Below, piece after piece: positions 1 through 64,000 of a stretch of DNA of 64,000 nucleotides (positions are counted from its first letter, which is position 1; each line of letters starts with the position of its first letter). The notes below the pieces were generated by a model that was given only the letters and a program-made list of their open reading frames with translations, had not been told where the DNA came from and did no database searches. This DNA is from Opitutaceae bacterium (GTDB lineage Bacteria; Verrucomicrobiota; Verrucomicrobiia; Opitutales; Opitutaceae). The position numbers and the translations under genes are program-made. The stretch lies in the NCBI GenBank assembly GCA_028280945.1, contig JANQKV010000055.1:62001-126000 (forward strand), written 5' to 3'.

Positions 1-235
1 CCCGCCCCGGCCCGTGCGATCCGTGCGTGACCTGGAAGCGTTTTTTGACGCCCTGGCCAATCTCGAGCGTCGCCAGTCCACCGGCCGGCCATCACGAGCT
101 CCGTTTCCCATCAACGAGGGTGAAACCACCCGCCTTCGGAATGGATCGGCCAATACGATCACCCTGACCTTTGCCCCCGAGGGGCACCGCGGCGTCGCCG
201 CCTTTGTCAATGGAGAGAAAGCGGCCGCAGCTTAA
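1..235 (+). CDS. C-terminal fragment, probable DUF58 domain protein
   Basis: An open frame enters from the left edge (first complete codon at base 2) and stops at 235, giving about 77 residues of a C-terminus. Visible text includes DLEAFFDALANLERR and a beta-rich tail ending VNGEKAAAA. The fragment is too short to classify on its own. The call rests on the common MoxR-DUF58-transglutaminase gene order and on the 26-bp overlap with the transglutaminase gene downstream. DUF58 proteins have a vWA-like fold and are usually cytoplasmic or membrane-linked. The family call is inference; that this is coding sequence is fairly secure because the overlap indicates translational coupling. Confidence 0.5.
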   Translation, partial: PPRPVRSVRDLEAFFDALANLERRQSTGRPSRAPFPINEGETTRLRNGSANTITLTFAPEGHRGVAAFVNGEKAAAA

Positions 236-2390
236 CGCCGACGACCTCGGCCGCCTGCGCTGGGGACTGGGCGCCCTCATGGCCCTGTTGTCCGTGGTGA
301 CGGTGTTCTTCATGGACATCGATGCTTGGTTGTTGATGCCGGTGGTCGCGGTCGCGGCGATTGCGGCGCTGGTGCGTCCTACCTGGCCGTCCAAGCTGCC
401 CGGCTTCGTACACCGCCTGGCCTTCCCGTTTATCGCGCTGGCCTTCGTCTACGATCTGACCTCGTCGCAGGAACCGCTGCCCGCGCTCATCCGCCTCGCA
501 CTGTTGCTGATTCTTTACCGCGTCATCACCTATCGCCAACGCCGCGATGACCTGCAACTCGTATTGCTGGGTCTGTTTTTGGTGATTGTCGCCGGGGTGA
601 TCACCGTCTCGTTGTCGTTTGCGGTGCAGTTGCTGGCCTTCACCAGCTGCGCGTTGGTCATGTTGTTGGCGGTGACGCTGGAGCACGCGGACGGCCGGTC
701 CCCGAAGGCCTATGCGCCGGGGGTGGTGCCGAGCTGGACGCGCGGCAGCTGGCGAACGCACCTGGCGAAACTGCGAATGGCGACCGACTGGCGGCTGGCG
801 GCACTCGGCGCCGCGGCTTTCGGCGGCCTGGTGGTGCTCTCCGGCCTGCTCTTCCTCGCCATCCCCCGCTTTGACATTCAAAGCAGCCTCTTCATCGACC
901 GGTTGATTTCCCGGACAACCAAATCGGGGTTTTCCGAGGACATTCGTTTTGGTGAAGTCACCGCCATCACCCAGGACAACAGCCTGGCGTTTTCGGTGGA
1001 CATTGAGGACCCGGGGTTGATGCCGGCGGTGCCCTATTGGCGCATGGTGGTGCTGGACGAATACACCGGCGAAGGATTCCGGGTATCGTCGCAGTTCCGG
1101 CGCGATCTGAACCTGGGATCGATCGCCCGCTCACGGGTGAACGGCACCCGGTTGCGACCCGACTACGGCGCACCAACCTGGACCTTTTACATGGAACCGG
1201 GCATCAGCCGCTATCTGCCCCTGCTGGGCGACTTCTATACGATGTCGTTCACCGAGCCCCAATCGTTCGGTTTCCTTGAACAACTGCGGGTGGTGGCCCT
1301 GCGCCGCGAGCCACCAAAGATGTTTGCCTATCGGACCTGGAACATGGGCACGGCGGCCAACATGCTGGACGCCACCTTCGCCCTCGACCTGCGGGGAAAC
1401 CCCGCCCTGGCTGAACCTTTTCTGCACTTGCCGGACGATCCCACGGATCTCGCCCGCCTCGATCGTGTGCTGGAAAAGATCAGTCCCGCTCCACCGGTGA
1501 GTGCGGCGGCCTTCAGCGTGGCAGCGATCAACTGGCTCGAGCAGGAACACCCGTATGCCCTGGCCAGCGCCGTGCCCGAAGGTGAAGGCGACGCGTTGAT
1601 CCGCTGGCTCGATTCCGAGGCTTCGGGCCACTGCGAATTCTTCGCGGGGTCCTTTGTGCTCCTCGCCCGCGCCGCGGGTTTTCCGGCGCGAATCGTGACC
1701 GGATTCCGCGGCGGCACCTGGAATGAATTCAGCGGCAGCTTCATGGTGCGCAACTCCAACGCCCACGCCTGGGTGGAGATTTTCGACAACGCATCCAATT
1801 CCTGGATACGCTACGACCCCACCCCCGGGCACGAAGCGATTGCGGCCCGGGCCGCCGCCGCCTCGGAAACCGCCCTGGCCTCGCTGCGCGATGGCAGTTG
1901 GAACGCCCGGCTCGAGAGCCTGCGGGTCTTCTGGTATCGACGCATCGTCAATTTTGATATCGAAACCCAGGAGGCCATGGTCACCTCGACCAAGGAGTTT
2001 CTGCAAAACAAGTCGCGGGAGCTGGTGGCCTGGACGGACTCGCGTCTGGCGGCCTTGCGGGCCTGGGCAACCCAGCCGTGGAACCTCGATCGATTCGCTT
2101 GGATCGGTGGAATCCTCCTGGGATTCGGCTTGTTGAGCCTGGCGTGGCGAAAGGCCGGCCAGCGCTGGTGGCTGCAACTGCGGCGCAGCACGATCCGGCG
2201 CGCCGACCAGGACCCCGTGCGCCGGGAGGCCGCGCGATGGTTGCGGCGGGGACGCAGACTCGAAGCCTTCGTCTGGCCGCCGGACACCGAGGCCGCGTTG
2301 TTGCGGCTGCGGTTTGGCAACGACCAATCCTGGCCCGACCCGACGGATGTCTTCCGCGCAGCGCGGCAGGCGTGGCGGGGCCGGGATTAA
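210..2390 (+). CDS. Membrane transglutaminase-like protein (DUF3488 + transglutaminase core)
   Basis: This 726-residue protein has an N-terminal membrane region of several hydrophobic segments (roughly residues 12-225), an extracytoplasmic domain and one more membrane helix near 632-650 (FAWIGGILLGFGLLSLAW). The transglutaminase/cysteine-protease triad is visible: Cys475 in SGHCEFF, His519 in NAHAWVEIF and Asp536 in RYDPTPG. The family (DUF3488 plus transglut_core) is widespread beside MoxR and DUF58 genes; its substrate is generally unknown. ATG 210 was chosen because it overlaps the upstream stop by 26 bp; an in-frame ATG at 171 would extend far into the upstream gene. Its stop overlaps, tail to tail, the stop of the sigma factor gene on the other strand. 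Confidence 0.9.
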   Translation: MERKRPQLNADDLGRLRWGLGALMALLSVVTVFFMDIDAWLLMPVVAVAAIAALVRPTWPSKLPGFVHRLAFPFIALAFVYDLTSSQEPLPALIRLALLLILYRVITYRQRRDDLQLVLLGLFLVIVAGVITVSLSFAVQLLAFTSCALVMLLAVTLEHADGRSPKAYAPGVVPSWTRGSWRTHLAKLRMATDWRLAALGAAAFGGLVVLSGLLFLAIPRFDIQSSLFIDRLISRTTKSGFSEDIRFGEVTAITQDNSLAFSVDIEDPGLMPAVPYWRMVVLDEYTGEGFRVSSQFRRDLNLGSIARSRVNGTRLRPDYGAPTWTFYMEPGISRYLPLLGDFYTMSFTEPQSFGFLEQLRVVALRREPPKMFAYRTWNMGTAANMLDATFALDLRGNPALAEPFLHLPDDPTDLARLDRVLEKISPAPPVSAAAFSVAAINWLEQEHPYALASAVPEGEGDALIRWLDSEASGHCEFFAGSFVLLARAAGFPARIVTGFRGGTWNEFSGSFMVRNSNAHAWVEIFDNASNSWIRYDPTPGHEAIAARAAAASETALASLRDGSWNARLESLRVFWYRRIVNFDIETQEAMVTSTKEFLQNKSRELVAWTDSRLAALRAWATQPWNLDRFAWIGGILLGFGLLSLAWRKAGQRWWLQLRRSTIRRADQDPVRREAARWLRRGRRLEAFVWPPDTEAALLRLRFGNDQSWPDPTDVFRAARQAWRGRD

Positions 2391-2986
2391 CGGCGAACCG
2401 AAACCCTCAATCGCTGCAGCGCGCGGTAGATTCTGGTTTCAACACCGCGTGGAGAGCAGCCCACGACGGCTGCTATCTCCCGCACGCCCATGCCTTCGTA
2501 ATGGTGCAGCAAAACCGCGGTCTTTTGATCATGGGGCAATGCCATGACCGAGGCCTTCAGGTTTTGGAGATCCTCACGATGCGCCGCCGCATCAGCGGGG
2601 TCTTCCCCCGTATCCGCCAATTGAGAGAGCCAGGGACGAGGAGACTGTAGCGTGTCGGTCGCAGCTTCAATCGAATCCTCAGGGTGGCGACGCTGCCAAC
2701 GATGGCGCGAGCGGCAAAGATTCGCGGCAATCGTGAAAAGCCACGGGGTGAATGCCCGGTTCATATCAAATTTTTTCCCCTGGGTCAGGACCCGCACAAA
2801 CGTCTCCTGCACGATGTCGCCGGTGATATGCCGGTCCTGGGTGTAACGAAAAACAAAACTCTGCAACCGCTTCTCCCACCGCTCAATCAAGGGGCGGATC
2901 GCCTCGGCGTCGCCGGCCCGAAGCAATTCCATGCATTCGAGGTCAGTCACCTCATCTTTAAGTTCGGGGAACGAGGAGGGAGTCAC
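2387..2986 (-). CDS. RNA polymerase sigma factor, ECF family
   Basis: The protein has a region-2 segment (QSFVFRYTQDRHITGDIVQETFVRV, of which DIVQETFVRV is the core signature), then TPWLFTIAANLCRSRHR. A C-terminal region-4 helix-turn-helix follows, with LHHYEGMGVREIAAVVGC and VETRIYRALQRLR. This is the standard layout of a sigma-70 ECF factor of 170-200 residues. Start choice is uncertain: GTG 2986 overlaps the upstream gene by 29 bp, GTG 2950 would start 7 nt after its stop, and no strong Shine-Dalgarno sequence separates them. It lies directly downstream of a membrane protein with sensor/anti-sigma features and is probably co-transcribed with it. Its target promoters cannot be read from this window. 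Confidence 0.9.
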   Translation of the reverse strand: MTPSSFPELKDEVTDLECMELLRAGDAEAIRPLIERWEKRLQSFVFRYTQDRHITGDIVQETFVRVLTQGKKFDMNRAFTPWLFTIAANLCRSRHRWQRRHPEDSIEAATDTLQSPRPWLSQLADTGEDPADAAAHREDLQNLKASVMALPHDQKTAVLLHHYEGMGVREIAAVVGCSPRGVETRIYRALQRLRVSVRR

Positions 2987-3731
2987 GTTCGCTTTCGGTT
3001 GAAGGGGTGGACTCAAGCAATTCGAGCAACCGGTGGCGTTGTTCGGCAGAGACGATGCGGGACACCCGGGAGACATATTCCGACGTGGACCGGGAGGACT
3101 CGGCCTCGAGTTGGCGGAAGGTTTCCAGCACCCGGAAAACCTCCATGAAATCAACCAGTTCGCGCTGCCGCCGCAGGGCTTCGAAATCCTGCACCCTGTC
3201 CTCCGTTGTTCGCAGATCCTCGAAAAGGCGGGCAAACACGAGGTCGTATTCCCGGTGCAAGGCACGCAACCGGTCAAACTGGGCCTGGTCCAGACCCAAC
3301 TCACGCCGGAGCCAGTGGAGTGAACCGTCAACACTGCCGGCATCGATTTGATGCTGAACAGACGTGACCTCCGCAGGGGGGTTGAGACGGTAGAGCGGGT
3401 CGATCACAAGCCGATACTCGACCGAACGCGCCGGATTTTCGTGGTCTGAAACCAAATTCAGCAACAGCAGCGTCCCCACGCCACCCAGGAGCAGAAACAG
3501 CACTGCAAAAGCACCGGCAAATCCGGGCTGTTGCAGCAGGCGGGTCAGCCAGCCGAGCAAGGGCGAGTCGGGTGACGGCGATGTGGTCTGGTCGTGGCGT
3601 TGGCGACGTTCACCTTCCGCAATGACCCGATCAGCCAAAAGGGGATCCGGCCGCGGTTCGAATGTCCAAGCGTCAAGCCGGCGGTGCACGTCGTTCGAAT
3701 CGTCGGAGGAAGGTCTCATGGGGGCTGGCAT
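2958..3731 (-). CDS. Single-pass membrane sensor, probable anti-sigma / periplasmic metal-sensor-like protein
   Basis: The 257-residue protein has a cytoplasmic N-terminus (about 1-70) with the pattern HRRLDAWTFEPRPDPLLADRV, which resembles N-termini of small anti-sigma factors. One transmembrane helix follows at about 71-94 (FAGAFAVLFLLLGGVGTLLL). The periplasmic part is helical: LGLDQAQFDRLRALHREYD begins a long alpha region like CnrX/CpxP-type heavy-metal-resistance sensors, and continues to about residue 250. The gene precedes and slightly overlaps the ECF sigma gene, so it is the natural candidate to sequester that sigma factor. The ligand is unknown, and neither the anti-sigma role nor metal sensing is proven. 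ATG 3731 was taken; ATG 3719 is an alternative. Confidence 0.65.
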   Translation of the reverse strand: MPAPMRPSSDDSNDVHRRLDAWTFEPRPDPLLADRVIAEGERRQRHDQTTSPSPDSPLLGWLTRLLQQPGFAGAFAVLFLLLGGVGTLLLLNLVSDHENPARSVEYRLVIDPLYRLNPPAEVTSVQHQIDAGSVDGSLHWLRRELGLDQAQFDRLRALHREYDLVFARLFEDLRTTEDRVQDFEALRRQRELVDFMEVFRVLETFRQLEAESSRSTSEYVSRVSRIVSAEQRHRLLELLESTPSTESERDSLLVPRT

Positions 3732-3783
3732 CGAGAGGTTGCGACTCGGTGATGGAAGAAATATACGCCAGAAACCGAAAAAC

Positions 3784-3812
3784 TACGTCATAAAAAAATC
3801 TGACGTATTTTT
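3784..3812. promoter_or_regulatory. Dyad TACGTCA-N10-TGACGTA in a divergent promoter region
   Basis: A perfect 7-bp inverted repeat (3784-3790 and 3801-3807) encloses ten A/T-rich bases and is followed by five T. It lies in the 133-nt gap between the divergent sensor/anti-sigma gene (start 3731) and the secreted protein gene (start 3865). It could be an operator for either gene. It could also act as a weak intrinsic terminator in the rightward leader, since the stem is followed by a T run. Confidence 0.4.
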
Positions 3813-3864
3813 CTTCGCCGAGGCGTAAATCGAAATAACCGCCAACCACAACCGGGGACCTGTC

Positions 3865-4638
3865 ATGAACATTCGATCACTCACCTCACTCATCGCGATC
3901 ACCATCGTAACCGTGCTTCCCTCGCTGGCGGAAGAATCAATCCATGGCGAGTCAACCCCGGTGGGCGTAAAGGTGACCATGCGGCCGCAATTCCCGTTCA
4001 GCCTGTCCAACTCCGGTCTGACCGAAGGCCGCGCTTCCTTTCTTGTTGTGGTCGACCAGCAAGGCACTCGGCGCGACCACCTGCTCATCGAATGCTCGCA
4101 CCTCGAGTTTGCCAAGGAAGTGGAAGCGGTGTTGCCGGAATGGGAGTTCACCGCCGCGATAATCGAAGGTCAGCGGGTCAATGCCGTCACCCGGATTGAC
4201 GTCAACTTCCGCCAGACCGGCACCCTGATCTCCTTGTCCGGTGGGCAAACCCTGACCGGCATGTTCATCGACCAACTCGTAACCAATGCTGCCAACAATG
4301 CGTATCGCGTCTCTGACCTGAGCGAATTGGACCGGCTGCCGGAACCGATTCAGATCGTGGAACCATCCGTTCCCAGCTCTCCCGACATGAATCCGGCGGG
4401 CCTGCGAGTCGTGTATCACTTCTTCATCGACCAGACCGGACGGGTGCGCATCCCCCACCTGCGGGAGCGTGAGGTCATGCACATTGGAGAGCCCGTGTTG
4501 GACGCGCTCTACGATGCCTTGATGCAATGGGAGTTCACTCCCCCGACCATTGACGGGGTTCCGGTGGTAAGCCGGGCATCTCAACCGTTTTGGATTCGGC
4601 CCGCCGGCCAGGAAGAATTAGCCGAACACCAGGACTAG
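3865..4638 (+). CDS. Secreted protein with two TonB-C-like domains
   Basis: The 257-residue product has a signal peptide (about 1-22, cleaving near SLAEES). Two similar segments follow: about residues 50-115 (VVVDQQGTRRDHLL ... VLPEWEFTAAIIEGQRVNAV) and 185-245 (FFIDQTGRVRIPHLR ... ALMQWEFTPPTIDGVPVVS). Both have the variable-strand/helix/WEFTPxxxxGxPV pattern of the TonB C-terminal domain. There is no N-terminal membrane anchor and no proline-rich linker, so it is not a normal energy-transducing TonB; it is probably a soluble periplasmic protein. It is divergent from the sigma/sensor pair and shares its control region. The function is unknown. Confidence 0.75.
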   Translation: MNIRSLTSLIAITIVTVLPSLAEESIHGESTPVGVKVTMRPQFPFSLSNSGLTEGRASFLVVVDQQGTRRDHLLIECSHLEFAKEVEAVLPEWEFTAAIIEGQRVNAVTRIDVNFRQTGTLISLSGGQTLTGMFIDQLVTNAANNAYRVSDLSELDRLPEPIQIVEPSVPSSPDMNPAGLRVVYHFFIDQTGRVRIPHLREREVMHIGEPVLDALYDALMQWEFTPPTIDGVPVVSRASQPFWIRPAGQEELAEHQD

Positions 4639-4663
4639 ACAAAGGCCGCGCGGAGATATCGGC

Positions 4664-4960
4664 TCAAGCGCCACCGAGGACCGTTTCAAAAGCTGCCGCG
4701 AGCGCGGTGTCTTTCGCCGTGATCTTGCCGCCGGCGCTGTGGGTGTTGAGCCGCACGTCCACGCGGTTGTAGACGTTGGTCCACTCCGGATGATGATCGT
4801 GGGCTTCCGCCTCGAATCCGGCTCGCACCAGGAAACCCATCGCCGCCCGGAAGTCGGTAAACGTGTAAGTCTTGGCCAAGGCGTCACCGTCACGGGTCCA
4901 GCCCGGCAGGCCGGCCAGGGCGGTTTCGATTTCTTGGTCACTCAGAAGGGCGTCAGACAT
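4664..4960 (-). CDS. 4a-hydroxytetrahydrobiopterin dehydratase (pterin carbinolamine dehydratase)
   Basis: The 98-residue protein is full length for the PCD/DCoH family. The active-site signature EAHDHHPEW is at residues 52-60, with His54, His56 and His57, followed by VYNRVDVRLNTHSAGGKIT. The enzyme dehydrates 4a-hydroxytetrahydropterin in pterin recycling. In bacteria it either supports phenylalanine hydroxylase (PhhB) or acts in folate or molybdopterin metabolism. No hydroxylase gene is in this window, so no gene symbol is given. It is convergent with the preceding secreted-protein gene (25-nt gap) and divergent from uppS. Confidence 0.92.
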   Translation of the reverse strand: MSDALLSDQEIETALAGLPGWTRDGDALAKTYTFTDFRAAMGFLVRAGFEAEAHDHHPEWTNVYNRVDVRLNTHSAGGKITAKDTALAAAFETVLGGA

Positions 4961-5082
4961 GGGCTGAGTTTATGTTGCCCTTCCGTGCCGTCAAAACGGG
5001 CCGGCATTTTCAGTAAACCGCGCGACCGGTTGCGGCCTTGTAAAAGTCGTTCGTCCCTTGCTTACTGGCGATCTCCTTTCGC

Positions 5083-5841
5083 ATGGCCGAACCTACTTTC
5101 GCACACGTTCCTCGTCACGTTGCCATCATCATGGATGGCAACGGTCGTTGGGCCAAATCCCGAGGCCTGCCTCGCATCGAAGGACACCGGCGCGGGGTCG
5201 AGACGGTGCGCCGCACCATCGAGGCCGCCAACGATTTTGGCATCGAGTATCTGACGCTCTACGCGTTTTCGGTCGAAAATTGGAAGCGGCCCGAAGAGGA
5301 AGTGGGTGCGCTGATGAACCTCCTGGACCATTTCCTGCGCAAGGAGACCAAGACGCTGATCAAAAATCGGGTGCGTTTGCGGACCATTGGCCGCACCGAA
5401 GATCTCCCGCCCAAGGTTCGTCGCGAACTGGATCGCACCGTCGCCGCCACCGCCGAGTTTACCGAGCATACCCTCGTGCTGGCGCTGAATTACGGGTCGC
5501 GCACGGAGGTGCTGGATGCCGCCCGGGCCTATGCCGCCGGAGTCGCGGAAGGCAGGATTGATCCGGACGATCTCAGCTGGGAATCATTTGCCCGACACCT
5601 TTACACCGCCGACCTCCCCGATCCCGACCTTGTCATCCGCACCTCGGGCGAAACGCGGGTGAGCAATTTCCTGCTGCTACAGGCCGCCTACGCCGAGTTC
5701 GTTTTCCTGCCCATCTACTGGCCGGATTTCGGGCGCGAGGAATTTGCCGAAGCCCTCCACGAGTTCAACCGGCGGGAGCGCCGCTTTGGCCGGACCGGAG
5801 ATCAGCTCGTCGCGGTTGCCTCTGGCTCAGGAACGTCCTGA
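5083..5841 (+). CDS. uppS: Isoprenyl transferase (undecaprenyl diphosphate synthase)
   Basis: The 252-residue protein is a typical cis-prenyltransferase. It has the MDGNGRWAKSRGLPRIEGH motif with catalytic Asp18, then LTLYAFSVENWKRP and the RTSGETRVSNFLLLQAAYAE region that binds IPP. The enzyme condenses farnesyl diphosphate with IPP units to make the C55 carrier for peptidoglycan and O-antigen synthesis in the cytoplasm at the membrane. The usual SGEQRxSNFLxWQ reads SGETRVSNFLLLQ here, a conservative variant. It begins a block with cdsA, dxr, rseP and ispG, a common bacterial gene order. Confidence 0.95.
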   Translation: MAEPTFAHVPRHVAIIMDGNGRWAKSRGLPRIEGHRRGVETVRRTIEAANDFGIEYLTLYAFSVENWKRPEEEVGALMNLLDHFLRKETKTLIKNRVRLRTIGRTEDLPPKVRRELDRTVAATAEFTEHTLVLALNYGSRTEVLDAARAYAAGVAEGRIDPDDLSWESFARHLYTADLPDPDLVIRTSGETRVSNFLLLQAAYAEFVFLPIYWPDFGREEFAEALHEFNRRERRFGRTGDQLVAVASGSGTS

Positions 5842-5863
5842 GTTTATTGGACTTCGACTAACC

Positions 5864-6685
5864 GTGATTTCCCGCATCACCAGCACCGTCCTGCTTTGGG
5901 CTGCCGTGGCCGCCTGCGTGGTCTTCCTGGGTCCGACCGGGGCGATCTGGCTGATCAGCCTGATTGCGGTGCTGACGTTATGGGAGTTCTTCAAGCTCAT
6001 CCGGCGACTGGGGATCGAGCCATTCGACCGGGTCGGCATGGGAGCCGGTGCGGTCATCTGCCTCGGGCCCCTCTACCTGGAGCCTTATGGGATCGGCACC
6101 GGGCCGTTGTTGGCGTTGGCGGCGGTTGTATTCGCGGTGCGCATCCTCGGCGAACGGGCGGCGCCCAAACGACTCGACACCCTGGCATGGACGTTGTTTG
6201 GGGTAGTCTACATCCCGTTCATGATGTCGTTTTTGGTGCGAACCGTGTTGATCGACGACCCCACGGCAAAGACCGGACTGCTCATGGCGGTGTGGATGAT
6301 CGCGGTGGCAAAATTCTGTGATGTGGGGGCGCTACTGACCGGTCTGGCCTGCGGTCGCCACAAGCTGGCTCCCCAGATCAGCCCCAAGAAAACGTGGGAA
6401 GGCGCGGTCGGTGGCACCATCACTTCGATGGCGGTGGGGGCGGCTCTGGCCCACCTTTTTGCCGACCAAATGCCGGCGGCCTTCACCCCCGTGCTGGCTG
6501 CCATCGTGGCGCTGCCGATTGCGACCCTGGGCATCGTGTCCGATCTGGTGGAATCGATCATCAAACGCCATGCCGACGCCAAGGACACCGGGGCATCCAT
6601 CCCGGGAATTGGCGGCGTGTTTGACCTGTCCGACAGTTTGATTCTTACCGCACCGATCGGATTTGTGGTCTTCAGCCTGTTGTGA
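5864..6685 (+). CDS. cdsA: Phosphatidate cytidylyltransferase
   Basis: The polytopic membrane protein of 273 residues (from GTG 5864) makes CDP-diacylglycerol from phosphatidate and CTP. Family signatures are visible: ISPKKTWEGAVGG and, near the C-terminus, KRHADAKDTGASIPGIGGVFDLSDS. The last part differs from the textbook HGGxxDRxD by having IGG and DLSD, a variant seen in several phyla. GTG 5864 was selected because it lies just after the uppS stop and directly precedes the first membrane helix; frames further upstream lie inside uppS. Its TGA overlaps the GTG start of dxr (GTGA), indicating coupled translation. Confidence 0.93.
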   Translation: MISRITSTVLLWAAVAACVVFLGPTGAIWLISLIAVLTLWEFFKLIRRLGIEPFDRVGMGAGAVICLGPLYLEPYGIGTGPLLALAAVVFAVRILGERAAPKRLDTLAWTLFGVVYIPFMMSFLVRTVLIDDPTAKTGLLMAVWMIAVAKFCDVGALLTGLACGRHKLAPQISPKKTWEGAVGGTITSMAVGAALAHLFADQMPAAFTPVLAAIVALPIATLGIVSDLVESIIKRHADAKDTGASIPGIGGVFDLSDSLILTAPIGFVVFSLL

Positions 6686-7866
6686 GCGCGCCGGACTCCA
6701 ACCTACCGCGTCGGGTCGTCTTGCTGGGAGCCACCGGCTCAATCGGCGAAAGCACTTTGCGGGTCATCGAGCGCCATCCCGATCACCTGGAACTCGTCGG
6801 GATCGCAGCCCACTCCAATCACCCCGCGATCATCGAAATCGCCAACCGCCACCCAACGGTGCGACACGTGGCGCTCTTCGATGGCGGTGCGGCCAAGGAG
6901 GCCCGGTCATCCAACGGTCTGCCCAACGGGGTGCACGTAAGCACCGGTATGGCGGGACTCGTGGAACTGGCCATGTTGGCGGAGGCCGACATCGTGCTGT
7001 GCGCCGTGGTGGGCGTGACCGGATTGGAACCCTCCCTCGCCGCCATCCGCGCGGGCAAAGACCTCGCGCTCGCGTCGAAGGAGATCCTTGTCATGGCCGG
7101 GAAGTTCGTCATGGCCGAGGCAGAGGAGCACGGCGTCGCCCTGCGTCCCGTCGACAGTGAACACAATGCCGTGCAGCAGTGCCTGGCGAATCACCCCACC
7201 TCCGACATTGCCCGGGTCGTGTTGACCGCTTCGGGCGGCGCGTTCCGGGATCGCCCGCTGGCAGAGTTGGCCAATGTAACCCCAGCCGAAGCAATGCAGC
7301 ATCCCAACTGGTCAATGGGGCCCAAGATCACGGTCGATTCCGCCACCATGGCCAACAAGGGGCTCGAGCTCATCGAAGCGCGTTGGCTGTTTGACCTGCA
7401 GGCCGACCAATGCGACGCCCTGCTGCATCGGGGCAGCCTGGCTCACTGCATCGTCGAATTTACCGACGGGGCGATGCTGACCCATCTTTGCCCGCCTTCG
7501 ATGACGTTTCCGATCCAGCACGCCCTGCTGGCACCGCTGCGACTGCCACCGGCGGATGATCCGTTGAAACTGACGGAAAGCTTCGCGCTCGATTTTGAAC
7601 CGCTGGATCGAGAACGCTTCCCCCTGCTCGACTTGGCGCGCGACGCCATGCGGACCGGCGGCACGGCCCCGGCGGCTTACAACGCGGCCAACGAAATTGC
7701 CGTGGCCGCGTTTCTGGCGGAGCAGATTTCCTTTCCCCGCATCGCAGCGATCGTGGAACAAACCCTCGCGCGGCTTGACCACTTCGATCCTACTGATCTC
7801 TCTGCGGTGATCACCCAAGATGCCGAAGCGCGCCGCGTCGCGACTGCTTTGCTCGCCGGGAACTAA
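6682..7866 (+). CDS. dxr: 1-deoxy-D-xylulose 5-phosphate reductoisomerase
   Basis: The 394-residue enzyme carries out the committed step of the MEP isoprenoid pathway (DXP to MEP, NADPH-dependent, metal-requiring). The NADPH fingerprint LLGATGSIGESTL is at residues 14-26. The metal/substrate region has ASKEILVMAGKF and RPVDSEHNA. The flexible-loop and substrate motifs TASGGAFRD and MQHPNWSMGPKITVDSATM are intact, as is NKGLELIEARWLF. The start is GTG 6682 inside the cdsA stop. It works with ispG in the same cluster and supplies precursors for UppS. Confidence 0.97.
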   Translation: MSAPDSNLPRRVVLLGATGSIGESTLRVIERHPDHLELVGIAAHSNHPAIIEIANRHPTVRHVALFDGGAAKEARSSNGLPNGVHVSTGMAGLVELAMLAEADIVLCAVVGVTGLEPSLAAIRAGKDLALASKEILVMAGKFVMAEAEEHGVALRPVDSEHNAVQQCLANHPTSDIARVVLTASGGAFRDRPLAELANVTPAEAMQHPNWSMGPKITVDSATMANKGLELIEARWLFDLQADQCDALLHRGSLAHCIVEFTDGAMLTHLCPPSMTFPIQHALLAPLRLPPADDPLKLTESFALDFEPLDRERFPLLDLARDAMRTGGTAPAAYNAANEIAVAAFLAEQISFPRIAAIVEQTLARLDHFDPTDLSAVITQDAEARRVATALLAGN

Positions 7867-7873
7867 ACTGCCC

Positions 7874-9307
7874 ATGCCTGTTGATCTCATCACTTCCCTT
7901 TTCTCCAACGTTTGGACGATCGCCCTGATCGTCTTGTTCTTCGGGGGATCAATCTTTGTGCACGAGCTGGGGCACTTTCTCGCGGCACGCCGGCGAGGCG
8001 TAAAAGTAACGCGGTTTTCGATTGGGTTTGGACCCAAGATCTTCGGATGGACCGGCAAGGACGGTGTAGACTACCGCGTCTCCTGGATTCCATTGGGGGG
8101 TTACGTTGCCCTGCCCCAACTCGCCGACATGGCCGCGATCGAGGGGGAGGAAGACCCTGATGCCGAGCCGCTGCCGCCGGTTTCGTATTCGACGCGAATG
8201 CTGGTTTTCGTCGCGGGAGCGTTTTTCAACATGCTGTTTGCGTTTGCGCTGGCCACCATCATCTGGCTGGTCGGGCAACCGACCACAAGCGATCAGGCCA
8301 CCACACAAATCGGCTATGTGGTCGACGAGCTGGAAACATCCGAGGGGGACGTCGTGCCCAGCCCGGCCAGCCAAGCTGGGCTGCAGGTCGGCGACACCAT
8401 CCACGCCATTGATGGCAGCCGGGTGGATGACTGGCCTGACCTGCTCCAGACATTGGTCACCAGCGCTGGTCGCACGGAAGAAGGCCGCCGCTATAACGTG
8501 TTCACGATCGAGCGAGCCGGTGAGATGCTTGAAGTCACGATCTACCCCCAACTCGCCACCGACGAGCGCATCCGCAAAGTAGGCATCATGGCCGCTTACG
8601 AGCTTATCGTGGGCACGGTCGACCCGGCCGGCATGGGAGCAACGTTGGGGTTGGAAGTAGGCGACCGGATCCTCGCTCTCGACGATACACCCATTCTCAA
8701 CATTCAGACCTACGCCGACCACCTTTACGCCCACCAGGATCGCGAAGTTATGGTCCACGTAAATCGAGCAGGATCGATGATGGAGCTCACCCTGCCGGCC
8801 CAACCCGATGCCGAACAACCGGCTGATCTCGGGCTGCAGCTTACCACTGATTCGAAACTCGTCTACCCCACCCCGATCGAGCAATTCAACAGCCACGTCG
8901 GCATGACGTTTCGAACGCTCGGCAGTCTGATCAATCCACAGTCCGAAATCGGACTTTCCAAACTGAGCGGGCCGGTGGGCATCATCCGCGTGTTTCACTT
9001 GGCGGCCCAAGCCGATATCCGGTTGGTGCTCTGGTTCACCATTCTCGTGAACATCAATCTGGCGATCTTCAACCTGTTGCCGATCCCGGTGCTGGACGGT
9101 GGCCACATGATGTTTGCGACCATCAGCAAGCTCCGGGGCAAGGCTCTGCCGGCAAACTTCATCATGACCACGCAGAGCGTATTCATGATGCTGCTCCTGA
9201 GCATGATCATTTACGTGAGTTTCTTCGACGTGCGTCGCATCGTGCGCGACAATGCCGCGCCGGCCGCCACCGAGGAGACTGCGGAGGAAGCCACCACCGA
9301 AGAGTAA
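7874..9307 (+). CDS. rseP: RIP metalloprotease RseP (site-2 protease)
   Basis: The 477-residue membrane protease has the zinc motif HELGH at residues 30-34 in its first transmembrane helix. Two PDZ-like regions follow in the periplasmic loop (about 145-225 and 235-320). The third-helix motif NLLPIPVLDGGHMMF supplies the second metal-ligand Asp. The family cleaves anti-sigma factors and leftover signal peptides within the membrane. ATG 7874 lies 7 nt after the dxr stop and directly precedes the first helix. The C-terminus is extended by an Ala/Glu-rich tail. The ECF sensor gene at 2958-3731 could be a client, but nothing in the sequence shows this. Confidence 0.95.
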   Translation: MPVDLITSLFSNVWTIALIVLFFGGSIFVHELGHFLAARRRGVKVTRFSIGFGPKIFGWTGKDGVDYRVSWIPLGGYVALPQLADMAAIEGEEDPDAEPLPPVSYSTRMLVFVAGAFFNMLFAFALATIIWLVGQPTTSDQATTQIGYVVDELETSEGDVVPSPASQAGLQVGDTIHAIDGSRVDDWPDLLQTLVTSAGRTEEGRRYNVFTIERAGEMLEVTIYPQLATDERIRKVGIMAAYELIVGTVDPAGMGATLGLEVGDRILALDDTPILNIQTYADHLYAHQDREVMVHVNRAGSMMELTLPAQPDAEQPADLGLQLTTDSKLVYPTPIEQFNSHVGMTFRTLGSLINPQSEIGLSKLSGPVGIIRVFHLAAQADIRLVLWFTILVNINLAIFNLLPIPVLDGGHMMFATISKLRGKALPANFIMTTQSVFMMLLLSMIIYVSFFDVRRIVRDNAAPAATEETAEEATTEE

Positions 9308-9489
9308 CCTCGCGATCTTTCTCTTTCCTCTTTATCATTATCATTCCGTCAGGGGCCGACTCCATTCGCTTCGGGGAGAGAAAGATAAAGAGGAAAGAAG
9401 GTGGACAGGGAGGCGGTGATGCCGCGCCGGCCATGACAGACTGCCGACCTCACTTGATACTTGGGAGCTGATACCTGTTACTTCTCCCG
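9308..9489. repeat. Intergenic spacer with 15-bp inverted repeat and GATAC repeats
   Basis: Between rseP and ispG no gene is visible. TCTTTCCTCTTTATC at 9322-9336 is exactly repeated in inverted orientation at 9384-9398, leaving a 47-nt loop. No T tract follows, so a standard terminator is unlikely. Just before ispG, at about 9450-9480, the text CTTGATACTTGGGAGCTGATACCTGTTACTT contains imperfect repeats of (C/T)TGATAC. Confidence 0.5.
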
Positions 9490-11529
9490 ATGAGCAGCTA
9501 TTGCGCTTCCCGTTTTCGCACGATCCGCCGCATCTCGACCGAGGTGAAAATCGGTTCCGTGGGGGTTGGGGGGGACAATCCCGTGCGGGTGCAATCGATG
9601 ACCACCACCCTCACGCAGGATGTCGACGCCACGGTGAAACAGGCCATCGCGCTGGCCGAGGTGGGTTGCGAGATCGTGCGCGTCACCGCGCCCAACAAGG
9701 CGGCCGCTCAAGCCTTGAAGGAAATCCGCCACCGGTTTGCGGCGGCGGGTTTTGGCGAAATTCCCCTGGTGGCCGATATTCATTTTCTGCCATCCGCCGC
9801 CATGGAGGCGGTTGAGCACGTCGAGAAGGTTCGGGTCAATCCGGGCAACTACGCCGACAAAAAAAAATTCGCGGTCAAGGAATACAGCGACCAGGCCTAC
9901 GCCGAGGAATTGGAGCGCCTTCACGAAGCGTTTTCACCGCTCGTCATCCGAGCCAGGGAGTTGGGGCGCGCCATGCGGGTCGGCACCAACCACGGCTCCC
10001 TGTCGGACCGCATCATGAATCGCTACGGCGACACGCCGCTCGGCATGGTGGAGAGTGCGCTGGAGTTTTTGCGCATCGCCGAAAGCCATGGCTACCACGA
10101 CATTGTGCTTTCGATGAAGGCGTCGAACCCCAAGGTGATGATCGAAGCCTACCGCTTGTTGGTCCAACGCATGGCCGCGGAGGACATGCACTATCCGCTG
10201 CACCTCGGTGTCACCGAGGCCGGCGATGGCGAGGACGGTCGCATCAAGAGTGCGATCGGCATCGGTAGCCTGTTGTTGGACGGGCTGGGTGACACGATCC
10301 GGGTTTCCCTGACGGAAGATCCGGTCTACGAGATTCCTGTCGCCCAGGCGCTGGCCCAACACACGTCGGCCTTGTGGCGCGAGGCCGCGGTTTCAGCGAG
10401 TGACTTCCCGGTCGAACCGCCGGACGCGCTGGACCCGTTTCACTTCTCGCGGCGTCAGATCAACTCTGTGGCCCTCGGCGAAGCGTGTCAGCTGGGACCG
10501 GAACAACCTCCGCGGGTGATCGTGGCCGCTCCCTCCCTCAAGCACGCCGGCCAAACCGGGGTCGCGTTGCAAAATCCGGCCCTGAAGGACAATCCGGCGG
10601 AGGGCATCCTTATTCCGATTCGAAACGTCCAAGAGCTGCGGCGCTGGAGAAACGAAAACACCTCCCCCATGAGATTCACCGTCTTGGACTTGGACGGGAA
10701 AATCACCTGGGACGAAATGCAGACCGGGCTCGAAAACCAGGCTAAACCCGTGGTGCTCACCCGCCACTTCGGCGAAACGGAAGGAGACCTCCTGCGCATC
10801 TGGCTCGATGGGGTGCGCTCCCGATCCCCCCACGTGCTGGCTGTCTCGACCGCACCGAAAGCACTCGAGACACTTGCTCCCGTGCTGACCGAAGCCGCTC
10901 ACGATCGAGTTATCCTGACCGGCACACTTTTGGGCACCGAAGCCGACCATGCCGTTGGCATCTACCGGCGGTTGGCATCGATTTTGGTCAACCAACGCTC
11001 CCGGATCCCGCTTTGGATTCGCAATACTTCGGCAACCGCATTGGGCGGCCAGCCAAGTTTCCTCAATCGATTGATCGACAGCTCAATCCTGACGGGATCC
11101 CTGCTCTGCGACGGCCTCGGTGACCTCGTGAGCATTGAGACCGAACCGGATGCCGTGCGAGCGGCCAAGCTCACCTACAACGTACTGCAAGGTGCCGGCG
11201 CCCGCATTACCAAAACCGAGTTTGTGGCCTGCCCTTCCTGCGGCCGCACCCTCTTTGATCTGCAAACGACCACCCAACGCATCCGCAGCAAGACCGGCCA
11301 CCTGAAGGGCGTGAAGATCGCCATCATGGGCTGCATAGTGAACGGCCCCGGTGAAATGGCTGATGCAGACTTCGGATACGTCGGTGGAGCCCCGGGAAAG
11401 ATCAATCTGTATGTCGGGAAGACCTGCGTGCGTTACAACATCCCACAAAAAGAGGCCGACGAACGATTAATTGATCTTATCCGGGAGCACGGAAAATGGG
11501 TGGATCCGGAGCCCGTTGAGGTTTCCTGA
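9490..11529 (+). CDS. ispG: 4-hydroxy-3-methylbut-2-en-1-yl diphosphate synthase, large three-domain form
   Basis: The 679-residue protein is the long IspG (GcpE) type with an inserted domain between the TIM barrel and the [4Fe-4S] domain, as in Chlamydiae, Bacteroidetes and plants; the two-domain form is about 370 residues. The barrel (about 1-275) includes VRVQSMTTT, LVADIHFLP and RVGTNHGSLSDR. The inserted domain spans about 280-560. The cluster domain carries CPSC at 581-584 and GCIVNGPGEM with Cys615. The enzyme converts MEcPP to HMBPP in the MEP pathway using reduced ferredoxin or flavodoxin. ATG 9490 has no in-frame competitor nearby. Confidence 0.96.
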   Translation: MSSYCASRFRTIRRISTEVKIGSVGVGGDNPVRVQSMTTTLTQDVDATVKQAIALAEVGCEIVRVTAPNKAAAQALKEIRHRFAAAGFGEIPLVADIHFLPSAAMEAVEHVEKVRVNPGNYADKKKFAVKEYSDQAYAEELERLHEAFSPLVIRARELGRAMRVGTNHGSLSDRIMNRYGDTPLGMVESALEFLRIAESHGYHDIVLSMKASNPKVMIEAYRLLVQRMAAEDMHYPLHLGVTEAGDGEDGRIKSAIGIGSLLLDGLGDTIRVSLTEDPVYEIPVAQALAQHTSALWREAAVSASDFPVEPPDALDPFHFSRRQINSVALGEACQLGPEQPPRVIVAAPSLKHAGQTGVALQNPALKDNPAEGILIPIRNVQELRRWRNENTSPMRFTVLDLDGKITWDEMQTGLENQAKPVVLTRHFGETEGDLLRIWLDGVRSRSPHVLAVSTAPKALETLAPVLTEAAHDRVILTGTLLGTEADHAVGIYRRLASILVNQRSRIPLWIRNTSATALGGQPSFLNRLIDSSILTGSLLCDGLGDLVSIETEPDAVRAAKLTYNVLQGAGARITKTEFVACPSCGRTLFDLQTTTQRIRSKTGHLKGVKIAIMGCIVNGPGEMADADFGYVGGAPGKINLYVGKTCVRYNIPQKEADERLIDLIREHGKWVDPEPVEVS

Positions 11530-12042
11530 CACATTTCCGTGACGCCGTCGTAACATCTGTTTCAATACGGTGAACCGCAGACATTTCGGCCCGCCACCTA
11601 GGAGAAAAGCCTGTTTTGTAGTGCCGAGGTCCCTACGCCAATTTGTCCGTTTTTCGACGCCGAAGAATCTGGCAAATTAGCAACCAGAAAATGTAAAAAA
11701 GTTATCCCCCGCCCCTTGTGAATAACTTGTTGGAAAGTTAGCGTTGAAAGCTTAATTTCTCTGCTCGTTTACTGATTCTCCTCCGACTCACCCGACCATA
11801 GGTCTCCGGAACGTTCTTTCTCCCGTCTTTCCAGTTCAACTCGACCATTTTACACCCGGATTCCTGTTACCTCCTGTATGGCAGCGACTTACATATCCGA
11901 TTGCGATCGGATTCCTCGCGCCCGTCATCCCACCCACTTTTTCCGCGTTGGCGGATTGGTTGAGCCCCCTGCCCAAGGCGAGAGACTCTCACGTCCCCGT
12001 TTCCTGCGTTGTGAATAAAACCACGTAGCTGTCCCTCATTTC
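11530..12042. promoter_or_regulatory. 513-nt dnaA upstream region with DnaA boxes, possible oriC or dnaA control region
   Basis: No gene is visible here. The spacer has an A/T-rich stretch around 11640-11770. It carries two exact DnaA boxes of the TTATTCACA type, both on the minus strand, at 11717-11725 and 12010-12018. TTATCCCCC at 11702-11710 is a weaker 7/9 match. The second exact box lies 25 nt upstream of the dnaA start, so autoregulation of dnaA is likely. An origin role is possible because bacterial oriC often adjoins dnaA, but no ordered box array or clear 13-mer unwinding element could be confirmed by eye. Confidence 0.5.
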
Positions 12043-13449
12043 ATGCCCAACCCTCTCGCGACATCCTCCCTCTGGGAAACCGTCAAACAAGACTTCAAAA
12101 GCCTCTTTCCCGAAGATGTGTTCCAACTTTGGTTCGAGCCGCTGGAGTGCCTGGACGTAAGCGAGACAAGCGTGACCTTGGGTGTGCCGAACGATTTCGC
12201 GGCCATCTGGATCCATGACAACTACCTCGACCTCATCGTGCAGCGGCTGCGGCTCACCGCCGGCCAGGAGATGGAGGTTCACCTCAAGAAGTCGCCCAGC
12301 AGCGGCGCAATTTCCGGGGACCGCAAGCGCAGGTCCCGTTCGGTCACCGCTGAGCAGCCGTTTGACTCTCCCCCGGCCAAACGACGCGTGCCCCTCACCC
12401 GTACCGCTGAGCGCCGCCCCACCGCGTCGGGCAGTCTCAATCCCCGCAACACCTTCGAGAATTTTGTTGTCGGCAACAACAACCAGATGGCGCAGGCGGC
12501 CGCCATGGCCGTGGCCCAGGCTCCGGCGCAGGCTTACAATCCCCTCTTCCTCTACGGTAATACCGGTCTGGGCAAAACCCACCTGATGCATGCCATCGGC
12601 CACGCCATTCTCCAGCAGCGGCCCGATGCCCGCGTGGCCTACCTCTCGACGGAGAAATTCACGAACGAGTTCATCCAAGGTCTGCAGGAGAACGCGCTGG
12701 TAAAGTTCCGGCAGCGTTACCGGAGTGTCGACGTATTGCTGCTCGATGACGTGCAGTTCCTGGGCGGCAAGGAGCGCATTCAGGAGGAATTCTTCCACAC
12801 CTTTAACGAGCTCTTCGAATCCGGCCGTCAGATTGTGCTGTCGAGCGATCGGCGGGCGTCGGAAATCGCCAAATTGGAGTCGCGCCTCGTCTCCCGCTTT
12901 GAGTGGGGCCTGCCCGCCGACATCCAATCACCCGATTTCGAGACCCGGGTGGCCATCCTCCGCACCAAGGCCCAAAGCCTGCAATTGGAAGTACCACCGG
13001 ACGTCATCACCTTCGTCGCCCAAAACATTTCCAAGAACATCCGCCGTTTGGAAGGTGCCTTGATCAAGGTTGCCAGCTACGCCTCGCTCACCGGCCGCAC
13101 GCTCGACGTGCCGACGACCGAAATGCTCCTCCAGGATGTCCTGATGGAGCAGGCGCAGAACATCCTCACGATGGAGACGATTCAAAAGCGGGTGGCCGAG
13201 CACTTCCAGATTCGCCTCAGCGACATGACCAGCAAGCGGCGCCCGAACAACATCGCCATCCCCCGCCAGATCGCGATGTATCTCTCCCGCACGCTGACCA
13301 AACATTCCCTGCAGGAAATCGGTGATGCCTTTGGTGGCCGCGACCACGGCACCGTCATCCATGCCTGCAAGGCGGTGGACAACATGATGGAGCAGGACCA
13401 GACCACCCGGAGCAGCATCGATTTCCTGCGCAATCAGCTGAGCCGCTGA
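12043..13449 (+). CDS. dnaA: Chromosomal replication initiator protein DnaA
   Basis: The 468-residue protein has all four DnaA domains. Domain I is at about 1-85 ([11 protein letters not shown] ... [11 protein letters not shown]). A basic, Ser/Arg-rich linker follows at about 90-140. The AAA+ domain has Walker [10 protein letters not shown] from Gly172 and Walker [13 protein letters not shown]. The C-terminal helix-turn-helix has the DnaA-box-binding signature [11 protein letters not shown]. It binds DnaA boxes and opens the origin. It stands alone, without dnaN or recF, between ispG and an unknown gene. Two perfect DnaA boxes upstream suggest self-regulation. Confidence 0.98.
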
Positions 13450-13459
13450 GACCGGGTTT

Positions 13460-13538
13460 ACGATTTACGCATTCAGAATTACAATTTGAGGGTATCGCAT
13501 CCTCTGTCGTCTGTTGTAAATCGTCCCTCGTAAATCGT
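13460..13538. repeat. Short dispersed-type repeat, ACGATTTAC / GTAAATCGT
   Basis: The 103-nt gap after dnaA is built from simple repeated words. ACGATTTAC occurs at 13460-13468; its reverse complement GTAAATCGT is at 13516-13524 and again at 13530-13538, followed by AATTCGTAATTT. The inverted copies can pair. No coding potential is seen. The role is unknown. Confidence 0.55.
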
Positions 13539-13552
13539 AATTCGTAATTTCC

Positions 13553-14092
13553 ATGTCTCTTTCTCCCGAACAAACCCAGACGGTGGCCCAATGGATCAAG
13601 GATGGTGCCACCCTTTCCGACGTGCAAAAGCGCCTGCAAGAGGAGTTCCAAGTCTCCATGACCTACATGGACGTCCGTTTTCTGGTCGACGACCTGGATC
13701 TGACCCTCGTGGACCAGGCGCCCAAGGCCGATGCCAGCGATGTTACCAAGGCTCCGCCGCCTCCTCCCCCGCCGGCCGAGGAAAAGAAAAGCCTGGTGGA
13801 TCGCGCCAAGGAAAAACTGGGCATGGGCGGCGATAACGAGGACGACGCCGGCGACACGCCCGCGTTGGGTGGTGTGACCGTGGACGTCGATGCGGCCGTG
13901 CTCATCCCCGGTGCGATTGCGAGCGGCAGTGTCACCTTCAGCGATGGTGTCACCGGCAAATGGATCGTAGACCACCAAGGTCGCCCGGGCTTCACCGAGA
14001 TCAGCCAGGACGGTTACCGTCCGTCTCCGGAGGACGCTGAAGCCTTCATGCAGGAGCTCAGCGCCGCCCTCCGCGCCAAAGGTATGGCGTGA
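13553..14092 (+). CDS. Conserved-looking hypothetical protein, proline-rich linker
   Basis: I do not recognise a named family. The 179-residue product has an N-terminal helical segment (about 1-50, TVAQWIKDGATLSDVQKRL ... YMDVRFLVDDLDLTL) that looks like a small helix-turn-helix or coiled region. An Ala/Pro-rich linker with a run of seven prolines follows (about 68-74), then an acidic spacer. The C-terminal beta-rich domain (about 100-179) has ALGGVTVDVDAAVLIPGA and KWIVDHQGRPGF. No signal peptide is present, so it is probably cytoplasmic. It follows dnaA by 103 nt and ends before a strong terminator. Confidence 0.7.
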   Translation: MSLSPEQTQTVAQWIKDGATLSDVQKRLQEEFQVSMTYMDVRFLVDDLDLTLVDQAPKADASDVTKAPPPPPPPAEEKKSLVDRAKEKLGMGGDNEDDAGDTPALGGVTVDVDAAVLIPGAIASGSVTFSDGVTGKWIVDHQGRPGFTEISQDGYRPSPEDAEAFMQELSAALRAKGMA

Positions 14093-14147
14093 CCCAGGCT
14101 CACTGCGGTCAACGCTCAATAGCATCGATCCGCCCCGCATTGCCTCA

Positions 14148-14178
14148 CCCCGACCGCCACCTAGGCTGTCGGGGTTTT
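14148..14178 (+). terminator. Rho-independent terminator
   Basis: CCCCGAC (14148-14154) pairs with GTCGGGG (14168-14174) around a 13-nt loop and is followed by TTTT. It closes the transcript of the preceding hypothetical gene. The start codon of the next gene follows only 2 nt after the T run. Confidence 0.85.
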
Positions 14179-14180
14179 AT

Positions 14181-15401
14181 ATGTGGTTCTGTCAAATCAC
14201 GCGGTTACTCTCTCGGGCACTTGTTTCGATCACGCTGTTTTACCTTCCCACGGCATTTACTCACGCCCGCGAAGAGTCAACTTCTGGGGAATTCGAACGC
14301 CACACCATTGCAGACGACGTGGTGTGGTGGTGGGCACTCACCCTTGCTGACGTGACGGGAGACGGCGTGCAGGACGTCGTTTACATTCACAACAACGCCA
14401 ACGGCGGTCACCTCGCCTACCGCACCGGGCAAACCGAGCCCGGCCTTTGGCCTGAGACCATTGTTGCCCAGTCCCCTCCCGGCGGCGGCACCTTCGCTGC
14501 GGGTGACCTTGAGACCGGTGACTTCGATGGCGATGGCGACTTGGACCTTATCGGCGTAAAACACACTGGCGAATGGGACGGTGCCGCCGAAACCGCCGAG
14601 ATCTTTTGGTATGATAATCCGGACTGGAATGCTCACCCCATCGGCGAAACCCACGGAGCGGTGAAGGATCTCAGCGTTGCTGACTTCGACGCGGATGGCC
14701 GCCTCGACCTGGCTATTCTCAATTTCCATCAGGAAAACCTCCGCGTCTATCGGCAACGGATCGATGGCAGCTTCGACCTCTCACTGGACCTGCATGCGCC
14801 CAATCTCCACGAGGGCATGGATGTGGGCGATCTCGATGGCGACGGTGACACGGACATCGCGGCCAATGGGTATGCGTTCTGGAATCCCCTCGTAGGAAAC
14901 GAAACCGAATGGATCTACGAGTCCATCGACGAGAAATGGCACAACCAGGAAGGCGATTGGTCGCGCAATGGCACCAAGCACGCTGTCGCGGACTTCGACG
15001 GCGACGGCGTGATGGAAGTTGTGGTGAGCCACTCTGAACGCGCCGGTTATCCCATCAGTTGGTATCGCTACACCAAGGAAGGCTGGGTCGAAACGATCGT
15101 GCTGCCTGAGGCCACCGCCTGCCACACCCTGCAGGTCGCTGACGCCGACCTCGATGGCGATCTCGATATCTTCGCCGGTCTCAATTTTGGTCGAGCCGTG
15201 AACCTCGGGGTCGAGGAATTCCCCATCTACCTTTTCCGCAACGACGGCGACGCCTCGTCTTTCACCAAGACAATCATCGACCAGGGCGGAATCTACAATG
15301 GCCGCGTCGCCGATCTTGAAGGCGACGGCGACCCCGATCTCTTCCGGCTGCATTCCCACGAAGCCAAAGAACTTCACCTCTACCTCAACCATACTCGCTG
15401 A
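14181..15401 (+). CDS. Secreted FG-GAP/VCBS repeat protein
   Basis: The 406-residue protein has a signal peptide (about 1-30, ending TAFTHA). Behind it is a beta-propeller built from FG-GAP/VCBS blades with calcium-binding loops of the DxDxDGxxD type: DFDGDGDLDL, DFDADGRLDL, DLDGDGDTDI, DFDGDGVMEV, DADLDGDLDI and DLEGDGDPDL. Such proteins are extracellular or periplasmic and often bind ligands or other proteins; no catalytic site is visible. It is the first gene of a three-gene operon with a second VCBS protein (2-nt gap) and a serine hydrolase. ATG 14181 is the only ATG before the signal peptide and sits directly after a terminator. Confidence 0.85.
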   Translation: MWFCQITRLLSRALVSITLFYLPTAFTHAREESTSGEFERHTIADDVVWWWALTLADVTGDGVQDVVYIHNNANGGHLAYRTGQTEPGLWPETIVAQSPPGGGTFAAGDLETGDFDGDGDLDLIGVKHTGEWDGAAETAEIFWYDNPDWNAHPIGETHGAVKDLSVADFDADGRLDLAILNFHQENLRVYRQRIDGSFDLSLDLHAPNLHEGMDVGDLDGDGDTDIAANGYAFWNPLVGNETEWIYESIDEKWHNQEGDWSRNGTKHAVADFDGDGVMEVVVSHSERAGYPISWYRYTKEGWVETIVLPEATACHTLQVADADLDGDLDIFAGLNFGRAVNLGVEEFPIYLFRNDGDASSFTKTIIDQGGIYNGRVADLEGDGDPDLFRLHSHEAKELHLYLNHTR

Positions 15402-15403
15402 TC

Positions 15404-16570
15404 ATGAAACGATCCCTCCTTTTAGTGCTGACGGCGCTGGTCCCGGGCATCACCACCACCCAGGCCGACCTGCCGCTCGATCAATGGACCTACGTCCAAA
15501 TCGATGACAACAAAGCCATGTGGGGCGAATATGATGCCCCGGAATGGCTGCGCTACTTCGGCCTCGCCATGGGTGACGTCGATGGCGACGGCCAGGCCGA
15601 CATCATTTCCGGCCGCAATGTCTATCTCAGCCCGGGCGGCGACCTTGCCGCCAAGTGGCGGAAACTTGATATCGGCGAAAACGTCGACGCCATGCTCGCA
15701 GCCGACCTGGCAGGCGATGGCCGCATGTCGGTCATCGCCTCCCGACTGCCCGACGTGCTGCGCTACGATCTCGACGGGGCCGTTTGGACAAAATCCACCC
15801 TCAACCAGATTCCGCCCACCGGGCACCACAACGGACAAGGTTACCGCGTGTCCGACATGATTCCCGGCGGCCACCCCGAGATCATCATGGCCAGCCTGGG
15901 AGGGCTCTACCAACTCTTCACTGAGGACGGAAAAACGTGGCAGGTCGCTCACCTCGGCAAGGATGCCAGCGACGAAGGCTTCGCCATCGGCGACATCGAT
16001 GGAGACGGCGACCAGGACCTCGTGGCCGGATTCCGCGTCCCCGGCGGGGACCCCGAAAATCCCTTGGTGGTCGTATGGTTTGAAAACCCCAACGACGGTT
16101 CCGAGGACTGGCCCCGCCACGATTTGGGCCGCACCAAGAATGCGGTTGATCGGGTCGAAGTCGGCGATCTCAACGGCGATGGCCGGCTCGACGTCGCGGT
16201 GGCCGAAGAACGTTACCCGGGCCTCGAACCCGACGCCAATCTCTGGGTCTTCCTTCAGGGCGAGTCGGGTTGGAAGCGCCACCACATCGTTGAGCAGTAC
16301 TCGATGAACAACCTCGACGTGGCCGACATGGATGATGACGGCGACCTCGACATCATCACGGCCGAACACAAGGGCGACCGCCTCTCAGTCCAGATCTGGG
16401 CCAACGACGGCGACGCCGCGTTCACCAAGAACGAAATCGACCACGGCAAGGAAAACCACCTGGGCACCCAGGTCCACGACATGGACGGTGATGGCGATCT
16501 CGACATCGTCGGCATCGGCTGGGACCAGCACAAGTTTGTCCATCTCTGGCGAAATGATGCGATCAACTAA
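15404..16570 (+). CDS. Secreted FG-GAP/VCBS repeat protein, paralogue of the preceding gene
   Basis: The 388-residue protein starts with a short signal peptide (MKRSLLLVLTALVPGITTTQA). It contains at least five DxDxDGxxD-type loops, including DVDGDGQADI, DIDGDGDQDL, DLNGDGRLDV, DMDDDGDLDI and DMDGDGDLDI. This predicts a calcium-loaded seven-bladed-propeller-like fold. It begins 2 nt after the previous stop and its last 17 bp overlap the next gene, so the three genes are almost surely co-translated. No enzymatic motif is present. A partner or ligand-binding role for the co-encoded hydrolase is inference. Confidence 0.85.
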   Translation: MKRSLLLVLTALVPGITTTQADLPLDQWTYVQIDDNKAMWGEYDAPEWLRYFGLAMGDVDGDGQADIISGRNVYLSPGGDLAAKWRKLDIGENVDAMLAADLAGDGRMSVIASRLPDVLRYDLDGAVWTKSTLNQIPPTGHHNGQGYRVSDMIPGGHPEIIMASLGGLYQLFTEDGKTWQVAHLGKDASDEGFAIGDIDGDGDQDLVAGFRVPGGDPENPLVVVWFENPNDGSEDWPRHDLGRTKNAVDRVEVGDLNGDGRLDVAVAEERYPGLEPDANLWVFLQGESGWKRHHIVEQYSMNNLDVADMDDDGDLDIITAEHKGDRLSVQIWANDGDAAFTKNEIDHGKENHLGTQVHDMDGDGDLDIVGIGWDQHKFVHLWRNDAIN

Positions 16571-18440
16571 ACTCCTCTCCCTCCTTGCCACTCTGGTGGT
16601 CAGCACCCTGGCGACCTCGGCGGTAGAGATCACCCAAACCGAACATCTCGGACGCGAGCATTGGAAAATAAAAACCGAAGCCGCCACCTATCTGTTCGAT
16701 CCCATTGCCGGCGGGTTTTCTTCGATCATGGACCGAGCCGGCAACGACTGGGTGGCCTACGACGACCCCGCCTCGGCCAACTACCCCGCCGGCGCCGCTT
16801 TCGCGTTTCGCGGGGTGCCCAACATGGTTTACCAGGGCGACGACAACGGCGCGGGCCATCCGGGCTTCGACCAATGCGAAAGCGAGATCATCAGCCCCAA
16901 CCAGATTCGCTCCCGCACCTACAGCGGCAGGTATGAGTGGATCTGGACCTTTGCCGATGACCACGCCCGGCAAAGCGTCACGCGCGTCGATCCCGATCGC
17001 GCCTACTGGTTCCTCTATGAAGGTCCCGTCGGCGGCACCTATGATCCCGCCGCCACCATCTGGGGGTCCAATCTCGCCGGCCCTTCCCGCGACCACCCCG
17101 ACTTCTACAAAGGCGGCACTCTGTTCGAGAACTACCATTGGCTCTACTTCGCGTCCGACCACTCCGAGCAGACGTTTTGGATCGCCCAGGTTGAACCCGA
17201 TGAGTTGCTCGATCTCTACGGTCAACTCGGCAATACAACCGACGGTCTCAATTCGCCCGACGGCATGGTCGTGACTGGTTTTGGCCGGGGCAAAAACACC
17301 GATCCACTGCTCCGCATCCCCCAGGAGTTTCTCATCGGATTCTGGAATGGTCGGGTCACCACCGCCGCGGACCACAACGAAATCTCGGAGGACATCAACA
17401 CTGCCATTGAGGCTGCCCAGGCAGATGCCCCTGCCATGACGTGGTCAACCAGCTCGCCCGCGGCCGAAGGGCTCAATCCCGAGGCTTTCGCTGCCGCCTT
17501 GGCCGTGCTCGAACAGCACTCCGGTGAGAACGGACTTTCCGAGACCTTCATAGTGCGCCATGGCAAGGTGGTCTTCGCCGGCCCCAACATCGATCGATCG
17601 CACAACATCTACTCCTGCACCAAGTCCCTCACCAGCACCGTGCTGGGTTTGCTGATTGCAGAAGGAAAATGCAGCCTCGCCTCGCGCGCCGCGGATTGGG
17701 AACCCGCACTCGGGGCGCTGTATTCTGATGTCACCCTGCGCGACTTTGCGACGATGACGTCAGGCTACAGCGCCGCGGGCGACAGCCGCTGGAACGAGTC
17801 CAGCGAGGATTGGAGCCTCACGCCCTACGCCCCCATCACACCTTACTTCGCCCCCGGCACCGCCTACGCGTATTGGGACGAAGCCATGATGATGTTCGGC
17901 CGCGTGCTTACGCAAATCGCCGACCAAGACCTCAAAGCCTATCTCAACGAGCGCGTGATGTCGCGCATCGGCATCACGGACTGGGATTGGTGGCATGATA
18001 CCGAGCTGCCCGACGGGACCGCCTTGCGCAACGGCTGCACCGGCATCGCCCTCAATGCCGCGCAACTCGCCCGTGTGGGCCTGCTGTTTCTCCATGATGG
18101 TGTGTGGAACGGTGAACGCATCCTGCCCGCTGGCTGGGTCGATCTCGCCACGTCTGTGCAGGTCCCGGAGGAACTCCCCATCGGTGCCACCGATCGTGCC
18201 AACGTGCTCGGCAACGGCCGCTACGGCCTCAACTGGTGGGTGCGTGGTGACGTCGGCGACATGCCCGATACTCCCCGCGGCACTTACTACATGAGTGGCT
18301 TGCACAACAACATGTGTTTTGTGGTCCCCGAGTGGGACATGGTTATCGTCCGCCGCGGAGAAGACGGCAATCCCCCGGAAGGCAAACGATTCGTCTACAA
18401 CGCGTTTTTCCGTGAACTGGCGAAAGCGGTGGAAAGCTGA
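16554..18440 (+). CDS. Two-domain secreted protein: unknown N-terminal domain + beta-lactamase-family serine hydrolase
   Basis: The 628-residue product has a signal peptide (about 1-23, TLVVSTLATSAVE). The N-terminal domain (about 25-290) is aromatic-rich and beta-like, with DPIAGGFSSIMDRAGNDW and SRTYSGRYEWIWTF; I cannot assign it. The C-terminal domain (about 300-628) is a class C beta-lactamase/esterase type with the SxxK motif SCTK (Ser354, Lys357) and AYAYWDEAMMMFGR in place of the usual YxN box. This family includes D-aminopeptidases, esterases and transpeptidase relatives, and the substrate is unknown. ATGs 16554 and 16557 are equivalent choices, overlapping the upstream gene by 17 or 14 bp. 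Confidence 0.85.
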   Translation: MMRSTKLLSLLATLVVSTLATSAVEITQTEHLGREHWKIKTEAATYLFDPIAGGFSSIMDRAGNDWVAYDDPASANYPAGAAFAFRGVPNMVYQGDDNGAGHPGFDQCESEIISPNQIRSRTYSGRYEWIWTFADDHARQSVTRVDPDRAYWFLYEGPVGGTYDPAATIWGSNLAGPSRDHPDFYKGGTLFENYHWLYFASDHSEQTFWIAQVEPDELLDLYGQLGNTTDGLNSPDGMVVTGFGRGKNTDPLLRIPQEFLIGFWNGRVTTAADHNEISEDINTAIEAAQADAPAMTWSTSSPAAEGLNPEAFAAALAVLEQHSGENGLSETFIVRHGKVVFAGPNIDRSHNIYSCTKSLTSTVLGLLIAEGKCSLASRAADWEPALGALYSDVTLRDFATMTSGYSAAGDSRWNESSEDWSLTPYAPITPYFAPGTAYAYWDEAMMMFGRVLTQIADQDLKAYLNERVMSRIGITDWDWWHDTELPDGTALRNGCTGIALNAAQLARVGLLFLHDGVWNGERILPAGWVDLATSVQVPEELPIGATDRANVLGNGRYGLNWWVRGDVGDMPDTPRGTYYMSGLHNNMCFVVPEWDMVIVRRGEDGNPPEGKRFVYNAFFRELAKAVES

Positions 18441-18887
18441 TCCAGATCAGTCCAACAGCGGATTTTGCCAATCCAGTCCAGGGAAGCGGCTAAAACCCGA
18501 ATCACGGTTCCAGAGCGTCGAACTTTTCTCGAATCAGTGCTTCGGTGTCTGGGTCAATTATGACGGTCGTTCACACCATGCTGTCTTGACAGCTGTTCGC
18601 TACCGAAGCGCCTTGGCCCGGGAAGCTTTACGAGCTCGGGATGGAAAAACCTTCGTCCATAACGAGTTCTTCGCTGCGTTGCGCGACGCGGTGGACTCCT
18701 TGGGGTCGGATTCCCGGGCACGTGAACCCTGAGTCGCCAACTCTGCGATCAGCGCCTCACGTTCCCAGTCGTAAGTCCGTGGGCTGCCGGAACCTCGATA
18801 CGGCTCAACGGGGAAGTCTCCCAGGAGCAGAGGGGGTGGTCGAGGATCGTAGGGCATACCCTCGAAACGGACCTTGTGGTTGTTTCT
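18441..18887. other. Gene-poor spacer between convergent hydrolase and ligA genes
   Basis: These 447 nt lie between the stops of the serine hydrolase and ligA. No intact gene was supported. The only recognisable content is a short stretch (18640-18702) resembling the C-terminus of the upstream hydrolase, listed separately. The rest shows no RNA gene or mobile-element ends. Confidence 0.5.
18640..18702 (+). pseudogene. Possible fossil of a beta-lactamase-family C-terminus
   Basis: In one forward frame this stretch reads DGKTFVHNEFFAALRDAVDS. The last residues of the upstream serine hydrolase are GKRFVYNAFFRELAKAVES. The pattern GKxFVxNxFFxxLxxAVxS is shared, with about 63% base identity over 57 bp by eye. 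No start, SxxK or upstream domain is present. It may be the remnant of a second, degraded hydrolase copy; chance similarity is not excluded. Confidence 0.35.
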
Positions 18888-21346
<2,459 letters not shown>

Positions 21347-21361
21347 GTTGTCGGGTTCACT

Positions 21362-21397
21362 CCCTTCCGATGGTCGGGCCGGGGAGATTCGAACTCC
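21362..21397. repeat. Left attachment repeat (attL), partial tRNA-Pro 3' end
   Basis: These 36 bp are identical to 24137-24172. They contain the last 27 nt of tRNA-Pro (including CCA, on the minus strand) and 9 nt downstream of it. The flanking bases differ immediately on both sides. It is an orphan tRNA end, not a second tRNA gene. Confidence 0.85.
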
Positions 21398-21509
21398 TTC
21401 GGTTCAGATATTATTGCCCTGTCCTTCAACAGGTTGCGATGGGGCGAAGCTTGCAAGCACACAAAGAAGCTCGCTCGCTTGGTCGCCTGCAATTGAGGCA
21501 GGTAGTTTT

Positions 21510-22742
21510 CTATGCATGTTTTTGAGACTCAAATAGGCGAAGCTCTGAACGAGTTCGGCGACGAAGCAGGCTCTCAATAACCTTGGCCGTGGAATCCACA
21601 ACAATGAGGTCATTTTCCTCCTGATCGTAGGGCACGAGCGACGCCTCTGTGGCGACCACAACAAGAAATGAAAACTGTTTCTTCAATGAAGCCTTACGAA
21701 GGGCACCAATCGAGTCTCCAAGGGTTTCGAATGGACGTTGAACCCTAATCAAAACTGGGTCCCCATCCGCCTCACCTTTAAGGAGCGCGTCAATTCCTTT
21801 ATTTCGTTGAACCGGGACTAAAGGCAAACCTGCGAGGATTTTTAGAGCATCTCGATCCGCATTTAAGTATGACTCTTCCCCCATCTTCATGAGGTTAGAC
21901 TCTGTGACTACAGGATTACCGAGGCGCTCTCTTGAAAGCGATACAGCTACACTCGACTGATCGACTCCAGTAAAGTTTCGACCCAAGAGTTTCGCAGCAA
22001 CAAGGGTTGTTCCACTACCACAAAAGGGGTCGAGCACCCAATCCCCTGGGTCGGTCAGGAGTCTTACTATCCTATCAAGCAAAACTAGGGGTTTTTGCGT
22101 TGGGTATCCGACTCTCTCCTTCGCCTTTGGATTGAGAAACGGAATGTCCCAAACATCCGATAAAGGAACCCCTTTCTTGCCACCAGATCCGACAATTACC
22201 CCATTGCTGTCTCGTGCGTAAACTGATTTGCCACGGCTATCGCGAGCTCGAGACTGAAGAATCTGATCCACGTTGGTGGTAGCAGAGTAACCACCATAAA
22301 TCTGGTTATACTTGTAGCTCTCCGTTACGGAGTATGAGAAAAGCGTTTGATGACTTGGTATGGGGGAGCGCTGAGAATTAGACCATCTCTTGTAGCGCCA
22401 AACGATCTCTGATCTGAAGTTTTCAGCTCCAAAAATGTCTTCAAGGATAGACCGAAGAACAAAGTTTGCCGATGAATCACAGTGGACGACGATTGAACCT
22501 GTACTTTTCAAGAGTGGCCGAACCGCCTCGATTCGAGATCCCATAAAATCGGCATATTCACTCAGTCGTGGCCACCTATCCGAGAAGGAATAGTGACGCA
22601 TTCCGTCTCGGGTTTTCGATTGCTGTTCTTTTCCCGAAAAGAATGGAGGATCGAGATAGACAAGGTCGTAACTCTCCTTTGGCAGACAGTCGCAGATTCT
22701 GAGGCAGTCTTCCTCAATTACTTTGTTTTTAAACTCATTCAT
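21510..22742 (-). CDS. Site-specific DNA methyltransferase (beta class, N4-cytosine or N6-adenine)
   Basis: The 410-residue protein has the catalytic motif IV DPPF at residues 31-34. The SAM-binding motif I DPFCGSGT is at 238-245, preceded by YPTQKPLVLLDRIV. The order IV before I defines the beta class of amino-methyltransferases. Residues about 290-410 form an extra C-terminal domain (NKGIDALLKGEADGDPVLI ... FSFLVVVATEASL), probably for target recognition or a nuclease-like fold. It overlaps the endonuclease gene by 4 bp (ATGA) and should protect host DNA at the same target. Codon usage is more A/T-rich than in the neighbours, in line with transfer. Confidence 0.9.
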   Translation of the reverse strand: MNEFKNKVIEEDCLRICDCLPKESYDLVYLDPPFFSGKEQQSKTRDGMRHYSFSDRWPRLSEYADFMGSRIEAVRPLLKSTGSIVVHCDSSANFVLRSILEDIFGAENFRSEIVWRYKRWSNSQRSPIPSHQTLFSYSVTESYKYNQIYGGYSATTNVDQILQSRARDSRGKSVYARDSNGVIVGSGGKKGVPLSDVWDIPFLNPKAKERVGYPTQKPLVLLDRIVRLLTDPGDWVLDPFCGSGTTLVAAKLLGRNFTGVDQSSVAVSLSRERLGNPVVTESNLMKMGEESYLNADRDALKILAGLPLVPVQRNKGIDALLKGEADGDPVLIRVQRPFETLGDSIGALRKASLKKQFSFLVVVATEASLVPYDQEENDLIVVDSTAKVIESLLRRRTRSELRLFESQKHA

Positions 22743-23362
22743 CCTTGCTGACTGCTATCGGCGATATGTTGGAGAATGCCCTTAAGGTCTATCTGCGTGT
22801 GATTGTGTATGTATTCCCATGCGGCTTCCCCGTAATAATAGTGGCCACAGACACCCTGATAAAGAGTCTCTAGTGTCTGTTGGATTTTTACCGCCTGAAC
22901 TCGGTTCGGATAATAAAACATGACTCTGATCGGCGTGTATCCTGCCGCTGCGATAACTTTGATCCGAGTATGCTCCTTCGTTATGTGGTCCCCATCTGTT
23001 GTTGCGTCACGCCACTTAATTTCGTGCGCGAGCTCGTCATCAAGACAATCGATCTCGAAGGTTTTTGGCCGCTGTCCAAGCGTGTTGGGTATTCGAATCG
23101 AATCAGCGTTAGGGTTATGGTGAGCAAAACACATCTTCGCCGCTGATTCTAAGAAGGCACCAGCATGTCGGTAGAGGAATCGACCTTTGTTCTGATAGAT
23201 GTCGATCATCTTCCCTTCTTCCGTGGAAACACCTAGAACTTTGTAGACTAAGAAGTGTGTGAGGTCATCCGACTCCATTTCGGCAACGCGGGCGTTAACC
23301 TTACCTTCAAGTTCTGCTGCGTGTTTCTTCGCCAATGCTTCGATCTCTTCAAGAAGTTCCAT
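22739..23362 (-). CDS. Type II restriction endonuclease, ApaLI-like family
   Basis: The 207-residue protein from ATG 23362 has a helical start (ELLEEIEALAKKHAAELEG). Its conserved core is YQNKGRFLYRHAGAFLE, NTLGQRPKTFEIDC and EIKWRDATTDGDHITKEH. The D-x(n)-E-x-K arrangement (EIDC ... EIKW) fits a PD-(D/E)xK nuclease. I recognise the family as RE_ApaLI-like; if specificity is conserved the site would be GTGCAC, which is inference. It precedes and overlaps the methyltransferase gene, forming a compact type II restriction-modification unit. An open frame extends upstream to 23623, but it runs over the integrase remnant and has no family similarity there. Confidence 0.82.
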   Translation of the reverse strand: MELLEEIEALAKKHAAELEGKVNARVAEMESDDLTHFLVYKVLGVSTEEGKMIDIYQNKGRFLYRHAGAFLESAAKMCFAHHNPNADSIRIPNTLGQRPKTFEIDCLDDELAHEIKWRDATTDGDHITKEHTRIKVIAAAGYTPIRVMFYYPNRVQAVKIQQTLETLYQGVCGHYYYGEAAWEYIHNHTQIDLKGILQHIADSSQQG

Positions 23363-23417
23363 ATCGCGCGTGCATTGATTGAGCCATCCTGCTGGTTTAA
23401 TCGAGCTATATCGGGGG

Positions 23418-23436
23418 CCTGGGGACAAAGTCCCCA
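23418..23436. other. Short perfect hairpin in the endonuclease upstream region
   Basis: CTGGGGAC-AAA-GTCCCCAG is a perfect 8-bp stem with a 3-nt loop, 56 nt upstream of the endonuclease start. A second, shorter stem (ACGAGC/GCTCGT) follows near 23465-23481. No T tract is present. It could be an operator for the restriction unit. Confidence 0.4.
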
Positions 23437-23489
23437 GTTGAGGGCCGAAGCAGTTTGTGGGAGGACGAGCCGGCCGCTCGTGGCCGGGT

Positions 23490-24033
23490 GAGTATCGAGC
23501 GAAGCGGCTCCCCGTCTTCGAGGGACTGCGACGCCACGAATTGAACCAACTTCGATGGATCGATTTCGAGTTAGAGGGGCCTGAACCATGCGTTCGAGTC
23601 GCGGCCAAGCACACAAAGAACAAAAAGCCTGCTCGGATCTTTCTTCGACCTGAAGCAGTTGAGGCAGTTCAATCGCTTAAGTCCGTTTCTGCCTCTCCAT
23701 TCGATCACGCCTTTCGGCAACGCGTTCCCAGTGTCCGCAAGCTCCGCGAGGATCTCGCTGATGCGGGAATAGACTATGAGGACGAGTGCGGTTGGATCGT
23801 GGACCTACATGCCGTCAAGGACGACCTTTGGGACCATGCTGAGCGTAAGTGGAGTGCCCCCAAGAGTCGCGATGGAACTTATGCGGCACAGCGATATTCG
23901 CCTCACCATGAAAATTTACACCGACAGCAGTCATCTTCCACTGGCTGATGAAGTGAATCGTCTACCTTCGTTTTCGGCCTCACAACAGAACACACAAATA
24001 GACACACCAAAAGGGGTCAGATGCAGTGGTTAG
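23490..24033 (+). pseudogene. Tyrosine recombinase (phage-type integrase), truncated and frameshifted
   Basis: The first part reads GLRRHELNQLRWIDFEL, the box I arginine region, and continues to LHA at about 23814. The next frame then gives SRTTFGTML, MELMRHSDIRLTMKIYTD and its nucleophile Tyr. One extra base around 23816-23818 explains the shift; removing one A restores LHAxRTTFGTML with the HxxR pair. The N-terminal core-binding domain is missing: the 5' end runs out in sequence serving as the endonuclease leader. It lies beside the right attachment site, where an integrase is expected. Activity is lost unless programmed frameshifting occurs. Confidence 0.85.
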
Positions 24034-24136
24034 ATGTCGTCCACAGTCGTTTGCATACCAGAAAACGAAAATCGGATCTCTTTAACAATGACGCGTTTAG
24101 ACGCACTCTTTCGCCAACGTTCGCCCTATGCCGCCA

Positions 24137-24172
24137 CCCTTCCGATGGTCGGGCCGGGGAGATTCGAACTCC
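24137..24172. repeat. Right attachment repeat (attR)
   Basis: The identical partner of 21362-21397. It overlaps the 3' end of the intact tRNA-Pro gene, so integration kept the tRNA functional. Confidence 0.85.
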
Positions 24173-24222
24173 CGACCTCTTGCACCCCATGCAAGCGCGC
24201 TACCAGGCTACGCTACGGCCCG
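24146..24222 (-). tRNA. tRNA-Pro (anticodon GGG)
   Basis: The 77-nt minus-strand gene folds into a full cloverleaf. The acceptor CGGGCCG pairs with CGGCCCG, the anticodon stem is CTTGC/GCAAG around loop ATGGGGT, and the T arm is GTCGG-GAGTTCGAATC-type. The discriminator is A and the CCA end is encoded. The anticodon GGG reads CCC/CCU proline codons. Its 3' part is the target of the adjacent island. Confidence 0.96.
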
Positions 24223-24354
24223 ACTCGGAAAGAGTGGGATACCCAGCCGGATGCAGCCCCTTGAAGCAAGCGGAATCTTACACGCCATAAGTCGCCTAGT
24301 TTTGGCCAACAGCTGCATAGTATGAATCTGCCTTCAGGTTTATGGTGTCGACCA

Positions 24355-24801
24355 ATGAAGACGGTCCTCGCCCCTATCGACTTCTCCGCTGCCACCTCCC
24401 TCGTCATCGAGGAAGCTGCGCAGCTCGCCGCCAGCCTCTCCGCTGAAGTGGTGTTGTTCCACTGTGTGCCTCCTCCCACCGTCAAGGGCGACTACGGGCT
24501 TCCCATGGAAGACCTGCAGGAGGTGACCGATGCCGCCAGGGAAGCCGCCGATCTCAAGCTCAAGGAGGCCCTCGCTCTGTTGACCGACAAGGGGATCAAA
24601 GCCACTTATCAACTGACCTCCGGCGGAGCCGCGGCCTCGATCGTGAGTGCGGCCAATGACATCAACGCCGCCTACATCATCATGGGCTCCCACGGCCACA
24701 CCGCCCTTTATGATCTTCTCGTCGGCACCACCCATCACGCCGTGCTCAAAGACTCTCCCTGCCCTGTCGTAATCGTGCCTCCTGCGCCCGACGGCGCCTG
24801 A
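24355..24801 (+). CDS. Universal stress protein family protein
   Basis: The 148-residue protein from ATG 24355 has the UspA fold signatures KTVLAPIDFSAATSLVIEEA at the N-terminus and the nucleotide-binding motif MGSHGHTALYDLLVGTTHHAVLKDSPCPVVIV at about 111-142. The GxHGx(9)G(S/T) pattern, with Gly-rich residues intact, points to an ATP-binding type. Such cytoplasmic proteins accumulate under stress or starvation. It stands alone between tRNA-Pro and a PEP-CTERM gene on the other strand, followed by a strong terminator. An in-frame ATG at 24322 is possible but would add a leader with no similarity. Confidence 0.93.
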   Translation: MKTVLAPIDFSAATSLVIEEAAQLAASLSAEVVLFHCVPPPTVKGDYGLPMEDLQEVTDAAREAADLKLKEALALLTDKGIKATYQLTSGGAAASIVSAANDINAAYIIMGSHGHTALYDLLVGTTHHAVLKDSPCPVVIVPPAPDGA

Positions 24802-24844
24802 GCTTCATTGCCAACCCCAGGCCTACGATGATGGGGCGAGAACG

Positions 24845-24872
24845 AAAGTGCCACCTCCGGGTGGCACTTTTC
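24845..24872 (+). terminator. Rho-independent terminator after the stress protein gene
   Basis: AAAGTGCCACC pairs with GGTGGCACTTT around a TCCG-type tetraloop, followed by TTTC. The stem also reads as a hairpin in the opposite direction and may serve the convergent PEP-CTERM gene. Confidence 0.85.
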
Positions 24873-24924
24873 GCTTCCAAGTTAGGGCAGATCCAACCTT
24901 GGACCTGTCCTCGGCCTTGATGGG

Positions 24925-25788
24925 TTATCCGCCTTGCTGGCGCCACCGCCGCCGGTTCAACCCAACCATGCCGAGGGCAACCAGCCCAAGGAGGGTGGCA
25001 GCCGATCGTGGTTCGGGCACGGGAGTAACCGACGCGAAGCTTGTGCCCAGACGCAGTTCGTCGAAGGTAACTGAAGAAGGGTCGACTTCACCAGCAGGGA
25101 AAAAAGCAAGAGTGATCCGGTCGAACACGATATCCTGTCCGGAAGCATTTGCGGTTATCGTATTGTTACCCTCCACGAGAAGATCGGTTGGGTTACGATA
25201 GATGGTAATGCTGTCCGAACCCGCAGAGGCGCTTAGTTCAAGCTTCACAACAAACATGTTCACGTTCGTGTCGGCGGTGCCGAAGGGAGTGCTCGAAGTC
25301 CCGTCAGTAAACCGATACGCAAAGACATCGTTCGACAAGCCGGTGATGTTCCCACCGCTGGCGATCAAAAACTGTCGGTGAGTTCCGTCGCTAAAACCCC
25401 CATTGTGAAACTCAAGCGCCTGATAATGTCCGCCCACACTCTCCAGTTGCATCAAAAAGGAGAAATAGAGCGTGCCACTGAAGGTTGAGTCGTAGGTGGT
25501 TTGAAGCAGGCGACCTATGCGCGCATTCGACCCCGTGGCGAATGCAGCACCTCCACTGGTGACCAGACTCCCGTAAGACAAACCCGTCGATTGCACTTGG
25601 AATCCGCCGGAGGTGTTGGTCCAGGATCCGGTGAACCCGGTGGTGCTGGAAGGAGCCTGACCGTTGAGATTGACTCCGGTCGTGTAACCACCCGTGCCGG
25701 TCTCAAAGGAATCTTCGACCAACGGAGTGACCTGAGCCGACATTGTGGTCAAACAACCGACAAGCACGAGGGAGATGAAATGGCGCAT
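24925..25788 (-). CDS. PEP-CTERM sorting domain protein
   Basis: The 287-residue secreted protein has a signal peptide (about 1-18, ending TMSAQ). A low-complexity Gly/Ser/Thr-rich, beta-sandwich-like body (laminin-G or concanavalin-like by composition) follows. The C-terminal sorting signal is VPEPRSAATLLGLVALGM at about 257-274 plus an Arg-rich tail (NRRRWRQ). PEP-CTERM proteins are exported, cleaved by exosortase and are often linked to exopolysaccharide or the cell surface. No exosortase is in this window. The body function is not recognised. Confidence 0.9.
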   Translation of the reverse strand: MRHFISLVLVGCLTTMSAQVTPLVEDSFETGTGGYTTGVNLNGQAPSSTTGFTGSWTNTSGGFQVQSTGLSYGSLVTSGGAAFATGSNARIGRLLQTTYDSTFSGTLYFSFLMQLESVGGHYQALEFHNGGFSDGTHRQFLIASGGNITGLSNDVFAYRFTDGTSSTPFGTADTNVNMFVVKLELSASAGSDSITIYRNPTDLLVEGNNTITANASGQDIVFDRITLAFFPAGEVDPSSVTFDELRLGTSFASVTPVPEPRSAATLLGLVALGMVGLNRRRWRQQGG

Positions 25789-26102
25789 TACGACCAGTTT
25801 TTAACCCATCAAAAGTTAAAATAACTTTAAGTTTCTCCGCAAAAGCCTCGGACCGACTAATTTTTGCCTGAGCACCACGGTTTTCCCGGGAACGAAGCTC
25901 GCTTTTCACCGGGAAAAAGGAACACGACGGAACGGCGTATTTGAGATCAACCCAGGGCGAAAATCCACATTCTCTTAATGAAAAAGCGGAGCCAAACCAC
26001 GAGCTTTTCCGCTCATGGTTGTCTTCGAGAAAGCCTGAAGAAACGACCCATTTTGTCGTGAATGGCGGAAAGCCGGGCAAAGTCCAACCGAGGTTGTTAT
26101 AC
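25789..26102. other. Intergenic region between ppc and the PEP-CTERM gene
   Basis: This 314-nt gap holds no supported gene. An inverted repeat AAAGTTA-AAA-TAACTTT lies about 25-40 nt upstream of the PEP-CTERM start. A longer stem, TTTTCCCGG (25881-25889) and CCGGGAAAA (25909-25917), could close the ppc transcript, although it has no proper T run. Confidence 0.45.
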
Positions 26103-28850
26103 TCACCCCGTCGTTCGCAGACCCGAAGCGAGCGCATTGATCGATATCAAGAGCTCAGGCAGCCGCGCCTCCGCCGCCTCGCCTTCCAAGGTCCGCCACT
26201 CCCGCAGGAGGGCAATTTGGTTGCGGTGCAGCTGCTCCAAGGCGTTTTCCCGGATCTCCATCGTAAAGGCCAACCGGGGACGCCGTTGCTGGAAGGTGCC
26301 GGCAAACAAATCAGCCAGCATGTCCCGGGTGCATTGCGATTCGTCGAGAATCGCCGCCATGAACCGCTCGCGCACCGCCGTATCTTCCACCAGGCCGGCA
26401 TAGTCCTGCATGATCGCGGGGTTCGCACTCATCAGCGAACTCTCGATGTTCGTCATGACGTAGCGCAAAAACGGCGATGAATGCACTCCCGTCTTGATGA
26501 GGTTATACTGGTCGGGAGCTTCATCCCGCATCCGCGCCAAGGCGGAACCCGCGCCATACCAACCCGGCAGGTAGAAACGATTCTGGGTCCACGAAAATAC
26601 CCAGGGAATCGCCCGCAGGTCGTCCAACGACATCTTGCCGGTGCGCCGGGCCGGCCGGGATCCGATGCGGGAGTTTTCCAGGGCATCGATCGGGGTGGCC
26701 TGGCGATAAAATGTCATGAAGTCCGGCTTGCGCAGCAGCTCGCGGTAATGGTCCCGGCTCCAAGCGGCCAGCTTGTCCAACGCCGGCCATAGCTCCCGAC
26801 TGGCGCCTTCGATGGTGGAGTGGCGCGCCGCGGCTGCGGCGGTGGAAGCTTGCAACAACTCCACATGATACACTGCCGAAGACAGGTAGGCGTATTTTTG
26901 GGCGATGGTTTCTCCCTGCTCGGTCATGCGCATGCGTCCGCCCAGCGATCCCGGGGCCAGTGCTTCCATGAACCAGTGCGTCGGGCCGGCACCCCGGCCG
27001 ACGGTGCCGCCCCGGCCATGAAAGAACACCGGCTTGGCTCCCGCCTTTCGCACCACTTCAGCAAGCGCATCCTGCGCCCGATGCAGCGCCCATTGGCTGG
27101 CCATGATCCCGCAGTCCTTGTTGGAATCGGAGTAGCCCACCATCATCTGGAAGTCCGCGCGCGCCTGATCGAGGCCGAGACTCCGTCGCGTCACCGGATG
27201 GGCCAGAAACTCGTTCACGATTCCGGGACCCGCCTCCAAGTCGGCCATGGTCTCGAACAGGGGCGTCACCGGCAACGGACAGACCAAACCACCCTCCCGC
27301 CATTCGGCCAATCCCGCCTCCCGGGCCAGCAGGTAAACCCCCAGCAAGTCTTCGACCGACCGGGTCATGGAAACAATCAACGCCCCCAGGCCGGCCCCGC
27401 CGCGCTGTTGCCGGTGTTCGGCAAGCACCTGGTAACAGGTCAAAACCGCCTCCGCCTCGGCTCCGGCCGCCGCACCATCCGCCAGGAACGGACGCGGGCT
27501 GAGCAACTCGCGCTCCAGCAGTTCCCGTTTGGCCGTGGCGTCCATGGCGGCGAAATCGCCGACCGCGGTGATGACCCCGGCGGCCGCCATCAATTGTCCC
27601 AGGGCTTTGTCGTGGAAAGCGGAGTTTTGCCGCACGTCCAGCGCCGCCAGGTGGAACCCAAATGTGGCAACCTGCCGGCGCATGGGCGCAACATGGTCGA
27701 TGGCGAGGGCATCCGCGCCGATTTCCACCAAAGACGATGCCACCACGGCCAAATCGGCATCAAGTTCGGCCGGCGACTGGTAGGCGGCGGCGGATTCCGG
27801 ATGCTCCAGCGCCAGCAGCACCTTTTCGCGCATCAAATACGCCGCGGCTCGCCACGGTTCTTCACGATTGCGGGCAAGAACCCGTTCAGGATCAGCCTCG
27901 CCTTGGAGCTCCGAAGCCAGCCGGACGTTTAATGCGCCGAGGCTCTCGGGCTCGGCCTGGAAGAGGGAACTCAGCGGCAACTCTGCGCCGAGCTTTTCGA
28001 GACCACGCCGTTGCACGCGCAAAGCGTTGCGGCGCAATTGCGCCAATGAATTGGCCGTGACTGCTGCGGTCACAAAGGGATGCCCGTCACGATCGCCGCC
28101 GATCCACGTGCCGAAACGCACCAACGGTCCCGTGCTTTCGAGCGCGGCGCTGTCCCATCCCTGCTCTTCCCAAGCCTCGCGCAGGTGCACAAACGTGCGG
28201 GCAACGGTCTCGGGAAACACATCGCGCAGGTAGTGCAGCGCATTGTCGAGCTCCGCCTCGATGGTCGGCCGCGTGACCTGGATCTCCCCGGTCCGCCACA
28301 GGTTCTCCAGTTTAGATTCGATTTGCTCCGCCAACCGGTTCTGCTCCCGGGGCGTGTAGACCGCGTTGCTGTGGCGGTTGATCAGGCTGTAAATCTCGCG
28401 GTGCAACTCCCGCACGGTGGCCCGCTTGGCTTCGGTCGGGTGGGCGGTGAGCACGGGTTCGACCGTGACCTCCCGCAACACGTCCAGCACCTGGGCTTCG
28501 TCAAAACCGTGCCGTCGCAGGGTCGAAAGCTGATCCGACCACAGGCCCTTTTCGGAGACCGGACCTTTCAGCTTTTCGCGCAGGCGGCGCACACGGGCGG
28601 CCGCGCGCTCCTCGACGATGTTGAGCATCTGGAACGCAATCGAGTAGGCCTGTCCCATCGCGGCGGTGGGGATGCCGGCCTCGCCGGACTGGGATCCGAT
28701 CCAAGGCAGATGGTCGGCGAGGTCGTCCTCATTGATGCGCCGCAGCACATTGGCAAAGAGACCCATCAAAAACTCGAGTTCCTCCCGCAGGGTGCGGAAA
28801 CCCTCTTCCCGAAGAGGATGAACGGACTTGGAGTGGTTGCTTTTGGACAT
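26103..28850 (-). CDS. ppc: Phosphoenolpyruvate carboxylase
   Basis: The 915-residue enzyme is full length. Catalytic His137 lies in LTAHPTEAKR. The second signature FHGRGGTVGRGAGPTHW carries the catalytic glycine/arginine loop, and VGYSDSNKDCGI is also intact. The C-terminus, LSINALASGLRTTG, matches the usual xTxNGIAAGxRNTG end. It adds bicarbonate to PEP to make oxaloacetate, replenishing the citric acid cycle in the cytoplasm. It lies 86 nt behind sbtB, on the same strand as a bicarbonate transporter, so the three genes probably work together in supplying and using bicarbonate. Confidence 0.97.
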   Translation of the reverse strand: MSKSNHSKSVHPLREEGFRTLREELEFLMGLFANVLRRINEDDLADHLPWIGSQSGEAGIPTAAMGQAYSIAFQMLNIVEERAAARVRRLREKLKGPVSEKGLWSDQLSTLRRHGFDEAQVLDVLREVTVEPVLTAHPTEAKRATVRELHREIYSLINRHSNAVYTPREQNRLAEQIESKLENLWRTGEIQVTRPTIEAELDNALHYLRDVFPETVARTFVHLREAWEEQGWDSAALESTGPLVRFGTWIGGDRDGHPFVTAAVTANSLAQLRRNALRVQRRGLEKLGAELPLSSLFQAEPESLGALNVRLASELQGEADPERVLARNREEPWRAAAYLMREKVLLALEHPESAAAYQSPAELDADLAVVASSLVEIGADALAIDHVAPMRRQVATFGFHLAALDVRQNSAFHDKALGQLMAAAGVITAVGDFAAMDATAKRELLERELLSPRPFLADGAAAGAEAEAVLTCYQVLAEHRQQRGGAGLGALIVSMTRSVEDLLGVYLLAREAGLAEWREGGLVCPLPVTPLFETMADLEAGPGIVNEFLAHPVTRRSLGLDQARADFQMMVGYSDSNKDCGIMASQWALHRAQDALAEVVRKAGAKPVFFHGRGGTVGRGAGPTHWFMEALAPGSLGGRMRMTEQGETIAQKYAYLSSAVYHVELLQASTAAAAARHSTIEGASRELWPALDKLAAWSRDHYRELLRKPDFMTFYRQATPIDALENSRIGSRPARRTGKMSLDDLRAIPWVFSWTQNRFYLPGWYGAGSALARMRDEAPDQYNLIKTGVHSSPFLRYVMTNIESSLMSANPAIMQDYAGLVEDTAVRERFMAAILDESQCTRDMLADLFAGTFQQRRPRLAFTMEIRENALEQLHRNQIALLREWRTLEGEAAEARLPELLISINALASGLRTTG

Positions 28851-28936
28851 CAGCGAAAGCTCAAGTGAAGTTGAAGTGAACCGACAAAATCGGCGCCAAC
28901 CTCAACCTCTCCGCCCGCTGATTCAAGCGAGAGCGG

Positions 28937-29239
28937 TCACGCCCCGAATTTTTTACCTCGCCACACCGTAATTTCCGTCAACCAGGCGATCACCGCATAG
29001 TCGTCGAAATAGCGTTCCGCCACCTGGGTGAGGATCTGCTCCGCCAGTTCGGCACTTAAAATCGTCTCAATGCGGATGTTGGGCCCCTCCCATTCCGTGG
29101 CCCTGACACCCCGTGAGCCTTCACCATCGGCGGTGGTCACGGTAAACCCCGTCGCCCCGGCATCGCGCATCAAGGTAAGCAGCTCCTCGCGAAGAAGGCT
29201 TTCGCTCACCACGGTCAGTTTGGTCATGGGGACTTTCAT
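28937..29239 (-). CDS. sbtB: PII-like regulator of the SbtA bicarbonate transporter (SbtB-like)
   Basis: The 100-residue protein has the PII-like sequence LLREELLTLMRDAGATGFTV, then ADGEGSRGVRATEWEGPNI and VAERYFDDYAVIAWLTEITV. This matches SbtB proteins (EAGATGYTVxxxxGxGSRxVRS). SbtB binds adenine nucleotides (cAMP, AMP, ADP, ATP) and gates SbtA. The protein ends at KKFGA and lacks the C-terminal CGPxGC redox R-loop of cyanobacterial SbtB. The gene begins 3 nt after the sbtA stop. ATG 29239 and ATG 29227 are both possible starts. Confidence 0.85.
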   Translation of the reverse strand: MKVPMTKLTVVSESLLREELLTLMRDAGATGFTVTTADGEGSRGVRATEWEGPNIRIETILSAELAEQILTQVAERYFDDYAVIAWLTEITVWRGKKFGA

Positions 29240-29242
29240 GGG

Positions 29243-30196
29243 CTATACGGCTGATAGGTAATTGGCGAAAGACATGAACAACGGCACGCCCAACGCGAGG
29301 TTGAAGGGAAAGGTAATGCCCAGCGACATCGTCAGATAGATTCCCGGACTGGCTCGCGGCAGTGCGATACGCACCGCCGCCGGCGCCGCGATGTAGGAAG
29401 CGCTCCCCACCATGGCGCCAAACACTGCCGCTCCCCCCGGGGCCATGCCCACCGCGTGGCCCGCCGCCGTGCCCAGCAGTCCATGGATCAGCGGAATCAC
29501 ACACCCCAGGACGATCAAGCGCCAACCAGCCGAGCGCAGGTCCCGCAAACGCCCCGCCGCCAGCATGCCGAGTTCGAGCAGAAACAGGCAAAGCACGCCC
29601 TTGAACGGATGCACAAACAGCGGCGCAACGGCCTCCATTTTGACCGGACCACTGATGGCCCCGATGGCCATGCCGCCAATCAGCAGAAAAATGCTCTTCC
29701 CCGCGATCACCTCGTGCACCGCTTTCTTCAGTCCGCGGGGTCCACTGTGCTGCGCCAATAACAGACCCACGATGATGCCCGGCACCTCCAGCACCGCCAC
29801 CAACGCCGGCATGTAGCCATTGCCCTGCATGCCCGCGATCTTGGTGGCTTCGATGGCCGCCAAAAACGTGACCGCAGAGACCGAGCCATAGTGGGCCGCG
29901 GTGGCCGCGGCGTCGATCCGGCCCAGCCGGCCAAACCATTTCAACAGGGCATAGGTCGACAGGGGGGTAAGCACCCCCAGCACCGTTGTAACCAAAATCG
30001 GGCCGATGAGCGTGCGCAGGGGCGTCTCCGCGATGGCTACGCCGCCCTTCAGGCCGATGGCAAAAAGCAGGTAAATCGACAGGCCCTGGTAGATGGCGGG
30101 AGGGATTTCCAGGTCGCTGCGGACCGCCCGGGCCACCATGCCGAGGACAAACGCCAGGACGACGGGGGAGATGAGATTTTGCGCAAGTAGGTCCAA
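29243..30196 (-). CDS. sbtA: Sodium-dependent bicarbonate transport family permease (SbtA/DUF897)
   Basis: The 317-residue protein is very hydrophobic, with about 10 membrane helices in two inverted halves. It has the family motifs GLKGGVA, HYGSVSAVTF and GSASYIAAPAAVRIALP. SbtA imports bicarbonate with sodium in cyanobacteria; homologues occur in many heterotrophs. The start is TTG 30196 (MDLLAQNLISP), placed by alignment with SbtA N-termini and the absence of ATG nearby. It forms an operon with sbtB and probably ppc, and diverges from a small winged-helix gene across a 122-nt control region. Confidence 0.88.
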   Translation of the reverse strand: MDLLAQNLISPVVLAFVLGMVARAVRSDLEIPPAIYQGLSIYLLFAIGLKGGVAIAETPLRTLIGPILVTTVLGVLTPLSTYALLKWFGRLGRIDAAATAAHYGSVSAVTFLAAIEATKIAGMQGNGYMPALVAVLEVPGIIVGLLLAQHSGPRGLKKAVHEVIAGKSIFLLIGGMAIGAISGPVKMEAVAPLFVHPFKGVLCLFLLELGMLAAGRLRDLRSAGWRLIVLGCVIPLIHGLLGTAAGHAVGMAPGGAAVFGAMVGSASYIAAPAAVRIALPRASPGIYLTMSLGITFPFNLALGVPLFMSFANYLSAV

Positions 30197-30318
30197 AACT
30201 GGCAGATCAGAATGGGTTCACCACTGCGCAGCTCGATCTTATAGTTCAATGATTTATACGTATTTTCTTTCATGCTTTCCCATGCAGCCTTCTTTTGCTC
30301 GACCAAAATTTCGTTACG

Positions 30319-30606
30319 ATGACTGAGACCGTTACCCGCCCGACTTGGACGTTTTTGACCAACCACACTCACCTGCTGGTGGTATTGCGTCGTGAACCCA
30401 ACGCGCGCATCCGCGACCTGGCCGATGCCGTGGGCATCACCCAGCGCGCCGTGCAACGCATCCTCGCTGAACTCGTCGCCGACGGAATCCTCAAGGTGCG
30501 CAAGGAGGGACGGCGCAACGCCTACCGCATCCAGCGGCGCTCTCGATTGAGGCACCCGCTTGAGAGCAAGCATACCATCGGAGAAGTGCTGGACCTGCTG
30601 GGGTAG
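30319..30606 (+). CDS. Winged helix-turn-helix transcriptional regulator
   Basis: The 95-residue protein is almost entirely one winged HTH domain. It has the recognition region ARIRDLADAVGITQRAVQRILAEL and the wing GILKVRKEGRRNAYRI, as in MarR/ArsR-like or HTH_24 regulators. No sensor domain or conserved Cys pair is present, so the signal is not visible. It is divergent from sbtA, which is its most likely target. ATG 30319 was chosen over an in-frame ATG at 30295 because the added residues have no similarity. Its stop touches that of ccoI (30607) on the other strand. Confidence 0.85.
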   Translation: MTETVTRPTWTFLTNHTHLLVVLRREPNARIRDLADAVGITQRAVQRILAELVADGILKVRKEGRRNAYRIQRRSRLRHPLESKHTIGEVLDLLG

Positions 30607-32991
30607 TCAGCGCAGGGCCTGCCAGGCGTGGCGCATGCCGATGCCCACGATCGCCAGCGTTGCCAACGAACTGAGCGGCATCAAAACGGCCGCAAAAAGC
30701 GGGTTCATCAGCCCCGCCACCGCAAAGCCCACGGCCGTCACATTGTAGGTGATCATGAACGCCAGCAGCACGCGGTGGGTGCGACGCCGCACATCGTTGA
30801 CTTCGAACAGCGCGCGCAGGCCCCCCAAACCTTGCCCGAGGTAATAAAAATCCGCCTTGGCAGCGAGGACTCCCCGGTGCACCACCGGGGTTCCCCGGCA
30901 GCGGGCGGCATCAAACGCCAGACTGTCGTTCGCCCCATCCCCCAGCATCAGGGCATCATCGGCCCGGTGTTCGAGCAGCCAGGCGGCTTTGGCTTCAGGT
31001 GACTGGTTGCCGTAGGCGTTGTCCGGCGGCAAGCCCAGCTGTCCCGCCATCGCGGCGACCTTGGCGGTTTCATCTCCACTCAGAATGAACGAATCCAGCC
31101 CCCGCTCCCGCAGCGCGGCGATTTCGCGCCTGGCGTCCGGACGCGCCTGGTCCTCGAAGCGGAACCGGGCCACCACCCGGCCGGACCACGCCAGCACGGT
31201 CGAACCATCGGCCTCCCCGCCATCCATCCACTTCGCCCGACCAAGCGACCACGCTCCCCACTTCAAACCCTGCCCCACAACTTCCATGACCTCGCCCTCC
31301 CCCGGTTCGGGAATGTCAAGTTTCACCAACGCCTCGAGCAGGGCGCGCCCGATGGGATGCGGATTGTCGCGCACCAACATAAACAGCGCTTGCTGGGCGT
31401 CGGCGGAGAGCGCACTGATGACGTCGGGGTTGACCAACACCGGGTGCTCCAGCGTCAGCGTTCCGGTCTTGTCGAAAACCAGTTTTCGAATGTGGACCAG
31501 GCGTCCCCAGAGATCACCGGCGCGCACGAACATTCCGCGTTTACGCAGCACAACCGTCGCCATCTCGTCCGCCAGGGGAAAAGCGAGGCCCAGGGCACAC
31601 GGGCAGGACACAACCAAAACCGCGGTCACAACCGCTCCGGCCTGCAGCCAATCGCCGGCGCCCCACCACCAACCGATGCCCGCCAATGCCGCCACCACCA
31701 GAATGCCGATGAGATAACCTTGGATCACCCGTTCGATGACCGACTCGCCCTCACTGCGTCGCTCCATGGGTTGAAGCAGCTTCGCCAACAATGACTGCTC
31801 CCAGGTCTCGGTGGCCAAGAGCTTGACCGCCTCGAGTCCCACGTTCTGCGCCCCGGCGGGCACCGCTTGATCGGTACGAAAAACCCGGGGAGCCGATTCC
31901 CCGTTGATCCAGGCCAGATTCATGTTCGCCTCCGCCGAAACCATCCGGGCTCCCACCGGGACCGTCTGGCCCCGCTCGACTGCAAAGGTCGTGCCGACGG
32001 TGAGCCGTTCGGGAGGAATCTCCTGTTCCGTCCCGTCTTCCCGCCAGGCCCGAACCTGCGGCGGTGTCGGCTGCTCGGCGAGCAGACGCCTTTGGTTACG
32101 CTCCACCGCCGCCACCTGCGCCCAGCGGCCAATCAGCATCAGCAGGATGAATCCGCTGACGAAATCGAAATACATGTAGGCCTCCTGCCCCGTCACCCAG
32201 CCAAAGAAGGAACCCACGTAGGCGCCCACGATGCCGAGCGAAATCGGCAAGTCGATGTGGAGCGCACCCTCGCGAATCGCCCGCACCGCCCGGATCAGGA
32301 AGTAGCCGCCCCCCGCCAGCAGGCTTAAGGTGCCGAAGCCCAAGGCCAGCGTGTGGAACAGGTTCGCGTAGGCAAAGGTGGCCTCCATGCCGAAATAGGA
32401 CGGCAACGTGAAGAGCATCACGTTCATGGCGAACGCCGTGCAAAGGCCGATGCGACGCACCAGATCCCGACTTTCGCTGCTCCGGCCGGCGACCGGGCCG
32501 GGCGGACCCAACAGGTAGTTGAAGCGCTGAAGCCCCGCCGCAAATCCGGCCGCATCGAACGCTTCCTTTGCATTCAAACGCCAGCTCAGGCGGACCTGGC
32601 CGGTTTGGGCGTTGATCTCAATTCGTCCCGCACCGGGTTCGCGACTGAACAGCTTTTCAATCAACCACACGCACCCCGCGCAGGACAACCCCTGCACCGA
32701 CAACAGCAGCCGGGGCGTGCCGTTTTGTTCTCTGGCCGTCTCTTCGGCCTGGCGCTGGAGGGTCTGCAACCAGCCGTAATCGCGCTCGACTTTCAGAGCC
32801 GCGTCGGCGGGCGCCGTGGTGCGGTCCTTGATGTCGTAAAAGGTGTCCAAACCCTCCCGGTGAATCAGCCGATGCACGTAAGCGCACCCGGCACAGCAGA
32901 ACTCTTCCCCGCCGGACGGCGAACCGCAGTGCCGGCACTCCCGGCGCGAAGGCGTCGTTTCCTCCGGTCGTGCTTCGGGGATCAGTGGCAT
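30607..32991 (-). CDS. ccoI: Copper-translocating P-type ATPase for cbb3 oxidase assembly (CcoI/FixI type)
   Basis: The 794-residue P1B-ATPase has an N-terminal zinc-ribbon-like Cys cluster (CRHC, FCCAGC; about 19-36). A heavy-metal-associated domain with SCAGC (Cys104, Cys107) follows, then eight membrane helices. The metal channel motif is CPC (VVSCPCALGLAFPL), the phosphorylation site DKTGTLTLEH and the hinge GDGANDS. The N-terminal Cys-rich layout is typical of CcoI, which exports Cu(I) for the CcoN binuclear centre. Its position at the end of the cbb3 operon, overlapping the SafE-like gene by 10 bp, supports this. Confidence 0.93.
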   Translation of the reverse strand: MPLIPEARPEETTPSRRECRHCGSPSGGEEFCCAGCAYVHRLIHREGLDTFYDIKDRTTAPADAALKVERDYGWLQTLQRQAEETAREQNGTPRLLLSVQGLSCAGCVWLIEKLFSREPGAGRIEINAQTGQVRLSWRLNAKEAFDAAGFAAGLQRFNYLLGPPGPVAGRSSESRDLVRRIGLCTAFAMNVMLFTLPSYFGMEATFAYANLFHTLALGFGTLSLLAGGGYFLIRAVRAIREGALHIDLPISLGIVGAYVGSFFGWVTGQEAYMYFDFVSGFILLMLIGRWAQVAAVERNQRRLLAEQPTPPQVRAWREDGTEQEIPPERLTVGTTFAVERGQTVPVGARMVSAEANMNLAWINGESAPRVFRTDQAVPAGAQNVGLEAVKLLATETWEQSLLAKLLQPMERRSEGESVIERVIQGYLIGILVVAALAGIGWWWGAGDWLQAGAVVTAVLVVSCPCALGLAFPLADEMATVVLRKRGMFVRAGDLWGRLVHIRKLVFDKTGTLTLEHPVLVNPDVISALSADAQQALFMLVRDNPHPIGRALLEALVKLDIPEPGEGEVMEVVGQGLKWGAWSLGRAKWMDGGEADGSTVLAWSGRVVARFRFEDQARPDARREIAALRERGLDSFILSGDETAKVAAMAGQLGLPPDNAYGNQSPEAKAAWLLEHRADDALMLGDGANDSLAFDAARCRGTPVVHRGVLAAKADFYYLGQGLGGLRALFEVNDVRRRTHRVLLAFMITYNVTAVGFAVAGLMNPLFAAVLMPLSSLATLAIVGIGMRHAWQALR

Positions 32992-33704
32992 ATGAAATTC
33001 TCCACGGAGGGTCCGTCAAAGCCGAGCGTGGCCCGCAGTCGCCACGTGATCAGCACCGCGGCGATCAAGGCCAGGCCGGTTTGAAACCGCACCAGGGCCC
33101 GGGGGCCGAGCTTGGTGCGCAACCACCCCAATTGGGTCTGTGCCAGCCACAGCAACGGCACGGTGCCGATGCCAAACGCCAGCATGAACTCCGCCCCTCG
33201 CAGGGCCGACCCCGACATGGCGGACAGGGCGATCAGAAAGTAGAGTGGTCCACAAGGGAGCAACGGGGTCAGGGCCCCCATGCCCGCCGCCATCTGCACC
33301 CGGGAGCGGCCCCGCAACTTGGCCTGCAGTCGAAACGTCCAGCGCGACAACCAGCCGGGACGGGGCAGGCGGTTGTCCAGGCGCGTGGCGACGGCGATGA
33401 AGAACACAACCAACAACCAGGGGAGCCATTGCTGGAAACCTTCGCTCAGAAGCGCCCGGGGCACCCGGCCGACCCCGCCGGCCAGGGCGCCGAGGGCCGT
33501 GTATCCAAAAATACGTGACACATGGTAGGTCACGTTGATGGCCGTGGGATCATTCCAGATGCTCGCGGCCTTGGTCTCATCCGACTTGGCGTAGGTGGGA
33601 GCCAGCATGCACGCCAGAGGGCCGCACATGCCCGCGCAGTGCAGACTGGTCACCAGCCCGGCAATCAGGGCAGCAGTGGGCGTATTGACCGCGGCCAGTT
33701 CCAT
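32982..33704 (-). CDS. SafE/TauE-like (UreH-type) integral membrane protein
   Basis: The 240-residue, six-helix membrane protein carries the family mark SLHCAGMCGPLA at about 20-31 and LLPCGPLYFLIALSAM near 150. The Cys residues in HCAGMC and PCGP suggest metal, probably copper, handling. Genes of this DsbD-like/SafE group regularly occur inside cbb3 oxidase operons between ccoG/ccoH and ccoI, although their exact role is unsettled. It starts 6 nt after a 57-codon gene and overlaps ccoI at its end. Confidence 0.85.
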   Translation of the reverse strand: MELAAVNTPTAALIAGLVTSLHCAGMCGPLACMLAPTYAKSDETKAASIWNDPTAINVTYHVSRIFGYTALGALAGGVGRVPRALLSEGFQQWLPWLLVVFFIAVATRLDNRLPRPGWLSRWTFRLQAKLRGRSRVQMAAGMGALTPLLPCGPLYFLIALSAMSGSALRGAEFMLAFGIGTVPLLWLAQTQLGWLRTKLGPRALVRFQTGLALIAAVLITWRLRATLGFDGPSVENFICH

Positions 33705-33710
33705 CCCGGT

Positions 33711-33884
33711 TCAGCGCTCCGTTTCAGCCACGTGTTCCAGCGGCACGGTTTCGATGGGGTTGTCGGCGGCGAGTGAAAAGAGGATGAACCACGCCAGGGT
33801 CATCAGCCCAAAGATCACGCCCACGGCCAGCCAAAGGGACCAGGCGCGCTCCGGCTTGGCGTTTGCCTCAGCCGACACGATCAC
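33711..33884 (-). CDS. Small single-pass membrane protein (57 aa) in the cbb3 operon
   Basis: This frame starts at GTG 33884, whose last two bases overlap the ccoG stop (GTGA). It runs 57 codons to TGA 33711, 6 nt before the SafE-like gene. The product starts MIVSAEANAKPERAWSLW. It has one membrane helix (about 17-40, WLAVGVIFGLMTLAWFIL) and an acidic tail ending HVAETER. Position and topology fit a short stand-in for FixH/CcoH, but I see no sequence match. The tight overlap on both sides is the main reason to call it a gene. Confidence 0.75.
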   Translation of the reverse strand: MIVSAEANAKPERAWSLWLAVGVIFGLMTLAWFILFSLAADNPIETVPLEHVAETER

Positions 33885-35287
33885 GGTCCCTCCCCTTGGA
33901 GCAACCGGGGATCAGGGCCAACGAACTCAACCTTGCGCTCGAGCGAGTAGGTGCCCTCGACATTGTGCAGGACGACCTGCAGGTCGAATTGCCCGGTGTA
34001 GTTATCGCGGGACACCACCATCACCAACGGCAGGACCGTCTCGCCCAAAGGTCCAATCTCAATAACGTCGTCGATGCCATTGATCCGCAGTCCGTCCGGC
34101 GCTCCGACCACCTCCACCGTGAAGCCTTTGTCCTGCTCGCTCTTGTTCACCACCCGCACGAGGAACTGGTTGCGCACGGCATCGTCACTCACGATGTAAG
34201 GCGCACCGGTGATGCGGGTGACACTCAGGCTGGCCGGCTGCACCGTCGAAAGCGCAAACGTCGCGACCGACATCCCCGCCACCAGAAGGATCGAGTAGAG
34301 AATGGTGCGCGGGCGCACCCACTTGGTCTTTTTGCCGTCCAGGCCGTTCAGTGAATCATAGCGCACCAGGCCCTTGGGCCGGTCCAGCTTGGTCATGATC
34401 TCGTCGCAGGCATCGATGCAGGCGGCGCAGCCGATGCATTCGAGTTGCAGCCCTTGCCGAATATCGATGCCGGTTGGGCAGACCTGGACGCAGCGGTTGC
34501 AATCGATGCAATGGCCGGCGTTCGGATCCGTGGCCTTGCCGCGGGGTTCGCCGCGCTTCTCGTCATAACCGATGACCATGGTATTGTCATCGGTAAGGGC
34601 CGACTGCAGGCGGCCGTAGGGGCAGATCACGATGCACAACTGCTCCCGGAACCACGAGAAGTTGAAGTAGTTCACCGCCGTGAAGAGGAATACAAACAGG
34701 AACGCGCCCCAGTGCTCCGACGGCGCGTGGTGCATCATGGCCCAGAGCTCCGGAATGGACACAAAGTAGGCCAGGAAGAGGTGGGAGATGATCGCGGAGA
34801 CGAGCACAAACGCAACCTGCTTGATCGAACGCTTGATGATCTTCTCCGCCGTCCACGGCGAGGCATCAAGCTTGCGGCGCTTCACCGCGTCGCCCTCGAT
34901 CAGGCGTTCGATCGGGCGGTAGACATGCTCCAAAAAAACGGTCTGCGGGCAAGCCCATCCGCAGAAGATGCGGCCCAGCAACGCGGTGACAAAAAACAGC
35001 GAAAAACCCAGCCCCGTTATCGCGAAGAACAGCAGCCAGGCGTCCTGGAACGCCAGGATATACCCGAACAAATGGAAACGGCGTCCTCCCACATCGAGAA
35101 AAACCGCCGGGTAGCCGCCGATGTTGATCCACGGCAGCGCCAGGTAGATGCCGATCAGGAACAGTCCGGTCCACTTCCGATGCCGCTGAAAGAAGCCCCG
35201 CACATCCGCCGGATGCAGGAAGAAGCGCGAGCCATCCTCGCGGATCGTGGTGACTGAATCAAGGGAGGGCCGTTGAGCAGAGGGCAT
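33881..35287 (-). CDS. ccoG: Cytochrome c oxidase accessory protein CcoG (FixG/RdxA)
   Basis: The 468-residue membrane protein has five helices in its first two thirds. GRIFCGWACPQTVFLEHVYR is a family signature. Two ferredoxin-type clusters follow (CIDCNRCVQVCPTGID and CIGCAACIDACDEIM, about 262-300). A C-terminal immunoglobulin-like periplasmic domain starts near 355 (TGAPYIVSDDAVRNQF). CcoG reduces Cu(II) to Cu(I) for the cbb3 active site. It sits between ccoP and the small membrane gene in the operon; ATG 35287 follows the ccoP stop by 33 nt. Confidence 0.96.
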   Translation of the reverse strand: MPSAQRPSLDSVTTIREDGSRFFLHPADVRGFFQRHRKWTGLFLIGIYLALPWINIGGYPAVFLDVGGRRFHLFGYILAFQDAWLLFFAITGLGFSLFFVTALLGRIFCGWACPQTVFLEHVYRPIERLIEGDAVKRRKLDASPWTAEKIIKRSIKQVAFVLVSAIISHLFLAYFVSIPELWAMMHHAPSEHWGAFLFVFLFTAVNYFNFSWFREQLCIVICPYGRLQSALTDDNTMVIGYDEKRGEPRGKATDPNAGHCIDCNRCVQVCPTGIDIRQGLQLECIGCAACIDACDEIMTKLDRPKGLVRYDSLNGLDGKKTKWVRPRTILYSILLVAGMSVATFALSTVQPASLSVTRITGAPYIVSDDAVRNQFLVRVVNKSEQDKGFTVEVVGAPDGLRINGIDDVIEIGPLGETVLPLVMVVSRDNYTGQFDLQVVLHNVEGTYSLERKVEFVGPDPRLLQGEGP

Positions 35288-35320
35288 TAAGGGGGTGCCT
35301 TGGCGAGGAGACGAGGCGAC

Positions 35321-35875
35321 TTACGGCGCATCGTGAAAACTCAGGACATAGGCCACCACTTCAGCGGTCTTTTGAACGCCGAGAGTGGGACCCCAGGGAG
35401 GCATGCCCTTCGCCAGCACGCCTTCGTCCACAACTTTGTAAAGAGCCAGAGGTTCGCCCCCGTGGACCCACTCGTCATCCGTCAGATCAGGTCCGATAGC
35501 CACCGGGCTTTCCGATTTGCCCTTGAGGCTGGTGAGGTGGCAGGCCGCGCAGAGCGAGTCGTAGGTTTCGCGACCCGCCACGACCAAGGCAGTGTTCTCG
35601 CTCATCGCCCACAGGCTCGCATCGTCGATCACCAGATCGGTGGTCAGCTTGGCGGTCTGGATGCGGGCAATCTCCAGCTCCACCTTTTCTCCATCACTCA
35701 GGGGCAGGCCCGATTGCGCGTAATAGAACCAGTAGCCAATCGAGAACGCGATGGTGATGTAGAGCGTGAACAGCCACCAGTTGGGCAACCGTTTGTTGAA
35801 TTCCTCGATGCCGTCATAGACGTGCTTGCGCACGGAACCTTCAACGGGCGGGATCGGCTTGTCATTATCACTCAT
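35321..35875 (-). CDS. ccoP: cbb3-type cytochrome c oxidase subunit III, one-haem form (CcoP)
   Basis: The 184-residue protein has an N-terminal segment with PVEGSVRKHVYDGIEEFNKRLP, the CcoP signature. One membrane helix (about 33-52) and a single cytochrome c domain with CAACH (about 109-113) and an axial Met in KGMPPWG follow. Canonical CcoP has two c haems and about 300 residues, so this is a short, one-haem form. It receives electrons from soluble or membrane cytochromes and passes them to CcoO and CcoN. Its start overlaps ccoQ by 8 bp. Confidence 0.92.
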   Translation of the reverse strand: MSDNDKPIPPVEGSVRKHVYDGIEEFNKRLPNWWLFTLYITIAFSIGYWFYYAQSGLPLSDGEKVELEIARIQTAKLTTDLVIDDASLWAMSENTALVVAGRETYDSLCAACHLTSLKGKSESPVAIGPDLTDDEWVHGGEPLALYKVVDEGVLAKGMPPWGPTLGVQKTAEVVAYVLSFHDAP

Positions 35876-36071
35876 GGCGGGAGGAGGAAGCGGAGTTCTG
35901 GGCTACGGAGCCGGCATCGTCGGCGAGCGGCATTTGGGAGAGTTCTTCGACCTGGGACCGGCGCAGGCGCACCGTGCGGTAGAGCATGGTGAGGTAGATG
36001 GAGGCCACCGTCACAAACGCGGCCAGGGTGAAGATCGTGGTCCAGTCTTCGATGAGGATTCGGCGAAACAT
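35868..36071 (-). CDS. ccoQ: cbb3-type oxidase small subunit CcoQ/FixQ-like
   Basis: The 67-residue protein has one membrane helix (about 13-31, TIFTLAAFVTVASIYLTML), a basic stretch after it (RTVRLRRSQ) and a polar tail. Size, topology and its place between ccoNO and ccoP fit CcoQ, which stabilises the core complex. Sequence similarity in this family is weak, so the call rests mainly on position. It overlaps ccoP by 8 bp and lies 19 nt after the ccoNO stop. Confidence 0.8.
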   Translation of the reverse strand: MFRRILIEDWTTIFTLAAFVTVASIYLTMLYRTVRLRRSQVEELSQMPLADDAGSVAQNSASSSRHE

Positions 36072-36090
36072 GATTGATCAGGGCTGAAGG

Positions 36091-38406
<2,316 letters not shown>

Positions 38407-38447
38407 GGGCAGAGGTTTGAGTTGGAATTGAACCTGGAAAGGGAAGG

Positions 38448-38723
38448 TTAACCGGCGGATTCGGCCCGGCGGCGCTGGCAAGCGTTGCAGGGGTCGTGTT
38501 TGCCGGTGCGGCAGCCACAGTTGGCGTGATCATGAGACCGGTCGTGGGCCGGCTTGGCGTCGTTCTTGGTTCCCGCGATTCGCGGCACCTCGTCGGCGAG
38601 GGGAAGCAATGCATCGCTCTCCGCCGAACTGAAGCGCTGGCGGCTGTGCTCCCGCAGGAAAAAGAGAACGAAGGTGAAAACCAGACAAAGACTTATAGTT
38701 AGGGTAAGAGGGATAACAGACAT
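38448..38723 (-). CDS. ccoS: cbb3 oxidase maturation protein CcoS with Cys/His-rich tail
   Basis: The 91-residue protein from ATG 38723 starts with a CcoS-like membrane helix (SVIPLTLTISLCLVFTFVLFF) and the following basic/acidic segment. Typical CcoS has 45-65 residues. Here the tail (about 55-91) has five Cys and four or five His residues, including HDRSHDHANCGC and KHDPCNAC, which looks like a copper-binding extension. CcoS is needed for haem and copper insertion into CcoN. It is the first gene of the operon and should be expressed from a promoter in the 281-nt gap to its right. Confidence 0.85.
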   Translation of the reverse strand: MSVIPLTLTISLCLVFTFVLFFLREHSRQRFSSAESDALLPLADEVPRIAGTKNDAKPAHDRSHDHANCGCRTGKHDPCNACQRRRAESAG

Positions 38724-38840
38724 GGGAGGCGGTGGGTGGGCTCGGGTTGTCCCCGTCCGGGAATCAACGCCGCCCAACGTATCGGAAAGAACCGCCGAAA
38801 CTCTGCGCGGGGCTTGGCATGCGTTGCGCACATGTTGCCA

Positions 38841-38946
38841 CAAATTTTGCACACGTGTTTTGCCCTCCACCGAGGCCCCCTGCCCATAGGCCGGCGTCAA
38901 AATGAATGCGCATATTTTGCCACTGAATACATGCACCAAATTTTGC
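38841..38946. promoter_or_regulatory. Cluster of (A/T)ATTTTGC motifs between ccoS and the Cys-rich gene
   Basis: CAAATTTTGC occurs exactly at 38841-38850 and 38937-38946. CATATTTTGC is at 38911-38920 and GTTTTGCC at 38857-38864. The segment TGCGCATATTTTG (38907-38919) reappears, inverted, at 40423-40435 directly upstream of the AraC/PocR gene. The cluster lies in the divergent control region of the cbb3 operon and the gene at 39005, so it is a strong candidate for the regulator's binding site. Confidence 0.5.
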
Positions 38947-39004
38947 TTATGCCTGAACAAACAACGCGCAGCTCTCGCGCCGGAATTCTGTCAATAATGC
39001 GACT

Positions 39005-39472
39005 ATGCACGATAGTTTTCTGCGCGCTCTCCAGACGCATAAGCCCCAACTGCGTCGTCGTTGGGAAGAGCTTTTGCGCGCCGAAAGGGTGACGACGGGG
39101 ATGGCCAACCCCGACCACCTCATCTATCTCATGGATTGGACGCTGGACCAATTGCTCAACGAGCTGCGCCAAGCCCGCTTCCGCCGTCACTTGGACGGAC
39201 GCACTCAGCCCACCGAGCGCAAATCCTGTGCCTGCGGGAAGAATCCCCTCCTGGCCTACTTCAGCACCTGCGAGCAAGCGGTGATCGAGATTCTCTTCCT
39301 GGCGGAGGGTGAGTTATCGAACCTTTCTTCGATCGAACGCAGTGCGAGCTTGGAGGACTTGAAGAGTGCCATCCATGAAGTCGCCCGGCGGGACATCGAA
39401 GCGTTTTGCGCGGTGTGCCAGAGTCGCGAGCGGCAAGAGCGGAAGCAGCAACGGAAGTCCGTTGCCGCCTAA
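39005..39472 (+). CDS. Hypothetical Cys-rich protein beside the cbb3 operon
   Basis: I do not recognise a family. The 155-residue soluble protein is mainly helical, with HDSFLRALQTHKPQLRRRWE at the start, similar in feel to RsbRD-type N-terminal domains. It has Cys residues in CAC (75, 77), at 89, and CAVC (135-138), which could hold a metal or Fe-S cluster or act as a redox switch. It is divergent from ccoS and convergent with the AraC/PocR gene, with shared motifs in both control regions. A sensing role for oxygen or redox state is inference. Confidence 0.7.
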   Translation: MHDSFLRALQTHKPQLRRRWEELLRAERVTTGMANPDHLIYLMDWTLDQLLNELRQARFRRHLDGRTQPTERKSCACGKNPLLAYFSTCEQAVIEILFLAEGELSNLSSIERSASLEDLKSAIHEVARRDIEAFCAVCQSRERQERKQQRKSVAA

Positions 39473-39475
39473 GCC

Positions 39476-39494
39476 TTCGATCGTCGCGATCGAA
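39476..39494. terminator. Short palindromic hairpin between convergent genes
   Basis: TTCGATCG-TCG-CGATCGAA forms a perfect 8-bp stem in the 28-nt gap between the stops of the Cys-rich gene and the AraC gene. There is no T run. It may act as a bidirectional transcript end. Confidence 0.5.
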
Positions 39495-39500
39495 CCCGAA

Positions 39501-40406
39501 TCAGGCCGCGCGTTGCACGCGCTCGCGGTAAGCCGTGGGAGCTTCACCCGCGATCTTGCGGAAGACGCGATTGAACTGGGAGAGGGACTGGAATCCGGCT
39601 TCGAACGCCGCTTCGCTGATGCGTTTGTGGGGGTTGAGCAGCAGGTTTTTCACCTTCTCCACCCGCACCCGCGCCAAGTAGTCCGTGAACGTCATGCCCG
39701 TGGACTTCTTGAACATCTTGCAGAAGTAGAAAGCACTCATGTTCACGGCCTTAGCCACTTCCTCCAGCGACATCTCGTCCATGTGGTTGTCCTCGATGTA
39801 GTCACGGGCCTTGCTGATCGAGGGTGCTTCCGCCATCTCCTCCTGCACCATCAGTTGGTTGCTCAAGGCCGAGAGATGCTGGGCAAAAATGGAAAGCAGG
39901 CGCATGACGGACTCGAGCTGCTTTTTTGAAACCACTCGCGACTGGAACCACGCCTCCTCGAGCTGCTTCATGTCGACCTCGGTGCCAAATTTAAGCACCT
40001 CTTTGGCGACCTTGTTGAACTGCTTCTTGGTCGGAGTATTGGTGATCACCTGGCCGGTCTGCAGGAATGCCACCAGATTTTCGCCCACCCGCACCGGCAC
40101 GGCCGAATCACAGAGGCCGGCAAAACACTTGAGCGACTTCGGCTCCATGGCGGCCTCTTTTTCGAGCGAAGCCTGCAGTTGCAGGCAGGCCGCACACGAT
40201 TGATTGGACTTCGCCATCAACGCGCAAAACGGGTTTTCCTTCGGATCACCACCGTGCGGCAAATCAAAGGCCTCCACCGCCCGGAGGTTTAATGGCATGC
40301 CGGTGGTTTCCCGAAATGCATCCTGATAATCCTTGAAAATACTCGAGGACTTTAACTGACCAACGAGGGCCTTACTACGCTTAGCAGGTGACTCAGGAAG
40401 GGACAT
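39501..40406 (-). CDS. AraC-family regulator with N-terminal PocR sensory domain
   Basis: The 301-residue protein has an N-terminal PocR-like ligand domain (about 15-160) with the Cys pattern NQSCAACLQLQ and LKCFAGLCDSAVPV, then FLQTGQVITNTPT. A linker helix follows, then two AraC HTH motifs (DEMSLEEVAKAVNMSAFYFCKMFK and RISEAAFEAGFQSLSQFNRVFRK). PocR domains sense small molecules or hydrocarbon derivatives, and the Cys residues suggest possible metal or redox input. The gene neighbours the cbb3 operon, and a 13-bp word 17 nt upstream of its start also occurs in the ccoS control region, so self-regulation and control of that operon are plausible. Confidence 0.92.
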   Translation of the reverse strand: MSLPESPAKRSKALVGQLKSSSIFKDYQDAFRETTGMPLNLRAVEAFDLPHGGDPKENPFCALMAKSNQSCAACLQLQASLEKEAAMEPKSLKCFAGLCDSAVPVRVGENLVAFLQTGQVITNTPTKKQFNKVAKEVLKFGTEVDMKQLEEAWFQSRVVSKKQLESVMRLLSIFAQHLSALSNQLMVQEEMAEAPSISKARDYIEDNHMDEMSLEEVAKAVNMSAFYFCKMFKKSTGMTFTDYLARVRVEKVKNLLLNPHKRISEAAFEAGFQSLSQFNRVFRKIAGEAPTAYRERVQRAA

Positions 40407-40422
40407 TACCCTTCACCGTAAA

Positions 40423-40435
40423 CAAAATATGCGCA
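40423..40435. promoter_or_regulatory. Candidate operator CAAAATATGCGCA upstream of the AraC/PocR gene
   Basis: This is an exact reverse complement of TGCGCATATTTTG at 38907-38919, placed 17 nt before the ATG. A related GGCAAAATAGG lies at about 40486-40496. Confidence 0.45.
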
Positions 40436-40547
40436 CACAATCAACCGGTAACCGCCACAGATCAGTAAACCCGCAAATTGCCGGGGCAAAATAGGATTTA
40501 CACCGCGAATCGTGGGCCTACTTTCCGCCTTCCCCTCCCCCTGAATC

Positions 40548-40635
40548 GCCCGGGTGGCGGAATTGGTAGACGCAGCGGACTCAAAATCCGCCGCCCTTTA
40601 AAGGCGTGTGGGTTCGAGTCCCACCCCGGGCACCA
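40548..40635 (+). tRNA. tRNA-Leu (anticodon CAA)
   Basis: The 88-nt gene folds as a class II tRNA. The acceptor GCCCGGG pairs with CCCGGGC and the D arm has GCGGAATTGGTAGACGC. The anticodon stem GCGGA/TCCGC encloses CTCAAAA. The long variable arm is CGCCCTTTAAAGGCG and the T arm GTGGG-TTCGAGT-CCCAC. The CCA end is encoded. The anticodon CAA reads UUG. Confidence 0.97.
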
Positions 40636-40656
40636 CGCATCCGAATCGGATGCGTG
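40634..40656 (+). other. Hairpin at the tRNA-Leu 3' end
   Basis: CACGCATCCG-AAT-CGGATGCGTG makes a perfect 10-bp stem that starts in the CCA end of the tRNA. It is followed by GC-rich sequence rather than T. The 198-nt gap to the mannosidase holds no other visible feature. Confidence 0.5.
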
Positions 40657-40833
40657 CCCGCCGAAGCCCAACGGGCGAAGGAGGGCTGGAACCACCGGGT
40701 ACTGAGGGCTAAACCAGAAGTTCAGGCGACCCGCAGAGCTCTGCGTCGACGAAGTTGCAGCGTTATCAGACCATCCGGCATGTCCGGAGCGGACCGGAGC
40801 TGGTAGCATCTGCCCAACCCCCTTGGTTTAAGC

Positions 40834-43830
40834 ATGCTGCCTCCTCATCATCTTTTTCAGAACACTCCGCGGCGGTTGGCATCCGCGGTAATTCGCCTCA
40901 AATCGCAGATCTGGACCTTACTCGAGCCAGCCCGCATCGCGTGGATCGATGACTCGGGCAAACCCCAACCCGTCGAATATCCCTATTTCTGGGGACGCTT
41001 GTTCTCAGCCGGACATTTCAGGATTCAACCACCCAGGACGAACCCCCAGGATGAAGAACTCTGGCTGCGGTGGCGGGATCAAGCGGAGGGCACGTTGTGG
41101 ATCGATGGCGAACCCTATTTCGGCTTCGACGTCGCTCATCATGAGTGCGCTTTGCCGGCCAAGCTGACGACACTTGAGGTCCGGTCCCACGCCTTGCAAT
41201 CCGCCATTTGGCATCCCGATGCCACCGGCTTGGATTCGCTGGGCAGTCGACTGGAAGGGGCGGAATTCCTCACCCGTTCCGACCTTCATTGGAAGCTTTA
41301 CCACGATTTGCTGGTGTTGAGTGAACTGCTGGATGTCGTGGCAACCCGCGACGGCGTGCCGGTCGAACAGTGGCTGCGCCAGGACGGGCTGATGCCGGAC
41401 CTGCGTTCACTCCAACCGTTGACCCGTCGGCTTTTGCGGGAACTCGAAGCCGTCCTCACCGAACTCGACAACCAAAGATTCACGAATGCGAGCAACGCGG
41501 TCGACGAACTGATGCAAACCCTGCCCGCGGAGGCATGGGCGCTGCGGGCGACCATTACCGGACACGCTCACATCGATCTTGTTTGGTTGTGGCCGGAACG
41601 CATTGGGGAAGCCAAGGCCGTGCACAGTCTGGCCACCGCCGACTACCTGATGGAACGGTATGGCGACTTTCATTTCGGCTATTCGCAACCCGTGAGTTAT
41701 GAAGCCGTCGCCAGGGAATCCCCGGGGTTAAGCAAACGGGTCCGATCCCGGATTGCCGAAAAACGATGGGAAGCCACCGGTGCACTCTATGTGGAGTCCG
41801 ACACGCTGCTGCCCTGCGGGGAAGCGCTATGGCGAAGTTTCCGGCTGGGCCAAAAAGGGTTCGAGGACCTTACGGGCAAACCCAGCGAGGTGCTGTGGCT
41901 GCCCGACGTGTTCGGCTACTCCGGTTGCTTGCCTCAACTCATGCGCCTCCACGGCGTGAAGTATTTCTTCACCAACAAACTCCAGTGGAACGACACCGTG
42001 CCATTCCCTTACACGAGCTTCCGTTGGGTGAGTCCGGATGGCAGCGCGGTGCTGGCTTACGTGAGTCCCGAAACCAGGAACTACTACAATGGCGCGATGA
42101 CCGCCGTGGAGCTGGAGCGTTGTCAACGCGGGCATCAACAGTCAGCCGCCCACCGGGAGCTTTTGATTCCGACCGGCTTTGGCGACGGTGGCGGCGGACC
42201 GACCGAAGAGATCTGTGAGCGGGTCAAGCGACTCGGCAACCTTGCCGGACTCCCCCGGTGCGAGTGGGGACGGATCGATGGCTTCTATCATCGATTGGAA
42301 GATCGAGGCGAGGAACTGCCCACGCACCACGGCGAGATCTTGCTGCAGTATCATCGCGGGATCTACTCGAGTCGCAGTTCCTTTAAAACGCTTTATCGCC
42401 GCATGGAGTGTGCCCTGCGTTTGCGGGAGGTCATTGCGGCAGCCCTGGGCTCCGGTCCGGTCCACGAGCGGTGGTGGCAACGCGTGGCGTTTGCCCAGTT
42501 TCACGACATTCTCCCCGGCAGCTCGATCGACCTGGCTTACCAGGAGCTTGAGCAGGAGTTTCGGGAAATGCTCGAAGCCGTTTCCACGGAGATCCACGAA
42601 CACTCCACCGGAACGGCGTCGGTGGGTTGGTTTAATCCCACTCCGTTTGATCGCACGGTGCGCCACAACGGCACCGCCACACAGGTGCCGGCCTACGGTT
42701 CGGTCTCCGCCTCGGCCGCCGCCACAACACCCCCCTCCTCCCCTGCTGTTGCGACCACCAACAGCCTGTCGAACGAGACCACCCAGGTTGAATTCAATCC
42801 GCACGGCGAAATCATTTCCCTGACGTTCGGATCCCAGAGTATTCCGCTGCACGAACCGCTTAACCAGCTCGCGCTTTATGCCAACGTTCCGCACGCCTAC
42901 GCCGCGTGGGAGCTCGACCGCCACACCCTGAGCCAGCAACCCCAGCATGCCGGCGAAGCCGGGGTCACGTTGCATCAGGACGACGCCAACGACCATCGCG
43001 TGGCTTTCACTCGGAAAATCGGAAGATCCAGCCGCATCGTCACGACCTACCGCTTGCTGCCGGACGATCTGGGTCTCGAGATCACCTACGGCATCGCTTG
43101 GCACGAGTCCTCAAGCCTGCTCAAGGCAATCTTCCCGACCGGATACCGCGGAGTGAACACTCGGTTCGGCCAACCCTTTGGCAGTGCATTGCGGCGGCAG
43201 CTCAGTCAAAGCCTGACGGATGAGGCACACTGGGAAGTCCCCGCCTCCCGCTGGGCCTTGCTCAGTTGCGACGGGGAAACCGAGGGCCTGACCATTGCCA
43301 CCGAGTTCAGCTGGGGGTTCAGCAATGACCAAGGCACCCTCGGAGTCAGCTTGCTGAGCAGTCCGCACATTACCGGCGAAAATGACGGCTACGCCAAACT
43401 GTTCCCTCCCTCCCTCCGCGACCACCAGCCCGACAGCGTGTTTGCCGACCAAGGCGACCATCGGCTGCGGATCATCCTGGCCCCATGGCGTGCCGGATCG
43501 ACTTCCTCCGCGCAACATCCCGCGGCGCTGGCCGACTACGGGTTCACCGAACCCATCCCCTCCACCAATCCCGACCTGCAGCTGCCGCTGCGCGGTCTCG
43601 AAGGGCTGTCGTCAGCCCACATCAGCTGGGTTGAACCCACTCCGAACGAAGGTTTTGTCATTCGCATCACCGAGACGATGGGACAATCGGGCCGGATCCA
43701 GCTCAGGCTGGCCCGCGAATCACGAGTTCAACCGATCGACGGCAGGGGTTCAGCTCTCGGCCCCGCCTGCTCCAGCTCGGAGTCCATCGAGGTTCGTCCC
43801 TACCAAATCCTGAGCCTCCACATAACGTAG
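40834..43830 (+). CDS. Alpha-mannosidase, glycoside hydrolase family 38
   Basis: The 998-residue protein has the GH38 layout. An N-terminal beta domain of about 240 residues precedes the catalytic barrel with zinc ligands His246 and Asp248 in GHAHIDLVWLWP. The catalytic nucleophile Asp358 lies in WLPDVFGYSGCLPQ. The helical bundle has WWQRVAFAQFHDILPGSSI, and a large C-terminal beta domain runs from about 620. No signal peptide is present, so it acts in the cytoplasm on imported oligosaccharides with terminal alpha-mannose. It opens the glycan-utilisation locus but is separated from the sulfatase genes by an A/T-rich 175-nt gap. Confidence 0.93.
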   Translation: MLPPHHLFQNTPRRLASAVIRLKSQIWTLLEPARIAWIDDSGKPQPVEYPYFWGRLFSAGHFRIQPPRTNPQDEELWLRWRDQAEGTLWIDGEPYFGFDVAHHECALPAKLTTLEVRSHALQSAIWHPDATGLDSLGSRLEGAEFLTRSDLHWKLYHDLLVLSELLDVVATRDGVPVEQWLRQDGLMPDLRSLQPLTRRLLRELEAVLTELDNQRFTNASNAVDELMQTLPAEAWALRATITGHAHIDLVWLWPERIGEAKAVHSLATADYLMERYGDFHFGYSQPVSYEAVARESPGLSKRVRSRIAEKRWEATGALYVESDTLLPCGEALWRSFRLGQKGFEDLTGKPSEVLWLPDVFGYSGCLPQLMRLHGVKYFFTNKLQWNDTVPFPYTSFRWVSPDGSAVLAYVSPETRNYYNGAMTAVELERCQRGHQQSAAHRELLIPTGFGDGGGGPTEEICERVKRLGNLAGLPRCEWGRIDGFYHRLEDRGEELPTHHGEILLQYHRGIYSSRSSFKTLYRRMECALRLREVIAAALGSGPVHERWWQRVAFAQFHDILPGSSIDLAYQELEQEFREMLEAVSTEIHEHSTGTASVGWFNPTPFDRTVRHNGTATQVPAYGSVSASAAATTPPSSPAVATTNSLSNETTQVEFNPHGEIISLTFGSQSIPLHEPLNQLALYANVPHAYAAWELDRHTLSQQPQHAGEAGVTLHQDDANDHRVAFTRKIGRSSRIVTTYRLLPDDLGLEITYGIAWHESSSLLKAIFPTGYRGVNTRFGQPFGSALRRQLSQSLTDEAHWEVPASRWALLSCDGETEGLTIATEFSWGFSNDQGTLGVSLLSSPHITGENDGYAKLFPPSLRDHQPDSVFADQGDHRLRIILAPWRAGSTSSAQHPAALADYGFTEPIPSTNPDLQLPLRGLEGLSSAHISWVEPTPNEGFVIRITETMGQSGRIQLRLARESRVQPIDGRGSALGPACSSSESIEVRPYQILSLHIT

Positions 43831-43904
43831 CCTGGTGGCACTCGTCAAAGGTCGGCAGTACCACACCAAGCGGTGGATCAATGCGTGTTTTGGCCTGCTA
43901 CGAT

Positions 43905-43999
43905 CGTGCAATGTCATCATATAATTAGATATAATTGATACAAATATTCTAACTATTACTTATTTTACTTCGTAAATTCACGAAAAGGACATAGGACAA
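43905..43999 (+). promoter_or_regulatory. Very A/T-rich promoter region of the sulfatase operon
   Basis: This stretch (ATATAATTAGATATAATTGA and following) is far richer in A and T than its neighbours. It ends with GGACATAGGAC, a likely ribosome-binding site, 6-16 nt before ATG 44006. Two TATAAT-like words are present. It is probably the main promoter of the sulfatase-GH2 genes. Confidence 0.5.
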
Positions 44000-44005
44000 T
44001 ATTAT

Positions 44006-48739
<4,734 letters not shown>

Positions 48740-48740
<1 letters not shown>

Positions 48741-48780
48741 ACCACCGGCCAAAAACCCCGCAAAGGCGTGGTGGTTTTTT
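48740..48780 (+). terminator. Rho-independent terminator after the GH2 gene
   Basis: AACCACC (48740-48746) pairs with GGTGGTT (48770-48776), followed by further T to 48780. The loop is 23 nt. The next gene starts only 23 nt later, so some read-through into it is likely. Confidence 0.7.
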
Positions 48781-48803
48781 GCGCCCTTACCGACTTCCTT
48801 GCC

Positions 48804-50768
48804 ATGAGAATTTCCTCTGATCGTTCTCCCTTCGCGCGTCGTTCATATCATCTCCTCCGGTGCACCGTGCTCGCCCTCGCCGGTTGGCTGGTTACGGCGA
48901 CCGACGCGACCGCCAAACCCGTCGCCGACCCCGGGTCTTCCCTCAGCATCACCGAAGTGGCTCCGGGCGTGCATCGCCTGCGCATCGGCCAGCCCGAGGA
49001 GTTTGTGCCGTCTGATTTTCGCGTCGCACCGATCCAAACCGAAAAACTCGCCGCCCTGCCCGAGCCCACCAAACCGCATCCCTTTAACCTTGAGACCGTG
49101 AGCTACCGCCAGACATCGCGGGGCCTGCTGATCCACGTCAAAATGGATGAGACCGAGGACTGGTATGGCGGTGGCCTCCTGCTGAGCCACCTGCGTCAAA
49201 CCGGGCGCCGCCAGATCATGAAGGTCGCCAGCGATCCGCCCGGCCGGGACGGATCGGGCCATGCCCCGACGCCCTTTTTCCTCAACACCGCCGGCCACGG
49301 TTTCCTCGTTGATACCGCGCGCGAGGTGGAACTCGCCTTCGGTGGTCACCAGCGCAAGGGCCAGGGCATGCTCTCGGGCAACCCGGAACTGGCCATTAGC
49401 GAGGCCGCCCTCTACGACGACGGCAACGAGGTCTCCCAGGAACTTTCGATCATGGTGCCCCGGGCATCGGGCGTGGACCTGTTCCTGTTCTCCGGTCCCA
49501 CCATGAGGCATGTGGCGCAACGCCATGTGCTGTTCAGCGGCGGTGGTTTTGACGTTCCCGAGTGGTCGCTCGGCGTGTGGTATCGCAGCTTCACCCGCGC
49601 CGATGCCAACCGCGTGCGCGAACTGGCCGACTACCTCGAGGCCGACCGCATCCCGGTGAGTGTCTACGGCCTCGAACCCGGCTGGCAGTCCAAGGCTTAT
49701 TCTTCCAGCTTCATCTGGGATCCCGAGCGTTTTCCCGATCCCCAGGCCACCGTGGATGACCTGCGTTCGCGAGGTTACCACGTGAACCTGTGGCAACAGG
49801 CCTTCACCCATCCCAGCTCACCGCTTTACCCAAAACTCCTGGACAAGAGCGGCGACCACCTGGTGTGGAACGGACTGGTGCCCGACTTTGCTTTGCCGGA
49901 AGCACGCAAGATCTTCGCCGACCACATGCGGGGCCTTGTCGCCCAAGGCATCACCGGCTTCAAACTCGACGAGTGCGACGGCTCCGACAACAAGTCCCGC
50001 GCCTGGAGTTGGCCGGACCACGCCCAGTTCCCCAGCGGGGCCGACGGCGAGCAAATGCATGGAGTCTACGGCTTGCTCTATATGAAGACCCTGCAGGAAG
50101 CGTTGACTGAACCGACCTTCGGTCAGGTGCGCCATGCCGGACTGTTCAGCAGTCCGTTGCCTTACGCGTTGTATTCAGATTTGTATGACCACAAGTCCTT
50201 CCTGCGCGGGGTGGGCAGCGCGGGCATGAGCGGGCTCATCTGGACGCCCGAGGTCCGCCACGGCACCAGTGCCGACGACCTCGTGCAACGCATGGCCGCC
50301 ATGGTCCTCGCCCCGCAATTCCTCATCAATGCCTGGTATTGCACCATGCCGCCTTGGCACCAATGGGACAAGCCGCTCAACCAGGCCGGCATTCCCCTGC
50401 CCGATGACGAGCGTATCGCCCTCACCGATAGAGTCCGCGCCGTGGCGGAGTTGCGGGTCAAGTTTGTGCCGGCCCTGAAGGATGCCTTCGCCAACTACGC
50501 CAGGACCGGCATCGCCCCGTTCCGCGCGCCCGTGCTCGACCATCCGGAAGTAAAGGAGCTGCGTAACGTCGACGATGCCTGGATGGTCGGTGAAAACCTC
50601 TACTTCGCCCCCATCCCCGGCGGCACGACCGAACGCGAAATCATCCTGCCGCCGGGTAGTTGGGTGGATTACCACACCGGAGAGGCTATAGCAGGAGGCA
50701 GCGTGGTCACACGCTCACTGGTGTTGGAGGAGCCGCCGATTTTTGTTCGCGCCGGCGCGGACATTTAG
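48804..50768 (+). CDS. Secreted glycoside hydrolase family 31 protein
   Basis: The 654-residue protein from ATG 48804 has a signal peptide (about 1-36, TVLALAGWLVTATDATA). An N-terminal beta domain and a GH31 catalytic barrel follow: PEWSLGVWYRSF, YGLEPGWQSKAYSSSF, then the nucleophile Asp389 in GFKLDECDG, where most GH31 enzymes have KxDxxE. The C-terminal part has ENLYFAPIPGG and LPPGSWVDYHTGE. The family includes alpha-glucosidases, alpha-xylosidases, alpha-galactosidases and sulfoquinovosidases; the substrate cannot be told from the sequence. The next sulfatase starts 13 nt downstream, suggesting one operon. Confidence 0.87.
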   Translation: MRISSDRSPFARRSYHLLRCTVLALAGWLVTATDATAKPVADPGSSLSITEVAPGVHRLRIGQPEEFVPSDFRVAPIQTEKLAALPEPTKPHPFNLETVSYRQTSRGLLIHVKMDETEDWYGGGLLLSHLRQTGRRQIMKVASDPPGRDGSGHAPTPFFLNTAGHGFLVDTAREVELAFGGHQRKGQGMLSGNPELAISEAALYDDGNEVSQELSIMVPRASGVDLFLFSGPTMRHVAQRHVLFSGGGFDVPEWSLGVWYRSFTRADANRVRELADYLEADRIPVSVYGLEPGWQSKAYSSSFIWDPERFPDPQATVDDLRSRGYHVNLWQQAFTHPSSPLYPKLLDKSGDHLVWNGLVPDFALPEARKIFADHMRGLVAQGITGFKLDECDGSDNKSRAWSWPDHAQFPSGADGEQMHGVYGLLYMKTLQEALTEPTFGQVRHAGLFSSPLPYALYSDLYDHKSFLRGVGSAGMSGLIWTPEVRHGTSADDLVQRMAAMVLAPQFLINAWYCTMPPWHQWDKPLNQAGIPLPDDERIALTDRVRAVAELRVKFVPALKDAFANYARTGIAPFRAPVLDHPEVKELRNVDDAWMVGENLYFAPIPGGTTEREIILPPGSWVDYHTGEAIAGGSVVTRSLVLEEPPIFVRAGADI

Positions 50769-50781
50769 GTGCGGTGAAGCC

Positions 50782-52329
50782 GTGATACCGATCCGCCGGG
50801 CCATCCTTTTTACGTTTTTCCTAGGAGCCCTCCAGGCCCTCGCAGACGAGACAGACGGCCCGCCTCCACCCAATGTGTTGTTCATCATCACCGATGATCT
50901 GAACTGCGACATCGGCCCTTACGGCCACCCGATCGTGCAGACGCCGCATCTGGATCGTTTGGCCCGGCGGGGGCTGACGTTTGAACGCGCCTACACCAAC
51001 TTCCCCGTTTGCGCCCAATCGCGCGCCAGCATCATGACCGGGCTTTATCCGGCGCAGAACGGCGTCACCAAACTCTGGCGATTGTTTCGCGACTACGTGC
51101 CGGACGCGGTCACCCTGACGCAGCATTTTCAGCGGCACGGCTACACGACCGCCCGCGTCGGCAAGCTCTACCACTACGGTAATCCCCGTGGCATCGGCAC
51201 CAATGGCCACGATGATGCCGCATCCTGGGATGTTCGTGTCAGCCCCATCGGCCGCGACAAAGCAGAGGAAGACAAAATCTTCTCGCTGCGACCCGGCAGT
51301 TTCGGAGCGAGCCTGAGTTGGCTCGCCGCCGAAGGCACGGATGAAGAACAAACCGATGGCAAGGTCGCCACGGAGTCGATCCGCGCCCTGCAGCATTTCG
51401 CCAGCACGGGTGAACCGTTTTTCCTGGGCGTCGGGTTTTACAAGCCACACACCCCCTTTGTCGCCCCGCAGCGTTATTTTGATCTCTACGATCCCAACGA
51501 CATCGAGATTCCGACCGTGCCCGCGGGTTACCTCGACACCCTGCCCGAACCGGCGGCCAAGTCCATTCGCCGTCGCACCACCGAAATCGATCTGCCCGAT
51601 GCGACGGCGCGCAAGGCCATCCATGCCTACTACGCGACCACGTCGTTTCTCGACGCGCAGATTGGACGCGTGCTCACCGCCTTGGACGAGCTCGGTTTGA
51701 GCAACAATACCATCGTGTTGTTCACCTCCGACCACGGCTACCATCTCGGCGAACACGGCTACTACCAGAAGACCACGCTGTTCGAGGCATCCGCCCGGGT
51801 CCCGCTCATCGTGGCGACGCCCACGCAGATGGCGCGCGGGAAACGCACAACAGCCCTGGTCGAGATGATCGATTTTTATCAGACCCTCAGCGAGCTTGCG
51901 GGACTCAATGCACCTCAACCCTATATCCAGGGTCACAGCTTCGCCCCCCTGCTGGACAATCCCGATGGCAAGGGCCGTCCCTCGGCCATCACGCAATTGG
52001 AAAACGGCTTTTCCCTGCGCACCTCTCGCTACCGTTTCAGCCAATGGCAGGATGCCGGAGACGATGCGATCGAACTCTACGACCATGAGACCGACCCGGC
52101 GGAGATGGTGAACCTGGCCGGCGACCCCGCCTATGCCGCCATTCGCACCGAGCTGGAGGTTCAGCTTGAACAGCGTATCACCGAGATCACTACACCGGTC
52201 CCCGGCCTGCGCTTCATTCCACCGACAGCGGAGGATCGTGGTTACTCGATTGAGGCGATCAAAGCCCACCACACTGCCGACGAGGCGGTGATCCACACAT
52301 TTCCCGCCGCGCTCGGCCCGGTCCCTTAA
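50782..52329 (+). CDS. Exported sulfatase, iduronate-2-sulfatase-like
   Basis: The 515-residue protein from GTG 50782 has a signal peptide (about 1-22, AILFTFFLGALQALA). Metal site 1 is NVLFIITDDLNCDIGPYG, and the modification site reads CAQSRASIMTG. The usual third residue is Pro or Ala (CxPSR/CxASR), so CAQSR is a variant. FTSDHGYHLGEHGYYQK provides the second metal site. This sequence type belongs with iduronate-2-sulfatase-like S1 subfamilies, common in Planctomycetes and Verrucomicrobia. It is translated 13 nt after the GH31 gene. An in-frame ATG at 50743 overlaps GH31 and precedes the signal peptide. Confidence 0.9.
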   Translation: MIPIRRAILFTFFLGALQALADETDGPPPPNVLFIITDDLNCDIGPYGHPIVQTPHLDRLARRGLTFERAYTNFPVCAQSRASIMTGLYPAQNGVTKLWRLFRDYVPDAVTLTQHFQRHGYTTARVGKLYHYGNPRGIGTNGHDDAASWDVRVSPIGRDKAEEDKIFSLRPGSFGASLSWLAAEGTDEEQTDGKVATESIRALQHFASTGEPFFLGVGFYKPHTPFVAPQRYFDLYDPNDIEIPTVPAGYLDTLPEPAAKSIRRRTTEIDLPDATARKAIHAYYATTSFLDAQIGRVLTALDELGLSNNTIVLFTSDHGYHLGEHGYYQKTTLFEASARVPLIVATPTQMARGKRTTALVEMIDFYQTLSELAGLNAPQPYIQGHSFAPLLDNPDGKGRPSAITQLENGFSLRTSRYRFSQWQDAGDDAIELYDHETDPAEMVNLAGDPAYAAIRTELEVQLEQRITEITTPVPGLRFIPPTAEDRGYSIEAIKAHHTADEAVIHTFPAALGPVP

Positions 52330-52792
52330 AACGTCAATCCGCTGACCTCACCCAGCAGCTACTTGATTTTCGACCAAGCGCTCCTCCCCGGTCAGCTTGG
52401 GCTGCCAGAGGCAGGTCTCCCGTTTGAGACCGGTCACAAAGTTCGACATCGACACCTGGCACGGAAATCCCGTTGCGGGAGTCCCCCATTATGCAAATCA
52501 CGGCGAGGCCCTGACCGGAAATGCGAACCAACCGACCAGACAGATGTAAACGCGGCTGATAGTGTGCGACTTTCACTAAAAATCATAACGGTTTCGTCTC
52601 CCACTCACGACTACGTCCACGTGAACTCCCGCAACTGTCGCCCTCCAAGGGTTACTTCGTCCCAGTTCTGGGTCGACAGTCATTCGGGTAAAAAAAACGG
52701 GCAACACCACGATCACTCGCCAGCGCATAATCATTCAGACCCGGGCTCCCGCCGTACGGGTACCACGCTTTAACCGAATCCCTCCCCTTCCC
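52330..52792. other. Intergenic region between two sulfatase genes
   Basis: This 463-nt gap has no supported gene, RNA or terminator. A short forward frame (about 52360-52554) reads DTWHGNPVAGVPHYANHGEA but has no start and no recognisable family. The last part probably carries the promoter of the next sulfatase, which begins with TTG. Confidence 0.4.
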
Positions 52793-54160
52793 TTGCGAAA
52801 AATCATCCCCATTTTCCTCCTTACCTTCGCGACACTTGTTTCCGTCGAGGCGAACCCGCCCAACGTTATCGTCATCATCTCCGATGACCAGGGCTACGCC
52901 GACGTGGGTTTCAACGGCAGTGACGAGATCCTGACGCCCAACATCGATCGCATCGCCCACGAGGGGCTGCGTTTCACCAGCGCTTACGTCACCCATCCCG
53001 TTTGCGGTCCAAGCCGCGCCGGCCTGCTGACCGGACGCGACCAGGGTCGGTTTGGGTTCCGTAAAAACCCCACCCTCAGCCCCTTCGAACCCACGGCCGG
53101 CCTGCCGCCTGCCGAGGACAACTTCGCCGAGATCATGAACCGCGGTGGCTATCGAACGGGCATCATCGGCAAATGGCACATGGGCACCCATGTTGATCTG
53201 CGCCCCAACGTGCAGGGTTTCGACGAGTTCTTTGGGTTTCTCGCGGGTGGACATACCTTCTTCCCCGAATTGCTCACCTATCCCGACATCGAGTCCTCCG
53301 ACAAACCCAACGCCTGGTATTACACCAAACTGCTGCGCAACGAAACGCGCATCGAGGTGGACGATTACATCACCGACGAACTCTCCGATGAGGCGGTCGA
53401 CTTCGTAAGGCGCAACCATGACGGATCGTTTTTCCTCTATCTCGCCTACCACGCTCCGCACACTCCCATGGAGGCGACGGAGAAATACCTGAGCCGCTTC
53501 CCGGACATTGAGGACAAAACCCGCCGCATCTACGCCGCCATGATCAGCTCCATGGACGACGGCATCGGCCGGGTGCTTGACGAGTTGGATACCCATGGTA
53601 TCGCCGAAAACACCATGGTGTTCTTCCTGGGTGACAACGGTGGCGCCCGCAACAACGCCTCCGTCAACACGCCGCTGCGAGGCTACAAGGGCCAGCTCTT
53701 CGAAGGCGGCATCCGCGTGCCCTTCGCTCTCCGCTGGCCCGCGATGCTCCCCGGCGGTGAAGACTTCGATCACCCGATCACCGCGCTGGATATCCTGGCA
53801 ACCGTCACCGCCGCGGCCAATCTCCCGATCGACCCGGCCAAGCCGCTCGACGGAGTGAACCTCCTCCCCTACCTCACCGGGAAAAAAGACCAGGCCCCGC
53901 ACGACATCCTCTTTTGGGAGGTGCTCTCCCGCGGCAGCAAAGCCGTCCGCCAAGGCAACATGAAGGTGATCGTCCCGTTGGCGGGCGATGAACCCGAACT
54001 CTACAACCTCAGCCTCGACCTGGGTGAGACCCACAATCTGGCAACACAACGGCCGGAACTGGTGGAGGAGTTGCTGGCCCGTCATGCTGAATGGGAAGCT
54101 GGGTTCATCCCTCAAGCCTTTCCTCCCCTCGGCTCATGGGACGTTTCCGCACCACGCTGA
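52793..54160 (+). CDS. Exported sulfatase, arylsulfatase A-like
   Basis: The 455-residue protein has a signal peptide (RKIIPIFLLTFATLVSVEA) from TTG 52793. The core includes NVIVIISDDQGYADVGFNG and the site CGPSRAGLLTGRDQGRFG, with CxPSR intact. GIIGKWHMG supplies the Lys/His pair, and LGDNGGARNNASVNTPLRG has the second metal site. This subfamily (arylsulfatase A/N-acetylgalactosamine-6-sulfatase-like) removes sulfate from polysaccharides in the periplasm or at the surface. TTG is taken because no ATG lies in frame near the signal peptide. Confidence 0.92.
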   Translation: MRKIIPIFLLTFATLVSVEANPPNVIVIISDDQGYADVGFNGSDEILTPNIDRIAHEGLRFTSAYVTHPVCGPSRAGLLTGRDQGRFGFRKNPTLSPFEPTAGLPPAEDNFAEIMNRGGYRTGIIGKWHMGTHVDLRPNVQGFDEFFGFLAGGHTFFPELLTYPDIESSDKPNAWYYTKLLRNETRIEVDDYITDELSDEAVDFVRRNHDGSFFLYLAYHAPHTPMEATEKYLSRFPDIEDKTRRIYAAMISSMDDGIGRVLDELDTHGIAENTMVFFLGDNGGARNNASVNTPLRGYKGQLFEGGIRVPFALRWPAMLPGGEDFDHPITALDILATVTAAANLPIDPAKPLDGVNLLPYLTGKKDQAPHDILFWEVLSRGSKAVRQGNMKVIVPLAGDEPELYNLSLDLGETHNLATQRPELVEELLARHAEWEAGFIPQAFPPLGSWDVSAPR

Positions 54161-54202
54161 TTCATTCGCAAGCGGCATCCCGGGCAACCCACCCCATCCC
54201 AC

Positions 54203-55609
54203 ATGAGAATCACCAGGCGCACTTTCAGCCTGACCTTGATGCTGAGCCTCGCGGCGGGAGCGCTCAACGCCGCGCCCAACATTTTGTTCATTGCCATCGA
54301 CGATCTCCGCGCCGAGCTCGGAGCCTACGGCGCGGACCATATCCACAGCCCCCATATGGATGGCCTGGCCGAACGCAGCCTGCTGTTTGAGCGCGCGTAT
54401 TGCATGGTGCCCACCTGCGGCGCGTCCCGCTCGAGCATGTTGTCGGGAGTGCGCCCAACCGAGACCCGGTTTCGTGATTTCCGCTCACGGGTGGACGAGG
54501 ATGCCCCGTGGGCGATCACCCTGCCGGCCCACCTGAAAGCCCACGGCTACGAAACCATCTCCCTGGGCAAGGTCTTCCACGCCATGGCTGACAACGCGGA
54601 TGCATGGTCCCTGCCTCCATGGCGATCGGACGCCGAAACCTATGCCCGATCCGAAAGCCAGGCGCTGACCCGGCAGCACAAACGGGGCCCCCTGATGGAG
54701 GGAGAGGATGTGCCGGACGATTTTTTCGCCGACGGCCAGGTTGCCCTCAAGGCAGTCTCTCACCTCCGTCGCCTCGCGGAGGACTCGGAACGCAGGCATC
54801 CCTTTTTCCTGGCCGTGGGATTCGAACGCCCCCACCTGCCGTTTGTGGCGCCCAGGAAATACTGGGACCTCTATCCGCCGGAGATCATTGCGCTCCCGAC
54901 CAATGACCACGCGCCGGCGGGGGCGCCGGCAGAATCCATCCGCGGCCGGACGGAAATCAGCCACTACAGCGACGGCCCGCAGGATCCGATCCTCTCCAAG
55001 GAACTGTCGCTTGCCTTGATCCGGGGTTACTATGCCACGACCAGCTACGTTGATGCGCTCGTCGGGCAGGTGGTCGATGCGCTGGACGAACTTGGCCTCG
55101 CCGACTCCACGACGATTGTGCTGTGGAGCGATCACGGGTTCAGCTTGGGTGAACGGGGCTACTGGACGAAGCACAGCACCTTTGAAATCGTGATGCGCAT
55201 TCCGCTGATGATCCGAGTGCCAGACAAGGCCGAGGGCGAGCGCACCTTTGCGCTCACCGAATCCATCGACCTCTACCCCACCTTGTGTGAACTGGCGGGT
55301 ATCCCCATTCCGGATACCGTGGAAGGCACCAGCCTGATGCCGCTGCTCGACGATCCGCACCAGCCCTGGAAGCAGTTTGCCATCGGGCGCAACGGTCCCG
55401 GCTACACGGTGCGCACCAACACGTTTCGGTTCACGGAATACAGCCGCAACGGCAAGCGCCTCTCGCGCATGCTCTACGATCTGGAGCGCGACCCGGAGGA
55501 AACGGTCAACCTCTCGGAAGCGCCTTATCTGCAGGATGTCTCCGAGGACCTCACTAAGACCCTGCACCGGGTGCTCCGGGAAACGGAAGCATTGACCCCG
55601 CAGGAATAA
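54203..55609 (+). CDS. Exported sulfatase, iduronate-2-sulfatase-like
   Basis: The 468-residue protein has a signal peptide (about 1-23, TRRTFSLTLMLSLAAGALNA; the RR pair could allow Tat export). The core has NILFIAIDDLRAELGAYG, the site CGASRSSMLSG (CxASR type) and LWSDHGFSLGERGYWTK. Features match the iduronate-2-sulfatase-like S1 group and resemble the sulfatase at 50782-52329. It is 42 nt behind the previous sulfatase and likely in the same transcript. It is convergent with the Gfo/Idh gene. Confidence 0.92.
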   Translation: MRITRRTFSLTLMLSLAAGALNAAPNILFIAIDDLRAELGAYGADHIHSPHMDGLAERSLLFERAYCMVPTCGASRSSMLSGVRPTETRFRDFRSRVDEDAPWAITLPAHLKAHGYETISLGKVFHAMADNADAWSLPPWRSDAETYARSESQALTRQHKRGPLMEGEDVPDDFFADGQVALKAVSHLRRLAEDSERRHPFFLAVGFERPHLPFVAPRKYWDLYPPEIIALPTNDHAPAGAPAESIRGRTEISHYSDGPQDPILSKELSLALIRGYYATTSYVDALVGQVVDALDELGLADSTTIVLWSDHGFSLGERGYWTKHSTFEIVMRIPLMIRVPDKAEGERTFALTESIDLYPTLCELAGIPIPDTVEGTSLMPLLDDPHQPWKQFAIGRNGPGYTVRTNTFRFTEYSRNGKRLSRMLYDLERDPEETVNLSEAPYLQDVSEDLTKTLHRVLRETEALTPQE

Positions 55610-55709
55610 AACGGCGCGCGGCGGCGATCCCCCCTGCCTGTCTCAATAAAGGTGGGACGGTTTCACCGAGACCGCCGATTCACGAGCAGCGGACAACCGA
55701 GTCCCTTGC

Positions 55710-57059
55710 CTAACCCAGCAGGTCATACGGCGCGCGCAACGGACGGTGGACCATGGCCTTCGCCTCATCACTGCCCAATACTTGTTCGGTCACCGGATCC
55801 CAGTCCACCTGCTCGCCCGTGCGGATGGCGATCTCGCTCAACTGACTGATGAGATCGGAACGGATGGCCGAGTCCAGCGGCGCGATGGGCTCTTCGTCGT
55901 CGAGAATCGCGTCGACGAAATTTTCAAAATGGTTGCTGCTCCGCTTGAGCTGGATCGGGCCGGGGTCTCGAGCCTGTTGGCGCAATTCCGGCGACGATGC
56001 AAAGAAAGCGCTGCGGGCCACACAGATCCAACCCTTGGTGCCGATAAAGAGCGTGCCGTTGTAGCTTCCACCCGCGTGTTTCACGTAAGGCTGCGCAGTG
56101 GTGAAGTCCATGAAACGCAGGCGCACGCCGTCCGCGTAATGGGCGGTCACATCCCAATGGGTGACGGTGTCGCGCAGTCCTTCGCTGGGCACAAAACCGA
56201 GGCCGCGATAATCCACCGGAATACCGCGTCCCTCCATGTCCGCCCACCATTGCAGCAAGTCCAGCGGATGTGCCCCCCACCCCGCAATGAAACCCAGGGC
56301 ATAGTCGCGCACGTGAAAGATGGCGTTGTCGTTTCCCTGGAGCAGGTTCCGGTCATGACTGAAGGGCCGCAGGGGAGCCGGCCCCGTCCACAGATCAAGA
56401 TCGTAATCTGACGGCACCGCCAGAACGGGATCGTCCGAACCGCCCCGCTCGCCGGCCGGCGCCCAGGCGAGGATTTCCTTGATGTCACCGATATGGCCGT
56501 TGAGCACCAATTCCAGCCCCATCCGCGGCTGGGGCTGCGAACGCTGCTGGGTGCCGTATTGAAAAATGCGGCCGTATTTTTCGGTAATCTGCCGCGCCGC
56601 CAGATCGTGCTCAATGGTGAGCCCCAAGGGCTTCTCGGTATACATGTGCTTGCCCGCCCGCGCCGCTTCCAGGGACAGCGGCACATGCCAATGGTCACTC
56701 GTGACGATGTGCACGCCGTCGATGTCATCGCGCGCCAGCAGCTCGCGATAGTCGGTGTGGCTGTGGGCGGGATCCACATCCCAAGTCACCCGCTTTTCCT
56801 CCCGGCGGGATCCAATCGGATCGCAGACGGCGACAATGTCGGAGCGATCGTAGAAGTGGTAAGACTCCGCCGAACCCGCCCGCAGGCCGCAGCCGATAAT
56901 TCCAATCCGGGCTCGATTGCTTGGCGCAACCGCGCCGTTTTTGCCCAGGGCCGTCGCGGGGATGATGGTGGGGAAACTCAGCAGGCTCGCCGCACCGATC
57001 GACTTTTTAACAAAGTCTCGGCGGGAAAGTGACGGGGTGGATTCAGATGAGGGGTTCAT
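55710..57059 (-). CDS. Gfo/Idh/MocA-family oxidoreductase with Tat signal
   Basis: The 449-residue protein from ATG 57059 starts with a Tat signal (SRRDFVKKSIGAASLLSFP). The NAD(P)-binding fold has RIGIIGCGLRAGS, then the family motif YTEKPLGLTIEHD (EKP) and a C-terminal substrate domain with HYADGVRLRFMDF. In this branch the cofactor is often held tightly and the enzymes act on sugars or glycosides in the periplasm (for example GH109-like or 3-keto-forming activities). It lies 40 nt downstream of an isomerase/epimerase gene in one operon. The substrate is unknown. ATG 57107 is also in frame but precedes the Tat signal by 32 residues. Confidence 0.9.
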   Translation of the reverse strand: MNPSSESTPSLSRRDFVKKSIGAASLLSFPTIIPATALGKNGAVAPSNRARIGIIGCGLRAGSAESYHFYDRSDIVAVCDPIGSRREEKRVTWDVDPAHSHTDYRELLARDDIDGVHIVTSDHWHVPLSLEAARAGKHMYTEKPLGLTIEHDLAARQITEKYGRIFQYGTQQRSQPQPRMGLELVLNGHIGDIKEILAWAPAGERGGSDDPVLAVPSDYDLDLWTGPAPLRPFSHDRNLLQGNDNAIFHVRDYALGFIAGWGAHPLDLLQWWADMEGRGIPVDYRGLGFVPSEGLRDTVTHWDVTAHYADGVRLRFMDFTTAQPYVKHAGGSYNGTLFIGTKGWICVARSAFFASSPELRQQARDPGPIQLKRSSNHFENFVDAILDDEEPIAPLDSAIRSDLISQLSEIAIRTGEQVDWDPVTEQVLGSDEAKAMVHRPLRAPYDLLG

Positions 57060-57099
57060 GCCATCGCGTTGGGGTTTACTACAGTTTTCCGGAAGCAGG

Positions 57100-57945
57100 T
57101 TACTCAACGAGCCACTTGCCCATGGTCTTTTTCAAAAACGCCAGGCTGCGTTCGGCTTCGTCGATCTGGCCACATTCCACACTTAGGAAAATGTCCCGGT
57201 CCACGGGTTCCATGATCGCGCCGACCCGCTCCCAGTCCACCATGCCCTCGCCACAGGCGCAGCCCACCGGTGTGCCGGTGACCTTGCCGCGCTCTGCTTC
57301 CGAGTGCTGCATCGAGATGTCCTTGGCGTGGATGTGATACACGCGGTCCCGCACCAGAGTTAGGCCATCGTAAGGATCCTCGATGCCGGCCAGATAGCTG
57401 TTGCCGGTGTCCCAATTGACCTGAATCCAGGGCGAGTCCACAAGGTTGACGATCCGCAGCAGGCCGGCGGCCGTCTTGGTAAAAACGCCGTGCGGTTCGA
57501 TGCAAAGATACTTGTGGTGACGTGCACACACCTGGGCCATGCGGGTAAGCGTGTAGCGCATGGTGTCGTGGGCAAAATCGTCGTCCATCCAGTCGGGCTT
57601 CACCATTTCGTCGGAGTTGAGGAAGTCGCAGCCCACGGCTCCGGCCTGGACCACCGCCCGGGTAAGGCGATCAATCGCCGCCTCCGGTTTCATGAGGGGT
57701 GAATGCGCCGAAAGGCTGGAAACTTTAAGGCCATGGCGGTTGCAAATCTCCTTCATCAGCAGCGGGTCCTCTTCCATCGAAAATGAATGGAAATAGTGCA
57801 CTTCGCTGAGCAGCTCCCACCCGGTGTGCACCATCGGCTCGATGTAGTGGTAACCGAGTTCAGAGGCGATTTTGACGCCGCCCTCAAAGGATTTGTCCGC
57901 CGAACGGCAGAACTCCATGTTCAGACTGATACGGAAACGCGCCAT
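57100..57945 (-). CDS. Sugar phosphate isomerase/epimerase (xylose isomerase-like TIM barrel)
   Basis: The 281-residue protein from ATG 57945 is an AP-endonuclease-family-2 TIM barrel. It has EFCRSADKSFEGGVKIASELG, EPHGVFTKTAAGLLRIV, VNWDTGNSYLAGI, VYHIHAKDISMQ and LSVECGQIDEAER, which hold the Glu/Asp/His/Glu metal site. Members isomerise or epimerise sugars, keto-sugars and inositols; some act on 3-keto-sugars made by Gfo/Idh enzymes. No signal peptide is present, so it is cytoplasmic. It is divergent from an AraC gene 63 nt away that probably controls it. Confidence 0.9.
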   Translation of the reverse strand: MARFRISLNMEFCRSADKSFEGGVKIASELGYHYIEPMVHTGWELLSEVHYFHSFSMEEDPLLMKEICNRHGLKVSSLSAHSPLMKPEAAIDRLTRAVVQAGAVGCDFLNSDEMVKPDWMDDDFAHDTMRYTLTRMAQVCARHHKYLCIEPHGVFTKTAAGLLRIVNLVDSPWIQVNWDTGNSYLAGIEDPYDGLTLVRDRVYHIHAKDISMQHSEAERGKVTGTPVGCACGEGMVDWERVGAIMEPVDRDIFLSVECGQIDEAERSLAFLKKTMGKWLVE

Positions 57946-57991
57946 GGTCACAGTATAGTTCGATGTGCTCCCCTTGACGTGTAATTCCTTT

Positions 57992-58007
57992 TGCGAAATA
58001 TTTTGCA
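57992..58007. promoter_or_regulatory. Near-palindrome TGCGAAATATTTTGCA in the divergent promoter
   Basis: The 16-bp element differs from a perfect palindrome at one base pair and ends 1 nt before ATG 58009 of the AraC gene. It resembles TGCGCATATTTTGCC at 38907. An operator role for this AraC regulator is plausible. Confidence 0.4.
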
Positions 58008-58008
58008 C

Positions 58009-58998
58009 ATGGTGAAGTCCGCACCGATTCCGGATGACTGTCAGCCCCTGACGGACGCGGTGGGACGCGGGGAGGTCCAGTTGGTGGCACTGGCACGAGG
58101 GCAGTATCCCGGGCACCGGTTGGCCAAGGATATCCTGCCCGGGCTGCGCACCATCGGCTACTGGGACGCGCACGGAAAACAAACCTGGGGACTGCCCATG
58201 CATCGCAACGAGGGCATCGAAATCTGCTGTCTGCTGCGCGGGGCCTGTCAGTTTGCCACGGACGAGACGACCTGGAATCTCTCCCCGGGCGACGTCACCA
58301 TCACCCGGCCCTGGCAGCGACATCGCGTTGGCAATCCCCACATCCACGCTTCAAAACTCTTCTGGTTGATTCTTGATGTCGCGGACGATACCGGCACGGG
58401 GGTTTGGGAAATTCCCGAGTGGGTCGGACCCGACGCGTCCTCGCGCCGGGAACTCCTGCGCGTTTTTCGGCGCAACCAGCGCAACTTCATCCCGGACGGT
58501 GAAGCGCGCTTGCGCCAAACCATCGAACAGGGCTGTGAATCACTCGCCCAACCAGGCCCATTTGGCACCGCCGCAACCAGTGCCCTGATCAATCAAGTCA
58601 TGGTATCCGTGGCCCGCATCCTGATGGTGGAAACCCATGATTCGGCGCAGGACGTGCAAGGATTTAACCAAACCATCCTGCAATTCTATCGAGGACTGGA
58701 ATACAGTGTGGAGACCGCCGCCGAACCCTGGACGGTGGACAACGTTGCGCGTTCCTGTCGCATCGGCGTGACCTATCTCACCGCCGCCTGTCGCGAGATT
58801 TTCCACATGACCCCGATGGAACAACTCAACCGCATCCGGCTGGAGCATGCCGCCCGACTGCTCGTCAAAGAACCCGCCACGACCATCACCCGCATCGCGC
58901 TCAGGTGCGGTTTCAACTCCAGTCAGTATTTTGCCAACCGGTTCAAACGCCACTTCGGCCGCACGCCCGGTGATTACCGCTCTCACCACGAGCGATAA
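58009..58998 (+). CDS. AraC-family transcriptional regulator with cupin sensor
   Basis: The 329-residue protein has an N-terminal cupin-like sugar-sensing domain (about 40-120) with LPMHRNEGIEICCLLRGACQF and LSPGDVTITRPWQRHRVG. Two HTH motifs follow: VDNVARSCRIGVTYLTAACRE and TITRIALRCGFNSSQYFANRFK, the usual AraC signature. It is divergent from the isomerase/Gfo-Idh operon and is probably its activator. ATG 58009 was used; TTG 57991 would place the palindromic element inside the gene. Confidence 0.9.
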   Translation: MVKSAPIPDDCQPLTDAVGRGEVQLVALARGQYPGHRLAKDILPGLRTIGYWDAHGKQTWGLPMHRNEGIEICCLLRGACQFATDETTWNLSPGDVTITRPWQRHRVGNPHIHASKLFWLILDVADDTGTGVWEIPEWVGPDASSRRELLRVFRRNQRNFIPDGEARLRQTIEQGCESLAQPGPFGTAATSALINQVMVSVARILMVETHDSAQDVQGFNQTILQFYRGLEYSVETAAEPWTVDNVARSCRIGVTYLTAACREIFHMTPMEQLNRIRLEHAARLLVKEPATTITRIALRCGFNSSQYFANRFKRHFGRTPGDYRSHHER

Positions 58999-59074
58999 CC
59001 GGGATCCTGCAAACGCGGCTGATCCAGGCCCACTCTCCCGCACCTACGGGATCGCAACTCCTCCAAGGCCGGAA

Positions 59075-60475
59075 TCAGACGTGAAATCGCCAACCCTCAC
59101 GGGCTTGAATTTCGATGTGCCGATTCAGCTCGGGCCGGTTGGTGATGCGGCCGGCCACATCGTCCCATTCGATTCGTCCGCCGGCCCGCATTGCCACGAC
59201 ACCGAGTAGAGCGAGTTGGGTCAACCCGGCCGAATACTCAAAACGAGACCCCGGCGAAGGTCCCACCCCTCGAATGGCATCGGTCCACTCCTGGATGGGG
59301 CCGCCTTGCACGCGACGGATGGTCTTGGGGACACGGTTGCTCCGCAACGCTTCCATGGCCGCCGGCGGCCACAGGCGCGGGCTGTTGGGCCGGCCGCTTG
59401 TCATGAGGGTGGCCTTGCTGCCGATCATCATCATGCCACGGTTGGGCAACTCCCGGTCGGCCGGCCAACCTGGTGGTGGCTCCGGAAGATTCTCGAAGTC
59501 TTCGATCCATTCCAGCGTCACCGGCGGCATCGTCCCCCGGGCGGCAAAACCATAAGTCACCTTGCCGCGCTTGGGAATGATCCATTCATCATGACCTTCA
59601 GCCACGCCTTCGATCCACTCCGGAGCTCCGAGTTTCAGTGCCCAATAAGGTCCGTCGAGCGTGTGGGCGGCCCAGTCACCCAACATGGCCGAGCCGTAGT
59701 TCCACCACCCCCGCCACTTGCGCGGCAGATACATCGGGGTATAGGCCGTGTCGGGAGCGGGCCCCAGCCACGCATCCCAATCCACTTCGGGTGGGGGCGT
59801 GCCAGGTGCCGGCGGCGTGTGCGCGGGCCGGTAAAACCAGTGGCCTGCCATCGGCGGCCCCCAGGATACCACGCGTTCCACGTCACCGAGCAGTCCCGCA
59901 TCGAACCACTCCTTGATCAGCCGGATACCCTCCGTCGCGTGACCTTGGTTGCCCATTTGGGTAACCACGTCGACCTGTCGTGCATAGTCGCGCAACCACC
60001 GTGCTTCTCCCACCGTGTGGGTGAGCGGCTTCTCCACGTAGACATGTTTGCCATGCTGCATGGCCAGCACGGTGGCCGGAAAATGGTGGTGATCGGGGGC
60101 ACAGACGACCACAGCGTCGATTTGGTCAGCCATGGTGGCGAACATCTCCCGATAGTCGGCGAAACGCGGGGCCGCGGTAAGTTGGTCGATCCCTTCATCC
60201 TGCGCCCGCACGATCGCCGCCCCGATCTGCAGTCGGTCGGGATCACAGATCGCCACGATGTCTTCGCTCCGCCCCAATTGACTCCAAGCGAAATAACCAC
60301 GACCGCCAACACCGATGATGGCGACACGGAGCTTCGAGGTCACCCCGGGGGCGGCTTCAGCTGATTCGGCAGGTTCGCCGGAGAGGCGCGGCAGCCCCAG
60401 AGCGGCCGCCGTGGCCATCGATGCTTTCAAGAAGGAACGCCGGGGCGTTTGTCGTGGATTTTCTGATACACTCAT
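59075..60475 (-). CDS. Gfo/Idh/MocA-family oxidoreductase with Tat signal
   Basis: The 466-residue protein from ATG 60475 has a Tat signal (PRRSFLKASMATAAALGLP). The Rossmann fold has RVAIIGVGGRGYFAWSQL, then VVVCAPDHHHFP and YVEKPLTHTVGEARWL. The C-terminal domain has WRGWWNYGSAMLGDWAAHTLD, with the Gly-Asp-x-x-x-His motif of this group. It is only distantly related to the protein at 55710-57059 and forms a second type. It follows the TonB receptor on the same strand after a terminator, so read-through or a separate promoter is needed. Periplasmic sugar oxidation is likely; the substrate is unknown. Confidence 0.9.
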   Translation of the reverse strand: MSVSENPRQTPRRSFLKASMATAAALGLPRLSGEPAESAEAAPGVTSKLRVAIIGVGGRGYFAWSQLGRSEDIVAICDPDRLQIGAAIVRAQDEGIDQLTAAPRFADYREMFATMADQIDAVVVCAPDHHHFPATVLAMQHGKHVYVEKPLTHTVGEARWLRDYARQVDVVTQMGNQGHATEGIRLIKEWFDAGLLGDVERVVSWGPPMAGHWFYRPAHTPPAPGTPPPEVDWDAWLGPAPDTAYTPMYLPRKWRGWWNYGSAMLGDWAAHTLDGPYWALKLGAPEWIEGVAEGHDEWIIPKRGKVTYGFAARGTMPPVTLEWIEDFENLPEPPPGWPADRELPNRGMMMIGSKATLMTSGRPNSPRLWPPAAMEALRSNRVPKTIRRVQGGPIQEWTDAIRGVGPSPGSRFEYSAGLTQLALLGVVAMRAGGRIEWDDVAGRITNRPELNRHIEIQAREGWRFHV

Positions 60476-60510
60476 GGGGTGCGGAAACCGGGGTGATGGA
60501 GAAGGAAGGC

Positions 60511-60552
60511 GAAAACGAACAAGTCCGGAGGAGCGAACCCCTCCGGACTTGT
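60511..60552 (-). terminator. Rho-independent terminator after the TonB receptor gene
   Basis: CAAGTCCGGAGG (60520-60531) and CCTCCGGACTTG (60540-60551) form a 12-bp perfect stem with an 8-nt loop. Reading leftwards on the minus strand, TTCGTTTTC follows. It closes the receptor transcript 38 nt after its stop. Confidence 0.85.
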
Positions 60553-60589
60553 GTTTAAACCCCAAACCTAAGGATGGAAGACTTTTACC

Positions 60590-63500
60590 TTAGAAACGGA
60601 AGGTGTTCGTGATAAACCATTCCTGCTCCGGGGGAATGCGCACGACGGCCAGCTCGCCGTTCGGATTCATGGCAACGGGGATATCACTCGAAGTGCGGAT
60701 GGCATTGCGCACGTTGAGCTGGATCCTCCAATCGACCTTGTCGTTGAAGATCTTGCGGCCGTAGGACACCCAGACGTCGCCGTTGAGGTCGTCATCGCCG
60801 AGGAAGGCGTTGGCCAGGTCGGGGATCTGGTTGCCGAACTCATCCAGCAGGAAGGGATAACCAATCGCGGCGCGGTCCTGCCACTTGAGGGCGCCACCGA
60901 CGCCAAAGTTGCGCAGGAAACCTTCCTGGAAGTCGTAGTTGGTCACGAGATTGGCGCGCCATTCACGTTGCTCCTGGGACTTGGTGCCCTGCTTGGCCAA
61001 CTCCGAACGGAGCGGGGCGGAGCCGCCGCTGGCGGTGCGCTCATCGAAGGTGATGGCGACCCCGAGATGCGGGGCATCCGGCACTCCGCCCAAACCACTG
61101 GCCGCCAAGTTGCTCTCCAGCTCGAACAGGACGTCGCGGAGAGCGGGAGCCACGTTGTCCGTAACGGTTTCCTGCTGGGCCAGGTTGAAGGCGACGCTCC
61201 AGTTGGGCGTGATCTGTCCCACCAGCTCCACCTCCATGCCTTCGGAAACGAAGTCCAGGGTGGCGGTGAGGTTTTGAATCGGGGTGCTGGTGACAAACCC
61301 GGTGCTGTCGACCTGGAAGTTGCGCAGGCTGCGGGTGGGCTCCGGGAGAAGGTTGTGGATGACGGCCTCGACTTCATCGTAGGATGTGGCGGTGGAAGCC
61401 GGCACACCAAGCTGGTCGAAGGGGATGCCCTGGGCCTGCGCGGTCCGGAAATTGCCCAGCCAGTCACCCGGTCTCAGGTTTACGAAACTGAGCGCTCCGT
61501 TGGCTCCGGTGGAGATGCCGTTTACCGCCGTCTCAAACCAGTTGACGCGCAGGGAGAGTCGACGGTCGAGGAACTCCATCGAAAAACCGTATTCCTCGGT
61601 CGTGCCATTGGGGTTGGAAACCGCCTCGCCCTTGATGTTCTGGCGGAAGCCCACCGGATCGAAGGTGTTGCCCTCGTAGTAGTGGGCGCTCAGGTCCATG
61701 CCAAACGGCAGCTCAAAGAGATGCTCTTCCGGGAAGAAGCCCACGAAGCTGAGCGAGCGGGTGGACACGGTCTCGTCGGACCGGGTCACGGTGTCCAGCA
61801 CGAGGGTGTCGGCCCGGAGCTCGCCGTTGGGATTTCGCCGGGGATTGTCGCCGCCGAAGTCGCCCGTGGTGGGTTGACGGCCAAAGGAGCGCACCCGGTC
61901 CTCGCGCCAGGCAAAGGTGGCGAAGATGTAGTCGTTCAGGATCGAGCTTTGCAGCAACAGGGCTTCGGACTCGGTATCCAGACGGCTGATATCACCGTTG
62001 AAAAGGAGGTCGCGGGTGAAGAACTCGGCTTCCTTGCGCTCCTTGGCCTGGTGGTCCCAATACCACGCGTAGTAGGTCTCCCCGGGTTCCGGCCAGGGGA
62101 TGTTGACGGTATCAGTGATGCGCACCTGGTTGAAATCGGTGGCATCTTGCGCGGAGGGACCCACATAGATCAGGGCCTTGGGAGAGGAGCGGCCCGAACT
62201 GAACGGCTGCTCGAACACACCGGGTCCACCCACCGCAACCTGGTTGCTGTCCCAGACAATGCGGTTGGTGCGGCTGGAGTTGTCGAACGTGTCATCCTGC
62301 CTGAAGCCCGTGATGGTGTAATCGCCCAGCCACTTGCCCAGGCTCTCGCTGAACCAATCCGTGTCGACCTTGAAGAAGGCGGTGGCCCGAACGGACTCGC
62401 GGTTGTCCTGGATATAATCCGTGTCGAAGTTGTTCACGCGAAGCGCCGGGCGGCCCACATTGGGATTGGGAGCGTCGTTGGTCTGGAACTGAGAGATGTC
62501 AATGTAGAGTTCCTTGTCCAAACCGGTGGAGAGCGGGAGTCGATTTTGCTGGTTGAACGTCTGGTCGTTGTAGGTGACTTCCACACCGGCGTTGTTGTCC
62601 CAGAAGCTCTGCTCGAAGGTTGCCTGGGCGGCGCTGAAGGCGGACTCGATGCTGTTGAGCGTGCCTTGGAGCAGGTTGTTGCGGTAATCGAAGATATCGG
62701 GGTTTTGGAGCGAGTAGGACGTAAATCCAGCCAAACGACGGATCGCGTTACCCGACGCCACAAGGTCCTGACGCACCCGGCCGGAGCTGCCGGGCCAGCG
62801 GTGGCGGGCCATTCCGGTGTCGAATCCGGCAAAGGCCGGATCGGCAAAACCCGAGCGTTGTTGATCACCGCTCTCATAGATCAGGGGAATGGCCACAAAA
62901 ACCGGCACAGCGGACGAGGTATTGGCCGGGGATCGGCTGGCGATGTTGTCGTGCAAGTAGTTCGGGATGAAGTTTCCGCCCCGGTCCTGGGGCACGATCT
63001 GGCTGCGCAGGTCGCTCAGCTCAATGCCCGGCACCGCCAACAGGGAATCGATGTCGCCGTATCCCTGGAACCAATACCGGAACGAGTCCACCGGCGGAAT
63101 GACGTCCGGGGGATTGCGAAAAATCTCACCGGTTTCGTAGCTGGCGCGAACCACGGTCTGGCCCAGGAAATCGTTGTTGGCGTTCTCGAAGAGCACCGCG
63201 TTGAGCGCCGCGTAAATGCGATCATCCTCTTCCTTGGCAGGCTCCTGCTTGAATTTGGTTTCCTTGGTGAGTCCACTCAGACGCACGGAAACCCGGTCGT
63301 TGATCAACGAACGGTTGAGGTCGAACGTGCCGCGGTAGCTGCCACGGTGGCCGACGCGGGCACTGACTTCCGTGAAATTGCTGTTCATTGCCGCCATGTG
63401 CGGCGATTGGTCGATGACTCCACCAACCGAACCGATACCGAAGAGCGCGGCGTTGGGTCCGCGAGCCACGGTCACACGACTGGAGTTGTATTGGTCGAAG

Positions 63501-63970
63501 GGGATCCTCGTGGAGAAGTAATCCCGGGTGAGTTCGGCGGAAGCCAGACCCCGGATGCGTTGGGCGTTCTGGGGATTGCGCCGGGCCGCGGCGGCCGCAA
63601 AGCGCACGCCGCCCCCCGCCGAGTAGTTCCCCAACGCACCGCCCACCTCCGTGTTGGCCATGTAGGTCAGCAGCGACTGCGAATCGGTCGCTCCGGTATC
63701 CTCCATGAACTCCACCGTGGCAATGCTGATGGATGAGGCGAGCTCACGCACGTCGGTGGCGAGCCGGCTGCCGGCCAGGGTTGACTGGGCTTGGTAACCC
63801 ACGTCGGCATCGGCATCGACGGTAAAGGGCGACAAGGTGATGATCTCTTCTTCGGCATCAGCCACTTCCTGCGCGTTGGCGTTCAGTGCTGTGCCGGCAA
63901 TGACGAGGGCTCCGAGCCCTCGGAGGAAGCGCGTGGCTCCATTCCGACGGGGGTTGTTTTCAACTTTCAT
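60590..63970 (-). CDS. TonB-dependent receptor (outer-membrane transporter)
   Basis: The 1126-residue protein has a signal peptide (about 1-34, LVIAGTALNANA). The Opitutaceae-type mature start IITLSPFTVDADADVGYQ comes next, then a plug domain (ELASSISIATVEFMED, ARGPNAALFGIGSVGG) and a 22-strand barrel ending in aromatic EWFITNTFRF. There is no SusD partner, in keeping with Verrucomicrobia, where such large receptors often stand alone. It should import oligosaccharides, or the breakdown products released by the local sulfatases and glycosidases, using TonB-ExbBD energy. The sugar specificity is inferred only from the neighbours. Confidence 0.95.
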   Translation of the reverse strand: MKVENNPRRNGATRFLRGLGALVIAGTALNANAQEVADAEEEIITLSPFTVDADADVGYQAQSTLAGSRLATDVRELASSISIATVEFMEDTGATDSQSLLTYMANTEVGGALGNYSAGGGVRFAAAAARRNPQNAQRIRGLASAELTRDYFSTRIPFDQYNSSRVTVARGPNAALFGIGSVGGVIDQSPHMAAMNSNFTEVSARVGHRGSYRGTFDLNRSLINDRVSVRLSGLTKETKFKQEPAKEEDDRIYAALNAVLFENANNDFLGQTVVRASYETGEIFRNPPDVIPPVDSFRYWFQGYGDIDSLLAVPGIELSDLRSQIVPQDRGGNFIPNYLHDNIASRSPANTSSAVPVFVAIPLIYESGDQQRSGFADPAFAGFDTGMARHRWPGSSGRVRQDLVASGNAIRRLAGFTSYSLQNPDIFDYRNNLLQGTLNSIESAFSAAQATFEQSFWDNNAGVEVTYNDQTFNQQNRLPLSTGLDKELYIDISQFQTNDAPNPNVGRPALRVNNFDTDYIQDNRESVRATAFFKVDTDWFSESLGKWLGDYTITGFRQDDTFDNSSRTNRIVWDSNQVAVGGPGVFEQPFSSGRSSPKALIYVGPSAQDATDFNQVRITDTVNIPWPEPGETYYAWYWDHQAKERKEAEFFTRDLLFNGDISRLDTESEALLLQSSILNDYIFATFAWREDRVRSFGRQPTTGDFGGDNPRRNPNGELRADTLVLDTVTRSDETVSTRSLSFVGFFPEEHLFELPFGMDLSAHYYEGNTFDPVGFRQNIKGEAVSNPNGTTEEYGFSMEFLDRRLSLRVNWFETAVNGISTGANGALSFVNLRPGDWLGNFRTAQAQGIPFDQLGVPASTATSYDEVEAVIHNLLPEPTRSLRNFQVDSTGFVTSTPIQNLTATLDFVSEGMEVELVGQITPNWSVAFNLAQQETVTDNVAPALRDVLFELESNLAASGLGGVPDAPHLGVAITFDERTASGGSAPLRSELAKQGTKSQEQREWRANLVTNYDFQEGFLRNFGVGGALKWQDRAAIGYPFLLDEFGNQIPDLANAFLGDDDLNGDVWVSYGRKIFNDKVDWRIQLNVRNAIRTSSDIPVAMNPNGELAVVRIPPEQEWFITNTFRF

Positions 63971-64000
63971 GGTCTCTTTGTCTGTTGGGTTGAGGTCAGG
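63971..64000 (-). other. Leader of the TonB receptor gene, cut by the window edge
   Basis: Only 30 nt upstream of the receptor start are present. On the minus strand they read AACAGACAAAGAGACC before the ATG, with a weak AAAGAGA purine patch as possible ribosome-binding site. Confidence 0.4.

Follow-up and report, generated by a model that had tools for sequence, protein, structure and literature searches.

A restriction-modification islet with a decayed tyrosine integrase at a tRNA-Pro gene of an Opitutaceae bacterium

Introduction

The original papers on mobile restriction-modification (R-M) systems with long target duplications are said to be Nobusato 2000 and Furuta 2010. The duplications described for R-M systems are long and variable, about 100 bp (PMC3874152), and a tRNA-anchored defence hotspot has been described in E. 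coli (PMC12707154). Cryptic integrated elements of Thaumarchaeota are described from 2.6 kb upward (NitUzo-E2, with an integrase, a winged HTH protein and two hypothetical proteins), and some of them contain R-M genes (PMC6563490). Type II R-M cargo and initiator-type relaxases are described for integrative mobilizable elements (IMEs), in an account that is mainly streptococcal (PMC5704250).

The locus analyzed here is an islet at positions 21362–24172 of a 64,000-nucleotide stretch of DNA from an Opitutaceae bacterium (contig JANQKV010000055.1; hereafter the window), containing a type II restriction endonuclease gene (R), a methyltransferase gene (M) and the remains of a tyrosine integrase gene. 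It shares with the thaumarchaeal elements an integrase and little else between repeats, and the R-M genes that some of those carry, but its host is bacterial, its integrase is broken, its cargo is a complete type II R-M system and its relatives reach down to 2.0 kb (PMC6563490). IMEs with rolling-circle-type relaxases have in common with the window islet or its relatives the integrase, the target at a tRNA or gene end, the initiator (in the relatives) and type II R-M or other cargo, whereas no initiator or relaxase was found in the window islet and no recognized coupling protein in the scanned ORFs of the relatives (PMC5704250). Mobile R-M systems with long target duplications likewise have an R-M pair between direct repeats, whereas what marks the window site is the 3′ end of a tRNA together with the remnant of an integrase (PMC3874152). 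An ApaLI-family R-M pair in the same order, R then M, with an R 58% identical to that of the window, is found in Psychrobacter plasmid pA40P2 (NZ_MN657091.1); it sits on a 6-kb plasmid with MobC, a relaxase and RepM, in contrast to the chromosomal islet of the window. No description of such elements in Verrucomicrobiota was found among the titles and displayed abstracts of an open-licence library. We consider it probable that the islet is a defence islet made by an integrase, with the R-M pair as its cargo, and is now immobile.

Results

The islet is bracketed by an exact 36-bp direct repeat, without assigned strand, whose left (21362..21397) and right (24137..24172) copies start 2,775 bp apart. 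The right copy consists of the final 27 nt of a complete tRNA-Pro(ggg), the integration target (24146..24222, minus strand; ARAGORN; Rfam RF00005, 61.8 bits), plus 9 nt, and rebuilds the 3′ end of that gene; the left copy is the displaced tRNA-Pro 3′ end (27 nt) with the same 9 nt. By our own estimate, the chance expectation for such an exact match in 4.8 kb is about 1e-15. The two copies are the only exact ones in the whole assembly (5.44 Mb), in which three further matches to the tRNA region are 73–85% identical, and an Rfam search of the islet region returned the tRNA as its sole match. The 2.74-kb insert between the repeats lies between a vanZ gene (20918-21346) and a universal-stress gene (usp; 24322-24801), with R and M on the minus strand and the integrase remnant on the plus strand, pointing toward the tRNA. 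A first-pass annotation of the window had described a perfect 36-bp repeat around an A/T-richer insert with an ApaLI-like endonuclease, its methyltransferase and a dying tyrosine integrase, inserted at tRNA-Pro, with a right repeat that rebuilds tRNA-Pro; each of these elements was recovered in the present analysis. The composition check that it had proposed was borne out for G+C, which is 0.497 in the insert against 0.600 in the 10 kb to the left and 0.622 in the 10 kb to the right, and was weak for codon composition: third-position G+C was 0.457 in M and 0.505 in R, compared with 0.623 +/- 0.132 across a mechanically picked set of 29 ORFs that may include spurious ones.

R was not found in any of seven congeners, and a lone extra 36-nt copy occurred in one of the 29 genomes searched, the window's own. 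The order vanZ, tRNA-Pro, usp was preserved in six of the seven congeners, the exception (G006) having an inverted tRNA and a split vanZ match. Only about 40 bp separated the tRNA from the vanZ match in G002, and the second repeat was absent from the junctions of G001, G004, G005 and G007. The empty junction that the first-pass annotation had suggested looking for was found in this form, as congeners lacking both the R-M genes and the second repeat. The vanZ/tRNA-Pro junction is itself variable among congeners and is occupied by other genes in some: a YefM/YoeB-type pair in G001, a glucose/sorbosone dehydrogenase-like gene in G004, a similar ORF in G005 and another ORF in G007. The window islet combines several features of a tRNA-site tyrosine-integrase island, namely repeats that include the tRNA 3′ end, a whole tRNA, an integrase (here a remnant) beside the attachment site and an empty site in relatives.

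Of the tyrosine integrase, the remnant retains the C-terminal portion, in truncated form and with a frameshift. Its first piece (23517..23816, plus strand) covers the catalytic domain from the GLRR motif onward, and the second (23815..23970, plus strand), in a different frame, contains the RHSD and Y boxes. Each piece scored below the Pfam cut-off; their identities to relatives were 35–45% and 47–67%, respectively, and alignment to those relatives revealed that about 210–250 N-terminal residues are absent. With its N-terminal part gone and its frame broken, the gene does not encode the complete integrase of an element capable of excision. A tree of 24 sequences placed the remnant with the integrases of L157, L160, L162, L158, L159 and L163 (bootstrap 95), the first three of which all adjoin tRNA-Pro(ggg); the branching order inside this clade was poorly supported (bootstrap 35–48).

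Analysis of 31 loci with integrase relatives, comprising 11 from the 28 matches of a first search and 20 from a longer list, revealed a tRNA or tmRNA 3′ end within 200 bp, facing the integrase C-terminus, in 21. The targets were tRNA-Val (4), Ser (4), Pro(ggg) (3) and Glu (2), with one each of Pro(cgg), Pro(tgg), Gly, Met, Ala, Tyr, Cys and tmRNA. Eleven of the 31 loci (L158, L161, L164, L165, L166, L234, L238, L239, L240, L251 and L253) contained a further, incomplete copy of a tRNA or tmRNA end. In the copies whose extent was read, the match spanned about 23–32 nt of the RNA and in several cases ran on past its end by up to 8 nt (28 in L158), which resembles the 27 + 9 nt of the window. That such relatives lie at the 3′ ends of tRNA genes and have repeats of this kind supports, at the level of sequence comparison, an origin of the window islet by integrase, as does its own exact repeat, which stops where the tRNA 3′ end does.

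Among these loci are three islets of 2.0–2.8 kb beside tRNA-Pro, all from the bacterial family of the window. L240 (genome G164, tRNA-Pro(cgg), 2,032 bp) contains only a single-ORF integrase and one HTH_17 ORF; L251 (G345, tRNA-Pro(tgg), 1,989 bp) contains a single-ORF integrase and one ORF with HTH_17 just under the cut-off; and L239 (G219, tRNA-Pro(ggg), 2,818 bp) contains a two-frame integrase and two small ORFs without a Pfam match. A more complex arrangement was found at L234 (G164), where two extra tRNA-Pro(ggg) end copies lie 6,287 and 9,451 bp away, along with several integrases, some of them fragmented. Since islets of comparable size occur at tRNA-Pro in the same family, that of the window is of ordinary size for its surroundings. 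The first-pass annotation had counted it among the smallest integrase/R-M islands to be expected: it is small, but part of this smallness reflects the lost front of the integrase, and islets of 2.0 kb exist with the same integrase type.

In ten larger repeat-bounded elements, an integrase of this kind occurs together with a rolling-circle Rep that matches PF23343 or comes near it: L158 (5,511 bp), L161 (7,322 bp), L165 (4,799 bp), L166 (5,041 bp), L186 (7,242 bp plus a tandem element of 5,233 bp), L189 (5,899 bp), L191 (8,742 bp), L192 (5,123 bp, with a repeat of just 19 nt exact) and L238 (4,015 bp). The Reps of L165 and L166 scored below the Pfam cut-off. The L161 Rep resembles replication proteins in 26 plasmid records, from plasmids of 1.3–2.1 kb and in some cases annotated as phasyl Arp; it had no match among phage records. 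Rep was present in 9 of 273 genomes of the order, and six of ten Rep-led loci (L187, L188, L190, L193, L194 and L195) lacked the layout with integrase and tRNA repeat. The window remnant belongs to the same integrase family as these elements, and the islet lacks their distal Rep gene: tblastn with three Reps gave chance-level matches in the islet (best E 0.44), and no rolling-circle Rep was found anywhere in the window's own genome.

Matches to defence families were found in the cargo of six of the ten Rep-bearing elements, a count made without a control set and with PADLOC models that are broad, so that a match is not proof of defence. The cargo comprised an MvaI/BcnI endonuclease, Vsr and a C5 methyltransferase in L161/L168 (7,322 bp), an Eco57I-type pair in L191, SIR2 in L166, an AbiL-like ATPase and RloB in the first L186 element and TIR in the second, and KAP and PifA-like proteins in L189. 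The scanned cargo ORFs of L158, L165 and L192 had no match; the scan left out the cargo of L238 and some small ORFs elsewhere.

These elements bear on the order of events in the window. A distinctly less likely history than carriage of R-M as cargo has two steps, in which a bare integrase islet occupied tRNA-Pro first and the R-M pair entered later, destroying the front of the integrase gene. Bare islets with an integrase and one HTH_17 ORF are indeed known at tRNA-Pro (L240, L251), this R-M family includes pairs that have no integrase nearby, a number of them between long repeats, and the truncation, which falls right where the R-M cassette starts, close to the upstream end of R, also fits a later R-M insertion. 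A possible second integrase scrap lies beyond the R-M pair at the left end (21454..21503, plus strand), but its exact match to 23606-23620 extends over only 15 nt, and its score was reached by 4/2000 and 2/2000 shuffles under two scoring schemes. Against two steps, the R-M pair has around it no repeat beyond short matches and nothing else that would betray a second insertion, and we count the R-M genes found as inner cargo of related elements (L161/L168 and L191) in favor of their having been cargo in the window islet as well.

R (22739..23362, minus strand, 207 aa) was assigned to the ApaLI family of type II restriction endonucleases by PF09499 RE_ApaLI (293 bits, E 9.8e-88, cut-off 25) and PADLOC REase_II (E 3e-90). 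The adjoining M (21510..22742, minus strand, 410 aa) is an amino (N6/N4) DNA methyltransferase (PF01555 N6_N4_Mtase, 164 bits, E 4.7e-48; PADLOC MTase_II, E 5e-150), in which the DPPF motif precedes FCGSG, an order that we take to be that of class beta. R comes first and M overlaps its end by 4 nt. R had no solved relative by sequence, and its predicted structure none by Foldseek at E <= 0.001, the best non-significant rows including VC1899, BstEII and McrBC; the nuclease fold is therefore without confirmation by structure. In the model, residues D105 and E114-x-K116, on two strands, look like a PD-(D/E)XK site. GTGCAC as the target of the window pair is unproven and does not follow from the family name, because the partner M is an amino (N6/N4) enzyme whereas M.ApaLI is a C5 methyltransferase. 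No avoidance of GTGCAC was seen in the 61 kb of window flanks (17 observed, 14.7 expected; rank 55 of 64 palindromes), which is little sequence for such a count.

Because R and M retain every near-invariant residue of their homologues (69/69 columns from 80 homologues and 74/74 columns from 75 homologues, respectively), the cassette, in contrast to the integrase, looks functional. It is improbable that R or M is inactive or that the cassette is unselected, the islet being just a scar. The decay of the integrase shows that the islet is not maintained by movement, and promoter and terminator scans were at chance level, with two promoter-like sites against a mean of 2.1 in shuffles; set against this are the conserved residues, the two complete reading frames and an R model with a mean pLDDT of 90.9.

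Homologues of R were found in 1 of 57 relatives, namely the genome of the window itself, and in 5 of 384 genomes of the class, and a search of one genome per GTDB species yielded 98 confirmed loci, of which 80 were kept. Elsewhere, one viral contig and two plasmid records contained homologues, and three phage records a partial match. The R-M pair occurs in many phyla, in settings other than that of the window. M adjoined R in all 85 related loci, and the two overlapped in 64 of 82 deduplicated loci, a number for which the choice of start codon favors upstream starts. The 82 unique loci remained after dropping L095, L100 and L156, whose cassettes are identical in two collections (L072/L100, L073/L095 and L074/L156). 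None of the 85 loci had the integrase type of the window when searched with the remnant pieces, and one matched the integrase set. Three of the 85 had any tRNA in the stretch, so a tRNA neighborhood is atypical for R-M pairs of this family. The first-pass annotation had held that relatives carrying the same genes without the repeat would speak against an island; such relatives exist in many phyla, yet in practice they do not refute it, because the R-M pair is mobile in more than one way.

Exact repeats of at least 22 nt flanked the R-M pair, on either side at a distance of up to 1 kb, in 6 of 82 unique loci, compared with 1 of 299 control windows from the same stretches, and were 22–94 nt long; with 4-kb flanks the contrast shrank (11/82 versus 10/299). 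The repeats of L095, which adjoin a run of N, and those of L096 and L116, which lie at contig ends, are possible assembly effects and were given no weight. The copies at L131, L134 and L136 differ outside the exact core and are therefore not simple duplications. On our reading of the translation, several flanking repeats coincide with the 3′ termini of host genes; in L100 the gene concerned codes for an efflux pump. The integrase set had no match at the repeat-flanked loci, other integrase families being outside that search. R-M pairs of this family thus appear to occupy integrase-less repeat settings too, which resemble the long target duplications as described (PMC3874152). Even so, it is very unlikely that the R-M unit of the window arrived on its own, by inserting with a long target duplication next to an integrase scrap that was already present: the repeat contrast and the described duplications are compatible with this, but the window repeat matches the integrase pattern, stopping at the same place in the tRNA as in many integrase elements and adjoining a remnant of the tRNA-Pro clade, so that a repeat lacking both an integrase and its target is not what is found here, and the copies that differ outside their core and the contrast that shrinks with longer flanks further lower its standing.

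Discussion

Integration with R-M as cargo, the history that we prefer, would have begun when an element with a tyrosine integrase and a type II R-M cassette integrated into tRNA-Pro(ggg) at its 3′ end. The tRNA end carried by the element would have recombined with the gene, leaving a whole tRNA on one side and the 36-bp copy on the other; this exchange would account for the repeat, for where it starts and stops and for the intact tRNA. Later loss of the N-terminal part of the integrase, together with the frameshift, would have made the islet unable to excise alone. R and M would have persisted as a two-gene operon that cuts unmodified incoming DNA and protects the host's own. We infer that the pair has been retained because it guards against incoming DNA and because cells that lost it would cut their own unmethylated DNA, an addiction that would favor retention. 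Several points count against this history: the integrase is incomplete, no intact copy of the islet was found, related R-M loci seldom match the integrase set and seldom have a tRNA, the truncation adjoins the R-M cassette, and support inside the integrase clade is low.

By itself, the window islet is a neat but for the most part unexceptional case of bacterial defence genes on the move. More tentatively, and as a reading whose chances we put slightly below even, it may belong, in decayed form, to a hitherto undescribed group of minimal integrative elements in these bacteria, in which a 2-kb chassis of integrase and HTH_17 protein would use tRNA or tmRNA 3′ ends, with or without a Rep related to those of the smallest known plasmids, and defence cassettes (R-M, SIR2, TIR, AbiL-like, KAP/PifA-like) would be swapped in. 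The window would then be an end point, at which the vehicle dies and the cassette stays.

The locus offers a snapshot of a defence gene pair becoming a fixed chromosomal resident, with the integrase of its vehicle decayed and the conserved residues of R and M all kept. It also leads to repeat-bounded mini-islands of 2–9 kb at tRNA and tmRNA genes, and this tRNA-targeted family with exchangeable defence cargo is a more novel lead than the window islet itself. Whether very small integrative elements are one of the main routes by which these bacteria acquire defence genes thereby becomes a testable question.

Related R-M loci and tRNA-associated elements

The sequence immediately upstream of the ApaLI-family endonuclease gene in the window contains a GC-rich inverted repeat (pos. 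23419–23438), which is a possible control site. Among the loci of ApaLI-family R-M relatives, repeat copies at 6655–6744 and 8965–9054 bracket the R-M pair in L100, and the pairs in L151, L131, L134 and L136 are likewise flanked by repeats. These repeats resemble the 3' ends of host genes, with some copies diverged, and no member of the integrase set searched was found at any of these loci.

In the congener G001, the vanZ/tRNA-Pro junction that holds the R-M islet in the window is occupied by a YefM/YoeB-type toxin–antitoxin pair (L041, 899–1404). Contig C59 of the window assembly carries a partial tRNA-Pro-like copy (142323–142375; 53 nt, 83%; L004, L050), about 0.4 kb from a tRNA-Pro(tgg) gene.

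Larger elements were present in genome G055. Its tRNA-Glu site (L161 with L168) holds a 7.3-kb element encoding an integrase and a phasyl-like rolling-circle Rep, with a complete MvaI/BcnI-type R-M system plus Vsr as cargo, and its tRNA-Asn (L186, 3524–16073) holds two tandem integrase–Rep elements, one with an AbiL-like pair and the other with a TIR protein.

In G022 (L164, 6432–7489), a truncated integrase is enclosed by tRNA-Ser and a second copy of the tRNA end just 0.9 kb away, which we read as a decayed islet, smaller still than that of the window. In G164 (L234, approximately 3642–15172), multiple integrases, part of them fragmented, accompany two additional copies of the tRNA-Pro(ggg) end, an arrangement that we interpret as successive rounds of arrival and decay at a single tRNA gene.
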